Shown one piece after another: positions 1 through 64,000 of a stretch of 64,000 nucleotides of DNA. Below the pieces are notes generated by a model. It was given only the letters and a program-made list of their open reading frames with translations, was not told the DNA's origin and made no database searches. How positions within the stretch are numbered: the first letter of the stretch is position 1; each line of letters begins with the position of its first letter. Position numbers and translations under genes: made by a program. Source of the stretch: Terebella lapidaria (taxonomy: Eukaryota > Annelida > Polychaeta > Terebellida > Terebellidae); contig OX424561.1 of assembly GCA_949152475.1 (NCBI GenBank), forward strand, positions 8,370,001-8,434,000, written 5' to 3'.

Positions 1-1654
1 TGCGGGTCGCTGTTGCTGCACTTTCCTGTGTTTGCTCAGCACGGTGAAAATGCGTTCGAAATACTTAATTCTGCTAGCACTTGCTACTCGTCATTGGATA
101 TATGATAAACAAAATCAGAGTGGGAGTACAGGTCTGTCTTTTCAGTTGTGAACAGAGAAGTGCCGATATATATATTTTAGAGACAGTCCCACATGAAGTT
201 TTTTTTACTATATTTGTTATATTATATTTTGATTTGCATTAGCTAACCACATTGATTTGAGTTTTTACTAAGAAATATCGACATATCTGTGGAATGTAGA
301 TTGTAATATGTTTTTTTGTCTCATTTCACATCGTAATGTAAAAATTAGCAGAAGGGCTATTATTAAAAAAAGTTACCAGACAAATTTTATTGTTCAGCCG
401 CAACTTTTTTTCCACCAAAATTGCTGCTTTGACATCTCAAGGTGACCACTTGAAACATTATATATGAATTCTAATTTAAATGTAACATCAAAATGGGATT
501 TTTCGGCTGGAAATAGCTCAAAACAAATAGACTTGACTTCGGACTCAATTTGTAAGAAATCCGAAATTTACAAATAACCGTTAGCTCTTGATATCCATGC
601 TAAAATGGGTAATGATAATTATCCAGTTTACCCTTTTGTTCATCATGAATCAATCATTACATGACGTGTATCATCACGATAATGACAACTTGTACAAGTA
701 ATGTGTACATTCCTTTCTCCCTGAGGTACCAATTATCTCCCATGTCTGTCTCTGCCGCAGACAGCTTTGTGTGTGGTAAATGGGATTGCAGCAACGTCAT
801 CCATTTATACATTGCTGCAGTTTTAATAGTTCTATACAAATATTCAATTATTTGGACGTGAATCACACCAAGAGCTGATAATGTATTTTGCTGAATGTTC
901 TGGACACGATTGGCGCTTGTTGGCATAGTGGAACATCGCGTGTCATGTTCATTTGCTCTATAATTGTGTTATGCAATACAATATACATGTATACCTTAGC
1001 AGTTTTGTCAATGAGTTGCATTCCGATAATTCCACGCAGCAGGCATACTAAATTAACTAACACAATGAATAATCATGCCTAGTCAATTGAGAAGAAATAA
1101 TTCTATCATATATTGACAAATGAAGGGAACCGAGTCTGACCTCAACATTCCTTTGTAAGGAAGCATTGAATTGTAAGGAAGAGTTGTGAAGACCAATTGA
1201 AATGTAAAAAAAAACTGTTACCATCAAATTCTGGATGTGATAATAATTCGATACAAAAAAAGTTTTGAGGATCGATTGATATTTTTGTTGTCATGAAATG
1301 TATGTTGGCATGAAATTCTAAACTGGAAATGGTGTAAACTCGGAACGCAGAAATATATTCAATTAGTGTTCAGTGCCATACATTTATGTTCTGTGGATTA
1401 AGATTGCTGTTGAATTGGCACGTGTCTAGTTTTACGTAGTGAAAATCGTGAACGATAAAAACAATGCTATTCATTTTAAGTGCACATTACTTCCTTCTCT
1501 CATTCTCAGAGCGGATTCGTTGAGCCACAAATCACAGGGTGAGTGGTCCTTAATGTAATGCACGACAACACCATTGTAATGTCATTCTTAATATTTCAAT
1601 AGCGTCTGCTTCCGTGTACATGATGTACATTCTAAGTTCTCGGCTGCCACACTA
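1..1654. other. Non-coding repeat-derived DNA
   Basis: No convincing coding region is present: short open frames lack family-like composition and splice context. The first ~90 bases resemble 32,920-33,000 (shared words such as CACTTTYCTGTGTTTGC), so the window opens inside a dispersed repeat. The stretch around 700-830 resembles the reverse complement of about 46,090-46,220. Confidence 0.5.
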
Positions 1655-1658
1655 TTAA

Positions 1659-2072
1659 GGTAGTCCGCTCCAAACAGTGAGGGGAGGGGGTCAAAGAGTT
1701 TCCCAAAATAAATGACTGTATTAACGAAATCTAGAGCTTCAAAATGACATATTTTATAGAGTATCTGATCAGCATCCTAAAACTGAAAAGGAAAAAGGAG
1801 GTCACCGTATCCGTTCACATGGAAAACACGATGCAAGATGTGAATATGGGCAAAAATTTTGTGAAAATACCATAAATTAAGTCACTTTAGTAAATGTTTG
1901 TGATGATTGATCGAATATGTCGAAGAAACCAGCACGGTGACCCCCTATTTTCTTTTCAGTATAGAATGCTGATCAGTTACTCTATAAAATATGTTATTTT
2001 GAAGAGATAATATTCAAGATATAACTTTCAAAATTTGACTTTTCATCACCTCCCTGTTTGTAGCGGACTACG
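1659..2072. mobile_element. MITE with inverted arms and TTAA flanks
   Basis: The two ends are inverted copies: the left begins SGTAGTCCGCT and the right ends AGCGGACTAC. The inversion continues inwards imperfectly (matching blocks around TTTTATAGAGTA/CTGATCAGCAT and GGAGGTCACCG/GGTGACCCCC). TTAA lies immediately outside on both sides (1655-1658 and 2073-2076). There is no ORF. TTAA target duplications are typical of piggyBac and Kolobok families, so this is probably a non-autonomous relative of one of them. Confidence 0.75.
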
Positions 2073-2076
2073 TTAA

Positions 2077-5000
2077 CAAAACATCATTCTTCATCGTATT
2101 GCGCAAAATGCTTCATGCGGGCAATTGTCTACATCTATCTTGGGTTATACCTCAGTCACATTTGCACCCGAAAAGGCTGAAATTTGGTCGTTTCGGCTGG
2201 TCACTCACTGCGCGCCGATGGATCATCAGTGACCATCGGAAAACTATCAGGCATCGGAGAAAAGTCTGTGGGGTCATCAGAAGAAAATAAACGGCGACCA
2301 GTGGAAAAAATGCCATCAGCAATGAATCACTCGAACGCCTGCCGGTGACCAGTCAGAGCCCATCCAGATGCCCAACAGTCGCCGAGGGGATGAATATAAA
2401 TTTTCGGCCGATCAATGTGGTTAGCTCACCAGGCGATCGCAACAGGGTATCGTGCCTGGCGCCGATGGATGTCTGGAAGGTGTTTTTCAGATAATCGACC
2501 GATTTGAGAATATCAAATAATCATCAAGCAGGTAGGCTATTGTGGGGTCTTCTGTGGGGCATCGTTGGTTAACCAGTCTTCCCAGACATTCTTGCACGGA
2601 CACAGTCAAGATGCACGAGGTAAGTAATCAAGATGCACGGTCGTAAGTAAATCTGTTGGGAAATGCCTGGTGGTTACATGACCACACGAGAATTTAGAGA
2701 AAATGCCTGAAAAACCTCACAGGCAGGCGAAACATCGGTGAAACAAATTAATGTCCCCACATCAGCCAGCGACCAGTGCAAATATGATTGGGGCATTACA
2801 AGATAATTGGATCGTGGACGAAACAGATATCCAACATGGGACAGGCCCAGTGCTCTGGTCAAACACAAACAACCAGAGTTGTAATAATATGGATATAGCT
2901 GAGTATATTTGTCAATCACATGAATTTCTCATATCTGGTCAAATATCCAGGCTGCTAGTGCTATGCCTGGTGACCCCGGTGTATCCCCAACAAGTTTTAT
3001 TCACCATGAATATTGCATTGTAAGCATAAAAGGACGGAGTGGGCTTAATTGTTCCATCCATATCCCATAGAGTATTTTTCCTCTCCATGTGGACAAACCA
3101 TCCAGTCCCTGACAGATGCATTCTCCCTTTTCCGCTTCAGCAAGGATGGACACCACTGAGACCATGGTGATTTCTATCCCATGAAGTTGGCGACAAGTCA
3201 AACAAACCACAATTTGGTTTTTTTGAAGCTGTTGCCCTGTTTGTCTTGTGACTGCGAAAGCATACCCCCGTGTCACCTTGGTCTCACTGGTTCACCACTG
3301 AAGATTTGCCTCCTGGAACCTACTTCTATATTCATACAGATGTTGGTTTTACAGTGTTTTGAGTGTTGTCCAACATCCACTACAGATTGAAAGCTCTCAT
3401 TGTTGCATTTCAATTTGGGCAAGCCCAGAAATATATTTCGTTGCACCACATGCAGTTTACAGTGTGGTTTCCAATACTGTGTCCTCAATTTAACTGAACT
3501 CAGATTTGGAATCATATTACGTTAGTGTTAAAATATAAAACAGTAATATACAGTGGGAATCCAATGGCATTTAATCCAATGGCATTTTCTCATACAATGT
3601 ATTTATATGTACCCTATCTAGGCTGTTCTGTATCTCGAATACTGTCCTGAATGCAACTGATTTCAGATTTGGAACCATATTATGTTAGAGTCATAATATA
3701 TAAAAACAGTAAAACGCAGTAGTGAGTGATCATTGACTCCAATGGCATTTTCTCATACAATGTATATATATGTACCCTATCTAGGTTTTTTTAGTATCTC
3801 GAATGGAATACATACATGTATGTGGATTGTGTGCACAGAAATGTATATATAATGAAAATATGGTTTGTATCCTCTATTTCCCGGAATACATTGCGTCCTA
3901 ACTTCGGAATGTGTTTGGAACTACATGTATGTGTATATGCGTGTTCACATAAATCGGTCTCCGATTTCAGTTCACAGCCTGTAATATGTCAAGATACAAT
4001 TTACAATCTATATTAATTATTGCAGCCTCCAGTAACAGCATCATCATCCATTAGACAGATAGTAAGAAAGATGCATGATCAGATGACATACGAACAATGA
4101 TCGGTTTGCTCATGAATCATTTATCTCATGGAACCTCCCACAAACGTTTTGAAAAACTTGAGGTTTTAATCGCGAATGACAATAAACCTGAAAGGTTTTA
4201 GTGATCTGGGACCCACGAGCAAACGTCAGACCACCCACATATATGTCTTCCTGGTTCATCCGTTGTTCAAATAACAAGTATTTATTACAATATGTTTGCC
4301 ATGTCGCACTTATCACTTGGTTTTTATTACCTTCCAATTCAACTTGTCTACAGTACGGGCCATAAATCAGGACTTGATGTAAATTATGACAGTCACTCCA
4401 GTTTTCTTCCAACTTGTCAAGTCTGATCAACCACACAGGAGTGTGGTAGAATTTCACTCTTGATTGCGAGTGTCTTAGTATTACGATAATGGCTTCACCT
4501 TAAATGCTGTCATAAATGATCATGTCCCACACAATTAAAATGAAACCAGGCATTAAAAGAATCGCGTCACATATTGTTGTGCATAGTCGCGTATACTGTA
4601 TATATACCATATATATTATTATAGCATATCGTTGATAACATAACTTTTTGCGTTTCGTTCTTGCCCAGATAGCAAATAGTGGAACATGTGAGCCCAAACG
4701 ATATGTTTATAAAACTATATACTGCCAAATAATACTAATTGGTTCGGATTATGTTACAGTTGCAGTCAATACCCCCCAGACGTCTACCTAGTGAAATATC
4801 ATTAAATATTTCATTCATTATAATTGAAATCCTGAGGCGAAGAGCAAAATTTCAGGGATTACACCTGTCATGGAAACTCCACCTGTCACGAAATAACTAC
4901 ATGTATGTGGAAGAAATGTATGTACCAATATAAATATATATATTATCACCGATACAAGCACATTTTAATGATGTCAAATGCGAAACGAAAATACAACATT

Positions 5001-6740
5001 TCAGAATAAAAACAAAGCCCAACCAGATACTTACAGTCAAAGCCACATTGGTCTAGATGCAATTTGGAGTTTGAATTTCTAAATATTTTTTGGGTGTATC
5101 ACGTAGTGCAAAGATTTTCAAATAATGTGTTCCACGAGATTGGTGGTGAGTGACATGTTTTATCTCAATCAGTGCCAAATGACATGATAGGCAACTATTT
5201 TCAGCTCCACCCCTGGCACGCTATCTCTTAAAATTTGTTGTGATGTTCCAATTCATGTTTTAGTTTAATTTACAGCGAGGTATTCATGACAACTATGCAT
5301 ACATGGAACAACCAATCAGTAATGAACATGTTTGTAGGCGAATCTATGAGACTCACTCTGTCTGGTATCTGGAACAATTATCAAATATGCAAATTAAGGT
5401 AGTCTTCATAAAACAAACAGATTGCTTGTCAGCAAGTAAAATTTACCAAAGTGTTTCTCTTCGCGCTACTGGCTACTAAAATTCTAGATTGGTTATGAAA
5501 AAAATTGTTATTCTGCTACTCAGATTGATGGCAGTAATTTGCATAATCGTTAGGGTGCTACTAGAGAGTGAGAAAGTGGTTTGGATGATATACATGTACG
5601 TACATATTAGATTATTTTCATAAATCACATTGTTGTATTCCAGTGGGTGAAGTATATAAGATGATCCTTTTGTCATCGACTTTTTCTTCACATTGCTTTC
5701 TTTGAAAACCAATCGAGATTTAAATTTTTCACGAGCACATGGGTTCTCGTAGAAAGCAAACAACAATTATGCTTGACATAGCAAAGCTTAATGGAGGTGG
5801 AACTTATGATAATAGGGCTGGAAAGTGAGATTTAAAACGTTGCGTTATTTCACGTGATTTCGTCATTGTGGGGACAAACAACTTTCCCGCCAAATTTTCT
5901 GTAAACTATCGAAAATTCTACATGTTCGGTTTCACAAAACATCAGTATAAATTATCGGAAATCAGAATCTCATCTACAGTAATTGAGGTCTTTCTGTTGC
6001 TATTAGGATGATAAATTAAAGTTGTACATTGATAAGTCCTATTCATTGAATGGTCTAAATATTGTATGTTTTGGGGTATTGCCGCATAAAGAGCCATGTT
6101 GCTTCAGGTATATGTTTCCAGTATTAGCCTCTTCCATGATTTGAGGAACCATCGATGGCGCGACACATAGGGGAACCATTTTGGATTAAACAGCACATAA
6201 ATAATTCAGTTGTAATTACATCAGTGGATGAAAAATGACCGCTGAAACACTACCTGGGAAGGAGGCATTTTGAATATATTATTTCTCATCTGCATTTCTT
6301 TCGATATTGCAAATTAATAATTCGGAACCATTCCATTGAGTAAAAGAAAGAATTAGCGGCATGTGTAGAATAATAATTTTGTGTGCTGCAGCAGAAATCA
6401 GATAAATTTCAAAAGATGATCCATCGATGAAAAGATGAATGCACAGTGAGACCCAGGCTCGGTGGCGTGTAGGGATCATTTAGTTTCAAAAAAAGATGAT
6501 ATCTAAACTTCCGGTAGCGAGATATCTAGACTTCCGGTAGCGTGCCGCCATAATCTTTTCATGTGGCCAAGATCCACGTGGTATTTCGTGTATTTTCGTC
6601 GCAACAGACAGCAGCATGATTTAGTATGGTCTACGGACATTTCATCAATAATCTCACAAAGGTAGTACCCCCGTGGACAATCCTCACAAATAATTGGCAC
6701 CGAAATTAGCGTGTTAACACTCATTTCCAATCAGACCATA
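2077..6740. other. Gene-poor dispersed-repeat region
   Basis: No gene could be supported. Parts of 3.0-3.5 kb and 4.1-4.45 kb reappear, reverse-complemented, near 44.9-45.4 kb and 44.34-44.43 kb. A tandem duplication of about 180 bp lies at 3.48-3.81 kb. A lone minisatellite-like fragment (GCACAGTGAGACCCAG) sits near 6,440. The remainder is AT-rich with no recognisable signal. Confidence 0.45.
3480..3812. repeat. Imperfect tandem duplication, about 180 bp
   Basis: Two adjacent copies share AATCCAATGGCATTTTCTC or its close variant, the words CATACAATGTAT and TGTACCCTATCTAGG, and an upstream block reading GGAAYCATATTAYGTTAG. The copies differ by short indels, so this is an old local duplication with no coding content. 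Confidence 0.7.
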
Positions 6741-6747
6741 CTCAGTG

Positions 6748-6992
6748 GCTCAGATTTTTCTAACTAGATCTAGTTTACAATATTTTTCGCCAATATTTTT
6801 GTAATGCTAAACGCTATCGTTCTATAACTTGGCATACTTCACATGGGAGTCAAACGGCAATTTTCTACCAAATGTCAGACAGCTATCGCGAAAATTGAGA
6901 AAGTTGGTATGCCAATAACGATAGCGTTTAGCATCACAAAGATATTAACGAAAAACAGTGTAAACGAGTTAGAAAAATCCGAATATGGATCT
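6748..6992. mobile_element. Palindromic MITE, family also at 27.71 kb
   Basis: The arms are inverted: the left carries CTCAGATTTTTCTAACT and ATGCTAAACGCTATCG, the right CGATAGCGTTTAGCAT and GTTAGAAAAATCCGA. The centre (ACTTSRCATACTTCAC...) matches the element at 27,711-28,236. No coding capacity is visible. Exact ends and target duplication are uncertain. Confidence 0.7.
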
Positions 6993-7168
6993 AGTAAAAT
7001 AGATGTACACAAGTAGATAGCCCTCAAAATCGGCGCCGCTGATACACATAGATCTACGTTGTTAAACATATATATTTACAGTAGCTTGATAAGTACTTAT
7101 TCAGTATATATCCTTCAACAAATTTAATCTCTGATAGACTCTTCATGACACACACAATGAGACCTAGA

Positions 7169-7238
7169 CCCAGGTGTCCCATGCGTTCGAGGAGAGCCAC
7201 TTGCAGCTTCGACGCTCGAAAGAATGGGACACCAGGGT
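7169..7238. repeat. Hairpin inside the minisatellite edge
   Basis: CCAGGTGTCCCAT...TTCGAG on the left pairs with CTCGAAAGAATGGGACACC on the right, around a short loop. On both sides lie minisatellite words (AATGAGACC on the left, GTGAGACCCATCCAC on the right), so the hairpin looks inserted into the array edge. Confidence 0.55.
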
Positions 7239-7653
7239 GCAATTAAGTGAGACCCATCCACTTTAGGGATGAATTTTCTTAACTGTCCTTTTTGATGTCT
7301 GCACCATTCTGTGGGTGCCTGTTGTTTCTGAGTTGCTAATTTATTGATACTGTATTTAAATTCGTGTCGAGTAGAAAATAAGCTTTCTGGTGATATATGA
7401 TATGTATGGTCTATGTCGAATCAAAGCCACATTATTTTGTATTAAACGATGGTGTTATGGTGAAAAATAGCATGTCTTTCTGGTGAAAATTTGACTTTCT
7501 TCGTTTTGTTTTTGGTTCAATCCATGTGCATTCTATCACTTCGTGCAAAAACTTCATAAACAAATGATATTCTAAAAGTGCAGCACGCAACATCGGTTTG
7601 TTGAGCATAAACCCTGATATTCGAACACATTTTGCGTGTGTCTGCAGATTTTG

Positions 7654-8384
7654 GTGTTCTCCTTTACATTCACTTTACCTGGTTGCAGCATACATCCAAG
7701 TGTATTTTTATCGAAGAACACAGTGAGAATAAAACACTTAAACTGTCCTTTATTCCAGAATATCTTTATATCTAACCACTGTACAACATAATTGTTACAG
7801 TTTTGGGGCTTTCAATAAAAACTGAAATGTTTTTTTTTAAGGATGTGTTCTCCTTTACTGGTATTTCTTTGGATTTCATGGGAATAAATAGCATTGTTAT
7901 GTGTATTCATATACATTGCATGTGAGTGTATCTTGTTAAACAAAGGTCTGATGGAAATCACACAACTGACTTGTTCAGAGGCACAATCAACACATAATAG
8001 GAGTTCTCCTTTACGTGTTCTCCTTTACACCCCATACATGTTATTTGCAATAATACAATTATATTATGACCTCACAATAGAACAAACACCTCCAAGCAAT
8101 AATACAATTGTCATGGCAACAAATAAATAGAATTTTCTTGGCAGTCCATATGTTTGGCTAAAACACCACTCTGTAGACAGATGCCATGCGCTCAACACAG
8201 CTGAAGCAGTAGTAGCTGACACAACTAATTTGGGCGATCAACCAAAGGTATGGTTGCTTACGTAAGCACCTTGTATAGGAGTACTAAATGAGTAATATTA
8301 ATTAATATTATTAACTGAACTGAGCAATAAAATCATCAAATTGAGATGAGGTAAAGGAGAACACATAAAAGTAAAGGAGAACAC
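7654..8384. repeat. Left subterminal motif cluster (GTGTTCTCCTTTAC x6)
   Basis: The 14-mer GTGTTCTCCTTTAC lies at 7654-7667, 7845-7858 and 8015-8028, with a one-base variant at 8001-8014. It is inverted (GTAAAGGAGAACAC) at 8351-8364 and 8371-8384. It was noticed only inside the transposon. Repeated subterminal 10-20 mers are the usual transposase-binding sites of several DNA transposon families, so this is inferred to be the binding array; the pair nearest the gene could also act in its promoter. Confidence 0.8.
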
Positions 8385-8542
8385 AGCTTTTGTGCAACTA
8401 GTTCCAGAACTTTTGGACATATAACATGTGTTATAAATACCACTGCAAAGTGTACCTATGCTACATTGGACTATTTCTATGATAAAAATCATAAATTTTG
8501 ATGAGTAATAGATGGGTAATATTATGCATATATTATCCAGAA

Positions 8543-11199
8543 ATGTTTGAAACGGAAAGTCGGCAACTCCGATACTATCGTAAAATGAAAGAGAACAAAG
8601 AATTTTTGAAGAAAGAAGCAGCCAGGAAAAGAAAGTCATACATTCATACTGATGATCTATCGAAGAAAGAGGCAGAGAAAAGGAGGAAAAGAGTTCGTCT
8701 TGGAATGAGGAAAATCAGGGAGAAAAGAAATAATAGTAACAACATTGAAACAGGGGAATCGCTGAGTAGTGCGAACGAGTCCGAATGTATGTCCCCTTCA
8801 TGTCTTACAAGATCCACTGCTCCAACATCACCAGAAGGACCGTGCGACAGTACAACGCCTATGATAGTAAAACTGAACTTCAGGACACCAAACACAGGGG
8901 GATCCGTATCTGAAGGCAGGAAACGAAGCAGAAGACGAATCAGCCGTGCCACCTCCCGTCTTCGGAGAGAAAATGAGAGGCTGACCATGAAGATGTCCGC
9001 TCTGGATCGGAGGTTGAAGGCAGTGCAGAAACATAATCTACGACTCAAAAAAAAGTTGAAGTCTCCACAGTGCACACCCAGCAAGAACGCCACAGAAATT
9101 ATACGGCGTGAGGGTTTGAGGCCAGAACAAGTCCCGTCATTGCACAGACAACTCACTAGTCTTCATGCCATAGCGAAAGAAATCGAAGTTACAAGCAGAA
9201 CAAACAAGAATATGGCATTATGCAATGCTGTGAGTGGTGCATACGCTCGAAAAACTCGCTCAATTACCCATATCAGCAAGTTGGTGAAGATGAACACGAA
9301 GAAACTGCGGCAGAGCAAAACTAAACAACTCCTGAAAGAGAAAAAGAAGAGATTGGTCGAACGTACAAGACAGAAAAGATTGATGGTACTCACCTTCCTG
9401 GAAAGAGATGATGTCTCCACTCTTCTTCCTGGGAAAAAAGATGGGAAGGGTGACAGTCAACGACGAGTTCTGAAGGATTACCTCTACAATCTCCGGGACA
9501 GATACACTGAAGAAGGGAACCCGGCTGTCTCCCTATCCTTCTTCAGATCTGTTGTAGCCGCGAACAAGCATTTGAAGCTCGTATCATATGGGAAGCGAGG
9601 GATATGTCTGTGCCAGACACACCAAAACTTTGAGCTCAAATTGGCTGCACTGCAGCGACACATTCCCAATATTCCAATGAATGGCGACACTTTCATCGTG
9701 AAACGCACAGCACTGACAACAAGTGAGAAAGAAAATCTTCCTGATATGATCTCTTACCAGGAATGGAAACAAATGTCATATCCATCCAGTGACGGAAAAC
9801 AGTTCAAGCGGATGTCTTTGGTCACTGTGGAAAAATCACGAAGCGAATTCATTGCAGTCTGGATCAAGTCACTACAGGTTTTCAAGGACCATGCGATCCG
9901 AGCAACAAGCCAGTACGAGCAAGTGCGAAGCCTCAAGAAATCATTGTTTCCAGGGGACGCAATCATCATCATGGATTTCGCGGAGAATTTTGTTTGCGTG
10001 CATGCCCAAGAAGTACAGAGCGCCTACTACAACAAACCCACAATCAGCCTGCATCCAGCGGTAGTGTACTACAGAAGAAATCAGCAAGAAGAGTTGGAGC
10101 ACAAATCTTATATTCTCTGCTCTGACAATACAGAACATGGGACAGCCGCTGTGTTCACGGTGATGAAGAAACTAGTTTCCAGACTGAAGGACGATCTCCC
10201 TTTCATCAAAACACTGCATTACGTCAGCGACTCCCCGACAAGCCAGTATCGTAACAAGACGATGTTCCAGGTGGTTATGCAGCACCCTATCCTTTTCGGA
10301 ATGAGAGCCACGTGGACGTACATGGAAGCAGGCCATGGGAAAGGAGCATGTGACGGTGTAGGAGGTATAAGCAAGAGACTTGCTGCAGCTGCAATAAAAA
10401 GGGGTGTCACGATACAGTGCACAGAAGATTATGTCCGTTGGGGTAATAGTGAACAGAAGACTGTTGCATATATCACTTATGTAACGAAGGACATTGAACT
10501 GTCACGAAAACAGCTGGACCTGCTGTCAAAGCAAACGGTTGCTGGTACTATGAAATACCATGCCTGTGTGCCACACCCGAAACCCTCGTCAGTCGCTCTT
10601 CGTACTGTGTCGTGCTTCTGCGATCACTGCTACACGCCTGCTGGACTTCCGGAAAAACCTAGTTGTTCTGGATGGGAGATCCATAGGTAAGCTTATCAGT
10701 GTTATAATACCCTGTCATAAATACCTATGATATTTAAATATATGCAATAAGTATGTACCATCACCAATGATTGCATTGTGATATATGATCGCTTTTCAGT
10801 TTCCCGGGATGTAAGCTGATCAGTGTGGATACCCCACAGGAGGCCGATGTTGAGACTTCAGCTGATACGGTGGACAGCTCTGTGGGTCCGATCATCGACA
10901 ATCCATCTCCTGAAACAGCTGAAGACAATCATTCCATAGACATATCGACTGGGACCTTTGTCGTTGCTGTCTATGACGGATTCCACTATGTTGGAGAAGT
11001 CACATCCCAGACCAACGACGACTTCACCATCAACTTCATGTCTTGCACGAATGCCAAGCTCAAGCGGTTCAAGTGGCCACTGCGTAAAGACGAGATAGCT
11101 TTACCCCCAGAGGACATCATTTGTTCTGTACCAGCTCCAGTCACCTTCTCTCGTCGTGTTTTATCTGTGGCGGTGCCGGACGGACTCAATCTCAGATAG
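8543..11199 (+). CDS. Transposase-like protein with C-terminal reader-like exon
   Basis: Two exons, 8543-10686 and 10800-11199 (GT-AG, phase 2), encode about 847 residues. The frame is open upstream to 8498, but an acceptor-like TATTATCCAG sits just before the chosen ATG, so a 5' exon is possible. The N-terminus is very basic (many RKR clusters) with a heptad-like Leu/Arg segment, fitting DNA binding. The core has IIIMDFAENFVC (D478), YVSDSPTSQYRNK (D563) and EAGHGKGACDGVGG (E595), a plausible DDE/RNase H-fold triad, then Cys-rich CFCDHC. Exon 2 encodes FVVAVYDGFHYVGEV and a small beta-rich Tudor/chromo-like region. It lies inside a TIR-bounded element and is the likely transposase. No frameshift is seen. 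The family name was not recognised. Confidence 0.8.
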
Positions 11200-11230
11200 T
11201 TATGAGATATCAGTGAGATTGTACTCAGGA

Positions 11231-11962
11231 GTGTTCTCCTTTACGTACATGTATTTACACATGGTAATGGATAATCGGAATAATTCATAGCGTAAGGAAC
11301 ATTCTGAGAGTGAAGTTACGCTTTGCATGTTTTGTTGCATATATTTGAACAGGCGGTTGAGGCAGAATAAGAAATTACATCCTGAGACAAGGAATATGTT
11401 CGTGATGATTAGTTTCCACATTTTTGGACTAAGAAGTTAATAAAAGTATTTAGGTTCATTGTGGTAATTTGTTTGCTCATTGAATTCACCTTTGCACCAC
11501 CCTGACCATGATTACCCAATACCTCATCATTACAAAACACTAGACAATTTGTGACCTAAAATTGGAATAACTTTTTTCACGTGTTCTCCTTTACATATGA
11601 CAGTTTCCAAAAGCAATGTTTGTATGATGCAGGGCACATGAACTGCGATATTTCATTCAGCATTCTACATTCTCATGACCTTGTTGTGTATATTAAATAG
11701 CTTATGTGCGTACCACCAATATGTACTTTCACTACATATATAATGCAATAATGTCGATGATTTCAAATCGGTGGATTTCATCCACACCCTTTTCTGAACT
11801 TCGTTTTATACTGGATCCAAATACATCATCTAGTGAATGTTCTTACTGGGTGCTTCCAGAACATACCATAATTTTGTAAAACAATTACTTAGTCCAGTTT
11901 GTTTTAAAAGTAATTTCTTATACTTACCACATGCAAAAAACAAATTATGTAAAGGAGAACAC
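11231..11962. repeat. Right subterminal motif cluster (x3)
   Basis: The same 14-mer occurs at 11231-11244 and 11581-11594, and inverted at 11949-11962. The first copy starts 31 bases after the transposase stop codon. Confidence 0.8.
11439..11444 (+). promoter_or_regulatory. Poly(A) signal AATAAA
   Basis: AATAAA lies 240 bases after the transposase stop codon, the first canonical signal noticed downstream of it. Confidence 0.5.
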
Positions 11963-12155
11963 ATGCAAATTGATGGTGATGTGTTACCATTTTCATAAAA
12001 ACAGTATGGTGGGAGCTGGAATCCTGATTTTTTCAATAGAACTTATATTCTGTACTCTGGTTTAGAAAAAATAGCCACAAATACCCTTTATCCAAAGAGA
12101 AAAATATGTATTTTTTTTTAGTGAAAGTGGACAGTTAAGAAAATTTATCCCTTTA

Positions 12156-15100
12156 CATCTCAAAGTTGATGCACAATCATAACCACCAATACATCTCTAA
12201 GAGATGACATGCACAGTGAGACCCATCCACTACATCTCTAAGAGATGATGCACAGTGAGACCCACCCACTTCATCCCTAAGAGATGACATGCACAATGAG
12301 ACCCACTCACTACATCTCTAAGAAATGATGCACAATGGGACCCACTCACTACATCTCCAAGAGATGACATGCACAGTGAGACCCACCCACTTCATCCCTA
12401 AGAGATGACATGCACAGTGAGACCCACCCACTTCATCCCTGAGAGATGACATGCACAGTGAGACCCACCCACTACATCTCTAAGAGATGACCTGCAAAGT
12501 GAGACCCATCCACTACATCTCTAAGAGATGACGCACAGTGAGACCCACCCATGACATCTCTAAGAGATGATGCAGAATGAGACCCACCCACTTCATCTCA
12601 AAGAGATGATGCACAATGAAACCCACCCACTACATCCCTGAGAAATGACATGCACAGTGATACCCACCCACTACATATCTAAGAGATGACATGCACAGTG
12701 AGACCCACTCAATACATCTCCAAGAGATGACATGCACAACGAGACCCAAACACTACATCTCTGAGAGATGACATGCACAGTGAGACCCACCCACTACATC
12801 TCCAAGAGATGACATGCACAACGAGACCCAAACACTACATCTCTGAGAGATCACATGCACAACGAGACCCAAACACTACATCTCTAAGGGATGACATGCA
12901 CAATGAGACCCTCTCACTACTTCCCTAAGAGATGACATGCACAATGAGACCCACCCACTTCATCCCTAAGAGATGACATGCACAATCAGACCCACCCACT
13001 TCATCCCTAAGAGATGACATGCACAATGAGACCCAACCACTTCATCCCTAAGAGATGACATGCACAGTGAGACCCACCCACTTCATCTCTAAGAGATGAT
13101 GCACAGTGAGACCCATCCACTACATCTCTAAGAGATGATGCAAAGTGAGACCCACCAACTTCATCCCTAAGAGATGACATGCACAATGAGACCCACACCA
13201 CTACATCTCTAAGAGATGACATGCACAGTGAGACCCATCCACTACATCTCTAAGAGATGATGCACAGTGAGACCCACCCACTTCATCCCTAAGAGATGAC
13301 ATGCACAATGAGACTAACCCACTTCATCCCTAAGAGATGACATGCACAATGAGACCCACCCACTTCATCCCTATGAGATGACATGCACAGTGAGACCCAC
13401 CGACTTCATCCCTAAGAGATGACATGCACAATGAGACCCACCCACTTCATCCCTAAGAGATGACATGCACAGTGAGACCCACCCACTTCATCCCTAAGAG
13501 ATGACATGCACAGTGAGACCCAACCACTTCATCCATAAGAGATGACATGCACAATGAGACCCACACAACTACATCTCTAAGAGATGACATGCACAGTGAG
13601 ACCCATCCACTACATCTCTAAGAGATGATGCACAGTGAGACCCACCCATGACATCTCTAAGAGATGACATGCACAGTGAGACCCACCCACTTCATCCCTA
13701 AGAGATGACATGCACAATGAGACCCACCCACTACATCCCTAAGAGATGACATGCACAGTGAGACCCACCCACTACATCCCTAAGAGATGACATGCACAGT
13801 GAGACCCATCCACTACATCTCTAAGAGATGATGCACAGTGAGACCCACCCATGACATCTCTAAGAGATGACATGCACAGTGAGACCCACCCACTACATCT
13901 CTAAGAGATGATGCACAGTGAGACCCACCCATGACATCTCTAAGAGATGACATGCACAGTGAGACCCATCCACTACATCTCTAAGAGATGATGCACAGTG
14001 AGACCCACCCATGACATCTCTAGGAGATGACATGCACAGTGAGACCCACCCACTACATCTCTAAGAAATGATGCACAATGAGACCCACTGAGACCCACTT
14101 CATCCGTAAGAGATAACATGCACAATCAGACCCACCCACTTCATCCCTAAGAGATGGCGTGCACAATCAGACCCATCCACTACATCTCTAAGAGATGATG
14201 CACAGTGAGACCCACCCATGACGTCTCTAAGAGATGACATGCACAGTGAGACCCACCCACTTCATCCGTAAGAGATAACATGCACAATCAGACCCACCCA
14301 CTTCATCCCTAAGAGATGACATGCACAATCAGACCCACCCACTTCATCCCTAAGAGATGACATGCACAATGAGACCCACCCACTACATCCCTAAGAGATG
14401 ACATGCACAGTGAGACCCATCCACTACATCTCTAAGAGATGATGCACAGTGAGACCCACCCATGACATCTCTAAGAGATGACATGCACAGTGAGACCCAC
14501 CCACGACATCCGTAAGAGATAACATGCACAATCAGACCCACCCACTTCATCCCTAAGAGATGGCGTGCACAATCAGACCCATCCACTACATTTCTAAGAG
14601 ATGATGCACAGTGAGACCCACCCATGACATCTCTAAGAGATGACATGCACAGTGAGACCCACCCACGTCATCCCTAAGAGATGACATGCACAATCAGACC
14701 CACCCACTTCATCCCTAAGAGATAACATGCACAGTGAGACCTAACCACTTCATCCCTAAGAGATGACATGCACAGTGAGACCCACCGACTTCATCCCTAA
14801 GAGATGACATGCACAGTGAGACCCAAACACTACATCTCTAAGAGATGATGCACAGTGATACCCAACCACTTCATCCCTAAGAGATGACATGCACAGTGAG
14901 ACCCAAACACTACATCTCTAAGAGATGATGCACAGTGATACCCAACCACTTCATCCCTAAGATATGACATGCAAAGTGAGACCCAAACACTACATCTCTA
15001 AGAGATGATGCACAATGAGACCCACTCACTACATCTCTAAGAGATGACATGCACAGTGAAACCCACCCACTTCATCTCTAAGAGATGATGCACAGTGAGA

Positions 15101-15422
15101 CCCACCAACTTCATCTCTAGGAGATGATGCACAATGAGACTCATCCACTACATCCCTATGATATGACATGCACAGTGAGACCTACCCACTTCATCTCTAA
15201 GAGATGATGCACAGTGAGACCCACCCACTACATCCCTGAGAAATGACATGCACAGTGAGACCTACCCACTTCATCTCTAAGAGATGATGCACAGTGAGAC
15301 CCACCAACTTCATCCCTAAGAGATGATGCACAATGAGACCTACCCACTACATTTCTAAGAGATGATGCAAAATGAGACCGACCAATACATCTCTAAGAGA
15401 TGATATGCATAGTGAGACCCAC
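12156..15422 (+). repeat. 38-41-bp minisatellite array, forward orientation
   Basis: About 80 units of the type CATCYCTAAGAGATG-(ACAT)-GCACARTGAGACCCACCCACT. Most variation is presence or absence of a 3-4 base insert (GATGACATGCAC versus GATGATGCAC), Y/R substitutions, and TTCAT/TACAT alternation. Higher-order blocks recur, for example around 13,790-14,040. Each unit holds the near-palindrome CATCTCTTAGAGATG. Open frames in the array (about 13,007-13,222 and 14,383-14,646, minus) are by-products of the repeat. Confidence 0.95.
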
Positions 15423-15645
15423 CATATTGCCTTCACAAATAAATTGTGTATCCTTCCTTGAGGATATACTGAATAAAGTACTAATTAATCTGTTCAGTAA
15501 CCGTACCACCTGCATATAGATTCTATATTTGCAATAATGCAATATCCATCGTTTGTTAACAAGCCAGATTTGCCTGCCATGTTGCCTTGTTTTGTGTTGA
15601 CAAGCATTGGATTGTATTGTTTTAGTGGTGACATCCATCATCAAA

Positions 15646-18600
15646 ATGGAAGAGGGTGCAACACCCCTGAAGGAACAGCTGGAGCTGTCTGAGATGGTGC
15701 TGAGGCATCTGGTAACAGAACTTGCACTCCTAGAAAATGACATGGACCCCCACATTGTGCATGGTAAGAGAGGGACCTGTACATATATTATAACAAGTCA
15801 CCTGAAAGCCTAGAACAGTGTCTGAATAGAAAAGCTTCCTGCTAATGGCATTACATTCCTGGAGCTGGATTGTACATATTACACAATGTGTTCCACATAT
15901 TTATTTATGCTAGATTGTTTCTATGGACATATGAGAAACACATGTATTGCCACATGTACTTTAATGTCTGAGTGCATGGCTATTGAAATTACTATTTATT
16001 ATCTGGATTTCCAGTTTCACCTGCTGTAATATCATCAGAAGAGCCGGCCAGCAATCTAATCCCAAGATCATCATTGGAAATTCCTTGCCCTCTATGTCCT
16101 GTCACGAAGATAGCCATGAAAAAGAGTGTGCTAATCCGCAAACACATGAGGCAATTCCATGAAAAACACAGCTTCATCCATGAAGGTATTTATTTTAGTT
16201 TCTACTTGGTGTCATAATACTTGTATGATTAATTACTATTTAGTGTAAATTTGTGATAACAACCAAACTTGTCCTCGACAGACAAGAAATATCTGCTGTG
16301 CCGACTCCCATGTAGCCCCAAGATTGGAGCACACTATCACTGCCCTTGTGGGACGGTGAGGGTCAGGAGGTCGGTGGCCCTCAAACACGTCCAAAGCTGT
16401 CCTGGGTTGAAAGGTATTGGCTCTTATATGTATCGTGTATATATACAGGCCAAGATAACAAAGATCCCATTCACAGGTCATGTGGCGACTCATTTTTACA
16501 GCCCTTGAAATGTTATTAGGGCATTTCGGCACGAAATGTCCTATGGTTTTGTCTGAGTTTTTTCTTCTTGTTTTTCTTTCACTTTCTGGCAGTTTCTGCC
16601 ATTTTGTTTCCTCGCGATATAACCCAAGAATGCCGGAGATCCGAGGTCAGTGAGGTCCATGAGGATGAAATATATGTAAATTTTTGGACTTTGTTTCCGC
16701 ACAATAACTCAAAAAGTATTCAGGCAATGGCTGCAAAACTTTGCATGGAGGTTCATATATCACCAGAGAAGAACTCGGTCGATTTTGGGGTCATCTGGTC
16801 AAATGACCTTCGACCTAGAGCTCTGAAGAATTTTTGCTGAGTCATCCATGAGGCTTCCTGCATATCTGGAAAATGGTGCATTGTATAGCGAAACGGATGT
16901 TATTTTCAGACTCTTCGCCCTAGACAACATGTCTAAAGCCATATTATGGATGAACTTTGACCTTGACATAAAATTTTTTTGCTGAGTCAGCATGTTTCGT
17001 TTTTGTCTATATCTCAGAAACAGTGCGTCATGAAGTGAAACGGGCGTTATTTTCGGACTCGTTGCCCTAGACAAACATGTCTAAGGGCTATTATGGAAGA
17101 ACTTTGACCGTAAATTTTTTCGCCGAGTCAGCATTTTTCGTTTTCGTCGATATCTCGGAAACGGTACATCATAGATCGAAGTGTACACTATGTTCGGACT
17201 TATTGCTCTAGACAAACATGCCTGATGTGTATTATGGATGAATTTTTACCGTGGCCCAATTTCAGACGAAATGCCCCAAGGCATCTTTAGGCCTTGATGT
17301 CTAGTTTGTATTAACATGGTCAAGATGTAGCCATTTAGTTTAAATAACAACTATTACATGATTCATCCAGTGCCACCCATGATGACTGACCAAAATGGGA
17401 CATTGCCCTCATCCACGCCAAGTGTGACAGCCACGCCTAGAGTGACATTGTGCTCAGCCACGCCAAGTGTGATAACATCCTCAGCCGTGCCAAGTGTGAT
17501 AACATCCTCAGCCACGCCAAGTGTGATAACATCCTCAGCCGCGCCAAGTGTGATAACATCCTCAGCTGCGCCAAGAGTGACATTGTCCTCAGCCACGCCA
17601 AGTGTGATAACATCCTCAGCCGCGCCAAGTGTGATAACATCCTCAGCTGCGCCAAGAGTGACATTGTCCTCAGCCACGCCAAGTGTGATAACATCCTCAG
17701 CCACGCCAAGTGTGATAACATCCTCAGACGTGCCAAGTGTGATAACATTCTCAGCCACGCCAAGTGTGATAACATCCTCAGCCGCGCCAAGTGTGATAAC
17801 ATCCTCAGCTGCGCCAAAAGTGACATTGACCTCAGCCACGCCAAGTGTGATAACATCCTCAGCCACGCCAAGTGTGATAACATCCTCAGCTGCACCGAGA
17901 GTGACATTGTGCTCAGCCACGCCAAGTGTGATAACATCCTCAGCCACGCCAAGTGTGATAACATCCTCAGCCGTGCCAAGTGTGATAACATCCTCAGCCA
18001 CGCCAAGTGTGATAACATCCTCAGCCGCGCCAAGTGTGATAACATCCTCAGCCACGAGATACTTCAAGGAGCACAAAAAGATTAATTGTGACATTTGTCA
18101 GAAATGGATATCACATCAGAACTTCAAGCGTCATGTCGGAACGCACAAGGTGAATGCTTCAACCACTGCTGTATGTGTGGATGGTGTAAACGGCATATAC
18201 CTTGTTGATCCTCAAACAAAGGGACCAGCTCATCCAATACATGTATGTGCTAAGATTAGAGGTGCTTCTTCCTCATTTCTCTGCTCTAAGAAAGATTGTT
18301 CTGCTATGGCCGGTCCAGCATATAGGGGCCATCAAAACTATGTTTGTCGTCATGTCCTCTCCGCCTTGAATGTATCCTCTTCCACACCAGTTATCGAACT
18401 ATGTGAACTTAGTGACGTTTGCATGTCTGAGCACATGCAGAAATCTGTAGGAAATCTGAAGGATGAGGCAGAAAAGTTACACAGGCCACTCATTGTGAAG
18501 TACCCCAACAGTGGGAAAATGGAGTACTTCTCAGTTTTCGCTGGACACAATACCCATCTCACTGATTTTGGGAGAATCTTGGTCACACTGGACAAGGAAT

Positions 18601-21600
18601 CAGTAAGGTGTCCCTGTTCAGGACCTCGCCACAACTGCGTCCACAAAGCTGTTGTCAGGTGGGCTGTGTGTCTGAGTGACACCCCAGAAAACATATCTGC
18701 AGAAGTCAGTACAGAAGAAATCTCAGCCGATGTTTGCTCCACTCTCCCCAACACCGAGGGTGATGTAAAAATCGTTGACCAAAACTTCCTTGCTTTGGAC
18801 AATTCAGTTAGTCGGGACAACCTGATGCCTGAACATGTGTCATGCAAGTTGTGTGGCAGTCCACTTCTTCTCAAGTTGGTGACAAAATCTGGGAGAATAG
18901 TTGACAGGGACTTCATACAAACAGGTACATGTAAAAGTTATTATCATGATTATGTACATGTATAATAAATAAATCAATTAGTCAATCACACATAGTTTCA
19001 TTCAATTTCATGTTGATTTAATGTGAGGGAAAAGTATGATATATATATGTTTTATTTATTTAGATATATATGTATTCATTGCATTAAATTTCAGGGATTT
19101 CAATATATGTGAAAGAGTGCCAGGGCTGCCATCATGTCATACACTATTCTGGGATCGAGGATGGGCTCCTAAACCATGACAATCATGTAGTTGTCACTCT
19201 TCAGTTTTGCAAGTGGTTGCGGATAGCAATAAAGGTGGGCAGGTGATCAACTCCCATGCTGTTGATTGCTGACATACTGAATATATTCCACACACCACGA
19301 TATGTTATTGTTAAACTGGATATAGTTTTGAATACAGCATGAATAAATATTGCTCAACTTCACCCAAAAAGGAATTCATTGTTTCAGTTGTATACTTGTA
19401 CTCTATTCCAGCATCACACTGCACTTGCTACCGAATTGGCAAAATTGCAGGAAAGCAATGGCTTCGACTATCCCCCGAGTACAACATTATTGAATGCATA
19501 CATGAAGTTTGAGGTCTTGTGTCAACATTCCTATGACTACTGTTGTGTCGAATGTGGTCGATACCCACCTATCATAATCACAGATGTCAACAAGAAGTGT
19601 TGTTTTAGACTGAAAAGTAAGCCAAATATCTGCCCTTTTAAATGTAAGAGTAACTCTTTCTTTGGCGAATTGGCATTATAAAATTCAAAGTTCGAAGACT
19701 CATCATTAAAACTCCTCATTATATTATGCTGATTATTCAGACCTAGTCATATATTTATTCTTTTGAGGGTTAAAAATTTTGGCATATAAAACCTTCTCAC
19801 ACACTAATACCTGGTAATTTTGTGGTGTTTGGTACAATGCAGTTGATGAAGTAGGTGGTGTCGAAAAAGCTGTTGACGAGGTTGAACTGGAGAAGTTCTG
19901 GAATGCTGTTGAGAATGACATCATGAAACCAGGTAAATGTATTACTGGTAAAAATAAAATTTGAAGGAAATTTGAAAACTCAGCACATGTACAATGAAGA
20001 ATGATATTCATTTCTTGTTTCTGTGTTTGATCACTAGTCTTGTGTCTGATTGTCATTGTCAGCACACACTCATAGGACTTGTATTTGCTGAATTTGATTC
20101 ATTGTTCACAGGTCAGAAACATGTCAGTGTGACTTATGACTTTTGGGCACCCTTCCTTGGTAAAGCACGTCATGACAATGTGTGCATCAACACGGAATAC
20201 AAGAAAGTGGGACAGGAAAAGGAGTCAGTGTCAGCTGCATGTAGTGAGAATGCTGAGAACACTGATGACTTGTCTCTTACAGAAGACTTACTGTTGGAGC
20301 TAATGACAGAGAAAAAAGTAAGTATATGCCTTGCTCAGCATTTGGAATATTAAACTAACAAAGGATAATAATTTTGTTTCTCAGGAGCACATCACTTCCA
20401 GGTAATTTCTACTAACATGTTGCACCTTCTTCCCATGTTACATATAATTGGTAGCATAAACAAAAGTTATGAAAAACTTCTGAGATTTTATGTGCAGAAA
20501 GGAAATTTTCTCGTCTCGTGACGAATACATGTATGCAAAAACATTGGTCACTGTATTTGTTTGAGCTACAGCACATTTTATGACATGTGTAGTTTCACAA
20601 ATTTATACTGTAATGTATAGGATTTTGGACATGTTGGCATACTTTTTAGGCCAAAAAATCATTAACAGTCATTCAGAACTACTGTTTTTTAGGTTATCGG
20701 ACCTATGGTCCGATAATCTATTGTCGTGGCTTTGAGTCCATCGTCCATCCGTTGTCCGTCCGTTCACATTTTTGTCTTTAAAGTTCACATATATGGCACA
20801 GCTAAGGATGACCTTGAACTTGACCTCCGAGTGCCAAATGTCTGACTCGGGTGCCAAATGTCTGACTCGGAATGTGTAAATAAGCCTAAGCGGCCTAAAC
20901 GCTTGCACCCAGATATATCTTTGTATTATGAACTTATAGAAAATCAAATGCCGCACACGTACATGTAATGGTGACATTGAAGTTCACACAGATGACGTTG
21001 ATTGGTAAATCTCGAGGTCTGTTACCTGCCATGGCCAAACCAAATTTGTCCGGTAACCTATCTTGGCCTTTGGGCAAATTTTGCTTTTTCTCACTCGCTT
21101 GGGGATGCTGCTGCACCGACTACCAATTAATCTTACATCCGTCTACATTAAATACAGTTTAGACTGAATGACTACAACTCTTTCAGCTACGAGATATTCG
21201 CAAGGTGTGCAGAAGTGTTGGCGTCAATGATAAGGGGAGCAAAATGGACTGTTTGCAGCGATTGCGAAACAAACTTCAAAACAAAGACCTGTGTAAGAAG
21301 ATCTTCACTAAATTCGTTGGTTCATCAGGTAAGCTGGATACTCTTGCCAATAATAAAAATCCATGAAAATAATTCAAACTGAATATTTTATGTATATCCC
21401 TGTTTGAAAACTAACTTGTACATATATGTAATTTGAGTTGGGATGTCAGAATTGATATTCAAATTTCGTATCGAACACAAAGTGCACCAAGCACAAAAAT
21501 CAGTTGAAAACTTTGTATTACCAGCACACTATGTTAGCAGACGAGCATACTATAATGGGCTTTTTCATGCGATATCAGATTTACCTGCAATATCTAACAC

Positions 21601-24600
21601 TTCAGGTGGATTGTTGGTCGCATGTTGCCCCCATGGCATAGTGTATGCTGTCAAGTTCCTACTCCGTGGTGAAAGCCCAAGGGATCACGTGGACATCATT
21701 CAGTCCTTCTCTCACCAGCCAAGTCTACTCATCTGTGATATTCCAAGTTTTGTTGCCCGGCATGGTAACAACAGAAATCCCCATATGTTTGACCCACAAG
21801 ATGGACGCTTTGCAGAGCCCACTTCTGAAAATTTAGCTAAGCTAGCAGCGGGCAAACTCAAGGTTTCAATACAAGAACTGGATTGTGCTGGCTTGCTATT
21901 CAAATCTAACTTGGATGAACACACATATTCCAAGACACGACACCCAGTTACCCATCTGACGAGTCATTTCTGTGGGTATGATAGATTTCATGAGAACAAT
22001 ACTTCAAGCAAACAAGAACAACTGAGGCGTGTGGATATCGTTCCCCAGTGTAGCGGACTGAACACTCAGGTGGCTGAGGAATTTTTTTCACTGATCGACA
22101 AGTGTCGCTATTTCCTCACACAAATGTCTCCTGTTCACCACATATTCCTGGTTAGGCTCTTCTGCCACCTACGAAATGAGGACAAAAACAAGCAACGACT
22201 CAAGATTCTACAGAAACAAGTATGTGACACACTGAAGCAGTGTTCCCTGAGCACAACACCGGATGGGAGAGTGTTTATCTGTGGAGACACGGATGCAAGA
22301 AACAAAGATTCATGGGCATCAAACATATCACCAGTCCTTCAGATGTCTGACCAGTCTTCAGATGTTGATGAAGAGTCTGAAGATGAACTTGCCACACGAG
22401 ATGAGAAAACATCCAGTAAGAAACCCACCCCAAACTTCGCCACTCAAGAAGAGTCTGAAGATGACCTTGCCACACGAGATGAGAAAACATCCAGTAAGAA
22501 ATCCACCCCAAACTTCGCCACTCAAGAAGAGTCTGAAGATGACCTTGCCACACGAGATGAGAAAACATCCATTAAGAAACCGACCCCAAACTTCCCCATT
22601 GGAGACGAGTCTGGAAATGACCTTGTCACACGAGATGAGAAAACATCCAGTAAGAAATCCACTCCAAAATTTGCCACTCAAGACGAGTCTGAAGATGACT
22701 TTGCCACAAAAGACTATAAAACATCCAGTAAGAAACCCACCCCAACCTTTGCCACTCGAAACGAGTTTGAAGATGACTTTGCAACACGAGATGAGAAAAC
22801 ATCCATTAAGAAACCCACCCCAAACTTTGCCACTCGAGACGACCATGCAAGTTCTCCAAATTGTGAGTGCTTTAGTTTAACAATCCAGAAAAAAAATTAG
22901 TCTGAAGGAACATCAACCGTAACATAATGAAGCATATTATACATATACTCACAAATTCACTATGCTTTCTATCAGTGTTGTAACTCTTTGTTTCTATAGG
23001 CCACTTAGATCGCAAAAGGAAACAGAGTGAACAACAAAACTCACAAAAAGCAACTAAGAAACGGAAATTGGTTCGCTTTGGTGAGTAGATGAAAATTTAA
23101 CCAAAAAAACCCATAAATATAACAATTGAACAAAAAACTTGCTTGTGTGTTGTGAAATGCAATATTATTCCAAATTGATTTCATATTTTACGCATACATA
23201 TATGCAGTAACATTTCTTAATTTTCCAGTTGATGATTCATCTGTGCCAGTCGTGTTTGGGATTGCGCATGCCTCAAGGGAAGGCATGGTCCTTGCCAGGA
23301 TTGGTCCATACGCACTTACTGCTGGGGACTTTTTGAGCTTAGAGAATATGAACTGGCTGACAGACCAAGTGAATATACCTAATTGCCTCATCCAGATAAT
23401 AACCGTAATATTTCTTGTGGAAGAAAGCCAGTTGTTTAAACTACAGGATTTTTGCTGTGCATTTCAATGTTTTATCTTCCGCAGATCATTGATTCATATC
23501 TTCACCTTATAACGGCTGAACGAGATGATGTCTTGCACCTGTCCACACAGACCATGACGACCATCATCAACATGAGTTACAGCGATTCGAGGCCACCCCT
23601 TCAGAAGGTATTATATTCCATAATATTTGGATTATTACCTTGAGATTTTGCAAACCAAGTGGGAAGCTCCTGATTAAAAATACACTGTTTAGCCAGCAGA
23701 ATGCAATTGAATTTGTGCTTTTTGACATGAAACTCAGGATTAATCTCTTTAAATGTACAGGTAAAACTGCTTGACTACAATTTGATTTTGGGCATTTACC
23801 ATCAAGGACAGGCCCACTGGACTGCAATTGTGAGTTGTGATTTTAAATCAATTTAGATTTAATCGAATGGCCATCTGTCTGTAATTTAGCATCCCGATTG
23901 AAAATCGGGAGGCCTCATGTTTTTTGTCTGAATGGCTGATGCAAAATCAATGCTAACACTAGCGCATACTTCATCACTTGATCATTACTCTGCATAAATG
24001 TATGCATGCACCGATATGTAGATAGAAATAATTTTCTCCTTTATTTTGTGTTCAGCCTGTACTGTTTATTTTCGAATTGTATGTCTTCAAGGTTATCCAT
24101 AATCCTACTGGTGAAATAGTGTATTATGATCCCTACGGAGAGAAAGAACCTATGCTCAATAAGATTGAAGAAAGCTGGAGGTTATTGCCATAACATTTGT
24201 TGTAGAACAAATTAGTTCATATTCCTGTGTTTATTTCTGTGTTTTGTTTTCCATACAGAAATATAGTGACAATTTGTCCACCCATTTTCTACTAATAACA
24301 TGTCCAGCTCATGTACTAATTGTTAACTGTTGTGTTGACTGAGGGAATCCCATGTCGTGTTTTAACAAGAAGGAGGAATATCAGATGAGTCATGAGGGTA
24401 TTTAACTAACCTGAACAGCTAGTTAAATAGATATTCCTCCCATCAAAACATGACATAAGATTGTCTTTCTGACCCACCAACCAATAGAAACAACCATTTT
24501 ACTCCCTAAATCGTTGAAAAGTCGTACCTTTCATGTTGTATCAGAAAAATATGATAACATATTTTGAATGTTTCTCTGTGTGACTCTAAAGCATTGGTAT

Positions 24601-25901
24601 TGGTAACAACAAAGTGATGTCCCTTGACCCTTGAAATAGACAATATTCTTTTACATGTAGGAATGTATTATTTTGCTATTCCTGATATTTTTGTTTCATT
24701 ATGACTTCAGGTGGTTTTTCAGCCTTCAAGAGATGACTCTGAGCAGCAGCTCAAGACGGTACAAAGCTGTGCGTTCACGCTGCGTACGCAGACAAACACA
24801 AAGAGATCACAGTAACTGTGGGGTTTATTCATTGAAGGTATTTTCATTAAGAATATACAAATGTGTCATTGTCAACTAGGAATGACCTATAGGACAATTT
24901 AAAATGAATGTGTGTTGTGAATGTGTGTTGTCCCAAGGTGAAATATTCAATTTTCTTCTGGTAGTTTGTGCATGACACCATATGCACAGAGTCCATCGCT
25001 ATGCCCTCTGCTATTGATGGAAGGAAATTCCTGGCCAGTACATTGTATGAAAACTCAGGTGTGTTTTTTTTTACATTACTACAATACGTTGAACTTGCAA
25101 AAGCCTTTAGGTGATAAGATTTCTCATATGTCAGTACAATTATCACAGAGGGATAAGCATGTGGTGATGGTAGTCTTATTATATATAAATTATTGTCCTA
25201 TACACATGATACATTACCTCCATAATACTACACGGGTAACTCCTAACAGCCTACCGAATGGACCTTGTCGCCGGTGGTCTTTCGACAGTTGTGTTAACTC
25301 TGGGATCAACCTCATGTGGACTTGTTTGCCACTAGTTGGAACAACAGGCTCCCCACCTTTGTGTCACCAATCCCAGACCCCCTAGCTTGGGGTGTTGATG
25401 CTATGAGGGGTCATTCTTTATTCTTCCCGATATGAAAGGTTTCTGTATGGGGGAGCCTAATTTAAGTAGGCTGTTAGGAGTTACCCGTGTAGTATTATGG
25501 AGGTAAGTATAGAAAATAATACTAGTTCTAACCTTTGAAACGACGATTTCCAACATTGAGCATCCTAGAATCATCACATGTATATGACATGAATAGTAAC
25601 TTTATGAATACTTTACATTCTGTCTTTCTTCGATTTTGTTCATTTGTATTTATACAGATATGAGAGATGTTAGCTGCATCAGGTGTGGTTTGGATGATGA
25701 AAAAGCAAACTTGGTATGTATGGTATATGAATGATATTGGATAAGTATGGAATATAGAGGGATCAAGTGAGTAACCATTCGATATATTGTTTAATATTGT
25801 GTTTTCAGGTGGTCTGTTCGAAGTGTTCTGGTCGCTTTCACAAACTTTGTACACCAGCGCCGAAGCGACCATGGAATGTTTGCTTCCTTTGCAAGATGTA
25901 A
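15646..25901 (+). CDS. KDZ/Zisupton-type transposase-derived protein with Ulp1-like and PHD domains
   Basis: Nineteen exons join in phase: 15646-15763, 16015-16185, 16282-16413, 17371-18924, 19095-19234, 19412-19616, 19843-19932, 20112-20317, 21187-21328, 21450-22862, 23000-23080, 23229-23368, 23485-23607, 23761-23829, 24092-24180, 24711-24837, 24965-25058, 25658-25713, 25809-25901; about 1680 residues. In order: CPLC...HMRQFH finger (~64-88); Cys/His-rich exon 3; 9-residue repeats (~166-369); C2H2 finger (~380); SWIM finger CPC...CVH (~554); candidate catalytic D763, SAP-like segment (~873-902), D1016 in CDIPSF, E1129/E1130 in NTQVAEEFF; six 26-residue acidic/Lys repeats; basic NLS-like KKRK; Ulp1-like H1524, D1541, Q1588, C1594; PHD finger C1638 to C1678 (C4HC3). 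KDZ transposases and vertebrate HMGXB3 share this core. Intron-rich and unbroken: host gene or intron-bearing transposon. Exon 10's start could instead be 21606. Confidence 0.85.
16517..17304 (+). mobile_element. Helitron-like non-autonomous element, copy 1 (intron 3)
   Basis: The left end has the hairpin GGGCATTTCG-gca-CGAAATGTCC. The right end has hairpin AAGGCATCTTTAGGCCTT about 10 bases before a terminal CTAG followed by T. A 3' hairpin plus CTRR end is the Helitron signature; the 5' end does not begin with the canonical TC. The interior has degenerate repeated blocks (GATATCTCRGAAAC..., GGACTCRTTGCCCTAGAC). It sits in intron 3 of the large gene. Sister copies lie at 26.1 and 39.3 kb. Confidence 0.6.
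17445..18055 (+). repeat. 27-bp coding minisatellite in exon 4, about 23 copies
   Basis: The unit reads GTGATAACATCCTCAGCC plus nine bases and encodes VITSSATPS, VITSSAAPR or VTLSSATPS. All copies keep 27-bp phase. Because the unit is a multiple of three and lacks stops in several frames, long open frames also exist out of frame on the plus strand and in two minus frames. Ser/Thr/Pro/Ala-rich composition suggests a flexible linker. Confidence 0.95.
20691..21085 (+). mobile_element. Dispersed repeat family B, copy in intron 8
   Basis: It begins with the palindrome GGTTATCGGACC-tat-GGTCCGATAATC, continues GTCCATCCGTTGTCCGTCC...CACATTTTTGTCTTTAAAG and ends CCGGTAACC...TTGGCCTTTGGGC. The same ends recur at 28.35-28.92, about 48.8 and 55.88/59.49 kb. 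No protein is encoded. The class is uncertain; terminal hairpins suggest a rolling-circle or other non-autonomous element. Confidence 0.65.
22372..22848 (+). repeat. 78-bp coding tandem repeat in exon 10, six copies
   Basis: Six units encode variants of a 26-residue block containing ESEDDLATRDEKTS and KKPTPNFATQ. Frame is preserved throughout. The DNA repeat also gives long open frames in other frames, which are not genes. The block is acidic then Lys-rich and probably disordered. Confidence 0.95.
24350..24462. repeat. Small foldback repeat in intron 15
   Basis: ATGTCGTGTTTTAAC and GGAGGAATATC on the left pair imperfectly with GATATTCCTCC and CAAAACATGACATA on the right. Probably a short decayed MITE; no target duplication was assigned. 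Confidence 0.55.
25217..25503. mobile_element. TA-flanked MITE in intron 17
   Basis: Inverted ends of about 39 bp: the left begins CCTCCATAATACTACACGGG and the right is its near-perfect reverse complement ending GTATTATGGAGG. TA dinucleotides flank at 25215-25216 and 25504-25505. A TA target suggests Tc1/mariner-type mobilisation. The arms are almost identical, so the insertion is probably young. Confidence 0.8.
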
Positions 25902-25956
25902 ATGTGAAATCTTGTCATGAATTTCAAGCAATTTTCACTGCTCCTAGGAATATGTA

Positions 25957-26098
25957 AAATTGTTTTCCTGTAATTAGTGTGAACTATGTTCATATGTATT
26001 CATTTACATGTGTGATGTCATTATATGTAAAATGGTTTTCCTGTAATTAGTGTGAACTATGTTCATATGTATTCATTTACATGTGTGCTGTCATTAAG
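25957..26098 (+). repeat. 73-bp direct duplication downstream of the KDZ gene
   Basis: Two adjacent copies of TTTTCCTGTAATTAGTGTG...ATTTACATGTGTGMTGTCATT lie just after the stop codon at 25901, in the presumed 3' UTR. They differ at only a few bases. Confidence 0.85.
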
Positions 26099-26589
26099 AC
26101 ATTTCTGCAGAAATGCCTTTATGGTTCTGTCAAAAAAAATTTTTTTTTTTTTCATATTTTTTCACTTTTTCGCTTTCTGCACGATAACTTTAGGTTGCCT
26201 AGATGGATCTTCGCTAAATTTTCACCGCTGGTCAGAAATGTTGTGTAGAAGAAGACAAACATGTTTGAGGGATTTTATGGATGACCTTTGACCTTGACCT
26301 TAAATTTCGGCATTTTTGGTTTTCGTTGATATCTTGGAAACGATGCGTAGTAGTGCGAAACGGACGTTATTTTCGGACTCGGGGCCCCAAGCAAACATAT
26401 CTGAGGGGCACTAGAAATGAACTTTGACCTTGACCTGAAATTTTTTTGCCGAGTCGGGATTTTTCATTTTCGTCGATATCTTAGAAATAGTACATTGTAG
26501 AGCAAACGGACGTTATTTTCAGAATCGTGGCTCTTTTTCTCGTGCATCACCCTGGAATGCCTCCAATGCCTTTAGGCCTTGACGTCTAG
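26095..26589 (+). mobile_element. Helitron-like non-autonomous element, copy 2
   Basis: The left end (ACATTTCTGCAGAAATGCC) folds as in copy 1. The right end is AATGCCTTTAGGCCTTGACG then TCTAG followed by T. The interior shares GATATCTTGGAAACG and GACGTTATTTTCGGACTC with copy 1 but is shorter. Confidence 0.6.
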
Positions 26590-26599
26590 TTTAATATTG

Positions 26600-27225
26600 T
26601 TTACCCAGTATATACCTCTGATGTTCTCGGATATTGTTTGCTCAGCAGTGTAAATCAGGAGGTATGTGTTTTTGAATATTGTTTGCTCAGCAGCGTAAAT
26701 CAGGAGGTATGTCTTCGGATATTGTTTGCTCAGCAGTGTAAATCAGTAGGTATGTCTTTGGATATTGTTTGCTCAGCATTGTAAATCAGGAGGTATGTGT
26801 CTTTGGATATTGTTTGCCCAGCAGTTTGGATATTGTTTGTTCAGCAGCGTAGATCAGGAAGTATGTGTCTTTGAATATTGTTTGCACAGCAGTGTAAATC
26901 AGGAGGTATGTCTTTTGATATTGTTTGCTCAGCAGTGTAAATAAGGAGGTATGTGTCTTTGAATATTGTTTGCTCAGCAGTGTAAATAAGGAGGTATGTG
27001 TCTTTGAATATTGTTTGCTCAGCAGTGTAAATAAGGAGGTATGTGTCTTTGAATATTGTTTGCACAGCAGTGTAAATCAGGAGGTATGTCTTTTGATATT
27101 GTTTGCTCAGCAGTGTAAATAAGGAGGTATGTGTCTTTGAATATTGTTTGCTCAGCAGTGTGTATATTGTTTGCTCAGCAGTGTAAATCAGGAAGTATGT
27201 GTCTTTGCATACTGTTTGCTCAGCA
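26600..27225 (+). repeat. About 45-bp minisatellite, roughly 14 copies
   Basis: The unit is ATATTGTTTGCTCAGCAGTG followed by TAAATCAGGAGGTATGTGTCTTTGA (41-45 bp). Some units are truncated. Open frames inside on both strands are by-products of the 45-bp period and are not called as genes. Confidence 0.9.
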
Positions 27226-27710
27226 GTCTTGTAGGCTATCTTTAAATTTAGCCAAGTTTATTTTGTGTCCGTGCCCTTTTTCAGAGTACTGAGGGTGTGG
27301 TTTGCTAGATGTGTGTAGGTGATATTTCTTAAGTAGTCAAATACATTTCATGTGCAACATGTGAGTCATGAATTTTTGGTGAAATTATTGATGGATTCTC
27401 ATGGTATTTCATGAATAGTGTAAGTATATATAGTAATAGCTTAGAACTACAACGGGTTAGTTAGAAATACTACACATAAAACTACACCGTGCATATCCAT
27501 GTTGCAAGTACAAATATTAAAACTTGCCTGCTGATTCATGTTGAATTACAATGTATTTTACCAAAATATTGGGATTTCTTTCTAAATTTTGTTGGCAGAT
27601 GTGTTCTCACGCCAGGTGTTACTATTTTGTTAAACACATTGCCAATATTAGAATATGCAAATTTGGAAGCTTAACTCAAATCTATAATGAATGTGTGAAT
27701 GTAACTATAC

Positions 27711-28236
27711 TCTGATTTTTCTAACTCGTTTACACAGTTTTTCGCTGATATTTTTGCGATGCTGAATGCTATCGTTCTATAACTTGACATACTTCACCTG
27801 GGAATCAAACGGCAATCATTAACCGAATTTCAGATTTCTATCACGAAAATTGAAAAAGTTGTCAATCTACCCCAATGTTAAATTTAGCCTTGTCATTTGA
27901 TTTCTGGGTCCGCACACAATTTCGTGCATTTGTTCGGTTTTGTAGCAGTGCAATCTTTCAAAATCAACATGTTTGTGTAGGATACACCCCAATGTGTCAT
28001 CTGGTCTAAAATTATAACAATACTTCGAATCCTGGTGGATGTTAAGAGGATTAAATCCTCAAATAAGCTCAGATTCTCGAGATCCCGTTTTTGGGTGAAA
28101 TTTAACATTGGGGTAGATTGCCAACTTCTTTAATTATTGTGATAGAAGTTTGCAAAGTTATAAAACGATACCATTTAACATTGCAAAGATATCGTCAAAA
28201 ACCTGTGTAAACAAGTTAGAAAAATCAGAGTATAGC
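27711..28236. mobile_element. Palindromic MITE with a second palindrome nested inside
   Basis: Outer ends: CTCTGATTTTTCTAACTCG on the left and GTTAGAAAAATCAGAG on the right, flanked by TA on both sides. It is related to the element at 6.75 kb. The interior (27,866-28,115) is itself an inverted pair: CTACCCCAATGTTAAATTT on the left and AAATTTAACATTGGGGTAG on the right. The inner pair is absent from the 6.75-kb copy, so it looks like a second insertion. Confidence 0.75.
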
Positions 28237-28345
28237 AGTATTATTTAACTTTGCGAATCCAATATGATTGCAATGTTATGTTTTTCCCGATGCACACACA
28301 AGAATGTACTTGTATTACATTAAAAATTATTTGTGTTTTACAAAT

Positions 28346-28921
28346 CCGGTGACCTATGGTCCGATAACCTATTGCCATCATGTTGTGTCCGTAGTGCGTC
28401 GGTCTGTCCTTCCACATTTTATGGTTACCGGAACTGTGTTCTGATAACCTATTGCCGTGGCATTGAGTCCGTCGTCCATCCGTTGACCGTCCATTCACAT
28501 TGCGTCCGTCTGTCCGTTCACATTTTTATCTTAAAAGTTTATGGTTCCCTTCCATGTAAATTAGCCACTGGAACTTGAACACTTGCACACACAGGTTATG
28601 AGTGTGTATAAGCTTAGAAGAAGTCATTTTGTATATGGCATATCTTTTGGTGATCTTGAATTTGACTTTAATGACCTTGAAGGCCAAATCTCAAAATCTT
28701 GCCTGACCTGACATGTGAAAATGGTCCTCTCCAGACAAAACTTTTGTATGATAAAGCTTATATGTTTGTAGTATGAACATATATAAATTCATATGCAGCA
28801 TACCTAAAGGTAACATTGAAGTTCACAAAGATTATTAGTAAATCTCAAGGTCATATGTCACATGCAATGCTTAAAACCAAAATTGTCCGGTAACCTATGG
28901 TAGCTTTTGGGCTATTTTTTT
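28346..28921 (+). mobile_element. Dispersed repeat family B, copy with duplicated head
   Basis: Head-type sequence occurs twice (from 28,346: CCGGTGACCTATGGTCCGAT; from 28,424: GGTTACCGGAACTGTG). The tail matches the family: GTCCGGTAACCTATGG...CTTTTGGGC. The interior contains GACCTTGAAGGCC-like words related to the 58.3-59.4 kb array. Confidence 0.65.
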
Positions 28922-28929
28922 TTTGGTTT

Positions 28930-29168
28930 AAAACTGTTTTCATCACTTTGCCCTGGATGCAAGATAACTTCCTAACTCCTTTGCAATAAGGTTCATTGTT
29001 TACAAAACCAATCAACTCATTTATTCATTGGAATTAATTCTCATGTTTTATTGGCATTAAAATTACATGTACCTAAGTCTTCAATTGTGAATATAAATTT
29101 AGTACAAAAATAAATGTTACTCAATTGGTTATGAAAACATCGTTTATTATTCATTACATACATAATGG
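28930..29168. other. AT-rich spacer, nothing recognised
   Basis: Simple AT-rich sequence between repeat family B and the inverted minisatellite array; no gene or signal is seen. Confidence 0.5.
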
Positions 29169-31530
29169 AGCAGGTGAGTCTCACTGTGAAGTGGGTGGGC
29201 ACACTGTGCATCATCTCTTAGAGATGTCGTGGGTGGGTCTCACTGTGCATGTCATCTCTTGAAGTGGTTAGGTCTCACTGTGCATGTTATCTCTGAGGGA
29301 AGTAGTGGGTGGGTCTCACTGTGCATCATCTCTTAGAGATGTCGTGGGTGGTTCTCACTGTGCATGTCATCTCTTTAGAGATGAAGTGGGTGGGTCTCAC
29401 TGTGCATGTCATCTCTTAGGGATGAAGTGGTTGGGTCTGACTGTGCATCATCTCTTAGAGATGTAGTGAGTGGGTCTCATTGTGCATCATCTCTTAGAGA
29501 TGTAGTGGTTGGGTCTCACTGTGCATCATCTCTTAGGGATGAAGTGGGTGGGTCTCACTGTGCATCATCTCTTAGAGATGTAGTGTTTGGGTCTCACTGT
29601 GCATGTCATCTCTTAGGGATGAAGTGGTTGGGTCTCACTGTGCATCATCTCTTAGGGATGTAGTGGTTGGGTCTCACTGTGCATCATCTCTTAGGGATGT
29701 CGTGGGTGGGTCTCACTGTGCATGTCATCTCTTAGGGATGTAGTGGGTGGGTCTCACTGTGCATCATCTCTTAGGGATGTAGTGGGTGGGTCTCACTGTG
29801 CATGTCATCTCTCAGGGATGAAGTGGGTGGGTCTCACTGTGCATGTCATCTCTTAGGGATGTCGTGGGTGGGTCTCGCTGTGCATCATCTCCTAGAGATG
29901 TAGTGGATGGGTCTCACTGTGCATGTCATCTCTTAGGGAAGTAGTGGGTGGATCACACTGTGCATGTCATCTCTTAGAGATGTAGTGCTTGGGTCTCACT
30001 GTGCATGTCATCTCTTAGGGATGAAGTGGTTGGGTCTCACTGTGCATCATCTCTTAGGGATGTAGTGGTTGGGTCTCACTGTGCATCATCTCTTAGGGAT
30101 GTCGTGGGTGGGTCTCACTGTGCATCATCTCTTAGGGATGTAGTGGGTGGGTCTCACTGTGCATGTCATCTCTCAGGGATGAAGTGGGTGGGTCTCACTG
30201 TGCATGTCATCTCTTAGGGATGTAGTGGTTGTGTCTCACTGTGCATCATCTCTTAAAGATGTCGTGGGTGGGTCTCGCCGTGCATCATCTCCTAGAGATG
30301 TAGTGGATGGGTCTCACTGTGCATGTCATCTCTTAGGGAAGTAGTGGGTGGATCACACTGTGCATGTCATCTCTTAGGGATGAAGTGGGTGGGTCTCATT
30401 GTGCATCATCTCTTAGAGATGTAGTGGGTGGGTCTCGCTGTGCATCATCTCTTAGGGATGTAATGGGTGGGTCTCACTGTGCATCATCTCTTAGGGATGT
30501 CGTGGGTGGGTCTCACTGTGCATGTCATCTCTTAGGGATGTAGTGGGTGGGTCTCACTGTGCATCATCTCTTAGGGATGTAGTGGGTGGGTCTAACTGTG
30601 CATGTCATCTCTTAGGGATGTAATGGGTGGGTCTCACTGTGCATCATCTCTTAAGGATGTCGTGGGTGGGTCTCACTGTGCATGTCATCTCTTAGGGATG
30701 AAGTGGGTGGGTCTCACTGTGCATCATCTCTTAGGGATGTCGTGGGTGGGTCTGACTGTGCATGTCATCTGTTAGGGATGTAGTGGGTGGGTCTCACTGT
30801 GCATCATCTCTTAGGGATGTCGTGGGTGGGTCTCGTTGTGCATGTCATCTCTTAGGGATGAAGTGGTTGGGTCTCACTGTGCATCATCTCTTAGAGATGT
30901 AGTGGTTGGGTCTCACTGTGCATGTCATCTCTCAGGGAAGTAGTGGGTGGGTCACACTGTGCATGTCATCTCTTTAGAGATGAAGTGGGTGGGTCTCGCT
31001 GTGCATGTCATGTCTTAGGGATGAAGTGGGTGGGCACACTGTGCATCATCTCTTAGAGATGTCGTGGGTGGGTCTCACTGTGCATGTCATCTCTTTAGAG
31101 ATGAAGTGGGTGGGTCTCACTGTGCATGTCATCTCTTAGGGATGAAGTGGTTGGGTCTGACTGTGCATCATCTCTTAGAGATGTAGTGAGTGGGTCTCAT
31201 TGTGCATCATCTCTTAGAGATGTCGTGGGTGGGTCTCACTGTGCATCATCTCTTAGAGATGTAGTGTTTGGGTCTCACTGTGCATGTCATCTCTTAGGGA
31301 TGAAGTGGTTGGGTCTCACTGTGCATCATCTCTTAGGGATGTAGTGGTTGGGTCTCACTGTGCATCATCTCTTAGAGATGTAGTGTTTGGGTCTCACTGT
31401 GCATGTCATCTCTTAGGGATGTAGTGGGTGGGTTTCACTGTGTATATCATAGAGATGAAGTGGTTGGGTCTCACTGTGCATATAAATTATTAGAGATGAG
31501 TGGATGGGTCTCACTTTGGATAATATTTCA
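29169..31530 (-). repeat. 38-41-bp minisatellite array, inverted orientation
   Basis: About 60 units of the same family as 12.16-15.42 kb but on the opposite strand (CATCTCTTAGRGATGWAGTG, then GGTGGGTCTCACTGTGCATG on the plus strand). Blocks of several units recur almost exactly, for example 29,390-29,480 versus 31,115-31,205 and 29,880-29,960 versus 30,285-30,365, showing block duplication within the array. The last units (31,430-31,530) are degenerate. Confidence 0.95.
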
Positions 31531-33370
31531 GAGATGCATCCAGTGGTGCTCTTCATATTTTTTGCACTCTGCCATCCGATATTCGAGTTAAACCTAGTCC
31601 TATCTCTGAGACTGCGGAAACAAGTTAAACCCACTATTGATGTTCCGTTCATTGGCATTGTATGTGAAAGTGAAGGATCCCGCGCTTGAGCATAGCGAAG
31701 CCCGGGCCTCGCTATGCATTGGCACAGTGAGCCCAGTGGTGCTCGCCAGGTAGTCATCCTTTCATCGATGTATACCCTTCTCATAAATTTAGCAAAATTG
31801 ACCACGTGGCATTGTTTATCCCCAAAAGGACTGTATGACGTCATCAAAACGTCATTTACGGGTGTGTGCTGAACGAGACTTTCCGGCCCTATAATACGTC
31901 ATGGTAAGGGGTTGGCGTCTCTTGCCGTGCTGTATAGTGGAAAATCCATGCCATGAGGTTCGACTCTTGCAGATGACCACTGTTTTGTATACCAGGAAAT
32001 TTGCATTTCGATTGAGCTATTTTTGTGTAATATTCCGCCGAATACAAAGATGCAGTGAAACCTCGAATCTGAACTACTAGTAGTCTGAGTCAAGGTCTTA
32101 ACGCAATATCATGTGGTTTGTTTTGCACTCGTTTCACCATTTATAATCATTTTGTTAGAGATTTGTTTCTATGCGTGGAAGTGGTCGGCTGCTATGTTGA
32201 CAACCATGTTACGCTGCCTGATGTTTTGATAACAATGCTCACACCACACCAACCTTAATGTATTTCCCTTTGAGACAGGGACTTCCTCATAAGCTGCTAA
32301 TACAAAATCATAGAATTGCAACACGCCAACAGTGTTTTGTGGACCGATGTCATGGTCACGCCATGCCTCGGGAAAAAGGGACAATTATTATACGTGCGCA
32401 CTCTGGCCGGATTACAAAAGGAACAATTAAAAAAGCTCATCAAAAATAAATGGCAGGTCGCACATTTTCAAACTATGGAATCTAAAGGGTTCATTTAGAT
32501 ATACTTCCGACATTAGCATTTTAAAAACAAATATATACATGTATAATCAGGGACTTCCACTGGGGATTTTTCCTTTGGAAATCATGAGATCTATGTTGAT
32601 GCGGGACATGTACGACGAAAAGGCTACCAATGTTTAGCATCTGTTGGTAATTGATATGTGTTGTCGATGTTTGCTATATTCGTCCCGAAATAACCTGGGG
32701 AATTCTCAACCCGTTACACTTACCAATACAACTCATGAACTTATGTCAGCTGAGTATGCTTTGAGTTCTCCAGGATCTTGGTTGATAAAACTTATCAAAG
32801 TCAACTAATGTTTATTAGACTTCCCTGCTTGTGTAACGATTACTGTTTGAATAATCATTACCTTTATTAATTGCAAGACTTCCAAAGTATTGACATACCC
32901 GGATTGTCAGTGCGGGAGGCTGCTAATGCACTTTTCTGTGTTTGCCCAGCGCGGTGAAAATGCATTAGCAATACTTGATACTGATTTGAGAATTGCTAAT
33001 ACGATAATTCAATTCGAGTGGTCATCTTCATGAGAACAAACACTTGCCAAAGGCGTAAACAATTTCACAGATTAATAGATTTTTCTGAATAAACATGTTA
33101 AAAACAACTGGAAAAAATCACTCCACCACATCAAATCGACTTCCGCCGGCATATTCAAACTGTTCGCCGATAATACAAGTACGATCCGTCAGATTCGAAC
33201 GATGTTTATGCAAGACGACCGGAAGTACAGAACAATACGGAAAAATTAATATGTAAGTCAGACCAAAATATCAGTACCGCTGGATCAGTGTCTTTTAAAT
33301 GTCAGTAATAAGAGTTCTAGACCTTAACTATTTTCATTCCATGAGGTAGTACTCTTAACAATTAAAATAT
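31531..33370. other. Repeat-derived non-coding region
   Basis: No gene is supported. A GC-rich imperfect palindrome (CATAGCGAAGCCCGGGCCTC, then GCTATG) lies at about 31,691-31,720. The segment 32,190-32,370 resembles the reverse complement of 40,620-40,800. The segment 32,920-33,000 resembles the first 90 bases of the window. Confidence 0.45.
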
Positions 33371-33375
33371 TCATT

Positions 33376-33493
33376 ACCTTATTATTTCTTACCAAATACT
33401 TTCCAAAAAAGCTTGCTCTAAGATCAGAATATTAACCTTATTATTTCTTACCAAATACTTTCCAAAAAAGCTTGCTCTAAGATGAGAATATGT
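33376..33493 (+). repeat. 59-bp exact tandem duplication
   Basis: ACCTTATTATTTCTTACCAA...GCTTGCTCTAAGAT appears twice, 59 bases apart, essentially identical, so it is recent. Confidence 0.9.
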
Positions 33494-33550
33494 ACAGATA
33501 TTGAATTCGTTTAATTTGTTCTTAATAAGTTAATTAATAATAATAATAAT

Positions 33551-33851
33551 AACACCTGATTTCACCTCCTAATGGCCATTTACGGGGGTTCCTGAGTTTC
33601 CCTGTCATTGCTGTTTTCTCTCACTTCGTATGCCTGATATGACTTTCTGTCCCCGGACTATGAGATTGGATAACGGACCCTGTTTTGTTTGCTCGGAATA
33701 CTTAATACTGGGTATTGATTGACTGGGTCCGATCAAACAAAACGTTATCCAATCTCATAGTCCGGGGACAGAAAGTCATATCAGGCATACGAAGTGACAG
33801 GGAAACTCATGAACCCCCAAAAATGGCCATTAGGAGGTGAAATCAGGTGTT
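33551..33851. mobile_element. Foldback/MITE with about 130-bp inverted arms
   Basis: The left arm begins AACACCTGATTTCACCTCC and contains CCCCGGACTATGAGATTGG. The right arm is the reverse complement, ending GGAGGTGAAATCAGGTGTT. The left arm carries a short extra segment (TTGCTGTTTTCTCTC) missing on the right. No clear target duplication. No ORF. Confidence 0.85.
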
Positions 33852-33948
33852 CTGGAAAGAGTGAGCATTTCCTGCCCCACTAGTGGCACCCGTCATGAAT
33901 TCCCCAAAATTAACATGAAAATAGATCTAGTAGCATGGCAGACATGGA

Positions 33949-34150
33949 TTAGCTGTATTTATCAACCAGATCATGATGACGTCCATAGAATTCCTTGAAC
34001 GCAGCTATAAGTCTTGGAAAAACATATCCTTGTCGCAGCAGTTTAGAGACTAGCTGGGCACTTCGATAGACAAAGTCCTCATATTTGCAACTAGCTCTGG
34101 AATAGAGTATAAGTTGAGAAACAAACACAATGTAATTTGTTTTCAAATTA
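33949..34150 (-). pseudogene. Reverse-transcriptase C-terminal fragment
   Basis: The minus frame ends with VSQLILYSRASCKYEDFVYR, SAQLVSKLLRQGYVFPRLI and a final FKEFYGRHHDLVDKYS before a stop. It matches the C-terminal part of the RT at 63.3 kb and continues about 25 residues beyond it. No RT palm motif is present. It is a 3'-end remnant of a retroelement; this RT type is common in molluscan genomes and Penelope-like or related in my judgement, with class uncertain. Confidence 0.7.
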
Positions 34151-34209
34151 CAACCAAACGCAATGATCCCAGACCTCAGACTGTGAATTTCATATTGTTG
34201 CAATAAGTT

Positions 34210-35180
34210 AACTCATTACTATTCATTCAGTCTCTCCGAAAAACAACAGGTTTGGTGTATGAGAGTATCTGGACATGCCGGTTCGATATAGCGGCGTTTC
34301 TTATTAAATTATTACCGCTAGAGCGCTCGCAAGCATTCTGTGCGAATGAGCTGATTTCATCACGAAATGTGTCGCTAATCTGCCATTTGGGTTGCTTGTC
34401 ATATTATATGTTCGTACGAAAAGTTGTCAAAATCGGATCAGAAATGTGACTTGCGGATGCGGCTGCACGACGATTGAAAACATCGCATATGCCGATCTTC
34501 GTTCGGGGCATACAATTATATCTTCACCGTTCGCATGTTGAACATGTTATGAAGGGAGGGCAAAAATTCCGTACATTCGACCTGTTAACATTAGGAGCAG
34601 TGTTGTGAAGCACAGAGTATAGACATGAATGATCAAAACTGTTGAATAGTTTAACTGCTGAACAGTCAGCTAGTCAATGTGTTGTATAATCATGTTTTCA
34701 CCGATCACATGCTCATGTTCATTTCACGAAAGCTCATGTTCAATATTCACAGATTTCTATTCATATTCCCAATTGATAAAAGATCTGAATTGTCATTTTC
34801 AATGTTAATTGTTTCGTTGGACGCTGGAGAATACATCTAGAGTAATGTTGGAGGGTGCTTTATTTGTGAAGTTCATGAATGAATAATGCTCAGAACTACT
34901 TTGGACACATTAGAGCGACAGGAGGTGTAACGACGGTGAAATTAAAACAAACAACCTTCGTCTGCAGACATTTTTACTTGGAATCCGTGTTCTATCACTG
35001 TTAATCCTGGTGGTTTACGAATCAAACACAAATCTTATGCTGACTAGAATCTTTTATGAATTTCAGTATTATAATGCTGTCGACCTTGCTAATCCACTGT
35101 ATTTCTATATATCGATGTAAGTGTAAGTATCAATCTATTACCACCAATACAAAGCCCGCCAAATAGTTAAGACACACTGG
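34210..35180. other. Non-coding, nothing recognised
   Basis: No coding pattern. The last ~60 bases (ATCAATCTATTACCACCAAT then ACAAAGCCCG) match sequence near 49,710-49,830, so this edge belongs to a dispersed repeat that hosts the next element. Confidence 0.45.
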
Positions 35181-35186
35181 CGTTAT

Positions 35187-36382
35187 CTACGGAACCACAT
35201 GAGATTTTTTTAAAATTCAATTTGTCGACTTATTATCTCGGTAAATCGAATTAGTTATCTCGATAAATCGACTTAATATTTCATAAATTGAGATATTATC
35301 TCGATAAATCGAGTTAATTATCTCGATAAATCGAGTTAATTATCTCGATAAATCGACTTATAAGACTCAGACATTTAAAGTACAAGTAAAATGAATATGC
35401 GGGCGAGCCATACCATTTCGTTGGTTATCTTGGCAACAATAGGACAAAGAAAATATACGGATCACTCATATTTGTATACTATATGAAGTATATATATGAT
35501 TAACAGTCATTACATTAATATCTGAAATAATACCAAACTATCCAATTGAAGAAGCCGTACAGATTCATAACTTTACGAATATACCTCATTCCATGTTTAA
35601 TAGCTAAATAATTTAGAAAAAAAACAAAAAAACAAATATACCATTTTCATTCATGAACATGTTGCATCTTTCTAAAAGACAGTGATATAGTAGCTTCACT
35701 ATAGTTTTTAATTCGGTAGTTTGGTCTGTATTATTCAATATTTAACGTTATAATGGTCCATCATACAAGCCTATTCAACATAGTGTTTAATATGAATAAT
35801 GTGACTCGAAACATATTTCCATTTTACTTGAACTTTAAATGCTCAAGACATAAGTCGATTTATCGAGATAATGTCTTGATAAATCGAGATAATTAAGTGG
35901 ATTTATCAAGATAACATCTTGATAAATCCTGATAAATAGGTCGATTTATCGAGATAATAATTCGATTTATCGAGATCGAGATAATGTCTCGATAAATCGA
36001 GATAATTGAGTCGATTTATCAAGATAACATCTCGATAAATCGTGATAAATTGGTCGATTTATCGAGATAACAATTCGATTTATCGAGATAACTAACTCGA
36101 TTTATCGAAATAATATCTCGATTTATCGAGATAATAAGTCTATTTATCGAGTTAATATCTCGGTTTATCGAGATAATAAGTAGATTTATCGAGATAATTA
36201 ACTCGAATTATCGAGATAAATAACTCGATTTATCGAGATAATATCGTGACTTATCGAAATAATAAGTCGATTTATCGAGATAATATCTCGATTATCGAGA
36301 TAATATATCGATTTATTGAGATAATAAGTCGACAAATTGAATTGAAAAAAAAAACACATGTGGCCCTAATACGCTTCCATAG
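35187..36382. mobile_element. Long-armed palindromic element with TCGATTTATCGA arrays, copy 1
   Basis: Ends are inverted (CTACGGAACCACATG... and ...ACGCTTCCATAG), flanked by TTAT on both sides (35183-35186, 36383-36386). Each arm is a tandem array of about 22-bp units such as ATCTCGATAAATCGAGTTAA, themselves palindromic; the right array is longer (~480 versus ~140 bp). The central part also pairs (AAAGTACAAGTAAAATG with CATTTTACTTGAACTTTAAA, imperfectly). No ORF. A related sequence at 49,795-49,880 lacks the element. Confidence 0.85.
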
Positions 36383-38620
36383 TTATCAGGGGCAGACAGT
36401 GTGTTAAATGTAGGTGTTTCTACTGTATACCTGATGGAATTAGTATACAACTGGCCAAAAAGCTATGAAAAAAATTTAGAAATCCGAAACAAACCATATG
36501 GAACAGATATATGACAAGTACATAAGTACCTAATCACAAGCCAGAAGGCTACTGAGTTGATATTATCCTCGGGTACAGATTTAACGTCCGCCAGCAGTGA
36601 CACCGACTCAGTGGTATGAATGTAAGTATACATTCATAGGTAAGTAGTAATACCTACATCAATTTATTACCACCAATACAGTCAGATTTTGATCCAATTT
36701 TTTTCCAGATTTTGCCCAATACAGTCAGATCTTGATATTAACCTGCAAATACAACACCCTCATTCACATGTGAAAAGGGATACGTGTTACATTTCCAGCT
36801 AATTCTTAAATGCAAAAGAGATCTTAGATTCTGTGAATCAAGAATGTTCAAGGACTGTAAATCAGTAATGTTCAAGGAATCATATTTAGTGAAATATACT
36901 TTTGAAAAAAAATAATATGAAAACAAATTATATCTCACCTACATGTACCTCCCATTTATCATATGACATTAGATTTGATTTTGAAATTGAGAATATTCTT
37001 GATCACGACCTTCATTGTTGAAGGTAGGCGTCTCATATATACAGACTAATTTGTAATTTGAGTCGTCATTAAGACACGAAAGATACTGGTTTCCACATGA
37101 TAATATCAAGAGGATTGCTTGTGTCTTGGACCATATACAACGTCCAGCTCCCCACTTCAACAACTATTATTCAGAACAAACGCATGTGCATGCGGAATGT
37201 AATTACTAAAGCAAAAGTGCTTCAGTGTTATATGCCATCGATGAGCAAGACTATTGATCATTAAATTTTTTCCTACAAGTATTTTGAATCTACCTCCCAC
37301 TCATTTATCATGAAAAAAAGCCAAAGCAGCACTGATGATTACCTCAAATCCGTCAATATTGAGACAATACAATAGGACAAGGGTACTGCGAACATGGATA
37401 ATGAGCCCCCATTGTACATTTGTCATTGACATTAGCCCCAGATATGGCATATATTGAAACATATATAAACTAGATTTGTTTCAGTTGCATATCGAATATT
37501 ATTTAAATATTCACGATAATAACAAACAAAGAGCAATATATGCAATAAAATTTACCAAAGTAGGGGTAAGTTTATTATCCAGTAAAACAATAGGGCGTTA
37601 GCATCATAAACGACGTGCCATGCGTAACTAGAAGCAGGTCCGAGTAACGAATTTCTCGCACAATTTTTTTCGTGTCAGGTTCCCCTCACATTTGGGCGTG
37701 ATGTGTTCGCTAATCTAGTCAAATTAGCAATCGCCCGGCATCAGAGCACTACTCTGGAGTGCCGTGTCGGATCTAATCCCATTACCTGCTCGATTTTCGA
37801 TTATATGACCTTTGAGTCACATGTGTGCAAGTGTAAAAAAGTCGGCTGTTAATTCCCATCATGTACATTATTTTTCTTGCAGTCTCGCTATCACGAACTC
37901 AGATATACAACTTAGGAATCTTGTCTGTTTGTTGAATAGATATAATGCTTTCAAAACAAAACTACCAATTTATTATTTCTTATATCCACCTGAAACGAAA
38001 AGATTACCTGAGCCGCCTGAGAATATCTGAATCTTTCAGGAGAATTTTTTAGCTTTTTTCGCTAATTGGCTACATAATAAAAGATGAGACTATTAGGCAC
38101 CAGAATCATAATCCAACAAGGGCGACCCACGCTGATTGACTTCCTGTCCTGTCTGAAGTACTATACCCATACCAGTTCTTGTCCTCATGTCTGTGGATGG
38201 TTGGACCGTGTTGGTGTTCGGTCAGCGGGTTATTTCTGCACAAAAAGGTTTTTGCAACTCTGCTGGTAAATGCGAGGATTTTTTCATTGTCACAGTGAAA
38301 GACACAAACATGACTTTGGTTTTCATTTGCCACGAGATGCAATTTCAGTCTATAGAAAGGAAATACATATATATAGAAAAATGGTGGCATTAAATATGAC
38401 AGTAATGGACTTTCCGAACGGATTATTATCCTATCTTGTGAGTGGAAAAACATTCTTGAATAAATGTCTGACAGTGACATCCTCTCGAAATCGAAAATAA
38501 CAATTCAGTTATTTTCCGCAATGTATTCAATTATTTTGAAAACATCTCATAGTTTGGTGGGAATTCACATTACACAATTATAGACATATACTAGTTAAAA
38601 GTCTTGCTATATTCTAGTCA
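36383..38620. repeat. Ancient dispersed repeat, copy 1
   Basis: 36,383-36,660 matches 49,840-50,100 (for example TTAACGTCCGCCAGCAG and GAATTAGTATACAACTG). 37,600-37,830 matches 48,530-48,760 (GATGTGTTCGCTAATCTAGT, GGAGTGYCGTGTCGGATCT). 38,190-38,560 matches 49,230-49,530. Identity is moderate with many indels. No intact gene is seen. Confidence 0.7.
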
Positions 38621-38627
38621 CAGTTTG

Positions 38628-38775
38628 GTGTACTTATCAACCAGATCGGAATGACCTCCATGAATGCTCTAAAACGTTCTTTAATCTCGGTATATCCTTA
38701 TCGCAGCAGTTTAGAGACTGATCTGGCAGCTTCGGTGAACACAGTCCTGACATCTGCAACTAGCTCTGGAATATC
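38628..38775 (-). pseudogene. Decayed reverse-transcriptase C-terminal remnant
   Basis: GCAGCAGTTTAGAGACTGAT and AACTAGCTCTGGAATA match the RT fragments at 34.0 and 63.35 kb, but this copy has frame-breaking substitutions. Confidence 0.55.
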
Positions 38776-39315
38776 ATATGAGTCGTCTTGATCAATCTCA
38801 AACCTTAGATCTGAATGTTGGAAATATAGAAGAGTTTGTAGTATGAATTCTCAAATCAGAGTGGTACCACAGTTACATCGTCCAGAGCACACACAAGAAG
38901 TGAACAATCCGAGTGTATGTATATACGATGTGATAATTTATATTTCATACTTGGAAGTCATATATGTTTACCAGAGAGAAATGCTGATGATATAGGTAAT
39001 TATAATTCATGGAATATAAATTACCAGCAATATTAAAAATCTACAGTATTGACTCATCCTTCTGAAGCAGTTCAATAACGTACCGAACGAAATTGATGTA
39101 TCTATGGGGTATTTTCCCGCATACATCTATGCATATATCAATATAATGGATAATCACAGGTGCTTCCATAGCAGAAAGTATAACATTTATATACAACAAG
39201 TGTGGACACATTTATTTAAAAACATCTAGTATAGCTGCTCAAAGAACCAATATGCCATATTCAAACAACAAAGATAAAATTTCAGCGCAATTATGCCATG
39301 GGGTAGCAATCACAA

Positions 39316-40209
39316 CTAGACGCCAAGGCCTAAAGATGCCTTAGGGCATTTTTGTGTGAAGCTCTAGTCCTGTCTAACATATAACTGAGAGTCCTTGTCA
39401 AGAACCATAATGACTCTGTTTAACTTCCGTGGTCAAAGTTTAAGATTCAGGTCAAGGTCGGAGTTCATCCCTGATACCCTTTAGACATGTTTGTCTAGGG
39501 CGACCAGTCTGAAATTAACGCCCGTTTTGCTCTACGACGCACAGTTTCTAAGATATTGATGATATTGTATTGGAGAAAACAAAATTCGACACCAGGGGTC
39601 GTCTAGACCCAATATTCACACCGTTCCCCTAGACTAGTTCGTTTACTGCCAGAAAGCTGGAAGACCGCACCGGACAAACAGGAAGTGCCGAGTCAGACAA
39701 AAAAATCGACACCAGGGGTTGTCTCGACCCAAGATACCCCCTAGCCTAGTTGCCAGAAGGCCGAAATCAAGCTCCGTTTCACTCTGCGAAGCACTGCTTC
39801 CGAGATAAGCACGAAAGCTTCAAGTATGAATCTGCAAAAATTCTTCCGAGCTCTAGGTCAAAGGTCGTTACACGGATTGATTCCGAAATCAATAGGGTTC
39901 TTCCCAGGTGGTATATGAACCTCCATGCAAAGATCTGCAGCCATTCCATGAATATCGAGTTATCTGTCGGAAACCAAGTCTCAAAATCAACCTTGATTTC
40001 ATCCTCACAGACCTCGAGGACCCCGGATCTCCAAAACAATAAGGGTCTTCCATGTGATATTTCTGAATACTGGTGAAAATTTGGACAAGATCCGTTCAGG
40101 CACTCACAAGTTATCGATCGGAAACCAAAACGGCAAAAGAAAAAGCAACAAAAAAAAACACTCAAACAAAACCATAAGGAAATAATAATTCCGTGCCGAA
40201 ATGCCCTAG
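39316..40209 (-). mobile_element. Helitron-like non-autonomous element, copy 3
   Basis: Inverted relative to copies 1 and 2. It starts CTAGACGCCAAGGCCTAAAG on the plus strand and ends CCGAAATGCCCTAG. Two internal blocks (ATTCGACACCAGGGGTCGTC; ATCGACACCAGGGGTTGTC) are duplicated about 120 bases apart. Confidence 0.6.
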
Positions 40210-40417
40210 TTACATTATAGTGCAGGGTGACTGCTAACAAATATACTAACACATAATTATTCGAGAAATAAACAAATAATGGTGCAGCAAAACAAGGTAT
40301 GAAGCGTTTCCAAATGTATTCTTGCAGGGCTGGTTATAAAAGTTATATTCCACTTGACCGTTTCACTGTTTTTCACGGTGAGAAAGTCATTGCCATATCA
40401 TCTATAGGTGGCCACCA

Positions 40418-40546
40418 GGGGCCTATTTCATAAAGAATCTAAATATACTTTAGCCGACTAAAAGAGGATTTAGCCTACTATCTACCAAGCTAAATACCGA
40501 ACTCAGTCGGCTAAAGTATATTTAGATTCTTTGTGAAATAGGCCCC
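40418..40546. mobile_element. 129-bp MITE
   Basis: GGGGCCTATTTCATAAAGAA continues TCTAAATATACTTTAGCCGA and is mirrored by TCGGCTAAAGTATATTTAGA...TTGTGAAATAGGCCCC. Short compact hairpin with arms of about 45 bp. Confidence 0.85.
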
Positions 40547-40559
40547 AGGACTTGTTTTC

Positions 40560-42380
40560 ACTTATTCTTTGTTGAGACCAGAGAACAAGTGATATATATT
40601 GTTTCTTATGCTTGGGCCTCGGCGTGACCATGACTGTCACACTGATCCATATCAGACTGTTGGCGTGTTGCAATTATATGATCCTCTATTGGAAAAATAT
40701 GAGGAAATGTTCCATTTCAAAGGAAAACACATTAAGTATGGCGTGACCATTGTTATTCAACAACAGGCAGCATAATATGCTTGTTGACATAGACCGCTGT
40801 CACTCAAACTTATATGTACATGTAGTGTTATATGATCAAGACTAGTTCAGACTCGAGATTTCACTGGATTTTTCCATTCTGGATAGCACAATCAAAATGC
40901 AAAATACCTCGTCTTTAGAGCGGTGACGCTGAGTCGAGAGAATGAGAACACCTAGAGTTTTTCATGAAAAACGCAACACGTTGATGCCAATCAGACGCCA
41001 ATCACTTTACCATTACTCTAGCTCCACATCGTTTCAAATGGTTAGCATTAATATTTTTTCTTTTCCCCAATAGACCTTTAAAAAATTAAAATCCTAAAAA
41101 GTTTGCCCAAAGACAGCAATGTTAAAGGGTCCATGTGGACTGAACTAACTTTTGTAGCTGGCCCACGTGATAACATGAATGTGATTTATGTAAATAATCT
41201 ATAATGTACATACATATTCATAATCGAAACCACATTCTTACTCTACTGACACCTTCAAGCGTGTGCGAATCACTCAATCTAATCAGCCCGGTAAATGTGT
41301 GAAATATTTTTCAATCTAGAAAGTTCATTTTCAGTCGTACAGCTTTGCAAGCATCTGTTGTTTTGTATGAGAATTACCTTAGTTTGCACATTTGATAATT
41401 ATTCAAATTATCATACACGAATTGTATAGATTCTGTTTTTTTTATGTATATGGATGTCCTCAACGTCCAAGGCTGAATAATTAAAGACATATATTGAACC
41501 CGCAATCCTGAGTTGGGAGCAATAACAATGGAATTAGCAAACTAACCAGAAAGAGAGATGAATGACATTGAAATCGTCGGAAAAGTAGAAATTTTGCAAA
41601 AGACGAACAAATATCAAAGAATTGGTAGCTGTCAGGGGTGAAGCGGGAAATGCATTCTTGTTTACCATGTTTCGAGATTCAGATAAATGTCACTTACTAT
41701 AAATCTTATTGTACACATAATTTGAGACCGTATGCATCGAGAGACGGGTAAAAACAAATTTGAATTCCTAATTGTCTGTGCGTATTTGCGAGCTTTCTTT
41801 TCTTGTCCTGGCATTTATCACTGTGATGGTTTTTGTTGTGTAATAATTCCATGCGAGGCTTGAAGCATGTAGTTTGCCTCAGTTTTAATGATTACATTAA
41901 AACATAATTTTTCATTGAGAAAATGTTTCGAGTATGAGCAGCACATTACATAGAACAGATTATGTTGGAACTTGGCGATTATCTTATTCGCCAACTTGGA
42001 CGCGTTTTCAAATCAGGTTCAGGTTGAGAATATATATATCCGGCAGCTGAATCCAGTTCATTTCTATCACTAGGACTTCTTTATTTGGCGTTTACCTTGG
42101 ATTGAAGCGTACGAGAAACACGTATGTATAAGTCTGAAATAACGAACATGGAAGACACAGCTAAACAAGCTTGTTTATTCAGTTCTAAACATAATAATAC
42201 ACGTTTGTGTACGAGAACATTTAGAAGATACACAGTAATATACACAATATACACGTGTCATTTGTTCGCCTCAAAGACATGTGCTGAGTTTCCTTCAACG
42301 ACGCTTGTGTGGTGACACAAGATGTATTAGGGAGTATGATAGGTTGCCATGTACCTAAATTAATCTAACTGTGAAAGAAA
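40560..42380. other. Non-coding, old repeats
   Basis: 40,620-40,800 is an inverted relative of 32,190-32,370. The rest shows no coding or structural pattern I can support. A downstream exon of the minus-strand gene at 42.4 kb may lie here but was not located. Confidence 0.4.
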
Positions 42381-42390
42381 GATTTCGTAC

Positions 42391-42842
42391 CCTGGTGGCA
42401 CCATTTAGATACTGAAATGTAGCTTTCACATCCGACTTCATGATCGTTTCTTCTTCCCCCTCAACCCACTCCTCGTTGTCGAGCTTTTCCACCCATCGAA
42501 TTTGAAGTCGTGCTCTGTCGGACTTCAAAATTTTCCCGATCCATGGATAGGGCGTTTTCTGTTTGGTTCGGATAACCACATATTCACCGCATGTGAAAGA
42601 CATAGGTGATATATCCAAACCTGGATAACAAATGAAAATTATTTGTGCAAATATTTGATGGGTATGCTAGAACAGTATGTTGCTAGTACAAGTGCAATTT
42701 CAAAAATGTAGAATGCCTCTAGTACATTTAGGTTCGTGAGCTAAGTTAGTGAGAGTTAAATTGTATATTTTTTAGTTACCATATATCCTATTAAATATAT
42801 AATTAAACCATTTTTTACCTTCCGGAAGAGATCCATCGTTAC
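42391..42842 (-). CDS. Partial gene: small reader-like domain with a 24-nt microexon
   Basis: Two minus-strand exons: 42819-42842 (24 nt) and 42391-42620. Both have AG acceptors and GT donors. The only sensible join reads NDGSLPEG into LDISPMSFTCGEYVVIR, both introns flanking the microexon boundary being phase 1. The larger exon then gives PYPWIGKIL, LQIRWVEKL and DNEEWVEGEEETIMKSDV, an aromatic- and acid-rich pattern resembling Tudor/chromo/BAH-type small barrels or the C-terminal barrels of DNA transposases (compare exon 2 of the gene at 8.5 kb). The 5' and 3' ends were not found, and retained or dead status is unknown. Confidence 0.5.
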
Positions 42843-45800
42843 CTGAAAAATGCGAAATAAAGACATCACACAAATCTATCAGATATGATTCAATGAATGT
42901 GCATTCAATTTCAACATACTTCTCAATAATTTAAGATGCATTTCTCAGAAAATATGTATGCGATTCAACGAGTTGATAAAAAAACTCCAGAGATGGCATG
43001 AATGCACGCCTATTTTATACAACGTCATGTGACAATACAACTGGAAATATACAGACTTGTAAAATCGCGTATAATAACGTATAATAACGGTATATCAGCT
43101 GACCCATAGTAATACTAATACATAACGCGGTAATTTTGGTAATAGTCACTGTAATCTACTTACTGTGGCATGTTACATCCAGTTTGTCACTAGCTGTAGA
43201 ACTCTCTACTTTGTCAGTAGAACTAACTACCTGTGTGTGACGTTATATTCTTATTAGAACATTAAAGGGAAGACCTTTGAGACAACTGCTGATTTCACTC
43301 CAAAGCCTTCGTGATTCATCACTTCATCGGTGGTATCGTTAAAATGCTGATTCGTCAAATGTTTACTGATTTATTTAAATCATTACTTCGGTATTGTGAG
43401 CTTTCAGTGAATGTGTCAGAATGTCACTGAATAAACAATTAATTAATAAATTAATTAATAAACAACAAATAAACTGTAGTCACGGAACACGATTTCATTT
43501 GAGCTGTATTATTGGCTCCCAAAAGCTGTTTGACATTATCGAACTTGTGATAGCGCTTTCAAATAAAGCGTGAATGCAGATGCTTCCATCATCTGTCTAT
43601 AAGATACATTCACCATCATGTACTTATATTCCTCAAATATGTACCAATATATCAAATAACATTGCAAATTTCAGAGGCTCACTAGTCTTTGTGTTGTTTT
43701 TCGTTATGGTGGCCTTCCGCCCTTTCTCTGTCTTCTTGCCGCCGCTCTCTGTCTTCTTGCCGCCACTCTCTGTCTATTAGTTATTATAATGTGAATTTCC
43801 AGTTTGAGAATTCCGTTATTTGGTTATGGTGTGTTATCGAGTCTGGATAGGGCCGAAATTCTTGGCACATCGCGTTAACGACGAGATGGAATATAGGAGT
43901 TTTGTCAAGTTGGCCCCTAACACTCAAGTTAATAATGATACATTTATAATATTGTTGTGATTCGAGTTGTGCGGAATTGCATCATTCATTACTGATTCAA
44001 AAGTAACTGACGGAGTTTTTTTGGAATTCTGAGGCACCCGGAATCAAAAGACAGGCCTACATATTTCTGCAACACTTGTGCGTGGTTATTCGGACTTGAA
44101 TATTATTTGTAATATGACAATGCACCACCTATCGAATGAGATTCGAGCTTTGTATTTGACGAGTGCAATAAATGTTAATATTGTATTGTTGTTGTTATTG
44201 CACTGGCCAAAATCTCAGAACAACGCAATTTTTGCTTAATATCTTGTACTCAATTTTTTTTGAGAAATGAATAAATCAAAAAGACGCGTACATTCGAGTG
44301 AGTGATCTGACGACTGCTCATGGGTAATGGTCCAAGATCACTAAAAGCTTTCAGCTTTATTGCCATTACCGCTTACAAGCAGGTATTTCAACACGTTTGT
44401 GGAGAGTTCCATCAGATAAATGATTCATGAGCAAACAGATCTTGTTCTTATGTCATCACATCCTGCACTTGTTTTATCATTTAGCCTTATAGATGTGGGT
44501 GTTGAAGTGAGGTATATATTTAGTGAATTACAATTTTATTCACTACATGCTATTAATCTCACAATTGTATTGAGGTGACTTTGGCTTATGTGATGACACA
44601 ATTTTAGAATATTCAAACATTCTACAAATTGAGGCCTTTAGCATTTTTAAAAATACTTGATAGAAATGGTTATTTCATTATAAACTTTCCTCTTTGCATA
44701 CATCCAGAGATTATTACTTGAATGTACATGTATTCTATACAAAATATTGAATATGCCTTTAACATTTGAACTCGAGGACATGTTGCGCTCATGTGGTGAA
44801 ATAAGGTAGTATGTCTTTGATTGTCCAAAGTAAGACACACAATCTGAACTGGATGGTGAGCGACACTGAAATCGCGGTAACAACTACATCCGCGTGAATG
44901 CATATTTCATGAGGGGAGTCATAATTGGTGAACCACTGAGACCACGGTGACATGCGGGTACGTTTTCGCGTCACAAGACAAACGTGACAAGAGCTGTTTC
45001 CGACCATGAAGGGATCATAAACCATAAATTGTAGTCTGTTTGACTTGTCTCAGCATAGTAATCACCATGGCCTCGATGTGATGTCCATCCTTGCTGAAGT
45101 AGAATCGGCAGAATGCATTTGTCAGGGACTGGATGACTTGGAGAGGAAACTGACTTTATGCGCTATGGATGGTGCAACTAAACCCACTCCGTCAGTTTTG
45201 GGTTGACAATGGAATATTCATCAAGAATAGTACTTGTGGGGGTATATATTGTGGTAAACAGGGCATAACACTCAACTGGAGATGTATCAAGATATGGAAA
45301 TTCTTGTGCAATAAAGTAACGAAAGTACATAAACCATTGGTGTGGTTGACATCTATCTCCACGATATTACAACTCTTCATGCTTGTGTTTGACTGAGGCA
45401 GTTCCAGTTCCAGATGCTTTGTAGACAAATACTTCAACGATAGCCCACATGGACTAGGTTGTATAGCATGGTAAAATCACTATTGAATGATTAAGAATGG
45501 CATTATAATGGCATTGTCGTGTATTACATTAAGGACCACTACTCTCTGATTTATGACACCGGGGGTCCAACCTCGTAAAGTCAGAGAAGCAAGAAATATG
45601 CACTTCGAAGGCAACTTAATTGTTCTTTTTTTTTCACAATGTAAAACTAGGTACGTCCAACTTAAAGATAACCTCAAACCACTGATCTTCTGTTAATTTT
45701 TTTGTTTTGAATTTCATGATGAACATTTTATACATACCCATCCATTTTCTCGATCCAGCTTTCTTATACTGAAACACTGACTTCTAAGCAAAGTGAAAAC

Positions 45801-46250
45801 GAAATGTATAATTAGCTACATTATCCTGCTCTAGCTGAACATTTTTCCGTAATTAGTAATGTAGCTATATTATCCAACTATTAAATAGTGGACTAGATAT
45901 GATTATTCATTACTTCATATTCGTTATACACGCTGCTAGCAATTAACAGAAAACCCTCATTTGACAGAACTGGCAAGACATTTAACACATTGGTGTAAAA
46001 GGGCGTTTTGTCGTCACATTGTGCTATCAACTAACGATGAATATACATTTAGCTAAGTGCATGTTATGCTATCTAAATATAAGTTTAGGTGTGTGTTCCA
46101 TGGCCTCATTACGAACTGCAGCAATGCATAAATGGTTTATTCCATTTATCATGCATAAACCTGTCTGTGGTAGAGACAAACACGGGAGATAACTGGTTCC
46201 TCAGGGAGAGAGCGTACACACTACATTTGACTTGGATAAGTTGTTACCGT
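42843..46250. other. Gene-poor region with inverted relatives of 0.7-4.5 kb
   Basis: 45,060-45,180 is an inverted relative of about 3,040-3,160 (shared CTTGCTGAAG, TGTCAGGGACTGGATG). 44,395-44,430 matches 4,115-4,150 inverted (AGATAAATGATTCATGAGC). 46,090-46,220 matches 710-830 inverted. A short CTCTCTGTCTTCTTGCCGCC duplication lies at 43,728-43,775. No gene is supported. Confidence 0.45.
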
Positions 46251-46259
46251 AGTGATATA

Positions 46260-47181
46260 CTACGGAAGAGGATTAGGGCCACCAAACTAAAAGTTTTTTT
46301 TTCTATTTGTCGACTTACGTAACTCGATATATCGACTTACTATCTCGATAAATCGAGATATTATCTCGATATATCGACTTATTATCTCGATAAATCGAGA
46401 TATTATCTCGATAAATCGACTTATTTATCTCGATAAATCGACTTATTTAACTCGATAAATCGAGTTAATTATCTCGATAAATCGAGTTATTATCTCGATA
46501 AATCGAGTTAGTTATCTCGATAAATCGACTTATGTCTTAAGCATTTAAAGTTCAAGTAAACTGGAAATACGGAAATATGCTTAGAGTCACATTATTTATA
46601 TTGGACACTATATTGAGTAGGCTTATATGATCGACCATTATGACGTTAAATATCGTCAGAACAAACTACCGAAATAAAAACTATACTGAAATTATTATAT
46701 CATATCTCTTCAAAGGATGCAATATGTTCATGAATGAAATTGGTATAATTGTTTTCTTTTTTAAATTATTTAGCTAGTAAACATGGAATGATTATATTCG
46801 TAACGTTATCTGGAACGGCTTCTTCAATTGGATAGCTTGGTATTATTTCAGTGATAAATGTAATGACTGTTAAACGCCATATAATTTTCAATATGAGTAA
46901 TCAGTATATATTCTTTATCCTATCGTTTCCAAGGTAACCAATTAAGTGGTATATGGCTTGCCTATATTACGGTCGATGTATTTCATTTTACTTGTACTTT
47001 AAATGTCTGAGCCATAAGTCGATTTATCGAGATAAGTAAGTCGATTTATCGAGATATGTAAGTTGATTTATCGAGATACGTAAGTCGATTTATCGAGTTA
47101 CGTAAGTCGATTTATCGAGTTACGTAAGTCGACAAATAGAAAAAAAACTTTTAGTTTGGTGGCCCTAATCCTCTTCCGTAG
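46260..47181. mobile_element. Long-armed palindromic element with TCGATTTATCGA arrays, copy 2
   Basis: Termini CTACGGAAGAGGATTAGGGC and its reverse complement, inverted over about 70 bp including CCACCAAACTAAAAG. Flanking ATATA occurs on both sides (46255-46259, 47182-47186). Arms again contain tandem ATCTCGATAAATCGA units, then CATTTAAAGTTCAAGTAAA mirrored by TTACTTGTACTTTAAATG. Same family as 35,187-36,382. Confidence 0.85.
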
Positions 47182-47189
47182 ATATACAC

Positions 47190-50100
47190 CATCCACTGAA
47201 CAACTCATCAATCCAGGAATCATTTCATTAGCCAGTTTGTTCTATACATCGTATTGTTTAAATGCATGTAAATATCAACCTATTACCAGCAATACAACCA
47301 GATATTGATGATGACATTGACAAACCTAAAATATACCATTTTGGATTAAAACTAAAATTCGGCCGATTATTCCATCCAAAGACACGAGAGCAGACAGTGT
47401 GTAAAACGTAGTTGTGAGTCATTTTATGTCTAATGAAAGCACTCATGACGTCACCAAGAAAGATTGACTCTACTTACGGCGACACTAGAGTATATTACTT
47501 GCTGATTCGGCCTTCATTCACAAGTTATAAGACAATAAATTTGTCGTTACTGGATATATTCATGTACTAGTATTATATTTCCAGCTATTATACAAATCCA
47601 TAAAATGAGAATTCTCACTGTTGATCATTCACAGTCAAATACACCGTGGAATAACTCCATTAGATCATGTAGATATATTATACCGATTCTGTCATGTGGT
47701 ATGTGATGTTTTATTTGATTTTCACAATCCTTGATTACGCCCGTAACACAATCTACATACTTTCATGCGTAGTACTGTTGAAAGTGGCCAGATGCCAGTA
47801 TGTCTCATCCATACAGCTTGATTTGCTCTCCGATTGATTAAGATACGAAAAGCCTACTGCTATTCACATGACTGATCCCGTGCCATTATCACATTTATTT
47901 GGATATGGAGTGATTTTCCATCAGAGTTGACTCCGATGAGATGAAAATAAATTGTTTCCATTTTTTCAACCAATTTTTGTATGAAAATCTACAAACGCGG
48001 TCCACAAACATTGGTAACATTGTGTAAAGTACGTTCAGCTATTGTGAGAATGATGTGCTCTCGCTCTAATGTCGTCTCCCGCAGTTAACTGCATTTTCGA
48101 TGCATCCCCCCCCCCCCTCTTCCGGGACTACATTGGAAATAAGTGTCTGACACTTCAGTGTGCAATCCCATTTCGATATTGTTTTGTTTAATATTTGCCT
48201 GAATAAAATCAATCAATCGATCAATCACTTCGTGTTATGAGATGATACAGGGTGCGAATCTGAGTACTAGCAGCAAGGATGAGACGTGTAACATTCACCT
48301 AAATTTCTGGACAATGTAATATGATTGCGTACATGGATAGCGAACCCAAAAGTCATTGAGATGCATCAGAGTACAGCGGCAAACAAGACAAGACAGAATT
48401 GTTTCAGTTGCATATTGACTTATATTTCACCTTTCACCATTGTTCACGACAATAACATACCAAGACCGACATACTCTATGCAATAACTTTTACCATAGGG
48501 TCTCATCGAGTGTTGACGTTTGTAGCAGAGACGGTGCGGCATAAGTAACCAGAAGCGAGTCCGAGTAACGATCTCCTCGCACAACTTTTTTTCGTGTCAA
48601 GTGTCCCCCCCCCCACACACACACATTTGGACATGATGTGTTCGCTAATCTAGTCAAATTAGCAATCGCTCGGCATTAGGACACTACTCTGGAGTGTCGT
48701 GTCGGATCTGATACCATTACCTGCTCCATTTTCGATAATACGACCTTCGGGTCACGTGTGTGAGTGTGAAACAGTCAGCTATTGATTCTCATCATGTACT
48801 GTCAGGTTACCTATGGTGCGACAACCTATTGGCGTGACGGTGCGCCCGTCGTCCATCAACATTTTTATCTTCAGTTTCCAGTCGAATTCTTCTAAAAATC
48901 AAAGAAAAATCTAAAAACAAGAGGGAGATAATTTTGTTTCAATTTCAAAATGTTTTGCTGTTTCAAGCCTATGTTACCCTATTAATCTGTCTCCAAATTA
49001 TGTAGAATTGTTACATAAGTCCATAGACGGAAGAAAGATATTCACCTCCCCCACGTGGCAGATAAACCAAAGTAGTTTTTCTTCAGGAGAACTCATTCCC
49101 CCGCATGGGCTAATTGGCGATACCCATAAAAGCGTGTTTCCATACATACCAAAGTTATGAATAGAAGATTTCAACGAGGTCGGCCCACTGAAGTCTACCC
49201 TGATTAACTCCGCTGCTGGTCGTGCCAGGACTGTTGTGTATCCCCGCTGCTAAATGCAAGGATCTTTCATTGTGAGAGACACAAGTAGGACTTTGGTTTT
49301 CAGTTGCCTCGAGACGGCATTTTAGTCTATAGACATAGAAATATATACAGAAATGGCTGCATTAAAGATGACATTAATGGACTTTCAGAACAGATGTTTA
49401 TCCTCTGTTGCGACCGGACAAACAAACCCGAATAGGTGTCTGAGAGCGACATATTCTCAAAATAGAAGATACCAATTCAGTATTTTTCGCAACGTATCCA
49501 ATTAGTTGGAAACATCGCACTGGATTCTTGTGAATTTCTGAATTATTTTAGTCAACTGTTGGGCAGTTGTATACCAATGCATCCTGTATACAACGAACAC
49601 AATGCCTATTGCACACTCTCTGCTCCTGGTCACGATAATGTGGATGTGAGTGTTTGATATGGCTATTCTGTTCTTATTCTAAACTTCATTGTTTTCGGTT
49701 TTCTTTGATTGTAAGTATCAATCTATTACCACCAATACATCCAGATTTTGATGATGTTAATAACAAACGTGAAGTACATTTTGCAATAGAAACAAAGCCC
49801 GACCAAATAGTTTATCCAAAGTCACACTGGCGTCATCAGGGGCAGACAGTGTGTTAAATGTAGTTGTTTCTACTGTACACCTGATGGAATTAGTATACAA
49901 CTGCCCAACAACCTATGACAAAAAATATTTAAATCCAATACGAACCCCATGCAATAGATATATGACAAGTACATAAGTACCTAATCTCAAGCCAATAGGC
50001 TACTGAGTTGATGGTATCCTCGGGGACAGATTTAACGTCCGCCAGCAGAGACACCGACTCAGTGGTATGAATGTAAGTATCAATCTATTACCACCAATAC

Positions 50101-50330
50101 ATCCAGATCGAATTCTCTTTGCACCACTCAGGGCTACTAGTTCAATACTACATATACGTCGTGACTGTGGAATAATAGCATGTACAATTAGTAATATTAA
50201 TGACAATTTGCTAATCATGTTCATTGCAAGTCAACCCATATATGTATGGACCATGATATGTAACTGCTTTTGCATTTACAACACATTCAAGCGAGAGCTA
50301 GATGCATGCTATTTTTCATAAACCGTACCA
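47190..50330. repeat. Ancient dispersed repeat, copy 2, with empty site
   Basis: Shares blocks with 36.4-38.6 kb (see copy 1). At 49,830-49,845 the sequence CACTGGCGTCATCAGGGGCA is uninterrupted where copy 1 carries the 1.2-kb palindromic element. A fragment of repeat family B (AGGTTACCTATGGTGCGACA) sits at about 48,804. C-rich runs occur at 48,107-48,117 and 48,605-48,615. A 20-base word ATCAATCTATTACCACCAAT recurs at 49,710, 50,075 and inverted at about 53,100. Confidence 0.65.
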
Positions 50331-51165
50331 TTACGTAATGTCAACACCATACATGTCGAATCATGTATCACATATCACACTCGTGATAACGTGCTTTAAG
50401 TTGTGGAAACCGAAGGGTTAACCCCGAGATTTTTAATCACCAGATACAGACCCGAGTATAGGATATCCATCCCGCCACAAGTTATTGTTTGATTCTGGTG
50501 ATCAAACTTGACTCACTCTTGATATCAGCCAAGGTGAAGACAAAAATTAATCCCAAACGGAGAACTTGTGGAATATAAAAACAAATCCGTTTATTTTGAC
50601 CATATCATCAAACTATATCCAAGCAAGAGTGCTCCAACTACTTGTTTGATACCATAAAATTTGGCCAATTTACGGATTTTATAAAATTGTTTTGTTTACC
50701 ATGTGTGGAGCAAGAAAAGTGTAGGTTGTACTCACCTATTCAGAGGAACACTACCAAGTACAACAGTATGCCATTTATTACATGGAATGCCCATTTATTG
50801 TATTGACATCAATTCAAGGAACAATTAACGCTGAATGCACATCGTATGGTATCTATACACCATGTAGTGTATGGTTATCTATACTACATTTCCTAATAAT
50901 TGACCTAAACAATAAATCGATTATATAACAGCAAACATTGTTCGATAAAAACATGTCGTCTACTGACTTAGACGATATCTTTGTTCATATAGGCCTGCGG
51001 TACAACTGCCATGTGCTTGAATATATAGTTGTACTTAATTAATGAACCGTCAATGGGCACAATCAGTGGGTACAATGACTATGTCAATACAGATGTGTGA
51101 TATGATAAAATAAAATCCGACATTATCGATTTGGGAAAGAGCTGAAAGTCCTACGAGTGTGTAAC
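50331..51165. other. Intergenic, nothing recognised
   Basis: Downstream flank of the minus-strand hormone gene. No gene or clear repeat is seen. No canonical AATAAA was found immediately after its stop codon. Confidence 0.45.
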
Positions 51166-51168
51166 TGG

Positions 51169-51910
51169 TCAGTTGAGTGTTTGACAGCTGGTGTGTCTGG
51201 GGTTACACAGCTGGCAGACACAGCCTTGAGCGTCCAGGACCTCGACAGTTGGGTCGGGGTAGTCCCTGTCACAGTGGGCCAACAGAACCAGCCGTTCTTG
51301 GCTGCGATGGTAGGAACACACGCGATGGTAGGAGAGCTTGAACGGGATCTGGTGGTCCGGGATCTATAAAAGATCACAGATATAGTGAAGGGGTATAGCT
51401 ATCGGAGAATGATTGTGATGTATCATTGCAAATCCCAAATAAATTATTTCAGAGTAAGGGGTTCGAACACAATTAATGCTAAATCAAAATGCCAATTCAA
51501 GGTATTATAGGCATACCTCGTTTGACCTATTGAACTAATTGGCTAGGATTGGGTAGGAATTAAGCGTAAACAAGCGAAACATTTAGGATACGATTGTGTT
51601 TCGCAAAATCACGTAGATAGCTGTAGATAAATAGAATAAATTTACAGAAGAATACCTCTGAAGTGTCACAGAGCCCGCCACAGACGGTAACAGTAACAGA
51701 GCCGTAGCAACCGAGCACGCGGCCGTCCACTTCCCGTGGTGGCTTGGTGACGTTGTATGTGGACGATACCTCGTGGCAGCCAAGGCGACTGGTGTCCAGG
51801 TCAATGTTGCCAGCCACTCTCATGACGGACGTCATGGAAACCGTCAGACATAACGACAGCACTAACAGTTTCCGGAGCAGAGAACATCCGGGCAGATTGT
51901 ACACCAGCAT
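51169..51910 (-). CDS. GPB5: Glycoprotein hormone beta-5-like subunit, copy B
   Basis: Exons 51656-51910 and 51169-51363 (minus), GT-AG, phase 0; 149 residues. The ATG at 51910 gives a signal peptide (LLRKLLVLSLCLTVS). The frame is open upstream to 51976, so a longer start is possible. The mature part has ten cysteines in the cystine-knot hormone order: GCHEV, LGCYG, VCGGLC, RVCSY, HCDRD, GCVCQLC, TSC; it ends QTLN. CGGLC matches the C-x-G-x-C knot signature; the single Cys in HRVCSY and the terminal GCVC-x2-C favour the beta-5 rather than the alpha-2 subunit, which has a CC pair. NVT is a possible N-glycosylation site. Known role: half of thyrostimulin, a secreted heterodimer acting on LGR-type receptors. 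No alpha-2 gene was found here. Confidence 0.8.
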
Positions 51911-54090
51911 TGCGATGTGTTTATTCGTCCAAATCGTCGCGTCTTGATCCGAAAAATCTACATGTACAATGAACACTGATATGACAAACGTTTACATGCT
52001 TTTGGTATATATCCAAAAGTCATCGCTTCGATATCCTGAACCCGTGGGCGTCGTTGACACGTCAAATTCCCGGAGAAGTGACATATAAATTCTTCGAGTA
52101 GTGTGAACTATTGAAGCGTCATGTCCCGGCTAAAACTACGCTCGTCTAATTAGAAGATTCAGGATAGTCTGAGACCAGTACCACATACATAGTTATCCGA
52201 ATGCCCGCCAACAGATACGCTGACGGCTCGGCGGTATTTGCCCCCGTTGTAGCGGCACATAGGCTATGTTTACGTTGTCTATCGCTCTCTCTCTCTCTCT
52301 CTTATCTGCATCACTTGGCTCGTACAAAAAGCAAGTCTTAGCCGGCATTTCAGACAACTAAAACAACAGAGGATCCTGGATAACAACTGTGCAAAACGCG
52401 TGGCGCTTGAGTGAAGTCGATGCGGACAGTGCTGCGAAATTTTGCAAAAAAACTGATCCCATGGACATGCCGTTTAAACAGTCCTACACTGACATTTATG
52501 TATTTAGTTGCCATAACGATAATTAGGATTTGACTAACTCGCCTCACATTCAATAGGGCGAAAATCTACACGAGTATAGGAGTCGATACCCAATGTCACT
52601 TCCTACTTTCCTCATTAGATCTAACAATTTCAGATAGATCTATGTATCACGGCACGAAATTATGTAAATCATATATTAGAAGCCGTATTCAAATAAGTTT
52701 ATAAATATTTCCCAACATAATTTAATTTGTATCATCTTCTCGTGGGGGTCATACAACATTAACTTTCGATTGAAGCCATTGCGTTGACAGCACACTGTGC
52801 ATGTAAAATAAATTATAATGTGTTTGTCGACCTGGTATTAACCAGTAGTACAACAAAACTTTCATCACACCAAGACCCACAAGGGAACACGTTCTGGAGG
52901 GGAAAACAAAGCCTGACTAAACATGCTAAACATTCATTCAATAGCACAAGGGCACAGAGACAGTCAAGCTGCCTGGGTTTCCACAGAATCAACAATATTC
53001 GAAAGTGTGTCTTTGGATAAACTATTTGGTCGGGCTTTGTTTCTATTGCAAAATATTGTATTTTTCGTTTGTTATTGGCATCATCAAAATCTCACTGTAT
53101 TGGTGGTAATAGATTGATACTTACATACATAAGATTCTTTTTATTTTTTATCTCATATGTAATTCCTCTCGATTATATGACCGAAATATTACCGGTTAGA
53201 CTGGAGAATTTGGAACGGTAGCCTATGGATATCTGCCATACAAGACTTAAAAATGACCACGCACACACGAATAGATGATTGCGCCAGAATTTCCCATATC
53301 ATTCTTTCGATTTCATATTAGTCCAATTTTTAATTCATTAGCATATAGATATCGGCCCATTATAAATCATAGATAGGACCATACACTTCGAACGATACTG
53401 GAAGTATACCTAATTAGACATTGTCTGCCCCTCATGGCCCCAGTATGGCTTCCGCGACGTTTGGTCTGGTCTCGTTTCGATTGTGTTTGATGTTTGCTAT
53501 TATATTCATCAAAATTCCATAGTAGCGGTAACATGTTGAAAATATATTATTACGCTCTGGGTTATTTGATTTGTTTTTTAGATATGTGGCAAGATGTGAT
53601 GGCCACGTACCTATCTTGTTATGAATTTATTACATTATGGGATAGCGTACACAATGCCATCATCGTTTTCGACAGTTTTGTGGGTGTTTGAATGTGTATA
53701 GTTATCGATGTTATATATTTATGTACGTTTCTCCACTGATTGCATGGCAACTGAAAAATATCAGAACAAAATAAGCGAATTTAGAGTATGGTGATAAAAC
53801 ATTTCCCCAAAAGTAATGGGGAGCTTTCTTGAGAAGCTTGATTGTGTGTTCCTGGCTCACATTTTAATGCTTAGATCTAGTAAATTCACGCACAAAGCCA
53901 GAAAGTACCTTTGTCGTCTCAGTCATCTGAAATACTGAATTGTTGGTAAATATTCGCATCTTATTCCAAAACCCAGAGAAAAAAAATAACAATTGAAGTT
54001 TTGTGACATAAATCATTTATCACTAGACTCACAACCAATACATATGATTATAACGGACACATACAACCCGCCATAAAGAACAATATATTA
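51911..54090. other. Intergenic between the two hormone genes
   Basis: Contains a (CT)n microsatellite near 52,283-52,301 and one inverted copy of the word TATTGGTGGTAATAGATTGA at about 53,098. No convincing gene. Promoter elements of copy B should lie at its left end, but none could be identified. Confidence 0.45.
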
Positions 54091-54091
54091 T

Positions 54092-54097
54092 TTTATT
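54092..54097 (-). promoter_or_regulatory. Poly(A) signal AATAAA for hormone copy A
   Basis: TTTATT on the plus strand, 14 bases beyond the stop codon of copy A, gives AATAAA on the coding strand. Confidence 0.5.
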
Positions 54098-54110
54098 AGT
54101 TATCCGCGTG

Positions 54111-57100
54111 TTACGTGTGCAAAGTTTCACAGCTCGTGTCGTGGTTGGGGCACTTCCGGCAGACGCACCCGGTCGCATTGAACACTTCCGCGAAAGCTAG
54201 AAGGTGCGGGTATTCCGGGTGACAGTTCGCATGGTTCTTGAGCGGCGCACGCCAGTGTTGTTTTCCTTCATACATGCACACTGGATGATAGGAATCCTTG
54301 TATGGAATGCGAAAATCGGCAATCTGAAGAGAGCAACAATACCATTTTCGTGATATATTATCATCGACTTTTCTAAGACGCTTATGGCAGTAACTAGCCA
54401 CTTTATATCATAACGTGCTAAGAATAATTTACGGATACATCAGAATGTGGTACGACATTAGAACGTTACGGTACCCGCGTGGATATATTTGACAGGAGAT
54501 ATAGGTCTACTAGATTGGCATTTCATCGCCTTACGAACCTTTGCTCTGTAATATTACCATACCAATGGCTTGGACTAATTTGCACTCCGCGCCAGCGCGC
54601 CGCGCCGCGCGCCGCGTTAAATATGGCGCGGCGCGCTAGTTTGTTCCAGAAGGGAGGGAAGTAGGCCTAATATTTAATTTAGCCTACGTGCATTGTAAAG
54701 AAATGGCTTCGATCCGCCCGCGCTGATGGAGTTCCTGTTATTGCATTAAACACCGACGACAAATTTATAGGACAATATATTCGAAGTTTAGAAGCAAGCC
54801 AAATAGTCTACACTAAATCCAAAATTACCAAACAAACGCTCAATATGGATTTGCTCAATGTGGAGTTCATTCAGAATGTAGATGTTAGTGTTTTTATTTT
54901 TATTCCTTTGTTTTTTGTCATTGGTTAATCGTGATGTCATATTTATCCATCAGGCCTTTCTCGTCCTCCCTATTTGTCAAAGAAGGGCAGTGTGTCCTAC
55001 TATTTTTGTAGGTTTTGAGAGCGCTAAACTTGTTTACCCCTAGAACTGTTTACTACTAGAATTGTTTACCACAATGCTGTAACACTGCAATTAATGCTGT
55101 TAAAACAGTGATGACATCTCTCTGAGTAACACGATAATTTTAGCACGATCACCCGTAAGTGGACTGAACTACGATAATTGTGACCTATCGACAATCAGGG
55201 GCGGGTGCAGTTTTTAGGTTACCGTACCTATAGATCTATATGATAAGCTAAACACCGACTAAAATATAAAATACGTGCGCGCCGCGCCGCGCACCGCGCT
55301 CGCGCGGATTGAAATTAGTCTAAGCCCATACGAATAAAATATTTGTCCCTAGCAGTATATCAAAACATACATTCGAGGTTTTAATTGATTTTAACTGTTC
55401 ATAAACCTTTATTTGCTCTGTAGTATTACCATACCCATAAAATTGCGTAATGATCCTATATTTTGTCCCTAGCGGTATATCAAAACATACATTCGAGATT
55501 TCAATTAATTTGAACGCGCCGATCGTTTTCACAGATGCAGTCATGCATGACGTACCTCACTGGACTCGCACCTGCCCCAACATGACGTCACGGTGACGTC
55601 ACCCGAGCACTCGAGACGTCTGCCTTCAGGGGTGAAGTACGGTTGCAGTGTGACAGTGTAAGTGTACACCCGAACCCGACAGTGCAGCGTCTTTGCTGCT
55701 TCCACTCTCGTGTCTAGCCCGCCTCCACCGAAGGTCAAGGTCACACAGACGGCGGCAATCGAAGCTAACACAAGGACACAGTCAAGTGGTGCGCATAGTC
55801 TGAGTGGCTGTAAGAAGAGAATTACAGTCAAGTCTTGTCAATGGCGAGGAATATTTGAAAGATTTCCGACGAGTTTTTTTAGGTTACCGGACCTTTGGTC
55901 CGAAAACCTATTGGCGCGGCGTTGCGTCCGTCGTCGTCGTCGTCCGTCTACATTTTTATCTTTAAAGTTTTGAACAAAAATACCTACAAATATTTTGAGA
56001 GGGAGGTATGTTTTAGTTTTTTTATTTTCGCAATTTTTTCAAAATTTTGGACTTTGACGGTCGTATTCTCAAAATCTGTTCAGTAACTTTTTTTCTTATT
56101 GATGCATAACACTCCTTATATATGTTCCTGTGACATGTGTAAGTTTCGTTACCCTTGAATCGCTCGAAGTAGGCCATTTTGGCCCAAACTCGACCCAAAT
56201 GGGACTTTCCCATGTTAAACATAACCCGAGTATGGCTAAAATATGTTTAGTAGACTACAGGCGTACATATACATTTGTTAAAATACACTAGAAAAGATGA
56301 ATGAATGAATGAGTATGAGATGTAGTGATGGTATCCTAGGAGGGTGGGTGGGAGAACAAAGCAGAAGCAGGCTGTTGTATATGCAGGCAAGCGTTCAGGT
56401 ACATTAAACTGTGTTACAGTGGACCCCAACCTAAATACTGGCAAGGGATTAACAGAGTAGAGCAGGTGTATGGACTGTTGAATACAACTCGGTTGAGTTT
56501 AAACAAGCTTATTACATAACCTACCCTTAAACATAACCCGAGTATGGCTAAAATATGTTTATTAGACTACAGGCGTACATATACATTTGTTAAAATACAC
56601 TAGAAAAGATGAATGAATGAATGAGTATGAGATGAAGTGATGGTTTCCAATCCATATATTTAAGGAGTAGTATTTAGTGGTAGGTTGCTTATAGCAGTGT
56701 CTAACATGGAAAATTTGTCTTTGATATCCGGTGTCAGATACTTGAAAACACAGTCACTTTTCCAATCTCCTAGTAGTTTTATGACGTGCAGAGGGACTCC
56801 AGATACCAGCAGCCAGCTTGCACCTCCTCTCCTGAGGCTGTGTGTCCCGTAGCTTGACACAGGGAGACCGATACCCTGTAACCAGGTGGACAACTGCTTT
56901 CTCACCACCTCAGATGTCAGAGATGATGTCCGGCCACTGACGGAGATGGCCAAGGCAGGGGCATCAGGACCCAATTGGGGAACTGCTGACCACAGACGAG
57001 TGAGCGCCTGGGTTGGACACAAGGCAGACTCTCCCAGCCTGGGAATCGGCACTTCCAGCGCCCGCTCCCGATACTGCAACGTCTTTGTCCATCGAAGTTG

Positions 57101-59770
57101 CAGCACACAGCCAGTGTTTGTGAGTGCTATATCCCCACGCCTTAGGCATTTGGATGTATCCCACAGGTATTGGTTGGGGGTGGTCACATTGCTGATGCGT
57201 AGTAGTCCAAAAAAGCACAGCAACACTGCTGTCCATGTTCTCACGTGTTGGATATCTGACATGTCCACTAGTTGGTATATCCTGAGCAAGGCTGATGGAG
57301 ATATGGGCTGTTTGTAGTGGGGTGTGTCTCCTTTAGATCGTCTGATGGAGCGAAGTAGGGACTCCACTTCCCAGCTGTCCCGTGCATTGAAAGAATACCC
57401 CAGTTCCTGGTGGAGTATCCTGACAGAGTTCAAATACTGCTTGACTGATGTGAATGACTTTGTTCTACCGAGAAAGGCCACATATCGACTCAAGTTTGTG
57501 GAATACACTGGTACAGGTGGTGAATTCGTAAGTTTGCAGAAATTCAGGTAGCTCTTCAGTTGTGAATTATAGGAAGCCCGTGTGGAATCTGCGAATACCT
57601 GTTGTCTCCAGTTGCGGATTTCGTCATCCAGCTGTGCAACAATTGATGCCACTTGAAGACCTGCCGAGAGACAACCAGAAATGCACTTGGAGAGACATGG
57701 AATGGCAGCAAGTATCCGGGAGGCACAGTCTGGGGATAGCGACAACACATGAGTGACAAGAAGCGCTGGAGCTGTCCATCTTCGTGGAGCCTGGAAAGAG
57801 CATCTGGGATATCATTGATAACCCCAGGAATGTACACTGCATTGATTGTGAAGTCGCAAGCGATTGCACAAGATGCTATTGTCTTCAATATATGGAGCGC
57901 AGGTGAAGATCTGGTAGCCCCTTTGTTGAGAATATGTGCTGTTGCTGAGTTGTCTGTGTACACAGTCACCCGTCTGTCACGGAGGATGTGGGCCCATCGT
58001 TGGATAGCTACACCCACAGTAGCTAGTTCCTTGATATTGATGTGTTCGTTGGTCAATGATGGAAGATCGCGTTGCCAGTGACAATACAGCCAATCGCCAT
58101 TGCAGAAGGCTCCGCCAGCGATAAGGCTTGCATCAGTTGCGATGGATATTGCAGGACGTTGTATATGCAGGCAAGCGTTCAGGTACATTAAACTGTGTTA
58201 CAGTGGACCCCAGCCTAAATACTGGCAAGGGATTAACAGAGTAGAGCAGGTGTATGGACTGTTGAATACAACTCGGTTGAGTTTAAACAAGCTTATTACA
58301 TAACCTACCCTTAAATTCTCCTATGCTTTAAAATGGGACACATTATGCTTGATATCTTACTCAATATTGAGATTAGAGACTAAGAATCAATTGTGGACAT
58401 ATAGGAAATGATATATGCTGAATATTTTCGTGACCTTGAATTTGACCTTTGACCTCATTTTCAAGGTCACAGGACAAAATGGCCAATATATCGCTGATTA
58501 TCGACTTTACAGCTTAGGAATCAATTGTGATCATATAGGAAATGATATATTCTGAATATTGTCATGACCTTGAACTTGACCTTTGACCTGCGACCTTTCA
58601 AGGTCGCAGGACAAAATGGCCAATATCTCGCTTATTATCGACTTTACATGACCTTGAATTTGACCTTTCAATGTCACAGGACAAAATGGCTAATATCTCA
58701 CTTATTATCGAATATTGCCATGAACTTGAATTCGACCTTTGACTTCATTTTCAAGGTCAAAGGACCAAATGGCTAATATCTTGCTCCTCTATTGACTTTA
58801 TAGGTTGGGAACCAATTGTGGACATATAGAAAATGATATACACTGAATATTATGATGACCTTGAATATGACCTTGCCCTTATTTTCAAGGTCAGAGCACA
58901 AAATGGCTAATATCTTGCTTATTATCGACTTTACAGCTTAGGAATCCATAGTGAACATATAGGAAATGATATATGCTGAATATTTTGGTGACCTTGAAAT
59001 CGACCTTTAACCTCATTTTCCAGGTCAGAGAACAAAATTGCTGATATCTTGCTTATTATCGACTTTACAGCTTAGGATATGAACACAAAGGAAATGATAT
59101 ATGCTGAATATTCTCATGATTTTGAACTTGACCTTTGACCTCATTGTCAAGGTCAGAGAACAAAATTGCTGATATCTCGCTTATTATCGACTTTACAGCT
59201 TAGGAGTCAATTGCGAACATGGAGGAAATGATATATGCTGAATATTCTCATGACCTTGAACTTGGACTTTGACCTCATTTTCAAGGTTAGATCACAAAAA
59301 TGGCTAATATCTCACTTAACAGTTTAGGAATCAATTGTGGACATACAATGTACTAGAAATGATATATGTTGAATATTCTCTTGACCTGGAATTGACTAAT
59401 AGCCTTATCTCCAATATCACGAGACAAAAGGCTAATATATAAAATAAATATTGTCCGGTAACCTTTCTTAGCCCTTGGGCTAATTTTTTATTATTCGGAA
59501 ACAAACAGAATAGTGTACAACGCATTCCTATATATTTGTACACATGTATTCTTAATAAATTAAGATAAAACAACTTCGAGTGTGATTTCTGTAATTTCCA
59601 ACTGTTTATATAAAAAAATTATGTGAATTAAATGACCTATAGTGCGTCATATTAACATGGCCGCGGGTCAGACCCTGCCAACAGTAAATCTGAACTATAT
59701 AAACATGGTTATACATTTTAGTCTGGGCGTGGTTTGTTACTGTATCATAGGTTTCAATACATACCTTCAT
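54111..59770 (-). CDS. GPB5: Glycoprotein hormone beta-5-like subunit, copy A
   Basis: Proposed exons 59765-59770 (Met-Lys), 55556-55807 and 54111-54323 (minus), all phase 0; 156 residues. Exon 2 lacks an ATG but has a strong acceptor (CTTCTTACAG). The short upstream exon AACATGAAG|GTATGT supplies the start and completes a signal peptide (MK + PLRLCAPLDCVLVLASIA). Ten cysteines follow copy B's spacing: LHCRV, LECSG, SCWGRC, PVCMY, NCHPE, GCVCRKC, TSCE. The knot signature is CWGRC and NAT is a possible glycan site. The exon 2/3 junction (CESSE|IADF) falls exactly where copy B has CDTSE|IPDH. The tiny first exon is inferred, the rest clear. Intron 1 (3.96 kb) holds a retroelement and a tandem array; intron 2 a MITE. 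Confidence 0.8.
54567..55326. mobile_element. 760-bp MITE with 9-bp target duplication (intron 2 of copy A)
   Basis: Ends GGCTTGGACTAATTTG and, inverted, GGCTTAGACTAATTTC, followed on both sides by striking CG-rich tracts (CGCGCCGCGCCGCGC). Flanks CATACCAAT (54558-54566) and CATACGAAT (55327-55335) are a 9-bp direct repeat with one mismatch, as in Mutator-like elements. No ORF is evident. Confidence 0.8.
55340..55515 (-). repeat. Tandem duplication of about 110 bp
   Basis: TTTGTCCCTAGCRGTATATC and AAAACATACATTCGAG occur twice. The upstream word TTTGCTCTGTARTATTACCA occurs at 55,409 and, on the other side of the MITE, at about 54,540. The MITE therefore landed in one unit of this duplication. 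Confidence 0.75.
55881..56214 (+). mobile_element. Repeat family B, head half, split by a retroelement
   Basis: Head palindrome GGTTACCGGACC-ttt-GGTCCGAAAACC, then GTCGTCGTCGTCCGTC and ACATTTTTATCTTTAAAG. The matching tail (GTCCGGTAACC...CCCTTGGGC) is found in the same orientation at 59,453-59,486, beyond the DIRS-like element and the tandem array. This suggests one long copy with a later insertion. Confidence 0.6.
56660..57748 (-). CDS. Tyrosine recombinase (integrase) of the DIRS-like element
   Basis: 362 residues, uninterrupted. N-terminal core-binding helices (~40-130), then a catalytic domain with R184 in GLLRISN, K222 in RWTKT, H303 and R306 in GTHSLRRG, W329 in LLGDWK and nucleophile Y337 in FKYL, the full R-K-HxxR-W-Y set. 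Family role: integration of a circular DNA copy without target duplication. The ORF overlaps the RNase H frame by 193 bases, usual for DIRS elements. The true start may be upstream or shared with the preceding frame. All catalytic residues are present, so it may be active. Confidence 0.88.
   Translation of the reverse strand: MLSLSPDCASRILAAIPCLSKCISGCLSAGLQVASIVAQLDDEIRNWRQQVFADSTRASYNSQLKSYLNFCKLTNSPPVPVYSTNLSRYVAFLGRTKSFTSVKQYLNSVRILHQELGYSFNARDSWEVESLLRSIRRSKGDTPHYKQPISPSALLRIYQLVDMSDIQHVRTWTAVLLCFFGLLRISNVTTPNQYLWDTSKCLRRGDIALTNTGCVLQLRWTKTLQYRERALEVPIPRLGESALCPTQALTRLWSAVPQLGPDAPALAISVSGRTSSLTSEVVRKQLSTWLQGIGLPVSSYGTHSLRRGGASWLLVSGVPLHVIKLLGDWKSDCVFKYLTPDIKDKFSMLDTAISNLPLNTTP
57556..58188 (-). 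pseudogene. RNase H region of a truncated RT/RH polyprotein
   Basis: 210-residue frame with acidic RNase H residues in ATDASLIAGGAF, INIKELATV, VYTDNSATAHIL and PDALSRLHE, the DIRS-type RNase H pattern. The first ~10 residues (MYLNACLHIQ) are read from the A1 repeat itself, so the RT and Gag portions were deleted and the repeat is joined directly to the RNase H domain. The apparent Met start is therefore accidental. Confidence 0.82.
58400..59420 (+). repeat. Tandem array of about 130-bp units with AGGTCA-like half-sites
   Basis: Nine units containing GACCTTGAAYTTGACCTTTG and TTTTCAAGGTCA, then CAGGACAAAATGGCTAATAT, ATTATCGACTTTACAGCTTA and GAAATGATATATGCTGAATA. Unit length varies from about 75 to 135. 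The motif TGACCTTTGACCT is intact in three units (about 58,444, 58,577 and 59,128). It appears to be the body of repeat family B. Confidence 0.9.
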
Positions 59771-60790
59771 GTTCTCTCTGCTTTGTGGCGAAGTCCACGA
59801 TCTATCTCCTAGCGTGGATGCAATGCAGCATCCTTGCACGGTGGGCGGCTGGATTGTTTCCCGCTTGCCTCCCACACATTCACGTCCGCCAAACGTCTCC
59901 CTCTTTACTCAGGTGAGCTTTTTTCTCTTCGGTAATCCTTGTAGATTATTCACGAACGATAATACGGTGAATGAGAATGAAAAACGACTTCCTTGTTGTT
60001 TTCTTGGAATCAATATCGTTCGGTATCTGATTGGTCAGTCACGCAGGCATCATGGCGTTCGAGAACTAGGAAAAAAGTAACATTCACCGTGCGATTATAC
60101 AGGCACACTGCTCTTCCCGCCCGCAGTGGGGGAATGAGTGGGAAGTGCAGAGCTCAGAGCTGGCAATAACTGTATGTTCTCAGGTCTCTGTCAGCAGTTC
60201 GGCGTAATTGTTAATGCATTATGATTCAACATACCAACCTGTTGCATTATTTTGCTCCAACCACAGTCCTTAATATGGAGGCGTCACAGAACATGGTACC
60301 ATGGTATTACAGGTTGTCTTTCTGTTTGATAAAAGTATCGGAGTTGGTCCTTGAAGAAAACAGGGAACGTTGTTCGGTGATGTATATCAAAGTAGCCTTT
60401 TCTGCAAACAGAAAAGCTGCAAGAATTTTGTTTACACAAACATAAATAGCCCCCAGATAACGTGGCGTTTGAGGCCGTTTAGACCATGGTGTAAACATAC
60501 AACTAGAGCTGCTATGAATGTTATTGAATTATCAGGATTTATTCTTTGGTATCAGCACTCACCTCTTAGTTGCACTTTCCTGATTTAATTCCATTGTCAG
60601 GTTTTTATTCCTTGGTATCAGCAATCACCTCTTAGTTGCACTTTCCTGATTTAATTCCATACAATTCATACATTTACATCCTCTGATACCCAAATCAGTT
60701 TATCATTTTACATATTAAAAGTACGCTGTGCCAAAGATTATCGGACGTTATGATGGGAAAAATCGATGTACTGCACACGTGCAGTATAAC
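59490..60790. other. 5' flank of hormone copy A; short duplication
   Basis: Holds the proposed first exon (59765-59770 plus an upstream 5' UTR toward 59,900) and its presumed promoter. A 71-bp duplication (GGTATCAGCAMTCACCTCTT, then AGTTGCACTTTCCTGATTTA) lies at 60,531-60,660. No other gene is supported. Confidence 0.45.
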
Positions 60791-60793
60791 ACA

Positions 60794-63250
60794 CTGCAAC
60801 ATATCTTAAGGCGGTGACTGACCTAGTTCTTTCATCTAGGGGTCAGATCACTTATTGTAACCGACTTGTGCTCAGATTTTTTGGAAGGAAGATCAACACA
60901 AGGTAAGAAAAATGCAATTTCTGCAACATAACGCATATATATAATAACTGAGGTAGATGATACGATGTCCGAGATACTACTACAAATTCATTTATTTCAC
61001 AAATATTTGTAGGGGCTGAAATTCCACAGAAAACAGGTTTCTTCCATCAATGTTTACCCCAATTTTGACACGATGATCACGTTCATGGTCATTTTCAATA
61101 AATTCTGCACATTGTATTTAGATAATCTGTACACGGGAGTTAAGATGTTAAGATCATCTCATGTTTCATACATCCTGCGCATATGCACTAATATCTTGTA
61201 ATTTTTCAGGTATTCCTAAATTAGTCCACAAGCTTGTCGTGTCGCCGATTTGAGTCAAACGACACCGACTTAGGTTTACATTTCGGGTATGACATACCCA
61301 CTGGTTAAATGAGTTGAACTGTACAATGAGTTCTCAGGAAAGATGTTCTCGTGTACGGTTATAGACCACACATGCGCAAATGGGTCACATCCGGTAACAC
61401 ACGATTTTGTAAATAAACAAAAACACGTGGCTTCCGCATGGTCACGGTGAGGATACGCTTTGCCAATATCAGTGAGTAATGTATAGTATATGTGTGAATG
61501 GACGATGTAAACTTGAAATGTAAGCGATATATTCGTACTGCACTTGAAAAAATGTCCTGTGAGAACTGGCACACGAGGTAGTGGTTGACCAATATATTAG
61601 GTAATTTCCAACAAACTGTAGCAAAAAACTGAATCTGTCGATCCATAATGAAATGTACATTTTTTGTTAGGCACATTGGTGGGGCATTTGTGGGATTTTA
61701 TCGCTAAGCCCCAAGTATCGCAGGGAATGCTGTACATCGTTCATCGTAAGGTAGGTTTACCATGGGGAGTGAATGTAACTCGAAATTGTGTCTTATGCCC
61801 TATAGCGATATCATATTCGTGGTATCGTGGACCGTACGCAGCAATATATTGTGCAGTATACATCCCAACGACATTTCGTAAGACCTCGTTATTGATGCGT
61901 TCGTGCAAAGCATATTCACCTCCACTCCAATGTAATCTGCGTCTCCGTAGTTCTGTGTCAATGCAGTTCTGTGTCAACTTTCCGTCGTACTGAAGTATGA
62001 AAAATGTATGTAGCTACTGTCTGCAGTGTCTTTAACATTTTCCAGCATGTCATTGAAGATCTCTAAGAAATATATCAAAATATATGTTTAAATCCTTTAT
62101 GTGGCCTTGCTAATAAATTACAAATCGTAAATCGGGCCGCCTATACTGGTAAAACAGCGAATATTTTGAATCCCACCGTCCTCCACATCAAAATGTCATC
62201 ACTGTGTTGAAATGTATCGCGGGTTGACACGGACGACAGATACTCATTAAATAGCTTGAACGACATACTAGTAGTGTCCCTGCCTATAAGACCTTTTTCA
62301 ATACTATGTAACAAATTGTCATAAAAAACGGTCGTAATTAGCAAGCGTTGCAAAAGTGTTTATTGCACTGCATTTCGTGTATGCAGGTGGTTCATCGCTC
62401 TCCGAAACACTCTCCATCAGACACTGCGATTTCCAAATCATCCCATGAGTCTGTAGCCGATTCTGTAGCCGAGTCATTGTCGCATCGATTGGATAGGTAC
62501 AGCTTTCTTCTCCTGCCATGATTCCTGAATGAACAAACGATGAGACTATACAAATAATTTAGGCATGTCCACGTAATAATTATGATTGTGTATAGTGTAC
62601 GTGTTAATTGCTCATTTTCTAAATATGAAGACAAGAATAGGGAAAGAAAATAATATAAACGTTTGCATTATGATGTTGCAATGCATACCGTTGATTGAAC
62701 ATCGATCGGCGGTGGCTAATACTTCATGCGTTTTTCATGGAGAGATACCAGTCCTTTTCTGGGCAACTAACATCTTGAGTCGGTGACGCTTGACTCAAAT
62801 CGGTGACACGACAAGCGTGTGTAGTAATTTAGGAATAAGTGAAAAATTACAATATATTGGTTCGTATGCGCGTGATATATGAAACATGAGATGATTATCT
62901 TAACTCCCGTGTACAGATTATCGAAATACAATGTGCAGAATTTATTGAAAATGACCATGAACGTAATCACCGTGTCAAAAGTGGGGTAAATATTGATGGA
63001 AGAAACCTTATTTCTGGGGAATTTCAGCCCCTACAAATATTTGTGAAATACATAAATTTGTAGTAGTATATCGGACATCGTATCATCCCCCTCAGTTATA
63101 ATATATATGCGTTATGTTGCAGAAATTGCATTTTCCTTACCGTGTGTTGATCTTCCTTCCAAAAAATCTGAGCACAAGTCGGTGACAATAACATGAGATG
63201 ATCCCTAGACAAAAGAACTAGGTCAGTCACCGCCTTAAGATATGTTGCAG
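60794..63250. mobile_element. Element with nearly 480-bp terminal inverted repeats
   Basis: Left arm 60794-61271 and right arm 62775-63250 are reverse complements with scattered differences; outer ends read CTGCAACATATCTTAAGGCG. The 1.5-kb loop has a minus frame 61,741-61,977 (RRRLHWSGGEYALHERI, GPRYHEYDIAIGHKT) with a possible donor after PHG, and a short frame near 62,319-62,519. These could be exons of an unrecognised spliced transposase. No target duplication could be assigned. Confidence 0.75.
61741..61977 (-). CDS. Possible coding exon, unknown product
   Basis: An open frame of 78 residues inside the loop of the long-TIR element, with protein-like composition: CIDTELRRRRLHWSGGEY, EVLRNVVGMYTAQYIAAYG, HKTQFRVTFTPHG. 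A GTAAAC donor follows HG, so the last residues of the open frame may be intronic. No start, partner exon or family could be identified. It could be part of the element's transposase or chance. Confidence 0.3.
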   Translation of the reverse strand: MTQNCIDTELRRRRLHWSGGEYALHERINNEVLRNVVGMYTAQYIAAYGPRYHEYDIAIGHKTQFRVTFTPHGKPTLR

Positions 63251-63297
63251 GGTGATAACAACGGGCGTTTCTCCAATTGATTTAGCCTGGTTGTTCA

Positions 63298-63990
63298 TCA
63301 TGGTACATGTATCATCATGGGTGCAATATGATTTTGTCGCAGCAGTTTAGAGACTAGCTGGGCACTTCGATAGACAAAGTCCTCATATTTGCAACTAGCT
63401 CTGGAATAGCGTATAAGTTGAGAAACAAACACACCATATGCCGGTGACATAGGAATGTTGCTGCTTAGAAAAGGGAAATTGACTATGGAAAATTTGAAAT
63501 CATCACGTTTGTCATATAATCTATTTGACAGGTTAGAATCATTATCAATATCCAGCCTCAGGTCTAGATAGTTGGAAAAATTAGCGGAGTCTGTAGTATC
63601 CTTAATTTCAAGTTCCTTAGGATATATGACATCCAAATAATCACCAAACTTGGGAATATTTAGCGACAATTAAATTAAAATTAAAATTACATGTTAGTTT
63701 CATAGAGCCTCCTCGTTGTAAATGTTGGATAAAATCTGATTCATATGAGTATAAAAACAGGTTTGCCAATAATGGTGCACAGTTTGTACCCATGGGAATA
63801 CCAATAGTTTGTTGAAATATTCGACCACCAAATTCCACAAAAATATTATCAATCAAAAAATTACCCATATTTACCACATCTATTTCAGTATATTTGTATG
63901 GGGCATCAGAGTCGCCTTTAACAAAATAAGCCGTATTATATTTAACTACAGTATAGTGGTACCGACGTTGTCCCTTTTTAGAGAAAAATG
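63298..63990 (-). pseudogene. Broken reverse transcriptase, catalytic motif deleted, cut by window edge
   Basis: Two frames of one RT. 63641-63990 (continuing past the window) carries FLIDNIFVEFGG and IGIPMGTNCAPLLANLFLYS. 63298-63669 carries FGDYLDVIYPKELEIKDTT, LYDKRDDFKFSIVNFP and NIPMSPAYGVFVSQLIRYSR. In this RT type a YxDD catalytic loop lies between CNFNFN and LDVIYP. Here that stretch is missing and the frame shifts at about 63,670. The 3' end stops early compared with the fragment at 34.0 kb. A dead retroelement copy, probably Penelope-like or related; class uncertain. Confidence 0.8.
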
Positions 63991-64000
63991 AATTATTGAT

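What the first reader, a model, noticed from the sequence alone, without database searches (positions are those of the whole stretch)
15646..25901. Intact 19-exon KDZ transposase-derived gene combining SWIM, SAP, Ulp1-like and PHD modules
Every exon joins in phase and the core, protease-like and PHD residues all look preserved. A single chain that could bind DNA, remove SUMO/ubiquitin-like modifiers (H1524, D1541, Q1588, C1594) and read histone tails (PHD) would be a remarkable chromatin or transposition factor. KDZ/Zisupton elements and HMGXB3 are the nearest relatives I recognise.
Basis: partly seen in the sequence, partly recalled or inferred. Interest (0 to 1): 0.8.

Follow-up and report, generated by a model that had tools for sequence, protein, structure and literature searches.

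The report
Recently active KDZ/Zisupton-type animal transposon
The 19-exon gene is not a host chromatin factor but the transposase gene of a large jumping gene that has recently inserted at several places in this animal's genome, and whose two arms are built from kilobases of one short repeat facing each other.

Summary
It is not a host gene: it is the transposase gene of a recently mobile DNA transposon, window 6410-31782.

The animal's own genome holds 9 young left ends (99-100%) and 8 young right ends (96-100%), which pair into 8 elements. Of these, 7 have exact 8-bp target duplications and one matches at 7 of 8 bases; 0 of 56 cross-pairs reach 7. Inside imperfect terminal inverted repeats lie kilobase arrays of one 39-41-bp unit in opposite orientations. 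Three of five fetched copies keep all 19 exons, splice sites and one stop, differing by 0.1-0.3% outside the repeats.

The predicted protein (1,401-1,628 aa) joins C2H2, SWIM-like, CxC4, SAP, KDZ-like, Ulp1/SENP-like and PHD modules. The 8-bp duplications, CxC4 and a profile match point to Zisupton/KDZ, but the chain does not reach the Pfam KDZ model. Ulp1+PHD tails (Ginger1) and foldback-type arms (Galileo) are known elsewhere, so I call it a new variant of a known kind. Boehne 2012 and Iyer 2014 could not be read here.

The parts
6402..6409 (.). left 8-bp target-site duplication ATAAATTT
   Evidence: identical to 31783-31790
6410..31782 (+). whole transposon copy (25,373 bp including a nested insertion)
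   Evidence: homology with other copies starts and stops here, flanks unrelated
6410..6438 (+). left terminal inverted repeat, 29 nt, 22 of 29 matching the right tip (my count on the sequences)
   Evidence: ungapped block 18 of 20 at 6419-6438 / 31754-31773
6439..6455 (+). exact copy of the array core ATGCACAGTGAGACCCA directly behind the left TIR
7266..12151 (+). nested DNA transposon inside this copy, absent from the C6 and C11 copies; not part of the element proper
12154..15423 (+). left array, 39-41-bp units (76 units cut out)
15646..15763 (+). exon 1 (start codon at 15646)
   Evidence: dN/dS 0.24 and 0.13 against two older relatives
16015..16185 (+). exon 2, C2H2-like motif
   Evidence: motif read by eye, no Pfam hit
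16282..16413 (+). exon 3, CxC/HxxxC motif
   Evidence: motif read by eye
17371..18924 (+). exon 4: 27-bp coding array, C2H2-like finger, SWIM-like CxC..CxH, start of CxC4; 5' limit uncertain
19095..19234 (+). exon 5, CxC4
19412..19616 (+). exon 6, candidate first catalytic Asp (IIITD), by motif only
19843..19932 (+). exon 7
20112..20317 (+). exon 8
   Evidence: relatives in L015 and L019
21187..21328 (+). exon 9, SAP-like
21606..22862 (+). exon 10, KDZ-like core (CDIP Asp, QVAEE Glu) and 78-bp coding array 22370-22839
23000..23080 (+). exon 11, basic stretch
23229..23368 (+). exon 12, start of Ulp1-like domain
23485..23607 (+). exon 13, Ulp1-like
23761..23829 (+). exon 14, Ulp1-like, catalytic His
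24092..24180 (+). exon 15, Ulp1-like, catalytic Asp
24711..24837 (+). exon 16, Ulp1-like, catalytic Gln and Cys
24965..25058 (+). exon 17, end of Ulp1-like domain
25658..25713 (+). exon 18, first half of PHD finger
   Evidence: below cut-off
25809..25901 (+). exon 19, second half of PHD finger and stop
   Evidence: below cut-off
29165..31540 (-). right array, same unit in opposite orientation (55 units cut out)
31541..31782 (+). right terminal segment; inverted repeat 31754-31782
   Evidence: 99-100% identical in 4 of 4 other fetched copies
31783..31790 (.). right 8-bp target-site duplication ATAAATTT

Best explanation
A full-length, recently inserted copy of a cut-and-paste DNA transposon of the KDZ group, Zisupton type by its 8-bp duplications, carrying one multi-exon gene for its transposase. 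SHOWN: exact ends; 8-bp duplications; several near-identical insertions at unrelated places; three copies with an intact 19-exon frame; inverted arrays of one unit; internally deleted derivatives sharing the ends. INFERRED: an RNase-H-type DDE core makes 8-bp staggered cuts; zinc-finger, SWIM-like, CxC4 and SAP modules bind the tips and the array units, so the arrays are amplified binding sites; the Ulp1-like protease removes SUMO-like tags from the transposase or from host silencing or repair proteins; the PHD finger tethers the complex to histone tails. The confidence given is for the transposon and its gene; I put about 0.5 on arrays being amplified binding sites and about 0.5 on a SUMO/ubiquitin-protease role in transposition.
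For: 9 left ends at 99-100% of 12 matches and 8 right ends at 96-100% of 27 matches pair into 8 elements of 1.36 to 41.3 kb; 8-bp duplications exact in 7 of 8, 7 of 8 bases in the eighth (C11), against 0 of 56 cross-pairs with 7 or more. Homology stops at 31782 in 4 of 4 other fetched copies (in C6 the aligner ran on 7 bases) and starts at 6410. In the window copy, C1:78.27M and C6 all 19 exons, all splice dinucleotides and one final stop are kept; the exon-4 array of C6 is shorter by exactly two 27-bp units. Array units are as alike between arms as within (0.820; 0.824; 0.828), with 5 unit sequences shared exactly. The array core lies exactly behind the left tip and nowhere in the window outside the element, even with two mismatches. 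CxC4 above cut-off; profile match to a genuine KDZ protein of the same genome, probability 75.5%, E 2.4e-5. Older relatives show constraint: exon 1 dN/dS 0.24 and 0.13; exon 10 pN 0.29-0.44 at saturated pS 0.78-0.85.
Against: The chain gives no PF18758 hit and its place is not among the 14 PF18758 matches of the genome; best relative 14.2 bits against a cut-off of 26.6. In the profile alignment the Glu motif lines up but the CDIP Asp does not. The fold of exon 10 was mediocre (pLDDT 67) and matched nothing significantly. First catalytic Asp placed by motif only. Nearest neighbours of array units lie mostly in the same arm (51 of 55 for right, 47 of 76 for left), so the arms evolve partly on their own. 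The right tip has only a loose (3-edit) copy of the array core, in the same orientation as the left one, not mirrored. Between young copies 6 changes are non-synonymous and 2 synonymous, so no selection is visible there. No transcript data.
Confidence: 0.95

Rival explanations
1. A domesticated host gene of the HMGXB3 kind, derived from an old KDZ transposon.
For: Multi-exon gene, intact frame, homologues in other animals including Capitella.
Against: Gene sits inside element ends with 8-bp duplications; near-identical copies on C1, C6, C7 and a deleted one on C11. No HMG-box hit in the pieces scanned.
Confidence: 0.02
2. Two proteins instead of one: a KDZ-like transposase (exons 1-10) and a separate Ulp1-PHD protein (exons 11-19), by separate transcripts or alternative splicing.
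For: No RNA data; no single Pfam match bridges exons 10 and 11.
Against: All exons join in phase; a partial Capitella gene model carries SAP, the KDZ-like part and a stretch like the start of the Ulp1 domain in one chain (alignment score 54, best of 2000 shuffles 45).
Confidence: 0.15
3. A Mutator/Rehavkus/foldback lineage element, not KDZ.
For: Rehavkus carries a PHD finger and a minisatellite (PMC6446971, passages); SWIM fingers are common in Mutator-like elements (same passages).
Against: 8-bp, not 9-bp, duplications; CxC4 and KDZ profile similarity; no Mutator transposase Pfam hit in the pieces scanned.
Confidence: 0.06
4. The inverted arrays are passive expansions of a minisatellite within the element and play no part in transposition.
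For: The 6.0-kb copy lacks the left array and the 1.36-kb derivative keeps 17 units of one orientation only; the two older relatives show only about 8-10 motif copies in their 3-kb loci.
Against: Core motif exactly behind the left tip and absent elsewhere in the window. The derivatives may have been deleted after insertion.
Confidence: 0.45
5. Segmental duplications rather than transposition made the copies.
For: Copies are nearly identical.
Against: Same end points at unrelated flanks, each with its own 8-bp duplication.
Confidence: 0.01

Closest known systems
Zisupton / KDZ DNA transposons (PMC12730594 and PMC9297572, passages seen; Boehne 2012 and Iyer 2014 recalled, not held)
   Same: 8-bp duplications, TIRs, many-exon transposase gene that resembles a host gene, KDZ-associated cysteine cluster
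   Different: kilobase inverted arrays as arms; SAP, Ulp1 and PHD on the chain; about 20 kb without the nested insertion (fish Zisupton is 11 kb with 24-nt TIRs, recalled); Pfam KDZ model not reached
Ginger1 transposons (PMC2836005, passages)
   Same: transposase with C-terminal Ulp1, and in Ginger1-9_HM Ulp1 plus PHD
   Different: Gypsy-integrase-type core; no such arms described in the passages seen
Galileo / Foldback elements (PMC3573991, passages; PMC4022104, passages)
   Same: long inverted arms with internal tandem repeats of varying number, proposed as secondary transposase sites
   Different: P-superfamily transposase in Galileo; here a KDZ-like one
Rehavkus and other Mutator-like elements (PMC6446971, passages)
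   Same: PHD or SWIM fingers and a minisatellite
   Different: 9-bp duplications; different transposase
HMGXB3
   Same: CxC4 cluster associated with KDZ transposases (recalled for HMGXB3)
   Different: no HMG box found here; this is a mobile element
SENP/Ulp1 SUMO proteases (Pfam PF02902; PDB matches)
   Same: catalytic His, Asp, Gln, Cys aligned
   Different: part of a transposase chain; activity untested

Membership tests
Zisupton / KDZ DNA transposons | 8-bp target-site duplications | tested here: met
   7 of 8 elements exact, eighth 7 of 8 bases; 0 of 56 cross-pairs at 7 or more
Zisupton / KDZ DNA transposons | terminal inverted repeats | tested here: met
   imperfect, 22 of 29 by my count, with an 18-of-20 block at equal distance from both tips
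Zisupton / KDZ DNA transposons | KDZ transposase domain (PF18758) | tested here: inconclusive
   no hit for the chain; place not among the genome's 14 matches; relative P0006 14.2 bits against 26.6; profile-profile match 75.5%, E 2.4e-5
Zisupton / KDZ DNA transposons | KDZ-associated cysteine cluster (CxC4, PF18717) | tested here: met
   29.3 and 31.8 bits, cut-off 26.9
Zisupton / KDZ DNA transposons | catalytic Asp-Asp-Glu | tested here: inconclusive
   Asp of CDIP invariant in 12 and Glu of QVAEE nearly invariant; first Asp by motif only; searches for exon-6 relatives did not complete
Foldback-type arms (structural class) | long inverted arms with internal tandem repeats | tested here: met
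   both arms in 4 of 5 compared copies, right arm only in C1:76.0M
Ulp1/SENP proteases (C48) | C48 domain above cut-off with His, Asp, Gln, Cys | tested here: met
   49.7 bits, cut-off 20.7; residues aligned to SENP5
Ulp1/SENP proteases (C48) | cleavage of SUMO or ubiquitin-like substrates | not testable with these tools
   needs an assay
PHD fingers | PHD domain above cut-off | tested here: inconclusive
   23.4 bits, cut-off 24; C4HC3 spacing present by eye (pattern recalled)
SAP domains | SAP domain above cut-off | tested here: inconclusive
   14.8 bits, cut-off 23.9; exon conserved in Capitella and in relatives in L015, L017, L018, L020
Mutator / Rehavkus | 9-bp target-site duplications | tested here: not met
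   duplications are 8 bp
HMGXB3 | HMG box | tested here: not met
   no hit in the pieces scanned; the two coding arrays were left out of the scans

The most novel reading that the evidence does not exclude
An animal KDZ transposon has amplified a tip-proximal binding site into kilobase inverted arrays, so that one large transposase can coat and pair both arms, and the same chain carries its own de-SUMOylating protease and histone reader to lift or steer SUMO-dependent silencing: a self-contained, chromatin-editing foldback transposon.
Probability: 0.25. Interest if true: 0.78.

Novelty: new variant of a known kind. Interest (0 to 1): 0.55.

Why it matters
It gives a precisely delimited, recently mobile KDZ/Zisupton-type element of an animal, with three intact coding copies and short derivatives sharing its ends. 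That makes three questions testable: what protease and PHD tails do in transposition, whether inverted tandem-repeat arms are amplified binding sites, and how such elements meet host silencing. It also shows how a many-exon transposase can pass for a host chromatin gene.
Full report
All 18 introns are GT-AG and the frame is open to one final stop. Some joins are confirmed by homology: CxC4 covers the end of exon 4, exon 5 and the first residues of exon 6; Peptidase_C48 covers exons 12-17; the join of exon 9 to exon 10 is confirmed by a Capitella teleta protein, 66 of 102 residues identical across it. The other joins rest on phase and splice sites, and on being kept in two more copies. The start of exon 4 stays open because its 27-bp array offers many in-phase acceptors, so the protein is 1,401 to 1,628 aa.

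DOMAINS. Above Pfam cut-off: CxC4 and Peptidase_C48. Below cut-off: SAP and PHD. By motif only: C2H2-like fingers and a SWIM-like CxC..CxH; the exon-4 finger and the SWIM-like motif are conserved in the homologue P0012. The protease's His, Asp, Gln and Cys align with SENP5. Exon 10 has 11 homologues among 232 scored candidates, all E 1.4e-26 or better, 37-55% identical. In the alignment of 12 the Asp of CDIP is invariant and the Glu of QVAEE nearly so. PF18758 is not reached: no hit for the chain, the window's place is not among the 14 PF18758 matches in the genome, and the best relative has 14.2 bits against 26.6. A profile of this family against a genuine PF18758 protein of the same genome (L006) gives probability 75.5%, E 2.4e-5 over 164 columns, with the Glu motif lined up but not the CDIP Asp. 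I take KDZ descent as likely, not proven.

IT IS A TRANSPOSON. Two arrays of one 39-41-bp unit lie in opposite orientations on either side of the gene. Mean identity of units is 0.824 within the left array, 0.828 within the right and 0.820 between them, and 5 unit sequences are shared exactly; but nearest neighbours lie mostly in the same arm, 47 of 76 left and 51 of 55 right. Searching the animal's own genome (762 Mb, 438 contigs) with exon 10 gave 20 matches: identical proteins at C1:78.27M, C6:23.67M and C7 (the window), an almost identical one at C11:35.72M, a partial one at C1:76.04M, and more distant ones. In 40-kb stretches around the four other copies, homology ends at window 31782 in 4 of 4 (in C6 the aligner ran 7 bases further) and starts at 6410 in C6, C11 and C1:76.04M; the left end of C1:78.27M came. 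In the window a nested transposon, 7266-12151, which C6 and C11 lack, separates the left end from the left array.

ENDS AND DUPLICATIONS. 9 of 12 left-end matches are 99-100% identical (one of them over 197 of 250 bases) and 8 of 27 right-end matches are 96-100% identical over the full 250 bases. Eight elements have both: 1.36, 2.15, 6.0, 12.3, 14.8, 22.4, 25.4 and 41.3 kb. The 8 bases beside the two ends are identical in 7 of 8; in C11 they match at 7 of 8. Cross-pairing different elements gives at most 6 matches in 56 pairs. The tips match as inverted repeats at 22 of 29 positions (my count).

INTACTNESS AND AGE. Of the five copies compared, three (window, C1:78.27M, C6) have all 19 exons, all splice dinucleotides and one final stop; two (C11, C1:76.04M) are internally deleted. 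Exon 4 of C6 is shorter by exactly two 27-bp units. Outside the coding arrays, C1:78.27M differs from the window at 4 of 3,760 exon and 5 of 5,846 other bases, C6 at 7 and 17; in the coding arrays they differ at 4 and 52 of 1,127. Constraint is visible only against older relatives: exon 1 dN/dS 0.24 and 0.13, exon 10 pN 0.29-0.44 with saturated synonymous sites.

ARMS. The unit core ATGCACAGTGAGACCCA lies exactly at 6439, directly behind the left TIR, and nowhere in the window outside the element even with two mismatches. Near the right tip there is only a three-edit match, in the same orientation. Both arms are present in four of the five compared copies; C1:76.04M has only the right one. The 1.36-kb derivative keeps 17 motif copies of one orientation. 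Two older relatives show about 8-10 motif copies in their 3-kb loci, which fits later expansion. Whether the deleted derivatives moved in that state cannot be told.

HOW IT PROBABLY WORKS. Shown: ends, duplications, several insertions, intact coding copies. Inferred: DDE cleavage, binding of tips and arrays, SUMO removal, chromatin tethering. Tandem repeats in arms as secondary transposase sites are proposed for Galileo (PMC3573991, passages); roles of Ulp1 domains in transposition are proposed in the Ginger paper (PMC2836005, passages).

COMPARISON. PMC12730594 (passages) gives 8-bp duplications for Zisupton and 7 bp without TIRs for Kyakuja. PMC9297572 (passages) describes multi-exonic nematode Zisupton genes that look like host genes, with proteins up to 1,400 aa, TIRs but no duplications found. 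PMC12062965 (passages) tells of CxC7 and an F-box in fish Zisupton. Ulp1 plus PHD on a transposase is known in Ginger1-9_HM; PHD plus minisatellite in Rehavkus (PMC6446971, passages). In the held library no paper holds both Zisupton and Ulp1; 7 hold Zisupton and minisatellite, of which I opened one, and the passages seen do not describe such arms. Boehne 2012 and Iyer 2014 are not held and Repbase was not available, so priority is not established. The fish Zisupton's 11 kb, 24 exons and 24-nt TIRs, and the HMGXB3 relation, are recalled.

VERDICT. A real and well-preserved feature: a recently mobile, foldback-armed variant of a KDZ/Zisupton-type transposon, not a host chromatin factor.

Noticed in passing
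window 7266-12151: Nested DNA transposon: about 23-nt TIRs, TTTA duplicated at 7262-7265 and 12152-12155, empty sites in the C6 and C11 copies. It holds a 731-aa frame (8495-10687) with no Pfam hit at E 0.1 and, by eye, Asp/Asp/Glu-like motifs.
   Followed up: partly
window 35225-36332 and 46310-47132: Two small foldback-like elements with inverted arrays of a 21-bp unit (TCGACTTATTATCTCGATAAA) and outer inverted repeats.
   Followed up: partly
window 25214-25506: Short insertion-like element with perfect 41-nt inverted repeats inside intron 17.
   Followed up: no
L016, L017, L018 (C12, C4, C11): Relatives at 39% to exon 10 that are 99-99.97% identical to each other at the DNA level: perhaps a second young subfamily.
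   Followed up: partly
G000 C4:36.77-37.23 Mb: Cluster of right ends at 80-81% identity (9 full-length rows): possible local amplification of an older relative.
   Followed up: no
L002-L009: Canonical PF18758 (KDZ) matches elsewhere in the genome: 14 places, 8 cut out as loci.
   Followed up: partly
window 56663-58197 (- strand): Tyrosine-recombinase-like and RNase-H-like frames, both just below Pfam cut-offs: perhaps a DIRS-like retroelement.
   Followed up: partly
window 63644-64000 (- strand): Reverse-transcriptase-like frame at the window edge, weak Pfam hit, Penelope-like by eye.
   Followed up: partly
window 60852-61157 and 62886-63191: 306-nt inverted repeats, 93% complementary, 1.7 kb apart.
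   Followed up: no
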